Shown here one piece after another: positions 1-64,000 of a DNA stretch of 64,000 nt. The DNA comes from Pythium myriotylum (lineage: Eukaryota > Oomycota > Peronosporomycetes > Pythiales > Pythiaceae). Below the pieces are notes generated by a model, which saw nothing but the letters and a program-made list of their open reading frames with translations, had not been told where the DNA came from and searched no databases. The DNA is taken from assembly GCA_023091665.1 (NCBI GenBank), contig JALJCQ010000021.1, positions 348,596 to 412,595 of the forward strand, written 5' to 3'. The translations under genes were made by a program, and so were the position numbers. Numbering within the stretch: the first letter of the stretch is position 1; every line of letters starts with the position of its first letter.

Positions 1-100
1 TCAAACGACACCTCCTACCGACCTAGCACGGCCGGTTGTTCCCTCGCTGTGCTAACTGAATCAGCCGAGGATAGAATATTTGGACGTAATGGGTGCACAC

Positions 101-892
101 TTAGACCCACGTCGCGTTCGGCGCGAGCGACTGGATCCAGCTCTTGACGTACGACACCTTCGAGTAGACACCCGGCTTGCCCGCCGTACCACAGCCCTCG
201 CCCCACGAGACGACACCGATGAGCACGTCGCCCGTCGTCTGCTCAAGGATGAGCGGTCCGCCCGAGTCACCCTGGCACGAGTCCTTGTTGGAGGCACCAC
301 CGGCACAGAACATGGTCTCGGTGATACCCTTGGATGCGCCCTGGATCTTGGCGGCCTTGCACTGAGCGTCCGACTTGACGGGCACGTTCACACGCTGGAG
401 CACGTTCGAGAGACTGCCCGAGGAGGTCGTACCCCATCCCATGACAGTGGCGGTGGCGCCGACGAAAGTCTCCGAGTCAGCCGAGTAGAGCTTGATCGGC
501 GTGTACTTGGATGGCGAGGCGAGCTCGAGGATGTTGTAGTCGTAGGTGATGGTGTCATCCGTGCCCGGGATCTTGGTGCCTTCGTTGTATCGCGGGTGTG
601 GGGTCTCCTTCTTGACAGCGATGCGCTCACCGTCGCTCGATCCCGTGAGGTAGTGCGAGCCAATGGAGACGTACTTGGCGAAGCCTTGGCAGTGGGCCGC
701 CGTGAGCACATGCGTGGGCGAGATGAGCGTGCCACCGCAAACCTTAGTCGTCGTCGTCGGAGAGGTACGCAGCGTGACGGTGTAGAGCTTCTGTCCGACC
801 GGGACGACGGTGCCGCCGAGGATGAGCGGGTTGATGTCGGCGGCCTGAGCGGCAGCGGCGGTGGCGGCGAGGAGAGTGGCGGCGACCTTCAT
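101..892 (-). CDS. Secreted trypsin-like serine protease (left twin of palindrome 1)
   Basis: A 263-aa S1-family protease. Residues 1-17 form a signal peptide (Lys2, then an Ala/Leu-rich core). After a short pro-stretch ADINPL the mature chain would start at Ile24 (ILGG). The triad is His67 (LTAAHC), Asp118 (DYNILEL) and Ser210 (GDSGGP). Asp204, six residues before the Ser, and the Gly residues of SWGEGCG fit trypsin-like cleavage after Lys/Arg. Six Cys sit where three conserved disulfides are expected. The chain ends in the sequon NATWV. I chose the ATG at 892 because it starts the signal peptide and lies just downstream of an oomycete core promoter; the frame stays open upstream to 1015. 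Role is inferred: an extracellular digestive or host-interaction protease. Confidence 0.93.
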   Translation of the reverse strand: MKVAATLLAATAAAAQAADINPLILGGTVVPVGQKLYTVTLRTSPTTTTKVCGGTLISPTHVLTAAHCQGFAKYVSIGSHYLTGSSDGERIAVKKETPHPRYNEGTKIPGTDDTITYDYNILELASPSKYTPIKLYSADSETFVGATATVMGWGTTSSGSLSNVLQRVNVPVKSDAQCKAAKIQGASKGITETMFCAGGASNKDSCQGDSGGPLILEQTTGDVLIGVVSWGEGCGTAGKPGVYSKVSYVKSWIQSLAPNATWV

Positions 893-942
893 GTTGTGGA
901 GGGGCTTGGTATGTGTGTGCGTGTGGAGCTTGGTGGTTTGCT

Positions 943-961
943 GGTAAATTGCCAAGTGAGC
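943..961 (-). promoter_or_regulatory. Oomycete Inr + flanking core promoter
   Basis: Reads GCTCACTTGGCAATTTACC on the minus strand, matching the known oomycete core promoter (Inr TCAYTYY followed by an NCAWTTT-type flanking element). It lies about 50 bp before the ATG at 892, giving a short 5' leader. Confidence 0.7.
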
Positions 962-1239
962 GTCTGTGGAATTTTGGGGTGGCGAGTGTTTCGTGCCGGT
1001 GAGAACCAATGTCAAGAAGGAAGTTGTGGATGAATGTGTTTGTGGTTTCGTGGAGGATCAAGCAAAGAGACGACCGGTATGTATCAGTGCAACTGGTCGT
1101 CTTTGTCCTGGACCTTTCATGCAACGACAAACGGGTTCACTGGCCTTCCTTCTTGAGTTTAGAAGACTGCAGTATGCGATCTGTCTTTGTCTGGGGTGAC
1201 GCATACAGTCAACGTGGATAGTCTGTCGCTGTTCTCAGA

Positions 1240-1848
1240 ATCTCTTCGATGGGTGACACAATCGGTGACAAAATTTGTCAGGCACGTTGTGTTGATTGCT
1301 GACGATATCAGTCATCCGTCGGCAACGATGACTGATTAGTTGGCGTAGATCTTTGACAAATTAGTTTCTCGGGTTTAGAACTTCATACGTCCAGCATGGG
1401 TAGAAAATCTTTGTGTCGGGCGTCCTGATACCAGAACGTCCTCACTACCTAGTACATTTCATACTTCAAGGCGTGATGCAACTTCGTCAAGGACATATGA
1501 GTACGACATTTGGCTGTCTGCTAGTCGGAAGTTGACTGTCCGCTCAATCTCGTACTGTGTGTATTCCTTGAATTTACAACTAGTGCAACATTCTCTTCTT
1601 TGTGACCATCTCCAGATATAATGCAGTACAAGAAGCCTAACAAGTTCTGGCACTCCATATTCAAAGCTTTGCCTGAAATCTACACCAAACTACAGGAAAT
1701 GAAGAGAGAAGCGGCGGCTGCATTAGCGTTGTGGCCGAGAACTGTAGGTGCAGAGACTGGACGATGAAGTGCACGCTGGCAAATAATCATTAGCCTTGTT
1801 CACAGCATCGTTGAATAGCAGTGTAATCAGGATACAGTGGGACGAGTA
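1240..1848. other. Spacer between the arms of palindrome 1
   Basis: A 609-bp, AT-richer unpaired segment between the divergent twins. The longest open frame (1459-1653, minus) resembles nothing I recognise. I see no gene; it probably acts as the shared divergent upstream region. Confidence 0.6.
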
Positions 1849-2126
1849 TCTGAGAACAGCGACAGACTATCCACGTTGACTGTATGCGTCACCCCAGACA
1901 AAGACAGATCGCATACTGCAGTCTTCTAAACTCAAGAAGGAAGGCCAGTGAACCCGTTTGTCGTTGCATGAAAGGTCCAGGACAAAGACGACCAGTTGCA
2001 CTGATACATACCGGTCGTCTCTTTGCTTGATCCTCCACGAAACCACAAACACATTCATCCACAACTTCCTTCTTGACATTGGTTCTCACCGGCACGAAAC
2101 ACTCGCCACCCCAAAATTCCACAGAC

Positions 2127-2145
2127 GCTCACTTGGCAATTTACC
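2127..2145 (+). promoter_or_regulatory. Oomycete Inr + flanking core promoter
   Basis: GCTCACTTGGCAATTTACC, the mirror copy of 943-961, about 50 bp upstream of the ATG at 2196. Confidence 0.7.
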
Positions 2146-2195
2146 AGCAAACCACCAAGCTCCACACGCACACACATACCAAGCCCCTCCACAAC

Positions 2196-2987
2196 ATGAA
2201 GGTCGCCGCCACTCTCCTCGCCGCCACCGCCGCTGCCGCTCAGGCCGCCGACATCAACCCGCTCATCCTCGGCGGCACCGTCGTCCCGGTCGGACAGAAG
2301 CTCTACACCGTCACGCTGCGTACCTCTCCGACGACGACGACTAAGGTTTGCGGTGGCACGCTCATCTCGCCCACGCATGTGCTCACGGCGGCCCACTGCC
2401 AAGGCTTCGCCAAGTACGTCTCCATTGGCTCGCACTACCTCACGGGATCGAGCGACGGTGAGCGCATCGCTGTCAAGAAGGAGACCCCACACCCGCGATA
2501 CAACGAAGGCACCAAGATCCCGGGCACGGATGACACCATCACCTACGACTACAACATCCTCGAGCTCGCCTCGCCATCCAAGTACACGCCGATCAAGCTC
2601 TACTCGGCTGACTCGGAGACTTTCGTCGGCGCCACCGCCACTGTCATGGGATGGGGTACGACCTCCTCGGGCAGTCTCTCGAACGTGCTCCAGCGTGTGA
2701 ACGTGCCCGTCAAGTCGGACGCTCAGTGCAAGGCCGCCAAGATCCAGGGCGCATCCAAGGGTATCACCGAGACCATGTTCTGTGCCGGTGGTGCCTCCAA
2801 CAAGGACTCGTGCCAGGGTGACTCGGGCGGACCGCTCATCCTTGAGCAGACGACGGGCGACGTGCTCATCGGTGTCGTCTCGTGGGGCGAGGGCTGTGGT
2901 ACGGCGGGCAAGCCGGGTGTCTACTCGAAGGTGTCGTACGTCAAGAGCTGGATCCAGTCGCTCGCGCCGAACGCGACGTGGGTCTAA
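2196..2987 (+). CDS. Secreted trypsin-like serine protease (right twin of palindrome 1)
   Basis: A 263-aa protein identical to the product of 101-892, with the same signal peptide, ILGG mature start, triad His67/Asp118/Ser210 and C-terminal NATWV. It is transcribed away from its twin, with 1303 bp between the two start codons. Promoter and 3' flank are also identical, so both copies should be co-expressed unless the spacer acts asymmetrically. A distinctive downstream motif GTCGTTTGAATAATATTGAT at 3079-3098 recurs after several paralogues. Confidence 0.93.
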   Translation: MKVAATLLAATAAAAQAADINPLILGGTVVPVGQKLYTVTLRTSPTTTTKVCGGTLISPTHVLTAAHCQGFAKYVSIGSHYLTGSSDGERIAVKKETPHPRYNEGTKIPGTDDTITYDYNILELASPSKYTPIKLYSADSETFVGATATVMGWGTTSSGSLSNVLQRVNVPVKSDAQCKAAKIQGASKGITETMFCAGGASNKDSCQGDSGGPLILEQTTGDVLIGVVSWGEGCGTAGKPGVYSKVSYVKSWIQSLAPNATWV

Positions 2988-3239
2988 GTGTGCACCCATT
3001 ACGTCCAAATATTCTATCCTCGGCTGATTCAGTTAGCACAGCGAGGGAACAACCGGCCGTGCTAGGTCGGTAGGAGGTGTCGTTTGAATAATATTGATGG
3101 CGGATAGTTCTCTTCTCTTGAATTGTTGGAGCGCTTTTCTTTCTTCTCTTTGTATGGGTGTCTCGGCTCATTGCACTCAAGACGAGCGTCTTCACCCCAT
3201 CCTCCACCATCTCCGGCTAGATCGACCACCTGAATATCG

Positions 3240-3560
3240 TCGACTACGCCCTCTCTACTGAGTGGTGCGCAAACTGGCACACGACCTTAGGGTCCGCGAG
3301 TTGCACGGCCACTTTCGCGCCTTCAACAAGATGGTGGCACATGTCGCGATGGACTTGAAGAAAATCATCCAGGGACTCCACGCTCACCGGTGGGTCCACC
3401 ACGAGCAACTCTGCCGGTTGTTTGCGACCGACTTCCACGACACGAGTGGCAGTCGAGATATGTACTCCTTGGCTTTCAGTGGTGGGAAGCAGGATCGGCG
3501 GACCCGTCTGCAGGATTCAAAATAGTGCGATCACCGGTAAAACTGACCTTCAAAGTCAAC
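3240..3560 (+). mobile_element. LINE 3' end: RNase H C-terminus and tail
   Basis: The frame from 3262 reads LAHDLRV, then FRAFNKM, AMD and LLATDF-like motifs that align with the end of the RNase H coded at 42295-43281. It is followed at about 3512-3560 by a tail (GATTCAAAATAGTGCGATC ... CCTTCAAAGTCAA) matching the 3' tail of that LINE. It is 5'-truncated and degenerate. From 3561 to 3970 I see only a short tandem duplication (ATAACGTCTGACAGATCC twice at about 3822-3858). Confidence 0.7.
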
Positions 3561-4069
3561 TTCAAGTCTCCACATCGCTCCTGCAAATCCGAGACCCCTT
3601 GCGATGGCCCGTCGGCTGTAGCACGAGTCATTCTCCGTTGCAATTGATAGGACGCAAAATTAGGCCACCGCAAAGTCCAACCGATTTTCCAACCAATTTT
3701 CCTGGCGTACCTTTGCGAATCATAACAACGCTTTGTCATCTCTTCTTGTCGTTTTCGCCAGGAGAAGGCCCATACAACCGGGCTTGATGACCACGAACAA
3801 TCCAGTAGAATCAAACAACTGCATAACGTCTGACAGATCCATAACGTCTGACAGATCCCATCGCAGATGCGATTCTATAGGACACAGATGCGACTGGTAA
3901 CTTTGAAATATTCCACGAAGGTCGTGTGGGAGTACATATTCACCACGAGCTACGTAGTAATGGACGAGAAGGTATAAATCATAAAATCCATCAAGTGTGA
4001 TTCAAACGACATAATCTACCGATGCGAGTCGGTCAGCTCCTGAGAGAATACTATTAGCGCTAGAGCAAC

Positions 4070-4864
4070 TTACACCCACGTGGCGTTCGGCGCAAGCGAC
4101 TGGATCCAGCTCTTGGCGTACGACACCTTCGAGTAGACACCCGGCTTGCCCGCCGTACCACAGCCCTCGCCCCACGAGACGACACCGATGAGCACGTCGC
4201 CCGTCGTCTGCTCAAGGATGAGCGGTCCGCCCGAGTCGCCCTGGCACGAGTCCTTGTTAGAAGCACCACCGGCACAGAACATGGTGGCCGAGATGCCGCC
4301 GAGGTTGCCCTGGATCTTGGCGGCCTTGCATTGTGCGTCCGACTTGACGGGCACGTTGACGCGGCGAAGCACGCTCGAGAGGCTCGAGTCGACACCGGCG
4401 ATGGTGGTACCCCAGCCCATGACGGTCGCGGTGGCACCGACGAAAGTCTCCGAGTCAGCCGAGTAGAGCTTGATCGGCGTGTACTTGGACGGCGAGGCGA
4501 GCTCGAGGATGTTGTAGTCGTAGGTGAGCGTGTCCTTCTTGGATGTGGCTCCCTCGTTGAAACGCGGGTGCGGGGTCTCCTTCTTGACCGCAATGCGCTC
4601 ACCGTCAGTGGCGCCAGTAAGGTAGTGCGAGCCAATGGAGACGTAGTTCGCGAAGCCTTGGCAGTGGGCCGCCGTGAGCACATGCGTGGGCGAGATGAGC
4701 GTGCCGCCGCAGACTTCATCACTGTCGGTGGCCTCGCTGCGGAGCGTGACGGTGTATTGCTTCTGTCCGACCGGGACGACGGTGCCACCGAGGATGAGCG
4801 GGTTGATGTCGGCGGCCTGGGCGGCAGCGGCTGTGGTGGCGAGGAGAGCAGCGGCGACCTTCAT
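4070..4864 (-). CDS. Secreted trypsin-like serine protease
   Basis: A 264-aa paralogue of 101-892. It has a 17-aa Ala-rich signal peptide, pro-stretch ADINPL, mature start ILGG at 24, triad His67, Asp116 (TYDYNILEL) and Ser211 (GDSGGP), S1-pocket Asp in DSCQGDSGG, six Cys, and C-terminal NATWV. It differs mainly in the loop before Cys52 (SEATDSDE) and the loop GATSKKDT before the catalytic Asp. The ATG at 4864 starts the signal peptide; a TG/CA dinucleotide run (4865-4883) fills the leader. It is the intact arm of palindrome 2. Confidence 0.93.
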   Translation of the reverse strand: MKVAAALLATTAAAAQAADINPLILGGTVVPVGQKQYTVTLRSEATDSDEVCGGTLISPTHVLTAAHCQGFANYVSIGSHYLTGATDGERIAVKKETPHPRFNEGATSKKDTLTYDYNILELASPSKYTPIKLYSADSETFVGATATVMGWGTTIAGVDSSLSSVLRRVNVPVKSDAQCKAAKIQGNLGGISATMFCAGGASNKDSCQGDSGGPLILEQTTGDVLIGVVSWGEGCGTAGKPGVYSKVSYAKSWIQSLAPNATWV

Positions 4865-4901
4865 GTTGTGTGTGTGTGTGTGTGGAGCTTGGTGGTTTGC
4901 T

Positions 4902-4920
4902 GGTAAATTGCAAAGTGAGA
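4902..4920 (-). promoter_or_regulatory. Oomycete Inr + flanking core promoter
   Basis: TCTCACTTTGCAATTTACC on the minus strand, about 40 bp upstream of the ATG at 4864, nearly identical to the promoters at 33804, 35991 and 38702. Confidence 0.7.
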
Positions 4921-6318
4921 GTGTGAAGGACTGTGGCGAGGCATTTGCGAGGATCGTTCACGAGATGATTGCGACGCGAGAGCTTGCACCTGAGGCCGGT
5001 CACGTGGGTGGATGAATCTCAGTGGGGACTACTGTTGAGTATTTTTGCATGAAGGATAGAAATCCAGGGGATGATATGCAATGAGCTCTCTGTTGTTCAT
5101 ACAGCCCAGTGGCGTCGTCAGTGTGGAGGGGGCGGTGACGATGAAGGTGCTACTCTCGAAGGTTGACTGTCTGGTTCTTGGAAGCAAGGGCTGTATTCGA
5201 CCACTAAGCTCGTGCTTACCAACAGTGCTGTGGCTTGGCTCTTTGATGATCGCCCTTTCTGTGCGTGAGCCAGGGAAGAAAAGGTTGGACAGGCACTAAT
5301 GTGAACGTTCTCAGATGGAGTCGACCAATTACAGTACACGTCGATTGATCCACTCTGTTCTGGCGTTGTACAGAGTGGTGGATTCGAGATTCGTGCCTCG
5401 TTTCTCAGGCCGCTGAATTGCAGATTCGTCGACGGCTTGAAACCAATTCAATTCGTGATTCGTACACCCTTCACTATACCCGTATGGGTGATGATTGTGT
5501 TGAAAGATGGTCGACCTTTGTGACACGAAAAGGGGTAACTTGGACCACTCACGGACAATCAATCCAGACAGTGCGAACTTGTTCTGATAAGAATGATGGA
5601 CCGAGTCTGTGCATCCTCCTTCTCATAACACTGTACAGTACACTATGATATGCACGGCACTGCACCAAACCAGTGAGTTTCCAGTGTACCGCATTGGAAC
5701 AGTCTGTCGTTGCGGATCACCAAGCAACGTCCTTTGCCCACCACTCTCGCTTCGATAGAAATTTTTGCTCTCCACGATTCATCCACACACAGAATAACTA
5801 CAGATTTAGACTACAGTACCAGTGTCGCTGTCGGTGACGCTGATTCCGACCCAAAATACGTACTGTATCGCGACGCGACATCAATGAAACGCGCACAGAG
5901 GCGTAAAAACTAATTTGTTGAAGCAGCGACGCAGCGAACCATTTCAGATCGGCGTTTGGCCAAACAAGAGATCCAACTAGATTTCGTTGACCAACAGTGG
6001 CATGTTTCTGCACATAGACAGAACTTGCTGAATCGATTCACGTGTAATTGGTTGACTCCATCTGAGAACGTTCACATCAACAACCTATCCACAACTTCTG
6101 TTCACTGGCTCAAGACATAGCCAAGTGACAGCACTGCCGGTCCACCAACAATACCGGCAGTCAAGATGGATGGTTGTTGCTCTGACACCCAAGAATCAGA
6201 CAGTCAGCCTTCAACCAAGAGTAGCGTCAACAGTGTCCACACTGTAGACGCCCCTGGGTTGCATGAACAACCCCCCCCCCCCAAAGCGGCAAGTTCACGT
6301 GTCGCAATCATCTCGTGA
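4921..6318. other. Spacer of palindrome 2, no gene recognised
   Basis: Contains degenerate inverted homology (5291-5340 with 6041-6090 and further patches) and a 12-C run at 6271-6282. The open frames at 5081-5913 have no recognisable domain. It also holds the deletion junction that beheaded the right-arm gene (near 6320-6342). Confidence 0.5.
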
Positions 6319-7089
6319 ACGGCCCTCGCGAATGCCGCTCAGGCCGCCGATATCAACCCGCTCATCCTCGGTGGCACCGTCGTCCCGGTCGGACAGAAGC
6401 AATACACCGTTACGCTACGCAGCGAGGCCACCGACAGTGATGAAGTCTGCGGCGGCACGCTCATCTCGCCAACGCACGTGCTCACGGCGGCCCACTGCCA
6501 AGGCTTCGCGAACTACGTCTCCATTGGCTCGCACTACCTGACTGGCGCCACTGACGGTGAGCGCATTGCGGTCAAGAAGGAGACCCCGCACCCGCGTTTC
6601 AACGAGGGAGCCACATCCAAGAAGGACACGCTCACCTACGACTACAACATCCTCGAGCTCGCCTCGCCGTCCAAGTACACGCCGATCAAGCTCTACTCGG
6701 CTGACTCGGAGACCTTCGTCGGCGCCACCGCGACCGTCATGGGCTGGGGTACCACCATCGCCGGTGTCGACTCGAGCCTCTCAAGCGTGCTTCGCCGCGT
6801 CAACGTGCCCGTCAAGTCGGACGCACAATGCAAGGCCGCCAAGATCCAGGGCAACCTCGGCGGCATCTCGGCCACCATGTTCTGTGCCGGTGGTGCTTCT
6901 AACAAGGACTCGTGCCAGGGCGACTCGGGCGGACCGCTCATCCTTGAGCAGACGACGGGCGACGTGCTTATCGGTGTCGTCTCGTGGGGCGAGGGCTGTG
7001 GTACGGCGGGCAAGCCGGGTGTCTACTCGAAGGTGTCGTACGCCAAGAGCTGGATCCAGTCGCTTGCGCCGAACGCCACGTGGGTGTAA
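6319..7089 (+). pseudogene. 5'-truncated trypsin-like protease
   Basis: From AQAADINPL to the stop at 7089 the frame matches the protease at 4070-4864, including His, Asp and Ser. Upstream of codon AQA the sequence jumps to what lies far 5' of the intact twin: the stretch CAATCATCTCGTGAACG at about 6306-6322 matches the twin's upstream DNA near 4955-4970. So promoter, leader, ATG and most of the signal peptide are missing. A TGA at 6316-6318 closes the frame with no ATG before the mature domain. It cannot be secreted as it stands and is probably dead. Confidence 0.85.
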
Positions 7090-7189
7090 GTTGCTCTAGC
7101 GCTAATAGTATTCTCTCAGGAGCCGACCGACTCGCATCGGTAGATTATGTCGTTTGAATCACACTGGATGGATTTTCTGATTCATATAT

Positions 7190-7587
7190 TTTCAGTCGCC
7201 GGTTCATGGTAGCTTTGAACTTCTACAGTACTTTGACTTTGACTTCGAAGTTTTTGTCGATTAGATCGCTACATTTAATTGAAGAAACCAATAGCCGCAG
7301 CTGTTGGGGGTGCACCGATTTATCTTGTTCTTCAGGACAAGAGGCGTCGACGGTGGGCACACTCTCTTCCTGGCGAAGTCGGGAATGTGTGGACAGCGTT
7401 CTGTCAAACCGGTCTAATCAGTCCTTCTGTTCAACCGGACGTATCATGGCTGCTTGTGGCTTGCTGCCGTCGGGGAGTCGTAGCGACGACCATAAATGGG
7501 TGAACTCCCTCGTACCTCTCTAGGCACTGTCATCTGGCTTTAATCGACGGAGCAGTCGATCGCCAGACATTCTTTGCTCCTTCCTCT
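7190..7587. other. Flank of palindrome 2 with a LINE-tail-like stretch
   Basis: Bases 7232-7270 (CTTTGACTTTGACTTCGAAG ...) resemble the inverted 3' tail of the LINE at 42220. The remainder up to the Copia-1 target site has no recognisable gene. TTCCTCT at 7581-7587 is the target-site flank. Confidence 0.4.
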
Positions 7588-7885
7588 TGTAAGACAGGCA
7601 GAGGACTGGAGAGGAGAGGAACTTGAGCACACGATGGGAAATGCGAAAGTGAACGTTTATTGAAAACGCTCCAAGACATGCAGAGCTACCAACAGCTTCC
7701 TAGGGCACTCTCTCTCTGTACTCTACTGGCTTCGGCATCGAACCTTCGAGAACGGGCTCAACTAGACCATGTTGCAGTTGCTGTTGCAGTTCTGAGCCGG
7801 GGCATCTGATTCAACATTGAGCCGGGCACTGAGCCAGGACACCATGGAGCCAGTGAACCGACCTGTCCTTGCACCAGGTCTTACA
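7588..7885 (-). repeat. Copia-1 3' LTR
   Basis: 298 bp, TG...CA boundaries, matching 12190-12487 with no difference seen by eye; target duplication CCTCT directly outside. Confidence 0.93.
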
Positions 7886-7892
7886 CTCCCCC

Positions 7893-10800
7893 TCACTGCG
7901 ACACAGGTGAGTCATCGACAATTCCAGCAGAACGAACGAGCTTCGCGAACTGCGGAGTCGGAAGCGCCTTGGTCATGAAGTCCGCTTGCTGCTCGGCGGA
8001 CGGGACGTACTCGAGACGAAGTACGCCATCGTTGACTGCATCTCGAACGAAGTGGTAGCGTAGATCAATGTGCTTAGCACGGGACTGGTACCCAACACGT
8101 TCGGCCATGGCAATCGCGGCCTTGTTGTCCATCTTGATGGTCGTGGCCGGCAAATTACGGAAGCCGAGCTCTTCGAGAAGGTGACGCAACCAAAGCGTCT
8201 CTTGCGCAGCGAGCGACAGTGCCATGTACTCCGACTCGGCCGACGACAGCGCGACGGTGCGCTGGCGCTTCGACTTGTAGACGACCGAAGCACCGGCCAT
8301 GAGGACCAACACTCCTGATGTAGAGCGGCGGGTCGTTGCGTCCCCACCCCAATTGGCATCGACGAACACCGTAGGAACAAAGACTGCAAGATCGCCACGC
8401 TGGTAGCAGATACCAACCTTCGACGTTCCTTTCAGGTAACGGAGCACACGAACTGCGGCCTTCATGTGGGCTTGCGTCGGCATCTCAAGATACTGCGAGA
8501 GCTCACAGATCGACACACAAATGTCGGGGCGCGTGCCGCTGGCAATGTAGAGCAACGAGCCAATCAGCTCACGGAACCGCTTGCTTTCTACTCTTTCGCC
8601 GTCATTAAACTCGTGGAGTCTTTGACCGTACACATTGGGATTTTTCGTCGCGTATGCCGTCTCTTGACCAAACTTTTGAACAAGTCGTGCAATGAACTGA
8701 GACTGGCAAAGATAAAGCGTACCAGCTTCACGATCGTAGTCCATCTCGATCCCGAGCACATAGCGAGCATCACCGAGGTCCTTGAGCGTGAAATGTTTTG
8801 CGAGATCGCTCTTGATGCTCTCGGCCTCGATGCTGCTTGGGCAGCCAATCAGCAAATCGTCGACATACAGCACTAAATACACTGTGTGATCGTCTGTGCG
8901 ACGCACAAAGACGCACGGATCGGACAGGCACGCAACAAATCCCATCGACTTAAGCACATTCACGATTGTCTTGTGCCACACTGCGGCGGCTTGCTTCAGC
9001 CCGTAGATACTGCGACGGAGCTTGCAGATCATGCCGTCCGGGAGGTGTATCCCCTCCGGCGGGCGCATGAAGACATCCTCATCGAGCGGTCCATTCAAGA
9101 ACGCGGTCTCAACGTCAAGTTGGCGGATCACATAGTCGCGTTGGCAGCACAGAGCGAGAAAGGCACGGACCGAGTTTAAACTCGAGACCGGTGCGTATGT
9201 CTCCCAGTAGTCGACACCGTATACTTGTCGAAACCCTTGAGCAACAAGCCGAGCTTTGTAACGAACAATATTACCATCGCCATCGCGTTTCACGTCAAAC
9301 ACCCATTTGGTACCAACCAATCGTACACCGTCGGGACGACGGACCGCTTCCCAAGTATGGTTGCGGAAATGCGAGCGGAGCTCACGGCGCACGGCTTCTT
9401 TCCATTCATCGGCTTGAGGTGATGCCATCGCTTCACGATACGTCGTAGGAATCTCCATCACAGCGAGAGCGATCTCGTATCCATCGGTCAAGCGCAAACG
9501 CTTCGGATCCGGCTCGTCGTCATCCGAATAGCTCGTGGTTGCGGCGGCGGAGGTCTGCGCCTGGCCCGACCAGTGAACAAGACGATCTTCACCCGGCGGC
9601 GGAGGCGGCAACGCAAGAGGCGCTTGAGTTGGACGTGCGACCGTAGCCATCTGCGGTCGGATCGCAGCGAATTGACCACCAAATACCATGGCATTCTCTC
9701 CCTCTTGGGCAATACGGGGAGGATCACGACGCATAATCGGTCGCAAGTTTTCGAGAGCCGGAAGAACTTGAGGAGCTGGGCGCGGCAGCGCGGGGGCACC
9801 ACGAGCTGCACCCATTGGCTGCGTACTCGTGTTGGGCACAGACTGACTGGTATTCCGCGCAACAATATTAGTCGTTGGTGCAGCCGTTGCAGGCGGGCTC
9901 GGCGGTAGAGGAACTTCCATAGGTTGGTCCAAGTTGTCCATATCTTCCACCTCCATCTCGACATTGGTCTCGGCTGGCGCAGATGCAGCGACTACGTCGT
10001 CGTCATCGTTTACAGTCCATTGGAGCTGTACAGGTTCAATCGATGACGCCGGGATGAGTCCAGACCGTGGGCGTTCATCAAGAGCAATCGTGCGCGTCAC
10101 CACAATGCGGCCGGTCTCCAAATTCCAAACACGGTATGCTTTGGAACCATCGGCATAACCGAGAAAGATACAGCGGTGCGCTTTCGCGTCGAATTTCTTG
10201 CGCTTCGACTCATCAACGTAAACGAACCCGTGCGATCCAAAGGCGCGCATGTGCTCGACGTCAGGCTTGCGACCCCACATGACCTCAAATGGTGTCGTAT
10301 CATCTCGCGCAGTGTTTGGGAGACGGTTGAGACAGTAGGCGGCGGTCATAATCGCCTCACCCCAGAAGTCCTCGTCAACGGCTTGGTAGTGGAGGGACGC
10401 ACGAGCGGACTCAGCGAGCGACCGATTTGCCCGCTCGACGAGTCCATTTTGCTGTGGCGAGTAGGGGGCACTTGTCTGGTGCAGGATGCTGTTGGTCGAG
10501 CAAAATGTATCGAACTTCTTGCTACAGAACTCACCACCGTTGTCGGTCCGGAAGATCTTGATCCGACGACCCAAGTGAGCTTCCATAAACGCCTTGTACT
10601 CCTTGAACTTCGTGAACGTCTCGCTCTTGACCTTTAACAGATACACTGTAGTATAGCGAGACCAGTCATCGACGAGCACGAGCACGAACCGAGCACCACC
10701 CTTGGACTTCACGCGCATGGGGCCCATCAGATCACCGTGAATCAGATCCAATAGTCCAGAGGACTTTACCGTACTGCCCGACGTGCGCGCATACTTGGCG

Positions 10801-12164
10801 ACACTCATCTTCCTGTACATGCAGCCATCACATGGCCCGTCCGAGCTCGACGGCGGGAGTGGCAGCACACCGACCGCGACACGGTCCATCGCGGCGACTC
10901 GATCAAAGGCCACATGGCCCAACCGAGCATGCCACACCGCAAGATCGGCGAGACCGGCATCCGCTGCGTTCGCTTCCTCGGCGACTAGGTGCGCCACAGT
11001 CGCAACGTTGAGCACATAGAGCTTCCCGACCCGGCGACCGCTCGCGATCATGCGACCGTTGTGCAAAATCGTGCACGTCCCTTCACTAAAGTGCACGTCG
11101 GCGCCTTTTGCTGTCAGCGCCGAGATCGAGAGCAAACGTCGGTCCAAGCCTGGGATGTACAGCACGTCGGTCACCACCACCGACTGCTCATTCTCGAGCA
11201 TGAGCCGAACCGACCCAGTTCCACACACTGGGAGACGCTGACCGCTGGCGACCAGCACATTCAACCCACCAGGGATTGGACGAAACTCGTCAAAGTCTTC
11301 ACGTCGAAAGGTCATGTGCGAACTGGCGCCACTGTCAAGCAGCCACATCCGCATCGGATCGATATCATTCGACACCGAAGAGACAAAAGGTTCCGACTCC
11401 TTCTTCTTGCTCGGACATTGGGCGCGCTTGTGGCCGACCTCACCACACTCGTAGCAGCGACCCGCAAATTTGCTCTTCTCGCCTTGATCATGACCGCGTT
11501 TTTTGCCGTTCTGGCCGCCCTTGTTGCGTCGCCCGTGGTTGCCGCCACGGCGCACGCGTCCTTGGCCATTGCTCGTGACACTCGCCTTGAATGCCGCTTC
11601 CTGCTTCTCGCGCTTCTGGAGGGCTTCATACTCGCGGCGTAGCACTTCCTTGACCTCGTAGAGATCCATGTTGCCGCGCGCCTCAATGATCTTGACAATG
11701 GCATCATACTCAGCCGTAAGGCTACCGAGCAAGATGACCAAGCGCTCGTCATCCTTGATCTCGTCGCCGACCGCCGACAGACGGAGACACAAGTCATCAA
11801 ACTTGAGCAGGTGGTCCATGATTTTGTCGCCGGGGACCATCACAAACTCATCCAGTTGCTTGCGGAGCGACACGCGGTTGTGGAGACTACGCCTTACATG
11901 GAACTCGCGCAGAATGATCCACGCCTCGGCGGCGCTTCTCGCGTTCCGGATCATCGACTGGTACACTGGTCCGAGCAGACTGACGATGATGGCCAGCGCC
12001 TTCAAATCGTCCGACTTCCATTGGTCGCTGGCCGCAGCCATCGCGTTCTCGGGCTTCATCTCGAGGTGGCCGTGCAGACCCTTCTTGGCGAGCTTCATGC
12101 GAGCACCAAACTCCCAAAGGAAGTAGTTCTCGTCGGCGAGGATCTCGTTGGCGTTGGTCGACAT
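7893..12164 (-). CDS. Copia-type Gag-Pol polyprotein (Copia-1)
   Basis: A 1423-aa polyprotein from the ATG at 12164. The frame continues upstream through the primer site, so the ATG at 12185 is possible but would overlap it. In order: Gag of the UBN2 type; zinc knuckle CX2CX4HX4C (CYECGEVGHKRAQC, about 236-249); aspartic protease DSGASSH (about 275); integrase HHCC (HARLGHV ... CDGCMYRK) and DDE residues (HGDLMGP, RTDNGGEF near 538, VERANRS); reverse transcriptase with YVDDLL (about 1098); RNase H with DANWGGD and AESEYMAL (about 1308). Integrase before RT is the Copia order. No stop or frameshift, which suggests a functional element. Confidence 0.95.
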   Translation of the reverse strand: MSTNANEILADENYFLWEFGARMKLAKKGLHGHLEMKPENAMAAASDQWKSDDLKALAIIVSLLGPVYQSMIRNARSAAEAWIILREFHVRRSLHNRVSLRKQLDEFVMVPGDKIMDHLLKFDDLCLRLSAVGDEIKDDERLVILLGSLTAEYDAIVKIIEARGNMDLYEVKEVLRREYEALQKREKQEAAFKASVTSNGQGRVRRGGNHGRRNKGGQNGKKRGHDQGEKSKFAGRCYECGEVGHKRAQCPSKKKESEPFVSSVSNDIDPMRMWLLDSGASSHMTFRREDFDEFRPIPGGLNVLVASGQRLPVCGTGSVRLMLENEQSVVVTDVLYIPGLDRRLLSISALTAKGADVHFSEGTCTILHNGRMIASGRRVGKLYVLNVATVAHLVAEEANAADAGLADLAVWHARLGHVAFDRVAAMDRVAVGVLPLPPSSSDGPCDGCMYRKMSVAKYARTSGSTVKSSGLLDLIHGDLMGPMRVKSKGGARFVLVLVDDWSRYTTVYLLKVKSETFTKFKEYKAFMEAHLGRRIKIFRTDNGGEFCSKKFDTFCSTNSILHQTSAPYSPQQNGLVERANRSLAESARASLHYQAVDEDFWGEAIMTAAYCLNRLPNTARDDTTPFEVMWGRKPDVEHMRAFGSHGFVYVDESKRKKFDAKAHRCIFLGYADGSKAYRVWNLETGRIVVTRTIALDERPRSGLIPASSIEPVQLQWTVNDDDDVVAASAPAETNVEMEVEDMDNLDQPMEVPLPPSPPATAAPTTNIVARNTSQSVPNTSTQPMGAARGAPALPRPAPQVLPALENLRPIMRRDPPRIAQEGENAMVFGGQFAAIRPQMATVARPTQAPLALPPPPPGEDRLVHWSGQAQTSAAATTSYSDDDEPDPKRLRLTDGYEIALAVMEIPTTYREAMASPQADEWKEAVRRELRSHFRNHTWEAVRRPDGVRLVGTKWVFDVKRDGDGNIVRYKARLVAQGFRQVYGVDYWETYAPVSSLNSVRAFLALCCQRDYVIRQLDVETAFLNGPLDEDVFMRPPEGIHLPDGMICKLRRSIYGLKQAAAVWHKTIVNVLKSMGFVACLSDPCVFVRRTDDHTVYLVLYVDDLLIGCPSSIEAESIKSDLAKHFTLKDLGDARYVLGIEMDYDREAGTLYLCQSQFIARLVQKFGQETAYATKNPNVYGQRLHEFNDGERVESKRFRELIGSLLYIASGTRPDICVSICELSQYLEMPTQAHMKAAVRVLRYLKGTSKVGICYQRGDLAVFVPTVFVDANWGGDATTRRSTSGVLVLMAGASVVYKSKRQRTVALSSAESEYMALSLAAQETLWLRHLLEELGFRNLPATTIKMDNKAAIAMAERVGYQSRAKHIDLRYHFVRDAVNDGVLRLEYVPSAEQQADFMTKALPTPQFAKLVRSAGIVDDSPVSQ

Positions 12165-12177
12165 GGCGTTAGGGCTT

Positions 12178-12189
12178 GGGCTCATAACC
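12178..12189 (-). promoter_or_regulatory. Copia-1 primer-binding site (initiator-Met half-tRNA)
   Basis: The 12 bases directly abutting the 5' LTR read GGGCTCATAACC on the plus strand, which is the anticodon stem-loop (CAT anticodon) of eukaryotic initiator tRNA-Met. The element strand is therefore complementary to the tRNA middle, not its CCA end. This matches the half-tRNA priming known for Drosophila copia. Confidence 0.75.
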
Positions 12190-12487
12190 TGTAAGACAGG
12201 CAGAGGACTGGAGAGGAGAGGAACTTGAGCACACGATGGGAAATGCGAAAGTGAACGTTTATTGAAAACGCTCCAAGACATGCAGAGCTACCAACAGCTT
12301 CCTAGGGCACTCTCTCTCTGTACTCTACTGGCTTCGGCATCGAACCTTCGAGAACGGGCTCAACTAGACCATGTTGCAGTTGCTGTTGCAGTTCTGAGCC
12401 GGGGCATCTGATTCAACATTGAGCCGGGCACTGAGCCAGGACACCATGGAGCCAGTGAACCGACCTGTCCTTGCACCAGGTCTTACA
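12190..12487 (-). repeat. Copia-1 5' LTR
   Basis: 298 bp, same sequence as 7588-7885; followed on the plus strand by the second CCTCT. Confidence 0.93.
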
Positions 12488-12492
12488 CCTCT

Positions 12493-13480
12493 GTAGATCT
12501 ACCAATTCAAGGTAGCCGACTTTCACACACACTCATCCTCTTCCTTGCGCGCGCCACCGCCGGAGCGGCGGCATCGTCGTTCCGCTACGGCACGTGCTGC
12601 GCACGCACATGCGCCTTTCGAAGCCTTGATTCGTTGGAGCTGACGACAGCTTTTACAGCTTTACTTCTTCACTCCAGGGTCGTGCACGCCCAGCGTACGC
12701 CTTCCGACACCCACATAGCCCACCCGCCTCACGCGGACACGGTCCTGCACAACGCTCTCGCAGTATCTCTACGAGACCTGAAGTGGAAGCGGACGACAAC
12801 GAGCGCAGCGACCCCGCACACGGCCACAGCGATCCGATTGCTCCGGGACTCCTCGCCAGGACTCGTCAGCCCCTTGCCGAGTCGTGCGGCCGCGTCTGCG
12901 CAGTATCTCTTATTTTTCGACGGCGGATCCCGGGGGAACCCCGGACCCGGCGGCTCCGGAGCTGTCATAGTACGAGTTTCGACGGACAAGACAAACGTGG
13001 AAGTCGTCTTCTCGGCGGCCTCGACCTTCGCAGATCCTACTACTACCAACAACCAGACTGAATACGAGGGCCTCACGGTAGGCCTTCACGCCGCCGCTGA
13101 GAATCACTGGACTCACCTCTCCGTTATCGGTGACAGCATGATCATCATTCAACAGATGAAACACTACAAGCCACCGCTGAATGTAACGCTCCAAGGCAAA
13201 TACGCCCGAGCCAGAAGACTTGCAGACACCCTCGGCGTCCGCAACTGGTCGCACCACTCCCGCGCGGCAAATAAAATGGCGGACGCAGGGGCGAACCTTG
13301 CCATGGACGACAACGCCAGCAGCCGTGCACGGCACCCAACCGACAATAAGCACCACACGCGCATCGCCTCCCTACTCCCTGGAGATCTCGCACATTGGCG
13401 GGAAGAAAACACATAATCTTTGGCACTTAGCCGGCTATAGGTTTCTAGATAAGTAAACCAATAGACTTTAATTTCATCGC
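12493..13480 (+). mobile_element. LINE 3' end with intact RNase H domain
   Basis: The frame 12634-13416 (260 aa) ends in an RNase HI domain with FFDGGSRGNPGPGG, the catalytic Glu in NNQTEYEGL, Asp in VIGDSMII and the last Asp in KMADAGAN. The N-terminal half is unrecognised low-complexity sequence. After the stop comes the tail GGCTATAGG ... CAATAGACTTTAATTTCATCG (about 13431-13480), matching tails at 42220, 37725 and 29770. It is related to the LINE RNase H at 42295-43281 but keeps all four acidic residues. The 5' part (RT, endonuclease) is absent. It could instead be a stand-alone RNase H, but the tail argues for a LINE. Confidence 0.75.
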
Positions 13481-13653
13481 GTTGTCGAAGAGCCTCCTGC
13501 TCCCGAGAGTTCTCATGCATAGAAGCAAGACCACAACTATTCCATTAGCGATAAATTACTCGTGCTCAAAAACAGCGTTTGGAGAAGGAACACATCAATT
13601 GATTTCATACGACACTTTAAGGTCTGATCGAGTTCTCAAGTCGATCACTGAGC

Positions 13654-14448
13654 CTAGACAAACGTGGCGCCAGGGGCAAGCGACAGGATCCAATCCTTCG
13701 CGAACGACACTTTGGAATACACGCCCGGTTTGTTCGTCAGGCCACACCCCTCTCCCCATGATACGACACCAACCAACAGGTCACCATCTTGCTCCTCAAG
13801 GATGAGCGGACCACCAGAGTCACCCTGGCACGAGTCTCTGTTCGTTGCACCACCGGCGCAGAACATAGTTTCTGTGATTCCCTTGGATGCGCCTCGGATC
13901 TTGGCTGCCTTGCAGTTTGCGTCCGAGACGACGGGTACGTCCACGCGAAGGAGTTCGCGAGATGAAACACCACCTTGCGTTGTGCGACCCCAGCCCATGA
14001 CGGTAGCATTTACCCCCACAAAAGTCTCGGAGTCAGCAGAGTAGAGCTTCACCGGAGGAAACGACGACGGAGAAGCCAGCTCGATGATGCTGTAGTCGTA
14101 AGTGATTGTGTCATCCCTGCCCGGGTTCTTGGTACCTTCGTTGTAGCGGGGGTGCACTGTCTCCTTCTTCACTGCGATACGCTCTCCATCAGCGGTCCCG
14201 CTGATGAAGTGCGAGCCAATCGAGACGAACTTTGCAATACCCCCGCAATGGCCAGCAGTGAGAACGTGGGTCGGTGTGATTAGCGAGCCGCCGCAGCGAG
14301 CACTAGCAGTCTCCGAGGAGCGTAGGCCGACGGTGTAGGTCTTAGTGCCGGCAGGAACGATGGTGCCGCTCAGGATGAGCGGATCGATGTTAGCCTGGGC
14401 GCTAGCGACGGCGGCGGAAGCAGCGAGTAAAGCGACGGAGATCTTCAT
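13654..14448 (-). CDS. Secreted trypsin-like serine protease
   Basis: A 264-aa paralogue with signal peptide 1-19 (AVASAQA), pro-stretch NIDPL, mature start at Ile25 with the unusual ILSG instead of ILGG, His67 (LTAGHC), Asp118 (YDYSIIEL), Ser211 (GDSGGP), and S1 Asp in RDSCQGDSGG. Uniquely among the complete genes here the C-terminal sequon is lost (APGATFV); a new NAT sequon appears near residue 147. The ATG at 14448 starts the signal peptide; the frame remains open to 14718 without secretion features. The gene stands alone between the LINE end and the tandem array. The 3' flank carries the shared GTCGTATGAAAT motif (minus strand, about 13602-13613). Confidence 0.92.
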   Translation of the reverse strand: MKISVALLAASAAVASAQANIDPLILSGTIVPAGTKTYTVGLRSSETASARCGGSLITPTHVLTAGHCGGIAKFVSIGSHFISGTADGERIAVKKETVHPRYNEGTKNPGRDDTITYDYSIIELASPSSFPPVKLYSADSETFVGVNATVMGWGRTTQGGVSSRELLRVDVPVVSDANCKAAKIRGASKGITETMFCAGGATNRDSCQGDSGGPLILEEQDGDLLVGVVSWGEGCGLTNKPGVYSKVSFAKDWILSLAPGATFV

Positions 14449-14468
14449 AACTGACTTGTCTTCTTTGT

Positions 14469-14488
14469 GGCAAAATGTGAAGTGAGAG
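14469..14488 (-). promoter_or_regulatory. Oomycete Inr + flanking core promoter
   Basis: CTCTCACTTCACATTTTGCC on the minus strand matches Inr followed by the flanking element and sits about 25-40 bp upstream of the ATG at 14448. Confidence 0.65.
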
Positions 14489-15752
14489 CTGTATGCACTC
14501 GTGATCTCTCTGTCAAAGCACAAGGAGCCTGATTGCGAGTGGAGACCTGCAAAGTTTGCTATGCATGGATTGTGACCTCGGGTGGTTTGCGGTTGTTTCC
14601 TGACAATTCTTTCGACTGTGAATCGCTTCTGGAGGCTTCTGTGGAGGCTTCTGTGGTCATTCAGGTCCATCGTCCACCTCCGGGACCAGTGGATGCCCAG
14701 GATAATTCCCGAAACCAAGGGTACTCACCCACGAAGACGTGGACACTTTTATGCCCCTTAATCAGATCCTGTCTGCACGGCCTATCCACTCCGGTAAATT
14801 TCCATGGCCGAAGAAGACTGTCTTTCTTATTTTCCCAAGACAAATGCATATGATATGCATTTGTCTTGGGAAAATAAGAAAGACAGTCTTCGGCATATGC
14901 AGCATATGCCGAAGTTTGGTGTTAGAAAACGTACTGACTATCTGATAACCCAGGATGGTGTTGGGTGTGGACTGGAAACAGCAACTCCCACCAACATACA
15001 TATCGCAAGACCGCAACACCTCATGTACGCTGAAGACAGGTAATCAGAATACTGATCGCTGACTGACAGACACGAGATCAACTGAATGGACCATACAGTC
15101 ACGTGATGGACACCGTGCAGTTGCTGATCAAGATCTATAATTGAAATGAATGCTGCAAATCAATGCGATCTGGGAGCACCAATCCGTGTTTTAGAAGTGT
15201 ACAGACATTAGTTTTCCAGTCTTTTCGGCTGAAAGATTGATGCAAAATACAGTCGATAGAAAGCGACGGCGCTTTGAAGCCTTCTGACTTCACGCCTCGT
15301 GCGTTACATTTCAACCTGTTCTTGTGATGAGACAAACGAGGCGGTTTCTGACATCACCTCAGGCAAGTCACGAACCTGTCATGATTGTTTCACCGAGAAA
15401 CCGGAAACTGGCCACCGACAAAGTTCGATCGACAAGCTTTCGTATATATGCACTCCACTCCATGCTGCATCAATGAAAACCATCAAAACTCTGTTCCTTA
15501 AAAAAAAATAAGAAAAGAATACTAGTACAGTGTACGTATGCTTTTCGGTTACCTGTTCGACTAATCAGTCGAGTATCTTCTAAGGACAGACACCGTCTGT
15601 GTGGTTTGTGTGGTTCAACCACAAGCCAAACGGGCCATGCAGTTCGCTGACAGGTTCAAACTTTACGCAATGCCACTGGATTTAGGATCTAATGCTTCGT
15701 CAATTACTCACTTCTATATCTCATAAGCATCGCTCACTTACCGATTTCTTGC
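14489..15752. other. Intergenic region with hairpin, no gene recognised
   Basis: Contains the perfect hairpin at 14813-14891 and the left arm of the array-flanking inverted repeat near 15707-15733. No open frame here has a recognisable domain. Confidence 0.5.
14813..14891. repeat. Perfect 39-bp-arm hairpin
   Basis: GAAGACTGTCTTTC... reads into its exact reverse complement around a single central base at 14852. It is followed by a second small palindrome (CTTCGGCATATGC / GCATATGCCGAAG, 14887-14913). Its near-zero loop suggests a snap-back product or a MITE-like relic. The flanks show no obvious target duplication. Confidence 0.85.
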
Positions 15753-15810
15753 CCACAATAGAGGCGCGCTGCCTATGAGATATCGATGCTTATGAGATAT
15801 AGAAGTGAGT
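15707..15810. repeat. Inverted repeat at the left edge of the 922-bp array
   Basis: ACTCACTTCTATATCTCATAAGCATCG (15707-15733) is the reverse complement of 15783-15809. The first arm lies outside the array; the second lies in the start of unit 1 and recurs in every unit. The intervening bases include the array start CCACAATAGAGG at 15753. Confidence 0.8.
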
Positions 15811-15959
15811 AGCTACATTGTACGAATCAACGTTCTCGCCACCAAACGGTTGATGCATGGAGAAAAAAGGCGACGGGGACGGCTTCACTAATATGTACTG
15901 TCAGGGACTTCGCACACTCGGCAAATTTCAGCCTCCTCACCAAGTAACCGATTCAAGCC

Positions 15960-16175
15960 ATGAAGACCGCCGCTGCCCTCCTCGCTGTCAGCGCCGCTCT
16001 CACAAACGCTCAGACTGCCGACATCAATCCCCTAATTCTTGGCGGCACCGTCGTCCCGTCCGGCACGAAAACCTACACCGTCAGTCTCCGCAGGTCGGCG
16101 TCGGGCTCCACCATGTGCGGTGGAACACTCATCACATCACGCAAATATTCGGGCACTTCCTCGCCAAGATGTTGA
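15960..16175 (+). pseudogene. Truncated protease in unit 1: 71-aa secreted-type protein
   Basis: The frame starts exactly like the intact gene at 26102: signal peptide 1-17, pro-stretch, ILGG mature start, and the first strands up to CGGTLIT. It then runs 13 codons into foreign DNA and ends at a TGA. No triad residue is present, so it cannot be a protease. The upstream 206 bp are the same as for the intact gene, so it could be transcribed and secreted as a roughly 50-aa peptide containing two Cys. Identical copies lie at 16882-17097, 17804-18019, 18726-18941, 19648-19863, 20570-20785, 21492-21707, 22414-22629, 23336-23551, 24258-24473 and 25180-25395. Confidence 0.8.
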
Positions 16176-16226
16176 CCCAGATAGGGGAAGTACTTGGAGA
16201 GGGAAACAAGTTATGAGAGGTTTTTA

Positions 16227-16550
16227 TCAGTAGCATTGAATGGAAATGAGGTGGGGAGGGAGATGGTACATTCGCGTAGGAATTGGGGGTGGCAGGTTAT
16301 GGGTGAGTGGACCCCTTTGGCGGAGCCGCTGGCGAGTCTTCCTCCACTTGGAGATGAGAGAACGTACCGAGCTCCTTCTCTCCGGCGCAATGTGCGAGAA
16401 GAAGGTGACGATGGTGAGGTCGACAGACGCAGCAAACGCGTAGTGCTGTATGACAGCGAGCTTGAAGTCGTACGTGTACTGCATCCTCTTGTACCGTCGA
16501 GGGCGGGCGTGCTTGCCCTTGATGCTCGTTCGTCCTTGGCGGATCGCCAT
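16227..16550 (-). pseudogene. Partial transposase-like HTH protein in unit 1
   Basis: A 107-aa minus-strand frame from the ATG at 16550. Residues of the type YTYDFKLAVIQHY ... APERRSSVRSLISKWRKTR look like the N-terminal helix-turn-helix of a CENP-B/Tigger- or Tc1-like transposase. No DDE domain follows, so it is a 5' fragment. It converges on the truncated protease upstream of it in the unit. Repeated at +922-bp steps: 17149-17472, 18071-18394, 18993-19316, 19915-20238, 20837-21160, 21759-22082, 22681-23004, 23603-23926, 24525-24848 and 25447-25770. The family assignment is tentative. Confidence 0.5.
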
Positions 16551-16674
16551 GGTGTCAAAATGAACTCCAGAACCACTCGCTCGACAGGTGACATTGGAGC
16601 GGGGGAGGCTGCCCGTCATTGTTTTGAGTGAACGAATCTGTAATTTTGGCATTTTAGCACGCAGAAAAAAAGCA

Positions 16675-19600
16675 CCACAATAGAGGCGCGCTGCCTATGA
16701 GATATCGATGCTTATGAGATATAGAAGTGAGTAGCTACATTGTACGAATCAACGTTCTCGCCACCAAACGGTTGATGCATGGAGAAAAAAGGCGACGGGG
16801 ACGGCTTCACTAATATGTACTGTCAGGGACTTCGCACACTCGGCAAATTTCAGCCTCCTCACCAAGTAACCGATTCAAGCCATGAAGACCGCCGCTGCCC
16901 TCCTCGCTGTCAGCGCCGCTCTCACAAACGCTCAGACTGCCGACATCAATCCCCTAATTCTTGGCGGCACCGTCGTCCCGTCCGGCACGAAAACCTACAC
17001 CGTCAGTCTCCGCAGGTCGGCGTCGGGCTCCACCATGTGCGGTGGAACACTCATCACATCACGCAAATATTCGGGCACTTCCTCGCCAAGATGTTGACCC
17101 AGATAGGGGAAGTACTTGGAGAGGGAAACAAGTTATGAGAGGTTTTTATCAGTAGCATTGAATGGAAATGAGGTGGGGAGGGAGATGGTACATTCGCGTA
17201 GGAATTGGGGGTGGCAGGTTATGGGTGAGTGGACCCCTTTGGCGGAGCCGCTGGCGAGTCTTCCTCCACTTGGAGATGAGAGAACGTACCGAGCTCCTTC
17301 TCTCCGGCGCAATGTGCGAGAAGAAGGTGACGATGGTGAGGTCGACAGACGCAGCAAACGCGTAGTGCTGTATGACAGCGAGCTTGAAGTCGTACGTGTA
17401 CTGCATCCTCTTGTACCGTCGAGGGCGGGCGTGCTTGCCCTTGATGCTCGTTCGTCCTTGGCGGATCGCCATGGTGTCAAAATGAACTCCAGAACCACTC
17501 GCTCGACAGGTGACATTGGAGCGGGGGAGGCTGCCCGTCATTGTTTTGAGTGAACGAATCTGTAATTTTGGCATTTTAGCACGCAGAAAAAAAGCACCAC
17601 AATAGAGGCGCGCTGCCTATGAGATATCGATGCTTATGAGATATAGAAGTGAGTAGCTACATTGTACGAATCAACGTTCTCGCCACCAAACGGTTGATGC
17701 ATGGAGAAAAAAGGCGACGGGGACGGCTTCACTAATATGTACTGTCAGGGACTTCGCACACTCGGCAAATTTCAGCCTCCTCACCAAGTAACCGATTCAA
17801 GCCATGAAGACCGCCGCTGCCCTCCTCGCTGTCAGCGCCGCTCTCACAAACGCTCAGACTGCCGACATCAATCCCCTAATTCTTGGCGGCACCGTCGTCC
17901 CGTCCGGCACGAAAACCTACACCGTCAGTCTCCGCAGGTCGGCGTCGGGCTCCACCATGTGCGGTGGAACACTCATCACATCACGCAAATATTCGGGCAC
18001 TTCCTCGCCAAGATGTTGACCCAGATAGGGGAAGTACTTGGAGAGGGAAACAAGTTATGAGAGGTTTTTATCAGTAGCATTGAATGGAAATGAGGTGGGG
18101 AGGGAGATGGTACATTCGCGTAGGAATTGGGGGTGGCAGGTTATGGGTGAGTGGACCCCTTTGGCGGAGCCGCTGGCGAGTCTTCCTCCACTTGGAGATG
18201 AGAGAACGTACCGAGCTCCTTCTCTCCGGCGCAATGTGCGAGAAGAAGGTGACGATGGTGAGGTCGACAGACGCAGCAAACGCGTAGTGCTGTATGACAG
18301 CGAGCTTGAAGTCGTACGTGTACTGCATCCTCTTGTACCGTCGAGGGCGGGCGTGCTTGCCCTTGATGCTCGTTCGTCCTTGGCGGATCGCCATGGTGTC
18401 AAAATGAACTCCAGAACCACTCGCTCGACAGGTGACATTGGAGCGGGGGAGGCTGCCCGTCATTGTTTTGAGTGAACGAATCTGTAATTTTGGCATTTTA
18501 GCACGCAGAAAAAAAGCACCACAATAGAGGCGCGCTGCCTATGAGATATCGATGCTTATGAGATATAGAAGTGAGTAGCTACATTGTACGAATCAACGTT
18601 CTCGCCACCAAACGGTTGATGCATGGAGAAAAAAGGCGACGGGGACGGCTTCACTAATATGTACTGTCAGGGACTTCGCACACTCGGCAAATTTCAGCCT
18701 CCTCACCAAGTAACCGATTCAAGCCATGAAGACCGCCGCTGCCCTCCTCGCTGTCAGCGCCGCTCTCACAAACGCTCAGACTGCCGACATCAATCCCCTA
18801 ATTCTTGGCGGCACCGTCGTCCCGTCCGGCACGAAAACCTACACCGTCAGTCTCCGCAGGTCGGCGTCGGGCTCCACCATGTGCGGTGGAACACTCATCA
18901 CATCACGCAAATATTCGGGCACTTCCTCGCCAAGATGTTGACCCAGATAGGGGAAGTACTTGGAGAGGGAAACAAGTTATGAGAGGTTTTTATCAGTAGC
19001 ATTGAATGGAAATGAGGTGGGGAGGGAGATGGTACATTCGCGTAGGAATTGGGGGTGGCAGGTTATGGGTGAGTGGACCCCTTTGGCGGAGCCGCTGGCG
19101 AGTCTTCCTCCACTTGGAGATGAGAGAACGTACCGAGCTCCTTCTCTCCGGCGCAATGTGCGAGAAGAAGGTGACGATGGTGAGGTCGACAGACGCAGCA
19201 AACGCGTAGTGCTGTATGACAGCGAGCTTGAAGTCGTACGTGTACTGCATCCTCTTGTACCGTCGAGGGCGGGCGTGCTTGCCCTTGATGCTCGTTCGTC
19301 CTTGGCGGATCGCCATGGTGTCAAAATGAACTCCAGAACCACTCGCTCGACAGGTGACATTGGAGCGGGGGAGGCTGCCCGTCATTGTTTTGAGTGAACG
19401 AATCTGTAATTTTGGCATTTTAGCACGCAGAAAAAAAGCACCACAATAGAGGCGCGCTGCCTATGAGATATCGATGCTTATGAGATATAGAAGTGAGTAG
19501 CTACATTGTACGAATCAACGTTCTCGCCACCAAACGGTTGATGCATGGAGAAAAAAGGCGACGGGGACGGCTTCACTAATATGTACTGTCAGGGACTTCG

Positions 19601-22600
19601 CACACTCGGCAAATTTCAGCCTCCTCACCAAGTAACCGATTCAAGCCATGAAGACCGCCGCTGCCCTCCTCGCTGTCAGCGCCGCTCTCACAAACGCTCA
19701 GACTGCCGACATCAATCCCCTAATTCTTGGCGGCACCGTCGTCCCGTCCGGCACGAAAACCTACACCGTCAGTCTCCGCAGGTCGGCGTCGGGCTCCACC
19801 ATGTGCGGTGGAACACTCATCACATCACGCAAATATTCGGGCACTTCCTCGCCAAGATGTTGACCCAGATAGGGGAAGTACTTGGAGAGGGAAACAAGTT
19901 ATGAGAGGTTTTTATCAGTAGCATTGAATGGAAATGAGGTGGGGAGGGAGATGGTACATTCGCGTAGGAATTGGGGGTGGCAGGTTATGGGTGAGTGGAC
20001 CCCTTTGGCGGAGCCGCTGGCGAGTCTTCCTCCACTTGGAGATGAGAGAACGTACCGAGCTCCTTCTCTCCGGCGCAATGTGCGAGAAGAAGGTGACGAT
20101 GGTGAGGTCGACAGACGCAGCAAACGCGTAGTGCTGTATGACAGCGAGCTTGAAGTCGTACGTGTACTGCATCCTCTTGTACCGTCGAGGGCGGGCGTGC
20201 TTGCCCTTGATGCTCGTTCGTCCTTGGCGGATCGCCATGGTGTCAAAATGAACTCCAGAACCACTCGCTCGACAGGTGACATTGGAGCGGGGGAGGCTGC
20301 CCGTCATTGTTTTGAGTGAACGAATCTGTAATTTTGGCATTTTAGCACGCAGAAAAAAAGCACCACAATAGAGGCGCGCTGCCTATGAGATATCGATGCT
20401 TATGAGATATAGAAGTGAGTAGCTACATTGTACGAATCAACGTTCTCGCCACCAAACGGTTGATGCATGGAGAAAAAAGGCGACGGGGACGGCTTCACTA
20501 ATATGTACTGTCAGGGACTTCGCACACTCGGCAAATTTCAGCCTCCTCACCAAGTAACCGATTCAAGCCATGAAGACCGCCGCTGCCCTCCTCGCTGTCA
20601 GCGCCGCTCTCACAAACGCTCAGACTGCCGACATCAATCCCCTAATTCTTGGCGGCACCGTCGTCCCGTCCGGCACGAAAACCTACACCGTCAGTCTCCG
20701 CAGGTCGGCGTCGGGCTCCACCATGTGCGGTGGAACACTCATCACATCACGCAAATATTCGGGCACTTCCTCGCCAAGATGTTGACCCAGATAGGGGAAG
20801 TACTTGGAGAGGGAAACAAGTTATGAGAGGTTTTTATCAGTAGCATTGAATGGAAATGAGGTGGGGAGGGAGATGGTACATTCGCGTAGGAATTGGGGGT
20901 GGCAGGTTATGGGTGAGTGGACCCCTTTGGCGGAGCCGCTGGCGAGTCTTCCTCCACTTGGAGATGAGAGAACGTACCGAGCTCCTTCTCTCCGGCGCAA
21001 TGTGCGAGAAGAAGGTGACGATGGTGAGGTCGACAGACGCAGCAAACGCGTAGTGCTGTATGACAGCGAGCTTGAAGTCGTACGTGTACTGCATCCTCTT
21101 GTACCGTCGAGGGCGGGCGTGCTTGCCCTTGATGCTCGTTCGTCCTTGGCGGATCGCCATGGTGTCAAAATGAACTCCAGAACCACTCGCTCGACAGGTG
21201 ACATTGGAGCGGGGGAGGCTGCCCGTCATTGTTTTGAGTGAACGAATCTGTAATTTTGGCATTTTAGCACGCAGAAAAAAAGCACCACAATAGAGGCGCG
21301 CTGCCTATGAGATATCGATGCTTATGAGATATAGAAGTGAGTAGCTACATTGTACGAATCAACGTTCTCGCCACCAAACGGTTGATGCATGGAGAAAAAA
21401 GGCGACGGGGACGGCTTCACTAATATGTACTGTCAGGGACTTCGCACACTCGGCAAATTTCAGCCTCCTCACCAAGTAACCGATTCAAGCCATGAAGACC
21501 GCCGCTGCCCTCCTCGCTGTCAGCGCCGCTCTCACAAACGCTCAGACTGCCGACATCAATCCCCTAATTCTTGGCGGCACCGTCGTCCCGTCCGGCACGA
21601 AAACCTACACCGTCAGTCTCCGCAGGTCGGCGTCGGGCTCCACCATGTGCGGTGGAACACTCATCACATCACGCAAATATTCGGGCACTTCCTCGCCAAG
21701 ATGTTGACCCAGATAGGGGAAGTACTTGGAGAGGGAAACAAGTTATGAGAGGTTTTTATCAGTAGCATTGAATGGAAATGAGGTGGGGAGGGAGATGGTA
21801 CATTCGCGTAGGAATTGGGGGTGGCAGGTTATGGGTGAGTGGACCCCTTTGGCGGAGCCGCTGGCGAGTCTTCCTCCACTTGGAGATGAGAGAACGTACC
21901 GAGCTCCTTCTCTCCGGCGCAATGTGCGAGAAGAAGGTGACGATGGTGAGGTCGACAGACGCAGCAAACGCGTAGTGCTGTATGACAGCGAGCTTGAAGT
22001 CGTACGTGTACTGCATCCTCTTGTACCGTCGAGGGCGGGCGTGCTTGCCCTTGATGCTCGTTCGTCCTTGGCGGATCGCCATGGTGTCAAAATGAACTCC
22101 AGAACCACTCGCTCGACAGGTGACATTGGAGCGGGGGAGGCTGCCCGTCATTGTTTTGAGTGAACGAATCTGTAATTTTGGCATTTTAGCACGCAGAAAA
22201 AAAGCACCACAATAGAGGCGCGCTGCCTATGAGATATCGATGCTTATGAGATATAGAAGTGAGTAGCTACATTGTACGAATCAACGTTCTCGCCACCAAA
22301 CGGTTGATGCATGGAGAAAAAAGGCGACGGGGACGGCTTCACTAATATGTACTGTCAGGGACTTCGCACACTCGGCAAATTTCAGCCTCCTCACCAAGTA
22401 ACCGATTCAAGCCATGAAGACCGCCGCTGCCCTCCTCGCTGTCAGCGCCGCTCTCACAAACGCTCAGACTGCCGACATCAATCCCCTAATTCTTGGCGGC
22501 ACCGTCGTCCCGTCCGGCACGAAAACCTACACCGTCAGTCTCCGCAGGTCGGCGTCGGGCTCCACCATGTGCGGTGGAACACTCATCACATCACGCAAAT

Positions 22601-25600
22601 ATTCGGGCACTTCCTCGCCAAGATGTTGACCCAGATAGGGGAAGTACTTGGAGAGGGAAACAAGTTATGAGAGGTTTTTATCAGTAGCATTGAATGGAAA
22701 TGAGGTGGGGAGGGAGATGGTACATTCGCGTAGGAATTGGGGGTGGCAGGTTATGGGTGAGTGGACCCCTTTGGCGGAGCCGCTGGCGAGTCTTCCTCCA
22801 CTTGGAGATGAGAGAACGTACCGAGCTCCTTCTCTCCGGCGCAATGTGCGAGAAGAAGGTGACGATGGTGAGGTCGACAGACGCAGCAAACGCGTAGTGC
22901 TGTATGACAGCGAGCTTGAAGTCGTACGTGTACTGCATCCTCTTGTACCGTCGAGGGCGGGCGTGCTTGCCCTTGATGCTCGTTCGTCCTTGGCGGATCG
23001 CCATGGTGTCAAAATGAACTCCAGAACCACTCGCTCGACAGGTGACATTGGAGCGGGGGAGGCTGCCCGTCATTGTTTTGAGTGAACGAATCTGTAATTT
23101 TGGCATTTTAGCACGCAGAAAAAAAGCACCACAATAGAGGCGCGCTGCCTATGAGATATCGATGCTTATGAGATATAGAAGTGAGTAGCTACATTGTACG
23201 AATCAACGTTCTCGCCACCAAACGGTTGATGCATGGAGAAAAAAGGCGACGGGGACGGCTTCACTAATATGTACTGTCAGGGACTTCGCACACTCGGCAA
23301 ATTTCAGCCTCCTCACCAAGTAACCGATTCAAGCCATGAAGACCGCCGCTGCCCTCCTCGCTGTCAGCGCCGCTCTCACAAACGCTCAGACTGCCGACAT
23401 CAATCCCCTAATTCTTGGCGGCACCGTCGTCCCGTCCGGCACGAAAACCTACACCGTCAGTCTCCGCAGGTCGGCGTCGGGCTCCACCATGTGCGGTGGA
23501 ACACTCATCACATCACGCAAATATTCGGGCACTTCCTCGCCAAGATGTTGACCCAGATAGGGGAAGTACTTGGAGAGGGAAACAAGTTATGAGAGGTTTT
23601 TATCAGTAGCATTGAATGGAAATGAGGTGGGGAGGGAGATGGTACATTCGCGTAGGAATTGGGGGTGGCAGGTTATGGGTGAGTGGACCCCTTTGGCGGA
23701 GCCGCTGGCGAGTCTTCCTCCACTTGGAGATGAGAGAACGTACCGAGCTCCTTCTCTCCGGCGCAATGTGCGAGAAGAAGGTGACGATGGTGAGGTCGAC
23801 AGACGCAGCAAACGCGTAGTGCTGTATGACAGCGAGCTTGAAGTCGTACGTGTACTGCATCCTCTTGTACCGTCGAGGGCGGGCGTGCTTGCCCTTGATG
23901 CTCGTTCGTCCTTGGCGGATCGCCATGGTGTCAAAATGAACTCCAGAACCACTCGCTCGACAGGTGACATTGGAGCGGGGGAGGCTGCCCGTCATTGTTT
24001 TGAGTGAACGAATCTGTAATTTTGGCATTTTAGCACGCAGAAAAAAAGCACCACAATAGAGGCGCGCTGCCTATGAGATATCGATGCTTATGAGATATAG
24101 AAGTGAGTAGCTACATTGTACGAATCAACGTTCTCGCCACCAAACGGTTGATGCATGGAGAAAAAAGGCGACGGGGACGGCTTCACTAATATGTACTGTC
24201 AGGGACTTCGCACACTCGGCAAATTTCAGCCTCCTCACCAAGTAACCGATTCAAGCCATGAAGACCGCCGCTGCCCTCCTCGCTGTCAGCGCCGCTCTCA
24301 CAAACGCTCAGACTGCCGACATCAATCCCCTAATTCTTGGCGGCACCGTCGTCCCGTCCGGCACGAAAACCTACACCGTCAGTCTCCGCAGGTCGGCGTC
24401 GGGCTCCACCATGTGCGGTGGAACACTCATCACATCACGCAAATATTCGGGCACTTCCTCGCCAAGATGTTGACCCAGATAGGGGAAGTACTTGGAGAGG
24501 GAAACAAGTTATGAGAGGTTTTTATCAGTAGCATTGAATGGAAATGAGGTGGGGAGGGAGATGGTACATTCGCGTAGGAATTGGGGGTGGCAGGTTATGG
24601 GTGAGTGGACCCCTTTGGCGGAGCCGCTGGCGAGTCTTCCTCCACTTGGAGATGAGAGAACGTACCGAGCTCCTTCTCTCCGGCGCAATGTGCGAGAAGA
24701 AGGTGACGATGGTGAGGTCGACAGACGCAGCAAACGCGTAGTGCTGTATGACAGCGAGCTTGAAGTCGTACGTGTACTGCATCCTCTTGTACCGTCGAGG
24801 GCGGGCGTGCTTGCCCTTGATGCTCGTTCGTCCTTGGCGGATCGCCATGGTGTCAAAATGAACTCCAGAACCACTCGCTCGACAGGTGACATTGGAGCGG
24901 GGGAGGCTGCCCGTCATTGTTTTGAGTGAACGAATCTGTAATTTTGGCATTTTAGCACGCAGAAAAAAAGCACCACAATAGAGGCGCGCTGCCTATGAGA
25001 TATCGATGCTTATGAGATATAGAAGTGAGTAGCTACATTGTACGAATCAACGTTCTCGCCACCAAACGGTTGATGCATGGAGAAAAAAGGCGACGGGGAC
25101 GGCTTCACTAATATGTACTGTCAGGGACTTCGCACACTCGGCAAATTTCAGCCTCCTCACCAAGTAACCGATTCAAGCCATGAAGACCGCCGCTGCCCTC
25201 CTCGCTGTCAGCGCCGCTCTCACAAACGCTCAGACTGCCGACATCAATCCCCTAATTCTTGGCGGCACCGTCGTCCCGTCCGGCACGAAAACCTACACCG
25301 TCAGTCTCCGCAGGTCGGCGTCGGGCTCCACCATGTGCGGTGGAACACTCATCACATCACGCAAATATTCGGGCACTTCCTCGCCAAGATGTTGACCCAG
25401 ATAGGGGAAGTACTTGGAGAGGGAAACAAGTTATGAGAGGTTTTTATCAGTAGCATTGAATGGAAATGAGGTGGGGAGGGAGATGGTACATTCGCGTAGG
25501 AATTGGGGGTGGCAGGTTATGGGTGAGTGGACCCCTTTGGCGGAGCCGCTGGCGAGTCTTCCTCCACTTGGAGATGAGAGAACGTACCGAGCTCCTTCTC

Positions 25601-25894
25601 TCCGGCGCAATGTGCGAGAAGAAGGTGACGATGGTGAGGTCGACAGACGCAGCAAACGCGTAGTGCTGTATGACAGCGAGCTTGAAGTCGTACGTGTACT
25701 GCATCCTCTTGTACCGTCGAGGGCGGGCGTGCTTGCCCTTGATGCTCGTTCGTCCTTGGCGGATCGCCATGGTGTCAAAATGAACTCCAGAACCACTCGC
25801 TCGACAGGTGACATTGGAGCGGGGGAGGCTGCCCGTCATTGTTTTGAGTGAACGAATCTGTAATTTTGGCATTTTAGCACGCAGAAAAAAAGCA
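16675..25894 (+). repeat. Units 2-11 of the 922-bp array
   Basis: Ten further head-to-tail units with the same content as unit 1: truncated secreted protease N-terminus on the plus strand, HTH fragment on the minus strand. The between-unit junction reads AAAAAAAGCACCACAATAGAGG, whereas the first unit is preceded by TTTCTTGC, which locates the repeat start at about 15753. Confidence 0.93.
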
Positions 25895-26101
25895 CCACAA
25901 TAGAGGCGCGCTGCCTATGAGATATCGATGCTTATGAGATATAGAAGTGAGTAGCTACATTGTACGAATCAACGTTCTCGCCACCAAACGGTTGATGCAT
26001 GGAGAAAAAAGGCGACGGGGACGGCTTCACTAATATGTACTGTCAGGGACTTCGCACACTCGGCAAATTTCAGCCTCCTCACCAAGTAACCGATTCAAGC
26101 C

Positions 26102-26890
26102 ATGAAGACCGCCGCTGCCCTCCTCGCTGTCAGCGCCGCTCTCACAAACGCTCAGACTGCCGACATCAATCCCCTAATTCTTGGCGGCACCGTCGTCCCG
26201 TCCGGCACGAAAACCTACACCGTCAGTCTCCGCAGGTCGGCGTCGGGCTCCACCATGTGCGGTGGAACACTCATCACACCCACTCGCGTGCTCACTGCCG
26301 GTCACTGCAAAGGCTTGGGCAAGTTCGTCTCCATCGGATCCCACTTCTCCAGCGGTTCCACAGATGACGAGCGTATTGCTGTAGTCAAAGAAACTGTGCA
26401 CCCGCGCTTTAACGAAGGCACCAAGAACCCTGGCATCGATGACACCCTTGTGTTCGACTACAGCATGCTTGAATTGGCCTCGCCCTCCAAGTTCAAGCCG
26501 GCCCCGCTGCTTGCAGCCAACACGGACATTCTCGCGGGCCAGACTGCGACCGTCATGGGCTGGGGTGCCACCTCGCAGGGCGGCGCAGGCTCACGCGAGT
26601 TGCTTCGCGTAGACGTCGATATCAAAACGACAGCGCAGTGCAAAGCCGCAGGCTTGCCCCTCGCGTTCACAGAGTCGATGTTCTGCGCTGGTGGCATCCG
26701 CAACAAGGACTCGTGCCAAGGTGACTCCGGCGGACCGCTCATCCTCGAGCGCCCGACGGGCGATGCACTCATTGGAGTTGTGTCATGGGGTGATGGTTGT
26801 GGCGTGGCGGGCAAGCCGGGCGTGTACTCGCGTGTGTCGTTTGCGCGCAGCTGGATCGACGGTCTCGCCTCAAACGTCACCTGGATCTAA
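26102..26890 (+). CDS. Secreted trypsin-like serine protease ending the tandem array
   Basis: A 262-aa protease with signal peptide 1-17, pro-stretch ADINPL after a Thr, ILGG start, His in LTAGHC, Asp in VFDYSMLEL, Ser in GDSGGP, S1 Asp in KDSCQGDSGG, and C-terminal sequon NVTWI. Its first 384 bp, from 206 bp upstream of the ATG to codon 59, are the sequence amplified in the array, so it is the parent gene or the last unit. It has no clean CTCACTTTGCAATTT promoter; CGGCAAATTTCAGCC at about 26060-26075 is the nearest flanking-element match. Amplified DA and LAANTD-type loops link it to the 27708/30366 twins. Confidence 0.93.
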   Translation: MKTAAALLAVSAALTNAQTADINPLILGGTVVPSGTKTYTVSLRRSASGSTMCGGTLITPTRVLTAGHCKGLGKFVSIGSHFSSGSTDDERIAVVKETVHPRFNEGTKNPGIDDTLVFDYSMLELASPSKFKPAPLLAANTDILAGQTATVMGWGATSQGGAGSRELLRVDVDIKTTAQCKAAGLPLAFTESMFCAGGIRNKDSCQGDSGGPLILERPTGDALIGVVSWGDGCGVAGKPGVYSRVSFARSWIDGLASNVTWI

Positions 26891-27595
26891 GTTGAAGTAT
26901 CCACAAACGAGCATGCTACTCCGTACAAAACACGGGGAAGTCTCGCCCCCACACTGATTTGCGTTTAAAAAACGTTGATGTTTAAAAGTTTAGTGATTGC
27001 TCGTGCTTCTAAGGGGTGATCCCACTTGCGGTGTCATTGAACCTCTTCGCAAGCCAAATTTAATGCTACGGATGCTCACTAAACCCTTTATCGCGAGGCT
27101 CTACTTGCGTGTCTAATGGTCTGCTCAACAGCATGAATAATAGCGTAGTCCAATAGAGTTCATCGTCGAATTCAAAGGCAAGGCCAAGGTGAAGCGGCTA
27201 TGCGCGTGGCATATCAACCGCCGCGCAACCGAGATTCTCGGACGACCGTGAGGAGTCCCGAGACTAAAGGCACACCTTCCTCTACATACCTGTAATTCCT
27301 TAAAAAGGTGGTTTGACGCTATCAGGCCTTGATTTCTCGTCTGATTTTGTATCATTCGAGAATCTCGTGGTCTTTGAGAGCATCGTAGGCCACGAGGCGT
27401 CTTTCGAGTGGCAATGCCCGGTTGCCGAACGCTTCGATCCAGCATCCCAGCTATACTATTGATATTCGAGCAGCGTGTTGGACCGAAGAAGTGCATAGCA
27501 CATCTTTCCGAAAAATGCGAGTGTTGTGATATCGCTCCAAGCTGATCCAGACATATCCACCCTTCATCTTCAAAAAGAAGACAAACGCAAGTTGC
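26891..27595. other. Intergenic region with LINE-tail-like stretch
   Basis: TAGTCCAATAGAGTTCATCG at about 27146-27165 resembles the LINE 3' tail family. A 163-codon minus-strand frame (27125-27616) has no recognisable domain and overlaps the palindrome-3 boundary; I do not call it a gene. Confidence 0.4.
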
Positions 27596-27707
27596 TTTCC
27601 CATTAAGATAATTCAAACGCTACCGTATCAAGCAGACAGTACAGGCTGCCCGCCCTCGAAACATACTCGCTGACGAGTGAGGTGAGGTGCCGGAGACGAT
27701 CAAACGC

Positions 27708-28502
27708 TCACACCCACGTGACGTTCTTCGCGATGCCATCGATCCAGCTGCGAGCAAAGGACACACGCGAGTACACGCCCGGCTTGCCTGCTTGGCCGCA
27801 GCCCTGTCCCCAGGACACGATGCCGATGAGCGCGTCGCCCGTTGGGCGCTCGAGCACGAGTGGTCCACCCGAGTCGCCCTGGCACGAGTCCTTGTTGCGG
27901 ACGCCACCAGCACAGAACATGGTCTCGGTGAAGGTGATGGGGAAACCCGCCGCGAGGCACTGCGCGCGCGACTTGACCGTAACATCGACGCGGAGGAGCT
28001 CGCGCGAGGACGGCCCTTCCTCTGCCGTGGCGCCCCAGCCCAAGACCGTCGCGACCTGACCCGCGAGCGAGTCGGTGTTGGCAGCGAGCAGCGGCGCCGG
28101 TTTGAATTTGGAGGGCGAAGCAAGCTCGAAGATGCTGTAGTCGTAGGTGATGGTGTCGTCACGACCGGGGTTCTTGGTGCCCTCGTTGTAGCGTGGGTGG
28201 AGCGTCTCCCTCTTAATGGCGATGCGTTCGCCGTCGGTGGATCCGCTGATGAAGTGCGAGCCGATGGAGACGAAGTTGGCGAAGCCGCGGCAGTGAGCAG
28301 CCGTGAGCACGTGAGTCGGCGTGATGAGCGTGCCGCCGCAGCCGGTCTGGCTGGTGGCCGTGGAGCGGAGTCCGACCGTGTAGGTCTTGGTACCGGCTGG
28401 GACGACGGTGCCGCCGAGGATGAGGGGGTTGATGTCTGCGGCTTGCGCGTTGACGTTGGCGATGGCGGCGGTGGCGGCGAGAAGAGCGGCGGCGACCTTC
28501 AT
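27708..28502 (-). CDS. Secreted trypsin-like serine protease (left twin of palindrome 3)
   Basis: A 264-aa protease with signal peptide 1-20 (AIANVNAQA), pro-stretch ADINPL, ILGG mature start, His in LTAAHC, Asp in TYDYSIFEL, Ser in GDSGGP, S1 Asp in KDSCQGDSGG, and C-terminal sequon NVTWV. Closest in this window to 26102-26890 (shared FKPAPLLAANTD loop and ERPTGDALIG). The ATG at 28502 starts the signal peptide and follows a core promoter by about 45 bp. Confidence 0.93.
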   Translation of the reverse strand: MKVAAALLAATAAIANVNAQAADINPLILGGTVVPAGTKTYTVGLRSTATSQTGCGGTLITPTHVLTAAHCRGFANFVSIGSHFISGSTDGERIAIKRETLHPRYNEGTKNPGRDDTITYDYSIFELASPSKFKPAPLLAANTDSLAGQVATVLGWGATAEEGPSSRELLRVDVTVKSRAQCLAAGFPITFTETMFCAGGVRNKDSCQGDSGGPLVLERPTGDALIGIVSWGQGCGQAGKPGVYSRVSFARSWIDGIAKNVTWV

Positions 28503-28545
28503 GATTTGGTGAGGAGGTTTTGAGGAGCAGGAGGCCTGGTGGCTT

Positions 28546-28567
28546 GGCAGTGAAAATCAAAGTGAGT
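28546..28567 (-). promoter_or_regulatory. Oomycete Inr + flanking core promoter
   Basis: ACTCACTTTGATTTTCACTGCC on the minus strand; the Inr is intact and the flanking element is a variant (GATTTT for CAATTT). Confidence 0.6.
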
Positions 28568-28867
28568 GGTGAGTGGGGGAAACGTCGACGGCGGTGATGG
28601 CAAGTAGGTAGGGAGGCAGGAGGGCAGGAAGGAACGGTCGGTAATGGTTGGTGCAGATGGGGAGGTCTCTGTGACGCTCTCTGGTGATGGTCGGGTGACT
28701 CGACTGACTGTTCAGCGCTGTTCTATGGCAGCGTTTGTTGAGTGCTTGACGCGTTGTTTTGAGGAAGGTTGGCACTTGCATCCATTGAACTTGCATTCAT
28801 TGAATGACAGTGGACATTCTTTCAGCATGGCTCGTCGTTGACCTGCAGATTGCACATAAATCTGATT

Positions 28868-30000
28868 TCATCGCCCGTTCTATATCGAGGACTCAGTATT
28901 CGTCCACATTGATCATGGGTGTTTTCGCTCACGATGATCGTGTCACAGCATGTTCTGTGGAGATTATTATGACTGTTTTGTGTAGTTAACGATATTCTGG
29001 TCAAAACTGCAGTTGGGTTCGGTAGTATGGAGTCATCGGCCTCGGTCAGAGCCTCATTACAATAGGGGGGGGGGGGGGGGGGTCAACATCCCGAATCCCG
29101 ATAGACAACAGCGTAGAATCGTCCATCTTTTGGATCATAAACCTCCTACATACATAGCACAAGCACAATACTGTAGTATGTCCACAACATATGTTCAGGG
29201 TTTAGTACTGTACAGTATCCTCGGATCTCAGCAGTCGAGACTAACCATTCGTCTTCAAGTGAACCGTCGAGTCAAACCCTCGGTCCTGACCTATTACAAT
29301 ACAAGTCTAACATATGTGCGACATATCTGAGTTGTGGAGCGACGAAGGTGCTGTCCAGAATGCACGGGCTATGACTGATCTGTTTCGTCGATCTGGATCA
29401 GATTGAGAGCGACACTCACGATCGCAGAATGGCATGAACTAATTACTCGATAAAGAATTGAGTACGGTACATACTGTACCGTGCAAGAAAGGAGCTGAAC
29501 GATTCCCCGTTCTATTAGCAGTCGAAGCCGCTTTTTGCTATGATCTCCATCCTCACATACACACTAAATGCTCAAGATCGACGGCTGATCGCGCTCTATG
29601 CGTGTAGATCCGCAGATCCAGCTGCGCTATCGCAACTCAAGCACACATCCATTTCAATCTCGAGCGATGTCGCCCAAGAAATGGGACTGCTAGACGAGGG
29701 AATTGGTCCAGTATTAAAGGTGCTGTCCTATTGGTTTGTTTGGTCATTGTCACCTTGTAGATGATGATAAAGTCTATTGAGTTCAACCAGTAAAACCTAA
29801 TAGCTCGGCTCGGTTTCGACTTCTAGAGCTCAACGCTACTCAGGGGGGAAGTTGCAAGCCGCCGAAGCAGGTCGTTGTGTCATCACCTTGTACCGATGTC
29901 TGTCTGAGAGGCAGAATAAGATCAGATCCTTGGCGCGCTCCAGTAGCACCCTCTGTGCGAGATGCGTGACTTGGACAAATGCTAAGTATGCATCCAGTTT
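28868..30000. other. Spacer of palindrome 3
   Basis: Includes an 18-G run at 29065-29082 and a minus-strand LINE-tail-like segment at about 29764-29810 (AAGTCTATTGAGTTC ... CCTAATAGCTCG). Small frames here have no domain I recognise. Confidence 0.5.
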
Positions 30001-30300
30001 AATCAGATTTATGTGCAATCTGCAGGTCAACGACGAGCCATGCTGAAAGAATGTCCACTGTCATTCAATGAATGCAAGTTCAATGGATGCAAGTGCCAAC
30101 CTTCCTCAAAACAACGCGTCAAGCACTCAACAAACGCTGCCATAGAACAGCGCTGAACAGTCAGTCGAGTCACCCGACCATCACCAGAGAGCGTCACAGA
30201 GACCTCCCCATCTGCACCAACCATTACCGACCGTTCCTTCCTGCCCTCCTGCCTCCCTACCTACTTGCCATCACCGCCGTCGACGTTTCCCCCACTCACC

Positions 30301-30322
30301 ACTCACTTTGATTTTCACTGCC
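30301..30322 (+). promoter_or_regulatory. Oomycete Inr + flanking core promoter
   Basis: Mirror copy of 28546-28567, about 45 bp upstream of the ATG at 30366. Confidence 0.6.
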
Positions 30323-30365
30323 AAGCCACCAGGCCTCCTGCTCCTCAAAACCTCCTCACCAAATC

Positions 30366-31160
30366 ATGAAGGTCGCCGCCGCTCTTCTCGCCGCCACCGC
30401 CGCCATCGCCAACGTCAACGCGCAAGCCGCAGACATCAACCCCCTCATCCTCGGCGGCACCGTCGTCCCAGCCGGTACCAAGACCTACACGGTCGGACTC
30501 CGCTCCACGGCCACCAGCCAGACCGGCTGCGGCGGCACGCTCATCACGCCGACTCACGTGCTCACGGCTGCTCACTGCCGCGGCTTCGCCAACTTCGTCT
30601 CCATCGGCTCGCACTTCATCAGCGGATCCACCGACGGCGAACGCATCGCCATTAAGAGGGAGACGCTCCACCCACGCTACAACGAGGGCACCAAGAACCC
30701 CGGTCGTGACGACACCATCACCTACGACTACAGCATCTTCGAGCTTGCTTCGCCCTCCAAATTCAAACCGGCGCCGCTGCTCGCTGCCAACACCGACTCG
30801 CTCGCGGGTCAGGTCGCGACGGTCTTGGGCTGGGGCGCCACGGCAGAGGAAGGGCCGTCCTCGCGCGAGCTCCTCCGCGTCGATGTTACGGTCAAGTCGC
30901 GCGCGCAGTGCCTCGCGGCGGGTTTCCCCATCACCTTCACCGAGACCATGTTCTGTGCTGGTGGCGTCCGCAACAAGGACTCGTGCCAGGGCGACTCGGG
31001 TGGACCACTCGTGCTCGAGCGCCCAACGGGCGACGCGCTCATCGGCATCGTGTCCTGGGGACAGGGCTGCGGCCAAGCAGGCAAGCCGGGCGTGTACTCG
31101 CGTGTGTCCTTTGCTCGCAGCTGGATCGATGGCATCGCGAAGAACGTCACGTGGGTGTGA
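30366..31160 (+). CDS. Secreted trypsin-like serine protease (right twin of palindrome 3)
   Basis: A 264-aa protein identical to that of 27708-28502, transcribed away from it. The complete triad, S1 Asp and C-terminal NVTWV are kept. The 3' flank diverges from the twin right after the stop codon, so arm identity ends almost exactly at the coding boundary, as expected if gene conversion or selection maintains only the gene and its promoter. Confidence 0.93.
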   Translation: MKVAAALLAATAAIANVNAQAADINPLILGGTVVPAGTKTYTVGLRSTATSQTGCGGTLITPTHVLTAAHCRGFANFVSIGSHFISGSTDGERIAIKRETLHPRYNEGTKNPGRDDTITYDYSIFELASPSKFKPAPLLAANTDSLAGQVATVLGWGATAEEGPSSRELLRVDVTVKSRAQCLAAGFPITFTETMFCAGGVRNKDSCQGDSGGPLVLERPTGDALIGIVSWGQGCGQAGKPGVYSRVSFARSWIDGIAKNVTWV

Positions 31161-31254
31161 GCGGCACCGGCACCTGACTCGCGAGCGAGTACGATCCTAG
31201 AGCTGACAGCACGTGCTGCCTGCTTGATACAGTAGCGTTTGAATTATCTTAATG

Positions 31255-31779
31255 GGAAAACAGTTCTTGACGATGCAGAGGGGTTATGTACGGATCAGCA
31301 TGGACACAGATACCAGGACATCTGCATCTGTGATGGATAAGCGTGCTACATGCTTTTGCATCTCCATCGAGCTACTGCAAACGACTTCGATGTTGACTGT
31401 CGAAAAGATCGATAATTGGTGTTCCAATCGAAATACGCCTCGTATCTTGCTACTGCACGTACTGTAGCGTTCACGATTGTTTCTCGGGTCTTGAGATTCT
31501 CGACTGGCAAAGAACCGGTTGTGGACTATGAAAAACAACATGCCGAAATGTCACGGTCTTTGCCCGAAGGTCTGCTGGACTGTGCTGGGTTGGCGAAAGT
31601 TGACCGCCCAGGCACTTGGATAGGCCACATGGGTCAGTCAACGCACTGATCCTTTTCCTCGATTGAGCATCGCGTTATCAGATCGATTGATCGCTAGTGG
31701 ATGAGTTGAGTGAGGCGGTTCGACGCGACCACTCCCCACCAGACCATTTTCGATTTTATCACCTCTCGTTGCAGCGTCG
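31255..31779. other. Intergenic region, no gene recognised
   Basis: Two short overlapping frames (31252-31467 and 31416-31649) have no signal peptide or domain. The upstream region of the next protease relic lies at 31700-31779. Confidence 0.5.
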
Positions 31780-32560
31780 ATGAAGGCGTCCGCCATTTTC
31801 CTCGCCGCGACAGCCACTGCGACGCATGCCGCGGACATCAACCCACTCATCTACGGCGGGCTTGTCGTCCCCATCGGGTCCAAGACCTACACCGTAGGAC
31901 TGCGCAAGACCGCGACAGGGAATGCATTCTGCGGCGGCTCCCTCATCTCCCCGACCCATGTTTTGACGGCTGCGCACTGCGGCTCAGCCAAGTTCGCGTC
32001 GGTCGGCTCCCACTACCTCAGCGGCTCAACCGATGGCGAGCGCATTTGCGGTTAAGAGCCAAATTCGACACCCTCGATACGACGAAGGCACGCTGCCAAA
32101 CAGTATTCACACGAACACGTTTGACTACGCCATCATCGAGCTCGCGACACCGTCCACAGTCACACCAGTCAAACTCTACTCACCCGACTCGGAGACGTTC
32201 GTTGGAGCGTCTGCGACGGTGCTGGGCTGGGGGGCCACTGCCGATAAGGTGCCGAGCTCGACTCACTTGCTGCGTGTGAACGTGCCTGTGGTGTCGGATG
32301 CAGTCTGCAAGGCCGCCAATCTCGATGGACCGGCACTTTCCGAGACTATGTTCTGTGCGGGTGGGGTCGCGAACAGAGACTCTTGCCAGGGCGACTCAGG
32401 CGGTCCGATCATTCTCGAGCAGGGCCCACAGGACGTATTAATCGGCGTGGTATCCTGGGGCGAGGGCTGCGGCCAGGCAGGCAAGCCAGGCGTGTACTCC
32501 AAGGTATCGTATGTCAAAGAGTGGATCCTTTCGTTGGCTCCAAATGCAACTTTTGTGTAA
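31780..32560 (+). pseudogene. Frameshifted trypsin-like protease
   Basis: The ATG at 31780 opens an 18-aa signal peptide, pro-stretch DINPL, mature start IYGG (Tyr instead of Leu) and His in LTAAHC. At 32045-32047 the TTT, where the paralogues imply TT, shifts the frame and gives a stop at 32053-32055. The +1 frame then continues (32050-32560) with Asp in TFDYAIIEL, Ser in GDSGGP, S1 Asp in RDSCQGDSGG and C-terminal NATFV, with no other lesion. A single extra T in a T run could be a real mutation or a sequencing error; the clean remainder suggests the loss is recent or artefactual. Confidence 0.85.
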
Positions 32561-33800
32561 GCAATTCCACAGACAGCAGTCTATCGTATGCTCCAAACAT
32601 GAATTTTAGCCTAAAAATGTCCGACCCCCACTTCAGTACCAATGTACCAGCTTGGTACGTATCTGCCAACGGGTAAAAGATGAGTGCGGAGGAGGCGTGT
32701 GCGCGGCATCTGCAACGCCGAGGGTTCATTCTACTGAGTGATGCGCGCTCTATGAACCTCGAACACAGCTCAATAACTCGATAACTGATCCGATTCATGC
32801 TCGCATCAGCTTCAAAGTCGCACCTTGTTGCTCTTTTAAGAGCAGCAAGCTATAGGACGGGTAGATAAGGAGTTACTTCCGTAATGTACAGAAAAGATCT
32901 CCCAGTCTGGACGACTAACATGGTTGCAAACAGTAGAAGTTTGCACCACCGAAAAAATACGGAAACGTTACATACTCTGTCGGCGTTATTAATAGACACA
33001 TCTGCCTCGTTGGTTGCCTGTACAGTACGGCAGATGAATCTAAAGGTCAATCGGTCTTTTACCACTTGTCGCTTACAAGTGACGAATGACTCGAGTGCAG
33101 GGCACAAAGACGAGCTTGCGCTAAAGACAGCAAGAAGCATGGAAGTTGAGTGCATGAGAGTGAAGATTACTCGCTGCACCAAGCCACAGTATCGGAAAAG
33201 GAGATGGATGTGTTCTGCTTAAAAAATACAGCGATCGTTTGGTGGATGCAAGTCTTGCGGAGCGCTGCAGCGCATGTACCGATATTCACCGATATTTCAA
33301 CGTAGCAGAAACCGGTACTACCGGTTACAAAGTAAGTTTGGAGGCGCGATTATTTAGATGGCCAGTTCGGCGACTGGACCGTCCACTTCATGTGGTGCGA
33401 AGGTCGCTTGAGCGACAGTGCTCAACTCCAGAATCTTGAAGCCATCTGATAACGACCAGAGAAAGGTCGACTGTCTGACTTGCGAGAGATAGTCCGCTCT
33501 GGCTTGTGAAGACTGTTCTTGCGGACTATGAGTGTCCGCTGAGCATGGCCATGTGGCCGTTCTCACTCGCAGACGTCTGCACGCGGATCAGATCCAACGA
33601 GGATGACGAGATTATCATCCTGCGTTTTGTTAGATCGTTGACCAGAAAGCGTCAGTGTCAGCTCGCCAGGGATTAGGTCTCACCGAATGATTCGTTCTGC
33701 CGTTGGGGCCTGTGGTCACAGGGGGGCCTCCAACTACTGTACTTGAAGGGGGGTGCGGGGCTCCACACCTCGTGGCAGCAGTCCACGCGGAGCAGGACCC
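32561..33800. other. Intergenic region and upstream part of a segmental duplication
   Basis: 32561-33360 holds no recognisable gene (a 112-codon frame at 32884-33222 has no domain). From about 33375 to 33620 the sequence is homologous to about 37985-38250 (shared CTGATAACGACCAGAGAAAG and GTGGCCGTTCTCACTCGC blocks), marking the upstream end of a segmental duplication. Confidence 0.5.
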
Positions 33801-33803
33801 GCT

Positions 33804-33822
33804 TCTCACTTTGCAATTTACC
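33804..33822 (+). promoter_or_regulatory. Oomycete Inr + flanking core promoter
   Basis: TCTCACTTTGCAATTTACC, 36 bp before the ATG at 33858; the canonical copy in this window. Confidence 0.72.
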
Positions 33823-33857
33823 AGCAAACCAACAAGCCTCTCTCGCCCAAGTGCACC

Positions 33858-34640
33858 ATGAAGATCGCCGCTGCTCTCCTCGCTACCACCCTCGCCGTCG
33901 CCAGCGCCGCTGACATCAACCCGCTCATTCTCGGTGGCACTGTCGTCCCATCCGGCACCAAGACCTACACAGTCGGTCTCCGTTCGTCCAAGACTGGCGA
34001 GGCGTTCTGTGGTGGCTCTCTGATCACTCCTCGTCACGTGCTCACGGCGGCTCACTGTGCTGGTGATGCGACGTACGTCTCGATCGGCTCACACTACTTG
34101 AGCGGTAGCCGTGATGGTGAACGTATCGCTGTGAAAAAGGAGACTCCTCACCCGCGTTTCGATGAGGGCACTAAGCACCCGAACAAGGACGACACGCTCA
34201 CGTGGGACTACAACATCATCGAGCTGGCTTCGGCTTCGTCATTCACGCCGATCAAGCTCTACTCGGCCGACTCTGACACATTTGCGGGCTCGACGGCGAC
34301 TGTCATGGGCTGGGGCACCACTTCGGAAAATGGTGACGCGTCGAGTGTGCTGTTGCGCGTGAACGTCCCCGTTCTTTCGGATGCCTCGTGCAAGGCTGTT
34401 GGCTTGACGACTGCTATTAGTGAGACAATGATGTGCGCTGGTGGCAAGACCAACAAGGACTCGTGCCAGGGTGACTCGGGCGGACCGCTCATTCTCGAGC
34501 AGAGCACGGGCGATGTCCTCGTCGGCGTTGTCTCGTGGGGCGATGGCTGCGGTGAGACTGGTAAGCCAGGTGTCTACTCCAAGGTTAGCAAGGCCAAGAG
34601 CTGGATCCAATCGCTCGCGCCGAACGCTACGTGGGTGTAA
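33858..34640 (+). CDS. Secreted trypsin-like serine protease
   Basis: A 260-aa protease with signal peptide 1-17 (AVASA then ADINPL), ILGG mature start, His in LTAAHC, Asp in TWDYNIIEL, Ser in GDSGGP, S1 Asp in KDSCQGDSGG, and C-terminal sequon NATWV. The ATG at 33858 starts the signal peptide 36 bp after the core promoter; the frame is open upstream to 33753 but that extension has no secretion signal. Its protein is identical to 38756-39538 and close to 36045-36827. The 3' flank carries the GTATGAATAATATCAATG motif. Confidence 0.93.
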   Translation: MKIAAALLATTLAVASAADINPLILGGTVVPSGTKTYTVGLRSSKTGEAFCGGSLITPRHVLTAAHCAGDATYVSIGSHYLSGSRDGERIAVKKETPHPRFDEGTKHPNKDDTLTWDYNIIELASASSFTPIKLYSADSDTFAGSTATVMGWGTTSENGDASSVLLRVNVPVLSDASCKAVGLTTAISETMMCAGGKTNKDSCQGDSGGPLILEQSTGDVLVGVVSWGDGCGETGKPGVYSKVSKAKSWIQSLAPNATWV

Positions 34641-34953
34641 CTTGGTATCAGATGAACCAACGGAAAATCTCGAAGCTACGAGCCAGACAAGTGCCGTATG
34701 AATAATATCAATGTTTGCCTTCACTCTTCGCCATGTGTCATATTTCTCTCACAACCTTACGAATAACTAGCCACTTGATTTGTTGCTAGTCACAACTACG
34801 GTACTTCTAACGACTGCATCATCACTGTCAGTGTGTTGCCCGCTGGTATAGCTGGCAAATGCTGTTAGCGTTGAGTGAGAGGCGGAATTTTTTTGTTCCA
34901 CTCGAGTTTAACGGAAGTCTACTATTGGTGGTGAGGATTACTGTTACTCTTTC

Positions 34954-35090
34954 GCCTGACGAAGTCTACTCCCTACTATAGCATCAGGAGGCGAACGCTT
35001 TCTTGTTAAAGGAAGAGTGCGTTTGCCTCTTGTTAAAGCAAGAATGCGTTTGCCTCTTGATGCTGTAGTAGGAAGTAGACTTGGTCAGGC
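34954..35090. repeat. Imperfect hairpin with about 50-bp arms
   Basis: GCCTGACGAAGTCTACTCCC ... pairs with ... GGAAGTAGACTTGGTCAGGC. The loop side carries a short tandem duplication (GCGTTTGCCTCTT twice, GTTAAAG twice). The structure is MITE-like but I find no clear target duplication. Confidence 0.65.
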
Positions 35091-35990
35091 CTCTTCAACT
35101 CATAAGTTAAACTGGCGAAGATTTTCCTTCTACTGCACAGTCTAACTCCACCCGACGCTGAGTGTAACCCTTGACTGCTCCCATCATTTGAGTTATCCAC
35201 TCGAATGATCATAACGTGTTTTGCCCCGGGAATCTGATCCTGTTTGCACAAACCGCATTGGATTGGTTATTCCAGTAAAGTACTCCAAGAGTCCTGTGAG
35301 TCATGAATGCGCAGCAGCGCGAGATATAGGTGATAAAAGAACAAAACTTATCGAGATATGAGCCCAGCCTTGCCAGCCGATCTAACGCTGGGTCATCAAC
35401 TTGACACATGGTCGTCGAAGAACATATGAGTTAGATCGGCTGGCAAGAGCGTGAGACTTTGGTTGCTCACCGGGTTCGATTGAATGAGATCGGCGCGAGT
35501 CTTCTCCCACGAATCTTGGGTTGATGGCTTCTTCTGTCCTGAGAGGGTGACGCTCTCTTCTAAGCACCGTACTGTACTGAACGCTGGTGTACCACGTACA
35601 TAGTACCCAACTCGATCACAAGGTCGGACGGTCGGAATAGGTCTTGAAGCCGTGACATCAGTGGTCAGAATCAGTCGAGGAATCTTAGGCGCTGTCTTCA
35701 GAATCTTGAACCGGACGGTTTCGCAATCAAGACGATTGAATCTTTTCTATCAACAAATGCACATCGACGGGCCATCTTTTGTCTCAAAGGGTGACTTGAA
35801 TCTGATTCGCTTGAAGAATAGCCAGTACAGGTTCAAGCGCGTATACGTCTCGTAATTAGGCTATCAATAAGTCCGGATCTGTTTCATGGCTGCATGCTCG
35901 CCGCAAGATTCTGCTCCACAACTCACCCATCGCTGGCGCCTTGAATTCTAAGACCACTGGTGCAGCATAAATCCACGCGTCTCACCAGGG

Positions 35991-36009
35991 ACTCACTTTG
36001 CAATTTACC
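35991..36009 (+). promoter_or_regulatory. Oomycete Inr + flanking core promoter
   Basis: ACTCACTTTGCAATTTACC, 36 bp before the ATG at 36045. Confidence 0.72.
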
Positions 36010-36044
36010 AGCAAACCAACAAGCCTCTCTCAGCCAAGTGCACC

Positions 36045-36827
36045 ATGAAGATCGCCGCTGCTCTCCTCGCTACCACCCTCGCCGTCGCCAGCGCCGCTGA
36101 CATCAACCCGCTCATTCTCGGTGGCACTGTCGTCCCATCCGGCACCAAGACCTACACAGTCGGTCTCCGTTCGTCCAAGACTGGCGAGGCGTTCTGTGGT
36201 GGCTCTCTGATCACTCCTCGCCACGTGCTCACTGCTGCTCACTGCGCCGGCGATGTAAAGTACGTCTCGATCGGCTCACACTACTTGAGCGGTAGCCGTG
36301 ATGGTGAACGTATCGCCGTCACGAAGGAGACGCCACACCCACGTTTCAATGAAGGCACCAAGAACCCGGGCGAGGATGATACGTTGACGTGGGACTACAA
36401 CATTCTCGAGCTCGCGACAGCTTCCAAGTTCACTCCCGTTTCTCTTTTCTCGGCCGACTCGGAGACGTTTGTCGGCTCGACGGCCACTGTCATGGGCTGG
36501 GGCACTACATCTGAGGACGGTGTTCAGTCGCGGGAGCTTCTCCGTGTGAATGTCCCCGTCCTCTCGGACGCTTCGTGCAAGGCTGCTAGCTTGAGCACTG
36601 CCATCAGTGAGACCATGTTTTGTGCGGGTGGCAAGCGAAACAAGGATTCCTGCCAGGGCGACTCGGGCGGACCGCTTATTCTCGAGCAGTCCTCAGGCGA
36701 TGTGCTTGTCGGCGTTGTCTCGTGGGGCGACGGATGTGGTGCGACCGGTAAACCTGGGGTCTACTCCAAGGTTTCGTTCGCTAAGGATTGGATCCAGAGC
36801 CTTGCGCCAAACTCTACTTGGGTTTAA
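36045..36827 (+). CDS. Secreted trypsin-like serine protease
   Basis: A 260-aa protease. The first 70 or so codons match the 33858 gene (signal peptide, ADINPL, ILGG, His in LTAAHC), after which the sequences drift: DVKYVS, EGTKNPGEDD, Asp in TWDYNILEL, ATASKFTPVSLFSADS, Ser in GDSGGP, S1 Asp in KDSCQGDSGG, C-terminal NSTWV. The sharp change from near-identity to divergence around codon 64-70 suggests 5'-end conversion with its neighbours. The ATG at 36045 is the only one compatible with a signal peptide. Confidence 0.93.
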   Translation: MKIAAALLATTLAVASAADINPLILGGTVVPSGTKTYTVGLRSSKTGEAFCGGSLITPRHVLTAAHCAGDVKYVSIGSHYLSGSRDGERIAVTKETPHPRFNEGTKNPGEDDTLTWDYNILELATASKFTPVSLFSADSETFVGSTATVMGWGTTSEDGVQSRELLRVNVPVLSDASCKAASLSTAISETMFCAGGKRNKDSCQGDSGGPLILEQSSGDVLVGVVSWGDGCGATGKPGVYSKVSFAKDWIQSLAPNSTWV

Positions 36828-37430
36828 AGTGTAGTAAAGAAGCCTATTGATAGTTTCAACCGACATTTACTTGGAATGTGATCAAGCGTAGTCTTCACCA
36901 CACTGAAGTGCACTATATGAATCTGGAGAGTATTGGCCATACTGGAGTTGAGCAGAACGGATGTGGGCGACGCAGAAACATTCATACTGCATATCGCAAA
37001 GCCGTGCTGTGCGCGGAGTAGCTCTGGACATTTGGGACTACTCCAATTTGTTCGTTCATTAGGCGACTCTCCGTGCATGATCGTCGCAAACGAGCGGCTC
37101 ACGTTGCCCGCGAGTGGTCACCCGAGGGCGACGCTTTTGGAAAAGCTGGAGGTAGTCGAAGGGTCGCTTGTGCAGTCGGCCGCTAATTGGAGTGTCGCTT
37201 GAGAATGTCCCCGGGGGGGCTCCCGGTGACCCCCCCCCCCCCCCCCCCCCTCCCCTCCCCCGTAATTGAATTGATTTGATTTTGTTTGTTGTCGAGATTC
37301 TACCACTTTCGACTCATGAGTGGCTGAGTTCCTCAGCTGGTGGAATTGTGGCCGTGAGAAACCTTCCTCTGAGGCCCCTTTGCTGTCTTTGAGCCTGAGC
37401 GGCACGACGTTAGGTCCTGGGGGATAGCGC
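36828..37430. other. Intergenic region with poly-C run
   Basis: No recognisable gene. A run of 21 C at 37230-37250, extended by TCCCCTCCCCC, lies just before the LINE fragment at 37430. Confidence 0.5.
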
Positions 37431-37760
37431 GTTCAATGTGATCGACTACCGAGCACCTCAAAACGACCAACTTCGACTACTCTACTACAAAGCCAGACGA
37501 CTTACCGACATTGTTGGCATGCCGCCACTGGCGTCACCATGTGCACAATACCACGGCAGACGCCTTGGCGAAGCAGCCCATCACCCAACTGGCAATCCCT
37601 GCAACAAGGACCTGCCCCAGCTCTTCGCCTCCGACTTACACCCCTGGCTTCTGACTCACGTTGACGAGGATCGCATAGAGCTCCAGCTATATTTGAGTAC
37701 AGTAATTGCGCTCAATAGACCTCACCTTCATCATCATCAACATCGTGGATTTCGGCGAAA
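37430..37760 (+). mobile_element. LINE 3' end fragment
   Basis: 37438-37520 encodes QLRLLYYKARRLTDIV, aligning with RLRPLYAVARRLADEL of the RNase H at 42295-43281; the frame then breaks. At 37708-37735 the tail CAATAGACCTCACCTTCATC matches the 3' tail of the LINE at 42220 and runs into ATC repeats. It is 5'-truncated and inactive. Confidence 0.65.
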
Positions 37761-38698
37761 AATCCAGGCTACTTCCATTGGCCATTAAATCATCTGAAAG
37801 CATTTTGATTGGTTATATTCACTATATTTTAACCAACATTCGGATTCGAACTTTCCAAGTCAAGAAAACCCGGAGAACCTCCGTTGTACGATGCGTGTTA
37901 ACTAAAAATAGAGGTTTGAGATTGGTATAAAGATCGCCTGCGGAAATTCCAAGCTGAAGTCACAATAAAGCACCAAATGGAGTAGACTGTCGACTTCATT
38001 TGGTGCGAAGGTTGCATAAGTCAGGCAACCCTCATACCAAGTCCCGTACCCAGCGCCAAAACCTTGAAGTGACCTGATAACGACCAGAGAAAGACTGGCG
38101 AGGGGTGTGGGGACTGCAAAAAAAAGCCTGCTCCGGCTTGGGAAGACTCTTCTTGTGGACTATGAGCGTCCGCTGAGCGAGGCTATGTGGCCGTTCTCAC
38201 TCGCGGACGTCTGCACGCGAATCAGATCGAAGAAGGATGACGAGAAAAGCTAAGGGTGCTTCATGAAGCGGGGCAGCTGAGGCTGAACTTTGGCCAATGG
38301 TTCCATGGGTCGAAGGTTGATGACTAAGTTGGTACTCACTGCGCTGTGTCCGCAGCGGCGCCAAAGGCGCAAGGTTAAGAATGTCGGCATACTCCTGTCT
38401 GTAGCAATCCTACCCGTCACCAGATGGTCCATGTGTCTTGACCGGTTCTCGGGTGATTGTACTTAACGATTCACTGCGATTTCGTGTGCCAGTCCACCCT
38501 TTTGGTTGATTTATCATAATTGTATTCACTTTTTTTCGGGTACCAGTCATGTGTTTTCCTAGTCTCGTCATCCTCATCGGATATGATCCACGTGCAAACA
38601 CGGATCGCATGAGTATACAAGCTCAAAGGGAGTCACGAACGTCGAGGGTTTGTGTGGGCTCCACACCTAGTTGCTGGTCTCCATGTGGAGCAGGACCA
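37761..38698. other. Upstream flank of segmental duplication copy B
   Basis: About 37985-38250 is homologous to 33375-33620. 38250-38670 is not shared with copy A. No gene is recognised. Confidence 0.45.
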
Positions 38699-38701
38699 GC
38701 T

Positions 38702-38720
38702 TCTCACTTTGCAATTTACC
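38702..38720 (+). promoter_or_regulatory. Oomycete Inr + flanking core promoter
   Basis: TCTCACTTTGCAATTTACC, 36 bp before the ATG at 38756. Confidence 0.72.
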
Positions 38721-38755
38721 AGCAAACCAACAAGCCTCTCTCGCCCAAGTGCACC

Positions 38756-39538
38756 ATGAAGATCGCCGCTGCTCTCCTCGCTACCACCCTCGCCGTCGCC
38801 AGCGCCGCTGACATCAACCCGCTCATTCTCGGTGGCACTGTCGTCCCATCCGGCACCAAGACCTACACAGTCGGTCTCCGTTCGTCCAAGACTGGCGAGG
38901 CGTTCTGTGGTGGCTCTCTGATCACTCCTCGTCACGTGCTCACGGCGGCTCACTGTGCTGGTGATGCGACGTACGTCTCGATCGGCTCACACTACTTGAG
39001 CGGTAGCCGTGATGGTGAACGTATCGCTGTGAAAAAGGAGACTCCTCACCCGCGTTTCGATGAGGGCACTAAGCACCCGAACAAGGACGACACGCTCACG
39101 TGGGACTACAACATCATCGAGCTGGCTTCGGCTTCGTCATTCACGCCGATCAAGCTCTACTCGGCCGACTCTGACACATTTGCGGGCTCGACGGCGACTG
39201 TCATGGGCTGGGGCACCACTTCGGAAAATGGTGACGCGTCGAGTGTGCTGTTGCGCGTGAACGTCCCCGTTCTTTCGGATGCCTCGTGCAAGGCTGTTGG
39301 CTTGACGACTGCTATTAGTGAGACAATGATGTGCGCTGGTGGCAAGACCAACAAGGACTCGTGCCAGGGTGACTCGGGCGGACCGCTCATTCTCGAGCAG
39401 AGCACGGGCGATGTCCTCGTCGGCGTTGTCTCGTGGGGCGATGGCTGCGGTGAGACTGGTAAGCCAGGTGTCTACTCCAAGGTTAGCAAGGCCAAGAGCT
39501 GGATCCAATCGCTCGCGCCGAACGCTACGTGGGTGTAA
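38756..39538 (+). CDS. Secreted trypsin-like serine protease (duplicate of 33858-34640)
   Basis: A 260-aa protein identical to that of 33858-34640, with the same promoter and 3' flank for about 77 bp beyond the stop. The complete triad and S1 Asp are kept. The frame stays open upstream to 38549, but the ATG at 38756 starts the signal peptide. It sits in direct orientation 4898 bp from its twin, with the 36045 paralogue between them. Confidence 0.93.
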   Translation: MKIAAALLATTLAVASAADINPLILGGTVVPSGTKTYTVGLRSSKTGEAFCGGSLITPRHVLTAAHCAGDATYVSIGSHYLSGSRDGERIAVKKETPHPRFDEGTKHPNKDDTLTWDYNIIELASASSFTPIKLYSADSDTFAGSTATVMGWGTTSENGDASSVLLRVNVPVLSDASCKAVGLTTAISETMMCAGGKTNKDSCQGDSGGPLILEQSTGDVLVGVVSWGDGCGETGKPGVYSKVSKAKSWIQSLAPNATWV

Positions 39539-40464
39539 CTTGGTATCAGATGAACCAACGGAAAATCTCGAAGCTACGAGCCAGACAAGTGCCGTATGAA
39601 TAATATCAATGTTTGCATTCACTCTCCGTCTCATGACACTTCACAGTCATTACCATACGAGTGACCAGGCACTTGACGTCCCGATGGCCAAAGCTACCTC
39701 TTATGACAGCACCAGAAGACGAACGCTGTTATCGTTGAGTCAAGAAGCAGAATTTCCGTCCAACGGAACTCCACAGCAGATGCTGAGGATACTCCTTGAC
39801 TACGCCCTACTGTATCATCTGAGTCTATCCACTTACATGATGATGACGAGGTCTTCCCCGAGAGTCCTGAGTGAACCTGCTTGGACAAGCCGCGGCTCAC
39901 TCTACAGTGTTGTGTACAGTACCCCAAGAGTAATGTGAATCTTGAATTCACAGCTGTGGAAGGCAGTGTCAACTGGTGATGAAAAGAATGTTGTTGAGAC
40001 CAGTGTGTGGTGTTACTCACGTGCTCTCAACGACCATGTGCCGTGTTGATGACCCAGAGCATCCAGATAGATCGGCTGGCACAAGTCTCAGACGTTCTTC
40101 ACGGGCTCCGATTCAACCAGATCAGCACCATTACGGCTCCTTCTATGCGGAGAGGTGCAGTATGCTACCTTCTAATAGTCGGGTAGGAACACCACCATGG
40201 AGGCTGGAACTCTCGAAGCACACCGAGGTTTAGGTGGCTAGGAGAACTCCTGGCGATGCACGGCAGACCAGGGGGGTATGTGGGCTGAGACCTCGCAGCC
40301 TCGAGTTCTATTCCGTGCTGCGTCCTTGCAGCCCCGACTCCGACCTCGGATGGTGTGCCTCTCGTCCTCTGAGGGTAAGAGTTAAGGTGAGAAATGGGCA
40401 ATAACAGTAGTATCCCGATATACCTGGATACACTTTCATGAGGCGGACGCTCTCTTCGAAGTAC
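39539..40464. other. Downstream flank of segmental duplication copy B
   Basis: Diverged homology to 34641-35600. No open frame has a recognisable domain. Confidence 0.45.
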
Positions 40465-40620
40465 TACCAGGGCGATTCGAGCGGACCGCTCATTCTATAG
40501 CAGTCCTCAGGCGATGTGTTCGTTGGTATTGTTTCTTGGGGCGAAGTATGTGGTGCGACAGGCAAGCCTTGCTCTACTCCAAGGTTCAGTTCGCTAAAGA
40601 CTGGATCCAAAGCCTTGCGC
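40465..40620 (+). pseudogene. 3' fragment of a trypsin-like protease
   Basis: Translates as CQGDS followed by SGPLIL, a stop, then QSSGDV, VSWGE and CGATGKP, then a frame change before KDWIQSLA-like codons. It matches the 3' part of the 36045-36827 gene. GDSGG has become GDSSG, one stop codon (TAG at about 40497) and an indel are present, and everything upstream of the active-site Ser is missing. Dead relic. Confidence 0.8.
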
Positions 40621-40791
40621 AGAGTGTAGATTTCGCCCTGCACAATCGTCACCAGAATTTGATCTTCGATTGTTCCTTCGAAGGCCATTTTGTTGTGAAA
40701 ATATGACCTTAGAAAAGCTTCATGAACAGAGTTCATCAAGTGGGAGAACTTTATGTTTGGACCTCGAATTTATTGTTTCTTTATCACCTAC
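40621..40791. other. Short intergenic segment
   Basis: Separates the protease relic from the convergent protease 40792-41553; nothing recognisable. Confidence 0.4.
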
Positions 40792-41553
40792 CTACACAAA
40801 CGTTGCATTCGGGACGTTCGCCTGGATCCAGTCACGCACTTTTGCGATGCGCGCATAGACGCCAGGTTTCCCCTTCTGGCCACATCCGTCACCCCAAGAA
40901 ACGACACCGATCTGGACGTCACCCTTAGTCGGATCCTCGATGATCAATGGACCGCCCGAGTCACCCTGGCACGAGTCTTCGTTTTGCTTGCCGCCAGCAC
41001 AAAACATATACTCGTCCACCGCACGAGGTAGCCCAGATGATTTGCACGTTGAGTCGGGCAACACCGCGACGTTCACGCGAAGTAGAACATTCGACTGCGT
41101 GCCTTTCACAGCTGTTGTACCCCAGCCCATGACCGTGGCAGTTTTTCCAACGAGCGTTGACGGATCGGCGGCGAGCAGCTTCACAGGTGGGAACTTGGAA
41201 GGCTTTGCGAGTTCCATTAGGCGGAAGTCACGCGTGGCCGTATCGCGGTTGTACTGAGGGTGGACAATCTGGCGAATAACCTCGATCTGCTCGCCGTCAC
41301 GGGTGCTGCTGGAGTAGTGGGTTCCCACAGAGACATACGAGAGCCCACGACAGTGCGCCGCCGTTAGCACAAATGTCGGAGCGATAAGCGAACCTCCACA
41401 TGTGTCAAGCGCGGCAATCACGTCGCGCACACCGGTGACGTAGGTCTTGGTTCCGATGGGGACTTCTGTTCCGCCGAGGATGAGCGGTTGGATATCGGCG
41501 GCACCAGCGCTACCGATCGCGGCCAGCAGAGGAACAAAGGCTGAGAGCTTCAT
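40792..41553 (-). CDS. Divergent secreted trypsin-like serine protease
   Basis: A 253-aa protease, the most divergent complete member here. It has signal peptide 1-18 (LLAAIGSAGA), pro-stretch ADIQPL, ILGG start, His in LTAAHC, Asp in ATRDFRLMEL, Ser in GDSGGP, S1 Asp in EDSCQGDSGG, and C-terminal NATFV. The loop between HPQYN and the catalytic Asp is about nine residues shorter than in the paralogues, and VRDVIAALD replaces the usual LRSS-type strand. The ATG at 41553 starts the signal peptide only about 12 bp after an Inr match, so the leader would be very short. Confidence 0.92.
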   Translation of the reverse strand: MKLSAFVPLLAAIGSAGAADIQPLILGGTEVPIGTKTYVTGVRDVIAALDTCGGSLIAPTFVLTAAHCRGLSYVSVGTHYSSSTRDGEQIEVIRQIVHPQYNRDTATRDFRLMELAKPSKFPPVKLLAADPSTLVGKTATVMGWGTTAVKGTQSNVLLRVNVAVLPDSTCKSSGLPRAVDEYMFCAGGKQNEDSCQGDSGGPLIIEDPTKGDVQIGVVSWGDGCGQKGKPGVYARIAKVRDWIQANVPNATFV

Positions 41554-41565
41554 CGCGCAAAAGTT

Positions 41566-41581
41566 CGATTGTGAAATGAGC
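41566..41581 (-). promoter_or_regulatory. Oomycete Inr-like promoter
   Basis: GCTCATTTCACAATCG on the minus strand fits the Inr and the start of the flanking element, immediately upstream of the ATG at 41553. Confidence 0.55.
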
Positions 41582-42202
41582 GTTGATTGATTCCAGCGCT
41601 TGGTCGGTGCCTCAAGGGCTTGTATGACGCAACTCTCGATCACGATCTGGTCACGTCGACTGAAGAGGATCGTGTAGTTGACAGACATATCTGATAACCG
41701 TGACATAGCTCGGTCCCACCGTTGGGAGGCTGTCCACATCTGCCGACCACAGTTGCATTCGCATCACCCACACCGAGACCAGAGCGATGATGTTGTCGCG
41801 ACTATTATAGGTTCCGCCCATGGTCGCAATCCAGGCACGCGCCGCGGTCGCGGAGCAGCCAGACACCAGTCAGACGCACGATCAACGAAACCGCCTCAAA
41901 CTATATCATAATCGTTCTATCTAAGTAGGGTGTGTTCCCCCTTCTTGGACGATTCGTATTGGTTGGCCAAGCGAACTCGTTGTGGTTGACATTCCAAGTC
42001 TGACGAAAACCCGAGCGACCGACGACCATAGAACGGATTCCAGCGTGGGACGTGCACCAGCCGTATTGTTTGGATCGATTTAGTCGAACGGCGTCGCTCT
42101 CTCGCCGCAGACGATGCGGAGGCTGCAATGACCAATCCCGAATACGGCACCGCTGACCGCGTTGTTTTAGAGGTCGAGTAGCGCGACGTTCGTACGAGCC
42201 AG
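41582..42202. other. Intergenic region, no gene recognised
   Basis: Frames at 41651-41866 and 41901-42254 show no domain. It ends at the left 17-bp target duplication of the LINE. Confidence 0.45.
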
Positions 42203-42294
42203 CCAAACGTCTAATAGGACTTTGACTTTGAAGGTGAGGTCTATTGGATCGCACTAATTATGAATCCTATAGCCGGGTCTAGCGACCCTGTTTC

Positions 42295-43281
42295 CTACCG
42301 CGGAGCGTCGCGGAGTATATATCTCGACTGCCATTCCTGGAAGTCGGTCGCGAGCAGCTGATCCAGCTGACCGCGGTGTGGCCATCCGTGGGAGTGTAAT
42401 CCGTGGACACTCCGCTTCGAGTCCATCGCGACGTTGGACGCGTGGTCGGCCATCTTATTAAAGGCGCGGAGATGGTGATGCCAATGTCTGACACGTAATT
42501 CATCGGCTAGGCGTCGCGCCACGGCGTACAAAGGCCTCAACCGAGGATGTCTTGGCGGGTGATAAAGCCGAAGCTGACGGAGGATGAGCGCACTGTCCCC
42601 TACAACTTCCACGGACCAGTTGTGGCGTTTGGCGGCCTTGAGCCCTGTAATGAGGCCGAGGTATGCGGCTCTGTTGTTTGTGGTCTTCGGATGTGCATAC
42701 GACATGGACGCACTCCAGACGATGGTCGCGGCCGTCGCGTCATCGTTCACTCTTAAGATGATTGCCCCGGCCCCTCCGGGCCCCGGGTTACCGCGCGAAC
42801 CGCCATCAAAGAAGAGAACGTGCCTCGTTCCGTCTCCGGTCTCCACTCTCGGCCGGGAGCCTTCGTCCAGTCGGGCCTCCATAGCCCTAAGGAATTGGCG
42901 TCGCGGGTCGCGAACTTGGTGCACCTGTTGGAGTCGTGGTAGAAGCCCTCTGAGCGAAGCGTGGAGCGCTCCAGCGTGGTATAGCACAGCCTGGTCCGTG
43001 GTCCAGCCAAGCCTGTTGTCAACAATGTGGTGGCGCCAACGCCAGATAGAGGCGAGGGTGACTAGCACGTGCTGCTGCCAAGCGATCTGTGCCGCCTCGT
43101 GGATGATTGTGACAGTGTCATGGGCATCCTGGTCCACGCTATACATGGCCGTCCAGAGATCACCTGGAAAACTGTGGAGGTTGAGCCCGAAGATGGCCGT
43201 CTTAACGCCTGCGACGTCCCGATCCCAGTCGTCTCGGAGCCCCCACGGGAGCTGGAGTCTTGACCAAAGGACTTGAGCCAT
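42295..43281 (-). pseudogene. LINE polyprotein C-terminus: zf-RVT and RNase H
   Basis: Just upstream of 43281 the same frame reads CPHC ... HIFWRC, a C2HC zf-RVT motif. After a linker comes RNase H with FFDGGSRGNPGPGG, GDSALILRQL and KMADHASN. The catalytic Glu is replaced: NNRAAYLGL where the 12634 copy has NNQTEYEGL. The frame is shared with 43369-43866 but separated from it by a single TAG at about 43369-43371. Confidence 0.8.
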
Positions 43282-43368
43282 GGGGCATCTCCAGAAGATG
43301 TGCTTGATGAGGCCGCCGTCCTCGGCGGCTGGGCAGTGCGGGCAACCGTGGCGTAGATGTAGACGGTC

Positions 43369-44880
43369 CTATCCTGAGATGCGCCCTCCCTTAAGTTTGC
43401 GGAAGAGCAATCGTTGTCCTGAAGTTGACGCCGGGAGGCGGTCGATCTCCTTCCAGGTGAGCTGAGAGAGTGCTTGTCCGATGTGCGCGTCCCCAACAGA
43501 TAGCTTGGTCGCCCTGGCCTCATCCTCCTGAGAGGCCTGGGCACCATCCCGGGCTCCAAGCCGTGCTTTGATCTCGGTCTTCTGGAGGGGGGTCTCGGGG
43601 CGCCAGATGTACCTTGCGTAGGCTAGCCATGGGTGAGGAAGCGCCCGCGCCGCCTGGTCCCCGATGGTCTGTCGCACCAGCTTGTTGACGTCATCCAGGG
43701 TGCTCACCAGACCGAGGTGCTGGCGAGCATTGGGAGTGGGCTCCCATGCGAGAGAGATGCCGTGGTGATCCCTGATGAGGTGCCACACGTCCGTCGTCGC
43801 AGGAGAGACCCGTACCATATCTTCGTCGTCGTGGAGACCCAAGATGGCCAGGTAGTTGGCTACCAAGACGTCACACAGGAGGCGAAACTGCTCAACCTCC
43901 CTTTTGTTCGACGGGAAGGCGCACCTTTTTGCTCCGGAACTTCACGCAGTGAGGAGGGCTGGGCAGGATCTCGATCGCATCGCTGACGGAGTCGCCTGGG
44001 AGGGCCACGGCCCGGAAAGTGGCGGTGGTGGCAGGCAATCCCGAGGAGAGTAGGAGGATGTCGTCCCCAGCTAACTTCGCCGTCAATAGGCTGTAGAAAT
44101 CGAAAAACCCGTGGGTGGACTCCTGGAGTCGGCGAAGGTTGAGTAAAGCCGGTCGATGTGCCGAGTAGTCACACTTGTACCAGTCGTTCTCCCATCCACG
44201 GATCCTGTGGTCAGTCGACCGGAGCGCAGGTAAAAGGGCCTGGATCTGGTCGGACTCGGCCTGGGTTCTCGCTTGCACACTTAGGAAGGTGGAGATCTTC
44301 TGACCCGTAGATGCGAGCGTTGTTTCCAGACGCGGCGTGGGCGGGGAGATTAGACGCGATGGAGTCGGCGCCCAGCCACGTGCCCCGGCGGAGGATAGGA
44401 GAATGTGGCCAATCTCGCTGCGAAACCCGTTTGCGCGCTGGCTCCAGCGCTCGAGAACGGTGACGCTCAGCCGCTTGAACTCAACTGCCAGGTCGGGAAC
44501 GCCGAGTCCACCTGCTTTCTGCCTGCGAGATGCGGCCGACTTGCTCATCCACGCTCGCTTGCCTGGGCATCTCTCGACAAACACCCCGTGCCAGACGTAG
44601 TTGTGAATGTGGCGCTGAAGCTGGTCGATGCGGGCTGCCGTCGGCCAGTCATGTCTCCCAACAAAGAGGATCTTGGGGACGATGATAGCTTGAGCAATCA
44701 GGACTCTTTGCAATAGGTCCGTTATCTTTATTTGCGCGAGATGGAGGCGGGTCCGTAGCTGCTGTAGCGCCGTCGCCCATACCTGTGGAGAATTGGAACG
44801 GCTGGAGATATGAGCTCCTAACAGCCGCGCCAGTTCGTCAGTCGCAAGGAGCGGAAAGTTAAATGCACCGGTGATTGGGA
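43369..44880 (-). pseudogene. LINE reverse transcriptase C-terminal region
   Basis: Minus-strand frames 44880-43892 and 43866-43369 are joined by a frameshift near 43880. The first carries LQRVLIAQAIIVPKILF ... LQRHIHNYVWHG ... GGLGVPDL, typical of the thumb/connection region after the LINE RT catalytic domain. The catalytic YADD-type box is not in this window copy. The second contains WLAYARYIWRPETPLQ and the LTWKEIDRLP region leading to zf-RVT. Inactive. Confidence 0.75.
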
Positions 44881-45279
44881 GCTGCGAAGTATAGGGCCAC
44901 CCTGGGATTTTTCCCAGAGTGACCCTAGTCGGTTTACCCCACCAGTAGCCCCGGCTATAGCTACCGTACTCCCGTGAAACCTTAAGCAGAGCTAATTAGC
45001 TCCACCGACAGCCGCTCTCATCAGTCACGCCACTGCATTGCTGCAGCGCGTCGGCCCAGCTAACTAGGTTAGCCTTCCCGATACTTGAGCTGTCTCGCAT
45101 GCTTATTCAGCATACTAACCAACACCTTTGGAGGGTGCCAGGGGTGTCCTGTCCTTACGGTCGGATGGTTTTTAGACCCGTTCCCCTGTAGGAGTTGTTG
45201 ATCTCATTGGCTCAGCGAAAATATGCGGTATGAGAGGAAACGGTGGCCCAAACCGACGTCTCCCATACAAATCCAGTCA

Positions 45280-45358
45280 ACCGAGCAGCTGCCGGGACTC
45301 GAACCCCCGACCATAGGGTTGGATTTTGGGTGCTTTTCCACTAAGCCGGGGATCAACC
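45280..45358 (-). repeat. tRNA-like A/B-box segment at the LINE 5' end
   Basis: The minus strand reads GGCTTAGTGGAAAAGC (A-box like) and about 40 bases later GGTTCGAGTCCCGGC (B box), the internal pol III promoter layout of tRNA genes and SINEs. I cannot fold a 7-bp acceptor stem, so it is not an intact tRNA. It begins directly at the target duplication, so it is the 5' end of the inserted unit or a SINE joined to it. Confidence 0.55.
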
Positions 45359-45375
45359 CCAAACGTCTAATAGGA

Positions 45376-45541
45376 GCAGGGTTTCGTGTGCTTTGGACAT
45401 TACACATCACCTGCTCCTGGGGGCCACTCTGCTGCAAGGAAACGACGCTGAGGGTTGGCCGGTGCGAACACGCCCAGCTGCACCGAACCCACCCTCGCTT
45501 TCGTGGTCACTGCGGATTATATCGTCTACTATATGCTACAG
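45376..45541. other. Degenerate leader of a protease relic
   Basis: Lies between the LINE target duplication and the protease fragment; no signal peptide can be recognised. Confidence 0.4.
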
Positions 45542-45654
45542 ATAATCGGTGGCACCATCGTCCTAGTCACACAAAAGGTCTACGTCGTGGAGCTGCATCC
45601 GTCGACAGCGAACGCGACTTTGTGCAGCGGCGTTTTCACCTCGCAGACCAAGAT
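45542..45654 (+). pseudogene. N-terminal part of a decayed protease, cut by Copia-2
   Basis: The frame reads IIGGT, then TQKVYVVEL and LCSGVFTSQT, aligning with the ILGGT, KLYTVTL and CGGTLISPT strands of the intact family. It stops at the Copia-2 LTR. The other side of the insertion (50730 on) continues with LTAAL, where the catalytic His position of LTAAHC is Leu, so the gene was already catalytically dead or decaying before insertion. Confidence 0.75.
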
Positions 45655-45970
45655 TGTTGTTCACGGCAACGAGAACACACCGGAGGAGACTTGAGTCTTC
45701 GAGAGCGAATTGTAGAGTGTATTTCTATCCTTCTGATGAACTCGTTCGCTCGTTCGTTTCTACAGACATACAGGATGTACAGGGCAGGGGAATACTGATC
45801 TGGTCCTTGGAACTGGGCGAAATGAGCCCATCCCGAGTTGGACCTGTGTCCCCCGATCGCGTGAAATCTGTGACGTGTGAGCACCAGCCTTTTACCGCGG
45901 GACCTTCCCGTGGACACTAAGGCGATCCATGTGCTGCTTGTACTCGAGTGATCTACCGCCGCGAACCACA
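45655..45970 (-). repeat. Copia-2 3' LTR
   Basis: 316 bp, TGTTGTTC ... GAACCACA, matching 50414-50729. Confidence 0.93.
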
Positions 45971-45998
45971 CCTCCCCCACAAGCAGCGCACGAGTGCC

Positions 45999-48900
45999 TT
46001 ACTCGACGCTCGAAAGGCCACATAGGCCACACTTGCGTTGGTGCTGGAGCGGACCGAGAGCCTTTGTCAAGAGGTCTGCAGGCATGTCGCCCGTCGGCGT
46101 GTAATGCACTGCAATTTTGCCCTCGTGCAATAGACCCTTGGCAGACTTGTACTTTACGTCGACAGTCTTCTGCTTCTCACTTAGACCTTGTCTTTTGAGT
46201 CGGGCAATAGCTGGCTGGCTGTCCATTGCGAGGACGAGCGGTACGTTCAACCTGAGCACCTGGCTGACGATGAGCTGGACAAGATGGCCATCTTCGATTG
46301 CCTCGTCGGCAGCGACGTACTCGGCTGCAGTACTCGACTTGGCGACAATTGTCTGTTTCTTACTGGCCCATGCGACGGGGCAGCCGAAGAGGTAGACTAC
46401 ACGACCCGATATTGATTTTCTGTCGGCCTTGTCATTGGCCCAATCAGCATCAGACGCAACGATAATGTCTTCAGAGCTCGGCGACAGCGTGAGCCGAAAT
46501 TGTTTGGTGCCGGCGAGGTATCGAAGCAAATGTTTTGCTGCGCACCATGCGATCTTGCGCGGCTTGGCATTATGACGCGAAAGCTGGCCGACTGCGAAGC
46601 TGGTGTCTGGGCGCGTGACGCGCGCCAAGTAGAGCAATGCACCAACGGCTTCTCTGTACGGCATGCGTCGCATCTCGTCTGCTTCTTCGACAGTCATCTC
46701 GCCTTCGAGCTCGTCGAGTCTTGAGCCGGGGACCATCGGGGTCCGTACGGGCTTGGCCCCATCCATCGCAAATCGATGCAGAACTTCCTCGACATACGCG
46801 GCTTGGGAGAGGAGCACGATTGATGGGGCCGGTCGCTCGATCTTCATGCCGAGGAATTGATCTGGCACACCTATATCCTTTACTTGGTAGCGCTGGTTTA
46901 ACGCCACCATTAACCGTAGGACTTGCTCTTCGCTTTCGTGGGCCACGAGTAGGTCGTCTACATAAAGACATACTAAGAGAAGTGAGTCGTCGATATAGGC
47001 GAAATATAAGCAGAGATCAACATCAGAGGCAATGAGCCCGTAGTTCTTCAGAAATTGGTCGATGGCCTTGTTCCATTCACGTCCAGCTTGCCGCAACCCG
47101 TATAACGCCTTGCGCAAGCGCCAAACCTTACCCTCTTGCCCTTCTCGAGCGAAACCGGACACGGGCTTCATGTATATGGTGTCGGGCAAGTTGGCCTTCA
47201 CGTAGGCGGCTGGAACATCACCTTGTCGAACCACAAGCCGGAGCTTCGCCACGATCACAAAGAAAACGCGAACAGTCACGAGCATGGCAACTGGGGCGTA
47301 AGTGTCGATGAAGTCGACCATGTATCTCTGCCGATCACCGCGCGCACACAATCGAGCCTTGTACCTGACAATCTCGCCTCGAGCACCCGTCTTTAACCGA
47401 AACTGGATAGTGTGATCTAACACTGCGACATTTGGCGGCGGCGAGACCCATTCGAACGTGCCGTTTTCAAACAGGGCTTGAACTTCTTCGGATATAGCAC
47501 GATTCCATTCGATCCATTGCGGCGAGCGCCGCGCCTCAGCCAAATTCAGGGGCTCGCGGATGACCTCCCCAAGGACGGCAAATGCGGCCGCCTGGGGCGC
47601 AGTCTGCTGTTCGATTCGCCGAGATCGGCGACGCGCGGTGGACGCCGACTCGTGTACTGCATCGTTCTCATTGTTTGCTCGTTCTGTTTCTCGATCATCG
47701 CCTTCGTCGTCACTACCGTGTTGGAAATCTTGGGCGTTGTCGTCGCCGATGCTGATGAGCTCGTGCAGCATTCGATCGATGAGTGTAGCACTGTAGGATT
47801 CAAACATCGGATGACCTGGACCGGGTACGTAGATCTTGTAACCTTTTACCTCGTCTGAACAGCCTACGAACGCACCGAGTTCCCCACTCGTGTTGGAAAA
47901 TCGTTGGTACTTCACTCTGATCTCATCGGGTACCCTCGACGACACAGCTTGACCGAAGATGGGGACTTTACTGACGTCAGGACGTCGCTTGAACAGCTTC
48001 TCTAGAGGCGTCTGCGACTCTCCACGCCTCGGTATGCGGTTTCTGAGATACACAGCATGAACTAGAGCGTCAGCCCACATAAGATGAAGCAGGCCAGAGT
48101 CTGTGAGGATGGCGGAGGCCATCTCCGTCACAGTGCGTACGGCTCGCTCGGCGACTCCGTTTTGAAACGAGCTGTATCGGCTTGTATGTTCTTGCCAAAT
48201 GCCTTCGCGTTGAATGAGTCTTCTGAAGTCTTTGTTGAGGAACTCGGTCCCTCCGTCGGTCCTGATCACTTTGATGGCCCTCGCCGAGACTTCCGCCTGT
48301 CTCTCAACGAGATTGAGATACACCTTTATCTTGTTCGTGGCCTCAGATTTCTTTGTCATCGGGTACGCCTGTATGAATCCGCGCCAGACCACAACCATGA
48401 AGTATCGATACCCCTCTCGCGACTTGGCAACGGGGCCGCTTAAGTCGGCATGTACAACGCCGTCAGCAAACTCATCACTGGACGTTCTTGCGGTCGGCGG
48501 GGATCGATCTACAGCTTTGGTCAGTGCACATACGACGCACATCGGAGGCTTGGCGCCGGGCTCGATGTGGAGCCCACGTACCACACGATTCTTCGCCATT
48601 TCTTTCAAAGTTTTGTAGTTCATGTGTCCCATTCTGCGATGCCAGGTTTCAAGGTCTCGACCAAGTACCGAGAGAGCAAGTGCTGTCGTGCGGAGTTCGG
48701 TTCCTTGCCCCGCCGTGAGAACCGGGTAGACACCTTCGATAACCGGCGCGATGCAGACCACGCGCTTGCGGTTGCCACCGAATACAGTACAGCAGTGGGG
48801 CGAGAAGTCGACAGCGTGACCGGTCTTCACGAGAGTCGAGACAGAGATCAAGGTCTTGGGAAAATTTGGCACATAGTAGACATTGTCAGGAATGAAGTCA

Positions 48901-49106
48901 CGAGTGATTCCTTCTCCCTTACCGTTGTCTACAAGTGCTTGTACCCTCATCCTGCCTTTCTCGCGAGCCACGACTGATCGACCGTCGGCAACTTTGATCA
49001 CAAGAGCTTCGTTCTTGCTGGTCGTCGTAAGGTCTTCAAGTCGGCCCGTCAGGTGGTGCGACGCGCCCGAGTCGATTAGGACTGGGCTCCACCTGACGCC
49101 CGCTTC
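45999..49106 (-). CDS. Copia-2 Pol (protease, integrase, RT, RNase H)
   Basis: An open frame of about 1035 codons that follows the gag TGA without a frame change and has no ATG at its start. Nine codons after the TGA comes the aspartic protease motif LIDSGASHH. Then integrase (HRRMGHM ... [27 protein letters not shown]), reverse transcriptase ([28 protein letters not shown]) and RNase H ([27 protein letters not shown]). No further lesion. Expression would need readthrough of the TGA, internal initiation, or a wild-type partner if the TGA is a mutation. Confidence 0.93.
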
Positions 49107-50384
49107 TCATTCGTCGTTTTCGTTCGCATCCTCAGCAGTCTCGCCATCACCTTTGGCAAGCTGCGCTGATCCCTTGCCGAACTTGCCGTCTTTATTGCCG
49201 TTGAGGGAAGTGCGGCAGAAAGAGCCGACGTGGCCCGTGGCACCGCATTCATAGCAAACGATCTGCCCTTTGTTCGGGTTATCGTGGGTGATCTTCGGCT
49301 TTTTCTTTCTCTCCACGACAGCGGCGTTGGCCTCGGCAGGACGCTTCTTGTTGTCCTTAGCGTTCGGCTTACCGGGCTTTTTCGCGTGTTGGAGCTTGAC
49401 ATGCTTGGTCTTCGTTGCAGGAAGTGGCGTTGCGGTGGCTGCTGGCTTCCGACGATCGGGCAAGCGGCCGTCCGTCTCAGCCTTCCGCGCCAACGCGGAT
49501 ATAGCGATCTTCAGCTGCGCCTCCGGGTACTCGCCTTCAAGCTCGACCTTAGTCTCGAGGAAATCCGTATATTTCGGGTATGCGTTGCGAACAAAGGCGA
49601 CGAGAGCATGGCGCGCGTTCGCCGCGATAGCCTTGCCTCCTTCGAGTGCGTCTGCCATTTGCAGCAAGCGGTCAGCGTACTCACGGTACGTCTGGTTCCA
49701 GCGCTTGCGTTCCTTCTTGATTCGTTCGGCGACGTCGACGCCGAGTTGGACCGGTCGGAACTCGTGGATTAGAGCGGAGACACTATCAGCGTACGTAGCA
49801 GCTGGATTGGCAGCGCGCCAATCGGCATACCAACGTCGGGCCATGCCCGTGAGGTGCATTTTGAATACTGCCTGCTTCACATCATCGGACCATGGTTGAT
49901 TGGACAATACTTGAGCGTCTTCCATTTGATCTTCGAGTTCTTCACAGTGCTCACGGGCCCTAGAGTCGAAACCTCCCGCAGGTACTGTGCCATCGAATTG
50001 TCCGATCTTGATGTTGCGTAAGTCGATCTTTTGATTGGTCTTGTCTTTGCCTGCGAGCAGCGCGACGTCGGCATCCTCTGCGCCTTCTGGATGATCGCGA
50101 TCGCGGCCTGCTCTTGTCGGCTCTTCCTCGGGTTCGGGAACTGAAGCTTCACTTTCCCGCTCTCGCTGGTCTTGCTGCACACCAAGTGAAGTGGCGAGAG
50201 CGGTAAGCGCGGGCCCCACAGCAGCGAGCTGGGCGAGGAGGGTGGTGACGTCGGCGGCTTGTACTGTTGCCAGCGCCACAGCGGCGACTGGAGCAACTCC
50301 TCTAGCTGAGGCTTCAGACTGGGACGAGCTCTCGCTTCGAGCTGCCTGCGCAGCGGCGTTCGCGCTTCCTCGTGTGCTCACCAT
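49107..50384 (-). CDS. Copia-2 Gag
   Basis: A 425-aa protein from the ATG at 50384, 30 bp inside the 5' LTR. It has an acidic Ser/Glu-rich N-terminus, a retrotransposon Gag domain (about residues 125-260; WSDDVKQAVFKM, ARRWYADWRA, RKRWNQTYREYADRLLQMADAL), a basic linker, a zinc knuckle CYECGATGHVGSFC (about 381-394), and an acidic end DANENDE before TGA. Cleavage by the element protease is not visible here. Confidence 0.9.
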   Translation of the reverse strand: MVSTRGSANAAAQAARSESSSQSEASARGVAPVAAVALATVQAADVTTLLAQLAAVGPALTALATSLGVQQDQRERESEASVPEPEEEPTRAGRDRDHPEGAEDADVALLAGKDKTNQKIDLRNIKIGQFDGTVPAGGFDSRAREHCEELEDQMEDAQVLSNQPWSDDVKQAVFKMHLTGMARRWYADWRAANPAATYADSVSALIHEFRPVQLGVDVAERIKKERKRWNQTYREYADRLLQMADALEGGKAIAANARHALVAFVRNAYPKYTDFLETKVELEGEYPEAQLKIAISALARKAETDGRLPDRRKPAATATPLPATKTKHVKLQHAKKPGKPNAKDNKKRPAEANAAVVERKKKPKITHDNPNKGQIVCYECGATGHVGSFCRTSLNGNKDGKFGKGSAQLAKGDGETAEDANENDE

Positions 50385-50402
50385 TTACACTAGAGCTGGT
50401 GT

Positions 50403-50413
50403 GGCTGTTAACC
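50403..50413 (-). promoter_or_regulatory. Copia-2 primer-binding site (tRNA-Asn anticodon arm)
   Basis: GGCTGTTAACC on the plus strand directly abuts the 5' LTR at 50414 and matches the anticodon arm of eukaryotic tRNA-Asn (GTT). Like Copia-1, it implies priming by a tRNA half rather than the CCA end, but with a different tRNA. Confidence 0.65.
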
Positions 50414-50729
50414 TGTTGTTCACGGCAACGAGAACACACCGGAGGAGACTTGAGTCTTCGAGAGCGAATTGTAGAGTGTATTTCTATCCTTCTGATGAAC
50501 TCGTTCGCTCGTTCGTTTCTACAGACATACAGGATGTACAGGGCAGGGGAATACTGATCTGGTCCTTGGAACTGGGCGAAATGAGCCCATCCCGAGTTGG
50601 ACCTGTGTCCCCCGATCGCGTGAAATCTGTGACGTGTGAGCACCAGCCTTTTACCGCGGGACCTTCCCGTGGACACTAAGGCGATCCATGTGCTGCTTGT
50701 ACTCGAGTGATCTACCGCCGCGAACCACA
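50414..50729 (-). repeat. Copia-2 5' LTR
   Basis: 316 bp, matching 45655-45970; target duplication AAGAT follows at 50730-50734. Confidence 0.93.
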
Positions 50730-50795
50730 AAGATGCTCACGGCCGCTCTGGATGCGAATGATGTGATACTCGCTGCGGTCGGCACTGCCGACCGC
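50730..50795 (+). pseudogene. Second part of the protease relic split by Copia-2
   Basis: Starting at the target duplication, the frame that was open at 45654 resumes with MLTAAL then VILAAVGTA, corresponding to VLTAAHC and the VSIGS strand. Homology fades after about 20 codons, so the relic was degraded beyond this point. Confidence 0.65.
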
Positions 50796-51544
50796 CAAAA
50801 TTAAAGTATGTGCCGAGTCGGCACACACTTTGATTCTGACCAGATGGACGGCGAGATCATCAAAGGCAAGAATCAAATAATCTAACCGCCGTACGACCCG
50901 AGCAGTTTCGCTTTCGATGTTACGATGTTGACATCCTCGAACTTCCGCATGCTACCGCGGCGAAGCCTGCGAAGACATTGTCGGGCAACGGTAAGTGAAT
51001 CAAGAACTCCCTAGTGACAGGCTTTGGTGTATTGCAACATGATGATGATGCAAGTGAAGTCTATTGAGTTCATCCTGTGAATCCTAATAGCTTGATGGGC
51101 TGTACATGCACGCCTTTATGTGTCAGCATGGTGGACACGAGTGGGCCACCACGGACGTAGGTCGTTGTAGAGCAAGTTCGACAAGAAAACCCGGCTGTCT
51201 TGGGAACGAAGGGGTTCGAGCGGGGTTTCTCCGCTCGGTGTTGTACCGAGTTTGCCGAGTAGCCCGGCCATCTCGTTGTGGGCCCTTGGGTGGAGTGTCC
51301 AGGAAAATGAGACGCAGGTACAAATGACGACTCATTAACGCCGCACTCAACCAAAAGTAACGTTCCAACGCTAAAATGCGCCAGAGCATTACGTCTCGGA
51401 CAAAACGCTCTGCGTTCATGACTGCAAATATCACCCACGCATCGCCCATCGGATGGCACACGCAGTAATCAACCTTGTGATGGACCAACAGCGCCTCAGT
51501 CGTTCATCAAACAAACCAGGTAGGCATTGATCCTCTTCTCGACG

Positions 51545-51547
<3 letters not shown>
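50796..51547. other. Intergenic region with LINE-tail fragment
   Basis: 51056-51100 reads AAGTCTATTGAGTTC ... TCCTAATAGCTTG, a minus-strand LINE 3' tail like 29764-29810. The rest has no recognisable gene. Confidence 0.45.

Positions 51548-51575
<28 letters not shown>
51548..51575. repeat. Run of 28 C
   Basis: The longest homopolymer in the window, directly before the Copia-3 remnant. Confidence 0.9.
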
Positions 51576-53278
51576 GGAAGACAGTCTCTGCGAAGACGAA
51601 CTCACAACGACATTGTCACCGCTTACGATCAATCGATACCGCTAGCGGACACTGGAGGAAGAGACCCAGCCGCAATGGAAGAGGCATCTAAAACGATACG
51701 TTCAGTCGACGCTCGGCGGAGACCAGAAGTGCACGATGGAGAGATGGTGAACCCCCACTCGAGGATGGCGCGCCGCCGCTCCGAACGCATCGCTGCCCAA
51801 AAGACCAGGACCGAGAGTCTCTTACTGGCCGAAGTCATCAGGGAGCCACTCAACAAGGGGGAAGCTCGACGTTCATCTCAGTGACCAGAATGGGAAAAGG
51901 CGACGCGCGTGGAAATTATAGCGCTCGCGGGCAACGACACGTACAAACTCGTAGACCTACCCGCCGGTGCTTGAGCCCTCGACAACACTGTACAGCAACG
52001 ATTGAAAGTTGCCGCCGACGGTAGCATCGAGAAGTATAATGTGCGAGTATGTGCCAGAGGAGACAAACAGGTGTACCAGAGCCCCAGTCGTCGGCTTGTT
52101 GTGTGTGACTATCTTCTTGGTCCTCGTGGTTCAATCGAGCATGCACATGCTGCAAGGCGATGTGCCCGCGGCATACCACAAGGCCGACCTCAGAGAGACG
52201 GTATACGTACAGCAAGTCAAAGGCTTCGTAGAGCCCGGTCGCGAACACCATGTGTGGAAGTTGAAGAAGGCACTGCACGGGTTGTAGCAGGCCGGTCGTG
52301 AATGGAACCACGAGATCGACAGCTTCCTGAAAGAGTACGGCCTCAAACCAACTCGTGCGGACGAGTGCCTGTACCACGCCCAAGTCGGGAACGGCCTCCT
52401 CCTCGTAGCTCACCGAGACGAGTCAGAAACATATCGACTCATGGCGGCACTCAGCGTGAAGTACGACATCAAGTGTCTCGGGTCGCCAATGAGTTTTCTC
52501 GGTATGCGCATCCATTGGGACAAATACGAGATTCGGTTGTCGCAAGGAGTCTATATCAACGAGACACTGCATCGTTTCGGGATGGACGACTGCAAGCCAA
52601 CGACCACCCCGATGGTCCCCAAGACGAGGTTAGATGGGATAGTGGGCGAGCTAAACGCTGAAGAGCGAGAGAAAATGCGTCACAAGCCGTACCGACAAGT
52701 CGTTGGAAGCATACTCTACCTCGCCAGGGTATCAAGGCCAGACATCGGCTGCCACTGCGCCACCCCAAGACTCGAGGCATGGAACGCAGCGAAACACCTC
52801 CTCAGGTACCTGCAGTACACCAAAGATTTGGAACTGATGTTGAAGCCATCAGACGACGAGTTTCGAGTGGCAACAGACGCCGACTGGGCCAACAACAAGA
52901 GCGACCGAAAGTCGGTGTCCGGATTCGTTGCCTTCCTGTACGGCTGCCCGATCCATTGGGGTTCGACGAAACAAACAGTGACGGCGTTGTCCACGCCGTC
53001 ACTGTGGCAGCCAACGATGAGCTACAGCAGGCCGAGTGGATCGAACTCGTCCTCGACGACCTACTCGCCGACGATCGTCCTAGCCTAACCCTCTTGGTGG
53101 ACAACCAATATACCATCCACCGGATGAAGCGTGAAGGGAGCAGTAATACGCAGAAGGCGATAGACGTCAGGGGCATTCTTAACGGGATCACGGGTCATGA
53201 TCACCCCCAAAATAGAAGCTCTGATTGGCTGGAAATAGGCACCATCTGGCCCGCCCCGTCCATGCACGGGACTACCAT

Positions 53279-53657
53279 GATCCGAGATGTGGTCATGGCC
53301 CATTATCGGATCATGAACGTCATGGACAGTCCCAACTCAAACTCAGCCAGAATGCGTTGTCGAGCGAGGCGAACGATGATTCTTACTGCCGTCACAGGAG
53401 CGCTACTACTCACCACGAACAAAACCAAACGACTCAAAGTGGTCGCCCGACAGCGCCTCAAATGGAAAGTATATAAGGAAACTCTGCTAATCGAAAATGA
53501 GTTCAAACAGTACTATAGAACGAGCGCCAACTCATTCGAGAAGCTGTTGGGGCTCGTTGGCCCCATTTTGGTTCGTGACAGCGCCCGTTCGCAATGCAGG
53601 ACAGGCACTGAGCCCATCACTCCAACCAACATGCTTCAAGACGGGTCGATGCCGTGA
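53279..53657 (+). pseudogene. Harbinger transposase N-terminal fragment
   Basis: Carries FKQYYRTSANSFEKLLGLV ... RTGTEPITPTNMLQ, a hallmark of the Harbinger transposase N-terminal region, and then stops without the DDE catalytic domain. Confidence 0.7.
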
Positions 53658-53726
53658 AAGAGGCTCGGCATTTTCTTGTTCTCCAAAAGACTATCAAATG
53701 CTGGGTGCTGTGGTTGAAAGCGTCCG

Positions 53727-54131
53727 CTATGCTGTCCCGAAACTTGCGTCCACCTTCGTCAAGTTCGAAGCGAGACAACCTGTCTCCACCTGCCCTGAAC
53801 TCTGCAAAAAATTGTTCAGAAAACAGCACGTTGAGTAAACGAAACATGCAGTGTGGGAAGCGACGGTCGTCGATTGGTTTGCCGGCGCGCGCATTGCGAT
53901 CCTCACGCTTTGCTGGAGCCGCGCAGCCAACGCCTCTCTGTCATTGTCGGAGAGCTGGAGCCACTCCACTTGCTCGGCCTTATTCACGTTTTTGGTTAGA
54001 TGAATACTACGAGAAGTCCACTCCAGTTTCAACTGATCTACAGTCCAGTCATTGTAGTCATCGGAGGTTGGTGGGGCGATCACGCGCTTTGCGTTCGGCT
54101 TCTGTTGGGCCGTCCATTTCGTGGACGACAT
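53727..54131 (-). CDS. Hypothetical protein of the Harbinger derivative
   Basis: 134 aa. The segment DYNDWTVDQLKLEWTSRSI resembles a SAP-like DNA-binding motif. Its position opposite the transposase fragment fits the accessory DNA-binding protein of Harbinger elements, but I cannot confirm the family. The C-terminal third may be read-through into deleted transposase DNA. Confidence 0.4.
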   Translation of the reverse strand: MSSTKWTAQQKPNAKRVIAPPTSDDYNDWTVDQLKLEWTSRSIHLTKNVNKAEQVEWLQLSDNDREALAARLQQSVRIAMRAPANQSTTVASHTACFVYSTCCFLNNFLQSSGQVETGCLASNLTKVDASFGTA

Positions 54132-54484
54132 ATTGGACGAGACAAGTGGTTTGGCGATGGAGGAAATGTTGGTGACTTTTGGATTGGGGCATGACCCCGT
54201 TGGGAACGAAACGGATTTGCAGAATCGTTGTAAAAAACAGATGGCGAGAATATCCTAGGGTAAAAACAGATGGCGAGAATATCCATGGATCATGATCCCG
54301 TTAAGAGTGGGCCTCAGGTTCCACGCATTAAAAGACGCGTGGAGCGACGGGCGGATGGCACTGGAGTATGTGCAGACGAACGTGAACCCTGCCGATATCT
54401 TGACCAAGCCACTCGGCCGACACGAGCTCCTAGTCAAACGAGGTCTGTGTGGCTTAGTCAGTCCACTGCCGTTTGAGGGGGAAG

Positions 54485-54926
54485 TGTTGGCTGTTTGCCC
54501 AGTCCGTGGTCAAATCGGCAGCTCCCAGCAGAGGAGCCAGCAGGGGTATCTCGTTGTTCCCGGGGACCATGGTCCCCAGGCACATCCTGCCACGTTTGAC
54601 GGTACCTCGTACGCCAGCGGTGCGTGCAAAGTGGTCCCTGACTGACTAGATCGAAACGAGAAAGAGCGAGCCCGAGACTAACTAATGCACACAACGGAAA
54701 ACACCTCCTACTGTCCAAGTGCCTTTCTAAGTTGGACTCAACAGAATCGACGGTACGACACCAACCAGCAACCTATCGAAGAGCGAAAAGACACTCTTGT
54801 GAGCGATCATGGCGACTGCCACACTCTTGAAAACGACAATCAAGACGATCGCGAACTACGTTGGGATTGGGTAGGAATCACCTTACGGTCGCGTCAACTT
54901 CCTCGTCACCGCCACTCGACCCAACA
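54485..54926 (+). repeat. Candidate Copia-3 3' LTR
   Basis: Starts TGTTGG right after the purine tract and could end at CCAACA (54921-54926), giving 442 bp with perfect 6-bp inverted ends. No 5' partner is in the window, so the right boundary is a guess. Confidence 0.45.
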
Positions 54927-55313
54927 AGCAAGACCAACTAACTACGGTACTTCGACACGCCGTGGTCGTCAGCCACTTGCATCAAGTGCCCTCGAATATT
55001 GAAGTCGTGCGCAGCGGTCTCCGAAGACTCACTGTGCCGTCTCTGAGTACGTACACACTGTGCGAGGGTAGATATTTGGACCTATTCCTCACGAATCTTG
55101 ACGACATAGTGTATTCAGAGTGTATGCAGAATCCTCGTACCTTTGCCAAGCCCCTCGACAGAATCCGTAGATTCCCCTTGCAGCGTGTCATCGTGAGCCG
55201 TTCGGCGAGTTGTTCCGCACATAAGGTCACTGTCACCGAAGCCTACCACTCCTCATCCAATACCTCCTAAGCCGGCGACTACTACGCCGACTATGCTCCA
55301 GCCGACCACGGCG
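54927..55313 (+). other. Probable 3' coding end of an LTR-element polyprotein
   Basis: A 102-codon frame (54962-55270) is unrecognised. In another frame 55270-55363 reads ADYYADYAPADHGADDAP ... YTSAE then stop, a D/Y/A-rich C-terminus whose last 15 residues recur in the next repeat. Confidence 0.4.
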
Positions 55314-58300
55314 CCGATGATGCTCCAGCCTACCAAGGTGCCGACTACACATCAGCCGAGTAAGCTGAGATGAAGTGCCCGCGTCTCTCGCTGCCTGGTC
55401 CCAGGTTGTGGGAGCTGGCACAGAGCTGGATTAGTTGGCGAGGAAACTAAATGACAAGAATTACTGTACCAGCTACTCACCCACCTTTCTAGTCAGGCAC
55501 AGTGTGCCAGGATCTTGGTTCATCCACTGGACCTTCCCAGATGGTGATTTTCTGTCTGGTTCGAGCTGGCTTTCTCCGGATGTTGACCAGATTCGTCCAT
55601 TCCAGAAACCGGTTCCTGCCGGTTAGTTCGGATTGTGCAATTTCCAGTTAGACCACACAGAGTAGGGTTCTTATCAGATCTGGTAGTTAAGTGGGTAGGG
55701 TTCAGGGAGCCAGTTTGGCTCCCCTTGTGGTTTTACCCTCTATTCAAAAGACTTCGCTTTTTGCTCTCAATTCCCCAAGTCTCCTCCGTCGAACCGCGGG
55801 AGGACTCGGCGTCTACACCACAAGGTAAGACTACGTGCGTCGGATTCGTCCTAGTGGACTGTGTGCGCGTGTGTCTGGCTGCTGGTGCGTGGGTATTGAT
55901 GTGTTTGTGAGTGAGAAGAGGGGCCAACCCCCTTTCCAGCCCTTAAGGCACCTGCAAAGGGTACTAGTTTCTGCAAAGGGTACTAGTTTGTACTAGAGAC
56001 CTGGAGCACTCCATATTCTTGCGTATTCTTGTGTTGCGATAGCTGGGAACTGCTCGTAGTTCCCCAGTTAAAGTAACACACTCAGAGAGCTAGCGGATCG
56101 AAGGGAACTTCCGTCCTAGCCCTCGCCTATATTGTTGTATTATCTGTATATCGATTTGGTCTGGTCAAGCGGTAGCTCCACCAGAGTCTGTGTGGGAGGC
56201 GCCTCGTGGACGTATTTCCCCTTTAGTTAAGCTCAAAAGGACCGCCCCGAAGGAGAGGAACACGCAACGTGAGGTACGAAGCCAGAGCTGCGATTATCAT
56301 AACGGATCGCAGCTCGCTCGGCCCGTGTATATCTGCTTGCATATATATATATATATACACTTTTGATGAGTCTGTATCCTTTTCTCCATAACTGGCGAAA
56401 AGGCATCGCAAATCATCACAAGTGCGCGTCGGTCGAAAGGCCACTCGTTGTTGCTGAAGCCCTCGCGTGAGCGCAAGCCGTGTCCAGCTTCTACAGCAAG
56501 ACCTCCATGTATGCCAGCAAGCGTACGACGGCCGCAAGGCCACCACACCTCCTGCAGCCCTCGCGTGAGAGAATGCCGTGTAAGGCTGCTTGCGATCGAC
56601 CCCCACGCACGCCTCCGAGCGTGTGCTGTCCGACAGGTTGACCCTCGCTTCCACAACCTTCGCGTGAGCGCATGCCCTGTTTGCTGTACCAGCGAGAACT
56701 CCACTATTGCCGTGCCGACAGAGTCTCGGGACCTCGTCGACCTCCGATGGAAACGGCCTTACGGCCATCTTTGTCGCCCCCAGCGGCGACCTCCCCTAGT
56801 ACTGCCATGTCGTCTGCGTCTGGTGATGTCGACGGCATCCAGTACGAAGGCCTCACCCCCCCCCCCCCCCCGCCTCCTGAACCAACAACACCAATTCCAA
56901 CCAATCCCGATGATGCTCCAGCCTACCAAGGTGCCGACTACACATCAGCCGAGTAAGCTGAGATGAAGTGCCCGCGTCTCTCGCTGCCTGGTCCCAGGTT
57001 GTGGGAGCTGGCACAGAGCTGGATTAGTTGGCGAGGAAACTAAATGACAAGAATTACTGTACCAGCTACTCACCCACCTTTCTAGTCAGGCACAGTGTGC
57101 CAGGATCTTGGTTCATCCACTGGACCTTCCCAGATGGTGATTTTCTGTCTGGTTCGAGCTGGCTTTCTCCGGATGTTGACCAGATTCGTCCATTCCAGAA
57201 ACCGGTTCCTGCCGGTTAGTTCGGATTGTGCAATTTCCAGTTAGACCACACAGAGTAGGGTTCTTATCAGATCTGGTAGTTAAGTGGGTAGGGTTCAGGG
57301 AGCCAGTTTGGCTCCCCTTGTGGTTTTACCCTCTATTCAAAAGACTTCGCTTTTTGCTCTCAATTCCCCAAGTCTCCTCCGTCGAACCGCGGGAGGACTC
57401 GGCGTCTACACCACAAGGTAAGACTACGTGCGTCGGATTCGTCCTAGTGGACTGTGTGCGCGTGTGTCTGGCTGCTGGTGCGTGGGTATTGATGTGTTTG
57501 TGAGTGAGAAGAGGGGCCAACCCCCTTTCCAGCCCTTAAGGCACCTGCAAAGGGTACTAGTTTCTGCAAAGGGTACTAGTTTGTACTAGAGACCTGGAGC
57601 ACTCCATATTCTTGCGTATTCTTGTGTTGCGATAGCTGGGAACTGCTCGTAGTTCCCCAGTTAAAGTAACACACTCAGAGAGCTAGCGGATCGAAGGGAA
57701 CTTCCGTCCTAGCCCTCGCCTATATTGTTGTATTATCTGTATATCGATTTGGTCTGGTCAAGCGGTAGCTCCACCAGAGTCTGTGTGGGAGGCGCCTCGT
57801 GGACGTATTTCCCCTTTAGTTAAGCTCAAAAGGACCGCCCCGAAGGAGAGGAACACGCAACGTGAGGTACGAAGCCAGAGCTGCGATTATCATAACGGAT
57901 CGCAGCTCGCTCGGCCCGTGTATATCTGCTTGCATATATATATATATATACACTTTTGATGAGTCTGTATCCTTTTCTCCATAACTGGCGAAAAGGCATC
58001 GCAAATCATCACAAGTGCGCGTCGGTCGAAAGGCCACTCGTTGTTGCTGAAGCCCTCGCGTGAGCGCAAGCCGTGTCCAGCTTCTACAGCAAGACCTCCA
58101 TGTATGCCAGCAAGCGTACGACGGCCGCAAGGCCACCACACCTCCTGCAGCCCTCGCGTGAGAGAATGCCGTGTAAGGCTGCTTGCGATCGACCCCCACG
58201 CACGCCTCCGAGCGTGTGCTGTCCGACAGGTTGACCCTCGCTTCCACAACCTTCGCGTGAGCGCATGCCCTGTTTGCTGTACCAGCGAGAACTCCACTAT

Positions 58301-58511
58301 TGCCGTGCCGACAGAGTCTCGGGACCTCGTCGACCTCCGATGGAAACGGCCTTACGGCCATCTTTGTCGCCCCCAGCGGCGACCTCCCCTAGTACTGCCA
58401 TGTCGTCTGCGTCTGGTGATGTCGACGGCATCCAGTACGAAGGCCTCACCCCCCCCCCCCCCCCCCCCCCCCCCGCCTCCTGAACCAACAACACCAATTC
58501 CAACCAATCCC
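55314..58511 (+). repeat. Two tandem copies of a 1593-bp unit (LTR-element end/LTR/start)
   Basis: Copy 1 is 55314-56906, copy 2 is 56907-58511; they differ mainly in C-run length (16 at 56856-56871, 26 at 58449-58474). Each begins with the polyprotein C-terminus DDAPAYQGADYTSAE, passes through about 1.4 kb without clear genes, and ends with a start MSSASGDVDGIQYEGLTP followed by Pro-rich codons. The second copy's start runs on into unique coding-like DNA. This fits an LTR retrotransposon whose LTR-bearing ends persist while the interior collapsed. LTR borders could not be fixed. Confidence 0.7.
56455..56700. repeat. Imperfect repeats of a CGCGTGAG motif
   Basis: CCCTCGCGTGAGCGCAAGCCGTGT, CCCTCGCGTGAGAGAATGCC and CCTTCGCGTGAGCGCATGCC recur at about 56460, 56550 and 56655, and again in the second 1593-bp copy (+1593). 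Probably leader repeats of the LTR element. Confidence 0.6.
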
Positions 58512-59631
58512 ATTGAAACCACACCAACTCCAGCACACCCCCACCGTGGCGCCACAGCGAGGCCGTGTGTACCATCTGTGGTGCACACTGAGTGGAATGT
58601 TCCTCAAGGAGCACGGTCATCGCAGTGTCCAGTCGGTAGGTACGACACCTAGCAGGCGAACCCGTGATTGCAACAGAGTGTATCCCTGTGTTGTGTCGAC
58701 GAGACTGTCCAATTTGTCTTCACACTGATCCACAACGCATCAATGCAGTGAACACAGACGGTTTGTCGTGTGCGCTATGCGTTCAACAACGTCTTGCGCA
58801 AGGTCAATTCACTTCAATATCGAGTGATTCGTCGTCATCCTCGCGCGGCTGATCTCGGACGGTAATGTCCGAGAACCACCTACGGACGTTAACATCATAG
58901 AGCCACCTGCGGATCCCGGATAACTCGAACTAACTGAATAGACAACACACTTATTGGAATTGCAATGTATTATCGAATCCTGTCTACTCCTCGTCGACTT
59001 AGACTTTGCTTTCACCGGAACTGGACTCGCCTGGGAACGCATGCTTGGAGAACGTATCCTTCTTGATAAACTTCCTGTTGTGGTTCCGATTTCAATGTGA
59101 TGCAACGAGAGCTAAAGAAGGCTCTCACTTCTTGCGTTTGTTCTGTGCACCAATCATTGTTCCCGTCGTCCGTCTCGTGTTTGGTGTCATTGGGTACGAG
59201 TCGTACGACAGTGGTACGTTTGTGTGTTTTTGATAAACGCGAAATATGTTTCCTACCAAACCGGGGATGTTGCCGCATTTCGCTTTCGCCTGTGGGGTCA
59301 GACAAAGAAACATACTAGGCAGGTTCAGGGAAATACGGATGTACAACTTGTGGGGGTGTCAGGGATAGGGGTATCAAAGTAAGTGGTCCAAATGGAATTC
59401 AGATTTGCGACGTGTGGTTAGTACAACTTGTACAGTGGGGAACCCGACGCGCCTCTAGCCAGTCCTGCCCCCAATCAACCCGCACGAAGCAACCCCCCCC
59501 CCCCCCCCCCCCCCCCCATGCCGACGACCCGCCATCATCTCATGGCAGTAGTGGCCATGGTAGTCGTCGACGAGGATGAGCTCGCCCTCTCAAGGTCGGC
59601 TATACGCCGCTTCCATCATGAGCAGCTTGAT
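58512..59631. other. Degenerate LTR-element 5' coding remnant and unassigned DNA
   Basis: 58512-58852 continues the start MSSASGDVDG frame into PAHPHRGATARPC, with a second frame CPICLHTD ... LSCALC holding two CxxC pairs, possibly a Gag-like piece. 58853-59631 has no recognisable gene; a 25-C run lies at 59493-59517. Confidence 0.4.
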
Positions 59632-59928
59632 TCACTCCCAGCAGTGGCGGCCGTCGATCCCGACACGCAGAGCGTCAGCAATGCGTTCCCATGTCGGCCC
59701 CACGGTTCCAAAGCCAGCCTCATATGGGTTGTGGGCGAGCACCTCCTTCGCGAGGAGCTCGTCCGCAACCGCATCAAAGCGAAACTCCCCCTTGCGGTTG
59801 CGCGCGACGGTCGCTGTGGTGCTCTCGCCGCCATGCTCACTCTCGGAGTCCTCTTCGGTGGTCACGAGAGGTGGCGCCTCCGCCATACCTTCGTAATTGC
59901 TGCCCATTTTCACACTGCAGTGACCCAA
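59632..59928 (-). pseudogene. Myb/SANT-like N-terminal fragment
   Basis: 98 codons, with FDAVADELLAKEVLAHNPYEAG ... VGPTWERIADALRV, which looks like the Myb/SANT-type domain common in oomycete transposon-linked proteins (Trp spacing partly kept). The frame ends soon after WERIADAL and continues only out of frame, so it is a fragment. Tentative. Confidence 0.35.
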
Positions 59929-61922
59929 AACTAATGGATGGCTACAAGCTCAACCAGGTACTCGTAGAACCCCTCCACACGTTTTGGACGGCACTGGTAT
60001 GAGGTGTGTCGCACGTCACACACTTCCGAGTAAGGTTACGTTTCTACAAGTTGTACTTTTGTGGCGATCTGAATCAGCCTAATATTAGGGATAGCTAAGC
60101 CCGACGGAGCGAGCCAAAACTACTTTTCTGAACAATTTTCTGGAATTTTTTTTCAAATTGTGGACGCTTATTGGCCAGAAAATTTTGGGCTTTCCGCGGT
60201 AAAAATCGGCGCGGTTTGAAGTTTTTTTTTCATCACGCGGCATGGGGCCATCGACAACATGGAGGCTCCGAAAACGAGCCCGAAACTTCCTCCAGCACAC
60301 GGTGCGCTGAGCACCATACAGGGTCAGCCGAAACGTCCCCTCTTTGTGCTTCCCCTCTTCGTGCTTTTTGTGCATTGCAGCACTTCCTCCGTGGAAGTTG
60401 GTGGCGCCAAACCATGCAAAAACTGATCGGTGGAAAACCGAGGTCGCCTATGACGTGGAATGGACTTTAATCAGGGTAAGTTGTTGATCCCATTAGGATT
60501 TCTCAATGTAGAACACACATATCTATCGGTCGAGTTTGAGAAGCACAAATGCGATGATGAGCTGTCTCTTCGGGGCACGCTTAGGTGAAACAGACGCATC
60601 AATATTGTACTTCGAGCTAACTGTTAGGCCCCTCGATCATCTCAGCGCCTCGTTTGCCGGCAACGGTGAAGACGATTTCTGTTCAAAGCTCCCCGCCTAT
60701 CCTCTGCATCACTCAAGCAAAGGAGGTCGCTCTCACCTCCGACGTGATACTCAGCGCTATTCGTGACCTATCCACTTCCACGAACCGGTACAGCTACGAC
60801 CACATTCAGCAGCTAATGGAGCGCGCACGTGTATTTGTTTCGACAAACAAGACGCATGACTTTGCGTTCCATCCATCTCATGTGGTCCCCACGCTGAACA
60901 CAGTGAGCGGATTCGTTCCCCGCGTATTCCAATGCCTCCGTGATGAAAGCCGCAGAGGTGGCTCAACTTTTCGGATGCAGTGGACAGTATCGAGTATAAT
61001 TCTACGGAGTGGTTACTAGCTCTAGCGTCACACGATCCGAACGCGTCACTGCCAGCTGCCCCCGCTCCCGAAAGGTCTGATCTGCCGCCAGCATGACCGT
61101 CTCACTACCGCCCTCGTGCGTCCGCACCAGTTCACTCCAAACCCTGGCCATTTCCTGGCTTACCCGGTTTTTCCGCCAGATTCGTCGGCTAGTCCTGCGT
61201 AAGAAAGTCTCTGAGCCGGACCTTTGGCACTTCTCCGCTCACGGTTGCCCACATGGCGGTCCTGCAGAAACGGGAAGCGTCTTCACGTCTGGGAGGAGCC
61301 GCTTGACGAGGAGCTCTTACATTTCGTTGCGAACATCTGAGTGTGGGTATGCGTGCCCATCTACTCGAACTGCTCTCTGCCCTTCCATGGAGACATACCC
61401 GACCGAAGAACGCCGCTCGAGCTGCCCAAGCCCATCTATCTCTCCGACGATGCCAAAAGCAATTAGGAAGATGACATGTGCGGACGCTCCGACGACGAAG
61501 TGCACGACAGTGAGGATGACTCGGATGGCAGCGGAGATGAAAATGAGATGACGCAAAATAAATACCTCATATATCTTGTATAAAATTCTGGGCTTTAGTA
61601 TTGTCACTTGCATTCGAATTTGTAAGACCACCCCCAATCGAATCGTTTTGGGCAATCATTTTCAAATCCATTCGATCGATATTCGGCCAACCAGAGCTTT
61701 GAATATCAAAAGACCTAACCGCTTCCCCATTCTTATCCACGCCGCGGACAGACAAGATTCATCGGTTTCCGTAAGACAAATATGTCTCCTCAAGTGCGGC
61801 CGTAACCAAACTTGCCTCCGATTTCCGATCATCTTTTGTCAATCTGGCTTCAATTGGTTTGATTTCACTATGGTCCAATCATCAGCCATTCCCAAGAAGA
61901 ACGCAACTCGAAGGCAGTCAGG
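59929..61922. other. Unassigned 2-kb region
   Basis: Open frames at 60654-61019 (121 codons, plus) and 61093-61551 (152 codons, plus) have no signal peptide, membrane segment or domain I recognise. A/T runs near 60125-60235 and low-complexity composition suggest decayed mobile DNA. Confidence 0.4.
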
Positions 61923-62670
61923 GTGAAAACGTTGAGTAGCTACAGGAGCGCAATGCGCGATATGTACCAGCGTAAACACCTGCCCCTGCAACCTCAGTAT
62001 CACAAAGATATGAAAACGTTCTTCTCGGTAATGAAAAGGACCGAAGCCGACGACGACCAGGGCGGTGCAAGCACGACCAAGCCCGGCAAAGAGCCGCTGG
62101 CGTATTCACTCTACGAAAAGCTGTGCGTGAGGACGCTAGTGCTTCTAGATTACGGCTTTGCTCACCTTTTCCCTACAACTCAATGAAACCTCATGTGCCG
62201 ATCCAACTCGGTCGAAACTCTGCACATGTCGCACTTGCATTCTCCAAATAACAACGCGGGCTGTGTGTTGGACAAGACGGAGACAAATCAGAAGGCGTCA
62301 GGACCAAGGGACCCCCGACATTTGTATGCCAACCCTATGCAGCCAGACACGTGCTGGGTTCTGGCGCTTGCTGTCTACCTCGCATCGAATCCCTCACTCC
62401 CACATGGTCGACTCTTTCCAGGCTCGGACCAGAAGGGCTGGTTTCAAAAGTCTCTGGTTACTGTGCTCGAGCAGATTACGAACGAAACGGTGTACGGAAC
62501 GCATTCGATCCGCAACGGCGTCGCAGTGTTCTCATGCGGGACAAGCATCGGCGGGCCATCGATCGTGAGCGTCTGCCTGCGATGTGGGTGGTCCATAGGA
62601 AGGGTCCAAGACCGGTACTTCCGACCACCCGGACCACCCTCAGGCGGATCCGCGAAACAATCCATGAGGC
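61923..62670 (+). pseudogene. Crypton-type tyrosine recombinase fragment
   Basis: Two in-frame segments, 61923-62183 and 62187-62670, separated only by a TGA at 62184-62186. The first has YRSAMRDMYQRKHLPLQP, the second LMCRSNSVETL (candidate catalytic Arg), GTHSIRNGVAVF (HxxR) and RCGWSIGRVQDRYFR (nucleophile Tyr). This Arg / HxxR / Tyr order and context match the YR of Cryptons known from oomycetes. The TGA lies where related proteins have Trp (TGG to TGA). The N-terminus and the region after the Tyr are incomplete. Confidence 0.75.
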
Positions 62671-62769
62671 GACTTGTCGTTCGTCGAGCAGGATCAGAAA
62701 TGGTGGCGAGGCTGTCCTCAAGCGGAAACCTCCACTTCCGATCTAATAATAGTTCGGAAACCACCATTC

Positions 62770-63800
62770 CTAATCGCCTGAGAAATCGTCGGAGAGCCAG
62801 ATGGGCTTGAACAGCTCGAGCAGCGTTCTTCGGTTGGGTGCTGCTGCGTCTCTTATCATCACTGCAATTTTTAGATGTACATACTCCCGGTAGATTGACC
62901 TGATGAGGTTCTCTAAAGGCGGGTGAGACGCGCCAAAAGATTGGTTAAGCGTTCTGTTGAAACGCTCTAACGGATTGTTGGTCCGCGACACAAGACGCCT
63001 GCCGGCGCCGTCCTTGTAGTCTTTACCAGACTTAGGCCCAAAATCCCAAACATTCCACACCTCTGGCTTATATCGGTTAATCCACGTGCGCTCAAAGTGT
63101 AGCGGGGTACACAAGTTATACTTGCAGTTACATAGGTAGTGTGGTTACATAATTAGGGTGGTCCACTTAGGGGAAAGTTACCCTAAGTAGTGACTCAGGT
63201 TTATCATATTTCAGTAGGTAATATCCCCGGATTAGTTACCAGGGATATAGGGCTCTAGGGTTACAGAGAGGATTACTATACGGCAGTTCGCCTTTTGCCA
63301 AGTCTTTGGCGCTCGTCGACAGGGGTCGACTCGGAGCGGCTGCTCTCGCTTCCTCCAAGCGAAGTCTGTGTAGTGGTCACGTGGACGGCTACACAAAGCG
63401 GCGCAAAAATGCTCGACCCTCTTTCGTCGAATACTTCATGTTGGCTGCCGCGCAGTCTTCCATGATCTTGTCACGCACCCAAATCCCCTCGCGCGGCCAT
63501 GTCGAAGTGGGGGAGAACAGTCAGTATATCAAGGACAACACGCCCCATGGTAATCTTGTGCATCCTGCATTGACATGCTTGTTTAAAATGAAAATAGCAC
63601 CCGACAATGTTAGTTTCCTCAGGATACCACTCACTCATAACGTCAATAGGAGCTTTTTCGAAGTCGCAAACGACATAGAAAATAGGAATGTATAGTTGAC
63701 TCGCCTCATCAAACACCGTGAAAACGATGCACTGTTAAAATCCATCTGGAACACGGTCAAAATGCCATTGGCAAATATGGTGATGTTGCTGTAGGACAAT
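62770..63800 (-). pseudogene. MULE transposase relic split by a solo LTR
   Basis: On the minus strand: DGIF then a stop (about 63735-63790), IPIFYVVCDFEKAPIDVM and GCYFHFKQACQCRMHK (63716-63560), RVVLDILTVLPHF, then FLRRF at the insertion point. After the solo LTR (63098-63393) it resumes in frame with ERTWINRYKPEVWN and RTNNPLERFNRTLNQSFG ... PLENLIRSIYREYVHLKI (63090-62860). These are motifs of the MULE transposase core and its C-terminal region. At least one nonsense codon and a frameshift (near 63480) make it inactive. Confidence 0.8.
63098..63393. mobile_element. Solo LTR (296 bp) inside the MULE transposase
   Basis: Starts TGTAGC, ends GCTACA, and is flanked by a 5-bp duplication CAAAG (63093-63097 and 63394-63398). 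Leaving out the LTR and one CAAAG restores the MULE frame across the site. No coding sequence inside, so it is the product of LTR-LTR recombination. Unrelated by eye to the Copia-1 and Copia-2 LTRs. Confidence 0.85.
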
Positions 63801-64000
63801 AAGCGGATACGGGCTCGATGCTCCTAGCCAACAATCCGGTCAATCGGACGCTTTGCCTTGTTAAATTTTTCCAACGCCTTAGTGAAACTGGAAAATAAGC
63901 TCGATGCCAGCCACAAGTACTAGTGGTGGCGTCTCAACTTTACCACTAATGGAGCCTCCGTTGTGTCGAGAACTTGCGTTGTCAAAACCTCGTTATGGCA
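63801..64000 (-). other. Upstream continuation of the MULE region to the window edge
   Basis: Probably more decayed transposase on the minus strand; no continuous frame and no recognisable motif. Confidence 0.3.

Follow-up and report, generated by a model that had tools for sequence, protein, structure and literature searches.

A young tandem array that probably arose from a transposon-gene boundary beside a protease gene of Pythium myriotylum

The window, a stretch of 64,000 nucleotides of the Pythium myriotylum genome (C21:348596-412595 in an assembly of 58.7 Mb and 55 contigs), contains a tandem array of a 922-bp unit whose last, partial copy continues into an intact trypsin-like serine protease gene (Table 1). 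We consider it probable that this is a young array born from the boundary between a transposon and the gene, through insertion of the transposon, duplication by end-joining and expansion by unequal exchange. Self-comparison of the window gives, at a shift of 922, a match of 9604 bp with 0 mismatches (15753-25356 versus 16675-26278), and the array resolves into 11 full units (15753-25894) followed by 384 bp (25895-26278). The coordinates, period, copy number and full identity given in a first-pass annotation of this DNA are borne out by this exact match, as is its claim that the repeat passes into a complete protease gene. Chance origin of the periodicity is not in question, and the array is genuine within the assembly at this location; it is missing from the Tandem Repeats Finder list because the longest period there is 500.

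The DNA to the left of the array (14720-15704), searched against its own genome, matches itself only and is single-copy; a second haplotype lacking the array, considered as a candidate, is by the same result not seen in this assembly. A 79-bp stretch of this flank additionally matches its own reverse strand. An assembly artefact, the true locus having one or few units, appears quite unlikely. Perfect 10-kb arrays are difficult to assemble, but collapse, not expansion, is the commoner assembly error; moreover, the array lies between a single-copy left flank and, at its other end, an intact gene, the assembly's 55 contigs suggest long reads, and the joint described below would still require a source.

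Table 1. Features of the array and its surroundings, in window coordinates
Feature	Position	Strand	Basis
Tandem array, 922-bp period, 11 units + 384 bp, no differences	15753..26278	+	self-match
103-bp miniature element (15707-15809) with TA duplications 15705-15706 and 15810-15811, leftmost edge of array	15705..15811	.	26-bp inverted repeats, length of C1 copies
First of 11 identical truncated frames, 71 aa, stop in transposon DNA	15960..16175	+	translation
Transposon-internal segment common to C22, first unit	16141..16336	+	genome matches
Pogo-like right part (affiliation indirect); frame ~16550-16317, minus; right terminal inverted repeat 16706-16731	16337..16731	-	
TA site, 148-bp upstream region, ATG 16882, apparent signal peptide (by eye), 59 codons	16732..17058	+	
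4-base filler TCAC at new joint (first filler 16137-16140)	17059..17062	+	
Intact trypsin-like serine protease, 262 aa	26102..26890	+	PF00089, E 5.3e-45

The unit had initially been described as 384 bp of a protease gene fused to 538 bp of unrelated foreign DNA. The protease origin holds for 327 bp (15810-16136), which start with a TA target site, and fails for the first 57 bp (15753-15809), which are the right end of a transposon. Nor are the 538 bp unrelated to what adjoins them: together with these 57 bp they form one unbroken transposon right end (16141-16731 in the first unit), which is closed by a terminal inverted repeat of 26 bp, 150 bp upstream of the protease ATG. The alignment to the best relative elsewhere in the genome, on contig C18, extends through the 57 bp to the TA and is identical in 590 of 595 columns, TA included (2 mismatches and 3 gap columns). 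The supposed fusion point is continuous in the copies on C18, C29 and C12, for which reason a gene fused to unrelated DNA is rejected as the simplest reading; most of the unit therefore reads as a transposon-promoter boundary and not a fusion. About one-third of it (327 of 922 bp) comes from the upstream region and coding start of the neighbouring gene. Each unit contains the 148 bp that separate the TA from the ATG and, as originally proposed, 59 protease codons (confirmed by translation of the frame) and a signal peptide, the latter apparent only. In the phase of the breakpoint, the unit starts at 16141.

Searched against its own genome, the 538-bp part gives 17 matches, 11 of them the array copies and 6 elsewhere. 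Family copies with a matching left end measure 667 bp (C29), 1122 bp (C12), 891 bp (C18) and 103 bp (C1), and the 26-bp terminal inverted repeats are present at the family ends. The 103-bp form occurs twice on C1 (L073/L074), in opposite orientation and with identical 25-bp flanks. TA flanks both sides of the copies on C1, C29 and C12 and of the leftmost copy in the window (15705/15810). Only one end was found in each of two copies examined on C17.

The HTH frame reported on the antisense strand of the unit is indeed a transposase-like N-terminal part on the minus strand, although no Pfam family matches it directly (E up to 10), and none of its 78 candidate protein relatives reaches E <= 0.001. 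Its affiliation with pogo/Tc5 transposons is indirect, through two further frames. It shares 91% identity over 78 aa with the frame of the C12 copy, for which a Pfam search also gave no match and which in turn shares 45% identity with a frame on C20. The C20 frame contains HTH_Tnp_Tc5, the DNA-binding domain of Tc5-type transposases, and shares 60% identity with a protein of 360 aa (P0121) that has PF03221 and PF03184 (DDE_1). This chain of frames and the Tc5-type domain at its end therefore point to a pogo-like element, non-autonomous as seen here. A segment of ~220 bp of the C18 type is also found on C22 (90% identity); the corresponding part of the first unit, 16141-16336, matches C22 1040581-1040777 at 93%. 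No family inverted repeat was found in the 3.2 kb examined at C22, and the shared segment may be host DNA that the element has picked up.

Each unit contains one new joint, in which TCAC comes directly after protease codon 59 (ACA) and leads into the transposon interior. A genome search with a 25-base pattern spanning the joint (<=2 mismatches) gives 11 hits, and the backwards-pattern control 0. Dispersed copies of the joint, considered as a candidate, were not found, all 11 of 11 occurrences lying inside the array. The TCAC filler copies an adjacent TCAC, and there is almost no microhomology at the joint, which by its sequence looks like end-joining with a templated insert. The transposon side of the joint begins at the last G of a poly-G tract as in C18. 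This tract reads G7-A-G12 in C18, where it lies directly at the breakpoint, and G10-A-G in C22, where it lies adjacent to it; the array itself has no poly-G tract, whose former presence we infer from these two relatives. In Caenorhabditis elegans, polymerase theta repairs breaks at G4 motifs and leaves templated insertions, and the tandem duplications that build up in helq-1 mutants are attributed to theta-mediated joining of aborted recombination (passages of PMC8654963); these passages are silent on whether the helq-1 duplications are placed at G4 motifs.

The window contains a second recent tandem duplication, of 1593 bp present twice (55314-58511), whose copies are identical apart from the size of one poly-C tract and whose edge lies 36-37 bp from that tract; the zones within 40 bp of G/C tracts of at least 12 make up 1.1% of the window. 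Edges at <=40 bp from a tract are observed for one of the five non-LTR duplications other than the array, the nearest edges of the remaining four lying at 51, 198, 1406 and 3184 bp. Poly-G is therefore not retained as a general duplication trigger in the window but as a candidate, and the tract could conceivably have triggered the duplication that founded the array.

The left edge of the array bears on the order of events. The first unit is preceded not by the left 300 bp of the element but by a 103-bp miniature, in which the left end is fused to the right end within subterminal direct repeats. The short form on C1 is likewise 103 bp long and appears to have crossed over at a different point, so that the formation of short elements is probably recurrent. 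We favour a leftmost element that was at first full-length and has since shrunk over one that was short from the outset. The proposed course of events would then begin with a C18-type element, pogo-like and non-autonomous, inserting at the TA 150 bp ahead of the protease start codon; the identity of the element and the TA flanks of the leftmost copy are read directly, and its full length at this site is presumed. A break or stalled fork at its internal poly-G tract would have led to tandem duplication of 922 bp, the ends being joined with a 4-base filler repeating the neighbouring TCAC; here the joint is read directly, and the poly-G trigger and joining of the polymerase-theta type are presumed. 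Unequal homologous exchange would then have produced 11 identical copies of the joint, and the leftmost element would have shrunk to 103 bp through recombination between its own subterminal repeats. Zero difference among the 11 units, compared with 5 of 595 columns from C18, suggests recent expansion or strong homogenisation, and zero divergence is likewise why unequal homologous exchange is proposed as the expansion step.

Some observations weigh against this course: the unamplified locus is not seen in the one assembly, where the left flank is single-copy; the leftmost copy is a miniature; and the left flank of the C18 copy is without TA. The short form on C1, with its different crossover, supports it by suggesting recurrent internal deletion. 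An ectopic template switch is a considerably less likely origin. The site would have carried just the 103-bp miniature, and a broken end at codon 59 would have been joined to a C18-like element at another site, from which the right end was copied; the return would have gone through the right end that both elements share, the unit being amplified afterwards. Such an event would account for the miniature as leftmost copy and for the right end being identical between window and C18, with no later deletion required, but it demands a two-site event, and the C1 short form indicates that later deletion is easy.

At the right edge of the array, the intact protease gene has an open frame with both the histidine motif AGHC and the serine motif GDSGGP. 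Against five paralogues, its dN/dS values calculated with our own script are 0.14-0.28, two of the five being near-identical inverted copies that gave identical values. Among the best 120 of its 2275 protein relatives, the closest is 64% identical and the top organism-named ones are oomycetes, for example Globisporangium, Phytophthora and Pythium; one lower-ranked relative in the same set is from Drosophila. Each truncated frame of the array consists of the 59 protease codons, 12 further residues and a stop; a signal peptide is apparent by eye, whereas the catalytic histidine and serine are both absent. The array thus places 11 dead gene starts ahead of one intact gene, most likely with neutral effect, and its copy number is probably unstable.

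The first-pass annotation had also described the promoter as multiplied about twelve-fold. As DNA, 12 copies of the region are indeed present; any effect on expression would be hypothetical, and the array copy is without an initiator-like TCACTTT. At six other gene starts in the window, some of them near-identical copies of one another, TCACTTT is found 52-63 bases before the ATG and is followed by an AT-rich block. This arrangement resembles the INR and FPR elements of promoters of Phytophthora infestans, in which the distance from start site to ATG is 32-144 nt (median 50) across 121 genes (passages of PMC3599244). The upstream region in the array has kept an FPR-like block, GGCAAATTTC, ~45 bases before the ATG, and TCACTTT is absent from it. 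Selected promoter amplification, in which the added copies would boost expression of the intact gene as is suspected for gch1 of Plasmodium falciparum, is highly improbable. The 12 copies of a region with an FPR-like block would suit it, and the gch1 promoter duplication is near fixation in Malawi (passages of PMC6547842). However, a start codon and an early stop come with every extra copy, transposon DNA separates the extra copies from the gene, and the motif shared by the six other gene starts is missing.

A silencing function like that of Su(Ste) is likewise very unlikely. Leftward transcripts from the transposon ends, antisense to the 5' end of the protease gene, would feed RNA interference directed at the protease gene or at the transposon family. 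In its full form, a self-made silencing locus beside its own target, in which protease promoters and transposon ends would be transcribed towards each other and double-stranded RNA from each unit would damp protease and transposon alike, the idea would amount to an independently arisen oomycete counterpart of the Su(Ste) system, and it is equally unlikely. In its favour, the unit has 3 initiator-like motifs on the minus strand and 0 on the plus strand, counted with the initiator consensus TCAYTYY; the 53,474 bases outside the array have 21 on the minus and 37 on the plus strand, or 0.36 and 0.64 per unit length. The unit was, however, examined for these motifs after the fact. Frames for Argonaute, RdRP and RNase III exist in the genome, with 4 Piwi-domain matches on three contigs, 1 RdRP match and 5 RNase III matches in three frames, two of which have two domains. 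RNase III is nonetheless widespread (the control was positive in 8 of 14 genomes), a Dicer is putative, and the transposon family is small among the matches listed. The geometry also speaks for silencing: as in Su(Ste), tandem gene fragments have a transposon in their promoter, which in Su(Ste) is a defective one (passages of PMC7874207).

If the array is real, it would present a satellite-like array at birth, with its joint and source gene readable in one genome, together with a near-identical relative of the source element and a candidate poly-G trigger. The path from insertion through duplication to expansion would be open to testing by comparison of isolates, and the locus would be a natural test of whether many upstream promoter copies do nothing, raise expression or bring about silencing.

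The array resembles the birth of a satellite from a transposon. Satellite DNA arises from MITEs and other transposons, and the array shares with such satellites tandem copies at a transposon end that have become homogenised (passages of a review, PMC9659126); its monomers are head-to-tail and identical, as in a young satellite. The first-pass verdict that it is neither a gene family nor a satellite was half right, as the array fits this published picture. Unlike transposon-born satellites as these passages describe them, 327 of its 922 bp come from a neighbouring gene and it ends in that gene, intact; in this transposon-borne tandem array a gene's promoter region and coding start have been swept in. 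With pogo/Tc5-like transposons the element has in common a TA target site, terminal inverted repeats and a distant HTH_Tnp_Tc5 relative, but the copies here have only an N-terminal frame, and the C18 type bears an insert also found at C22. A literature search for promoter duplications in tandem arrays found no paper, and one on oomycete tandem repeats, promoters and trypsins found no such array in titles or abstract openings; no wider absence is claimed in either case. The nearest promoter-copying case encountered is gch1, where likewise a promoter region and not the whole gene is copied in tandem; that duplication is 436 bp long and suspected to be under drug selection, whereas the array adds transposon DNA, a start codon and 59 codons, in 12 copies (passages of PMC6547842). 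Finally, Su(Ste) of Drosophila melanogaster likewise combines tandem gene-fragment repeats and a defective promoter transposon with an intact homologous gene, and its repeats drive antisense RNA (passages of PMC7874207), but the array is contiguous with its target gene, includes 59 codons only, and any antisense RNA from it would be hypothetical.

Trypsin-like protease genes in the window form three near-perfect inverted duplications with spacers of 0.6–1.5 kb (table). The right arm of the second starts at 6333, and its protease gene is without a signal peptide start. On the same contig, C21:253544-388072 constitutes a trypsin-like protease gene cluster, in which several gene pairs with equal scores lie in opposite orientation, suggesting that more inverted duplications are present. 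The window also hosts two retrotransposons with copia-type domains; since the repeats at the two ends of each are identical, both insertions are probably recent.

Inverted duplications and retrotransposons in the window
Feature	Position	Property
Inverted duplication 1, trypsin-like protease genes	1-3087	arms 99.8% alike
Inverted duplication 2, trypsin-like protease genes	3973-7186	arms 98.2% alike
Inverted duplication 3, trypsin-like protease genes	27593-31262	arms 97.6% alike
Retrotransposon, copia-type domains	7588-12488	299-bp identical repeats, both ends
Retrotransposon, copia-type domains	45655-50729	316-bp identical repeats, both ends

A second tandem duplication (55314-58511) comprises two copies of a 1593-bp unit, joined with 2-bp microhomology and differing solely in a tract of C16 versus C26. 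Long poly-G/poly-C tracts are frequent in the genome as a whole, which contains 3219 overlapping 16-mers of G on one strand and 3372 on the other.

The 220-bp segment at C22:1040581-1040800 (locus L079) is also present within the pogo-like transposon copy on contig C18. No transposon ends were detected at L079 in a 3.2 kb stretch checked for the family's inverted repeat, and the segment is possibly host DNA captured by the transposon.
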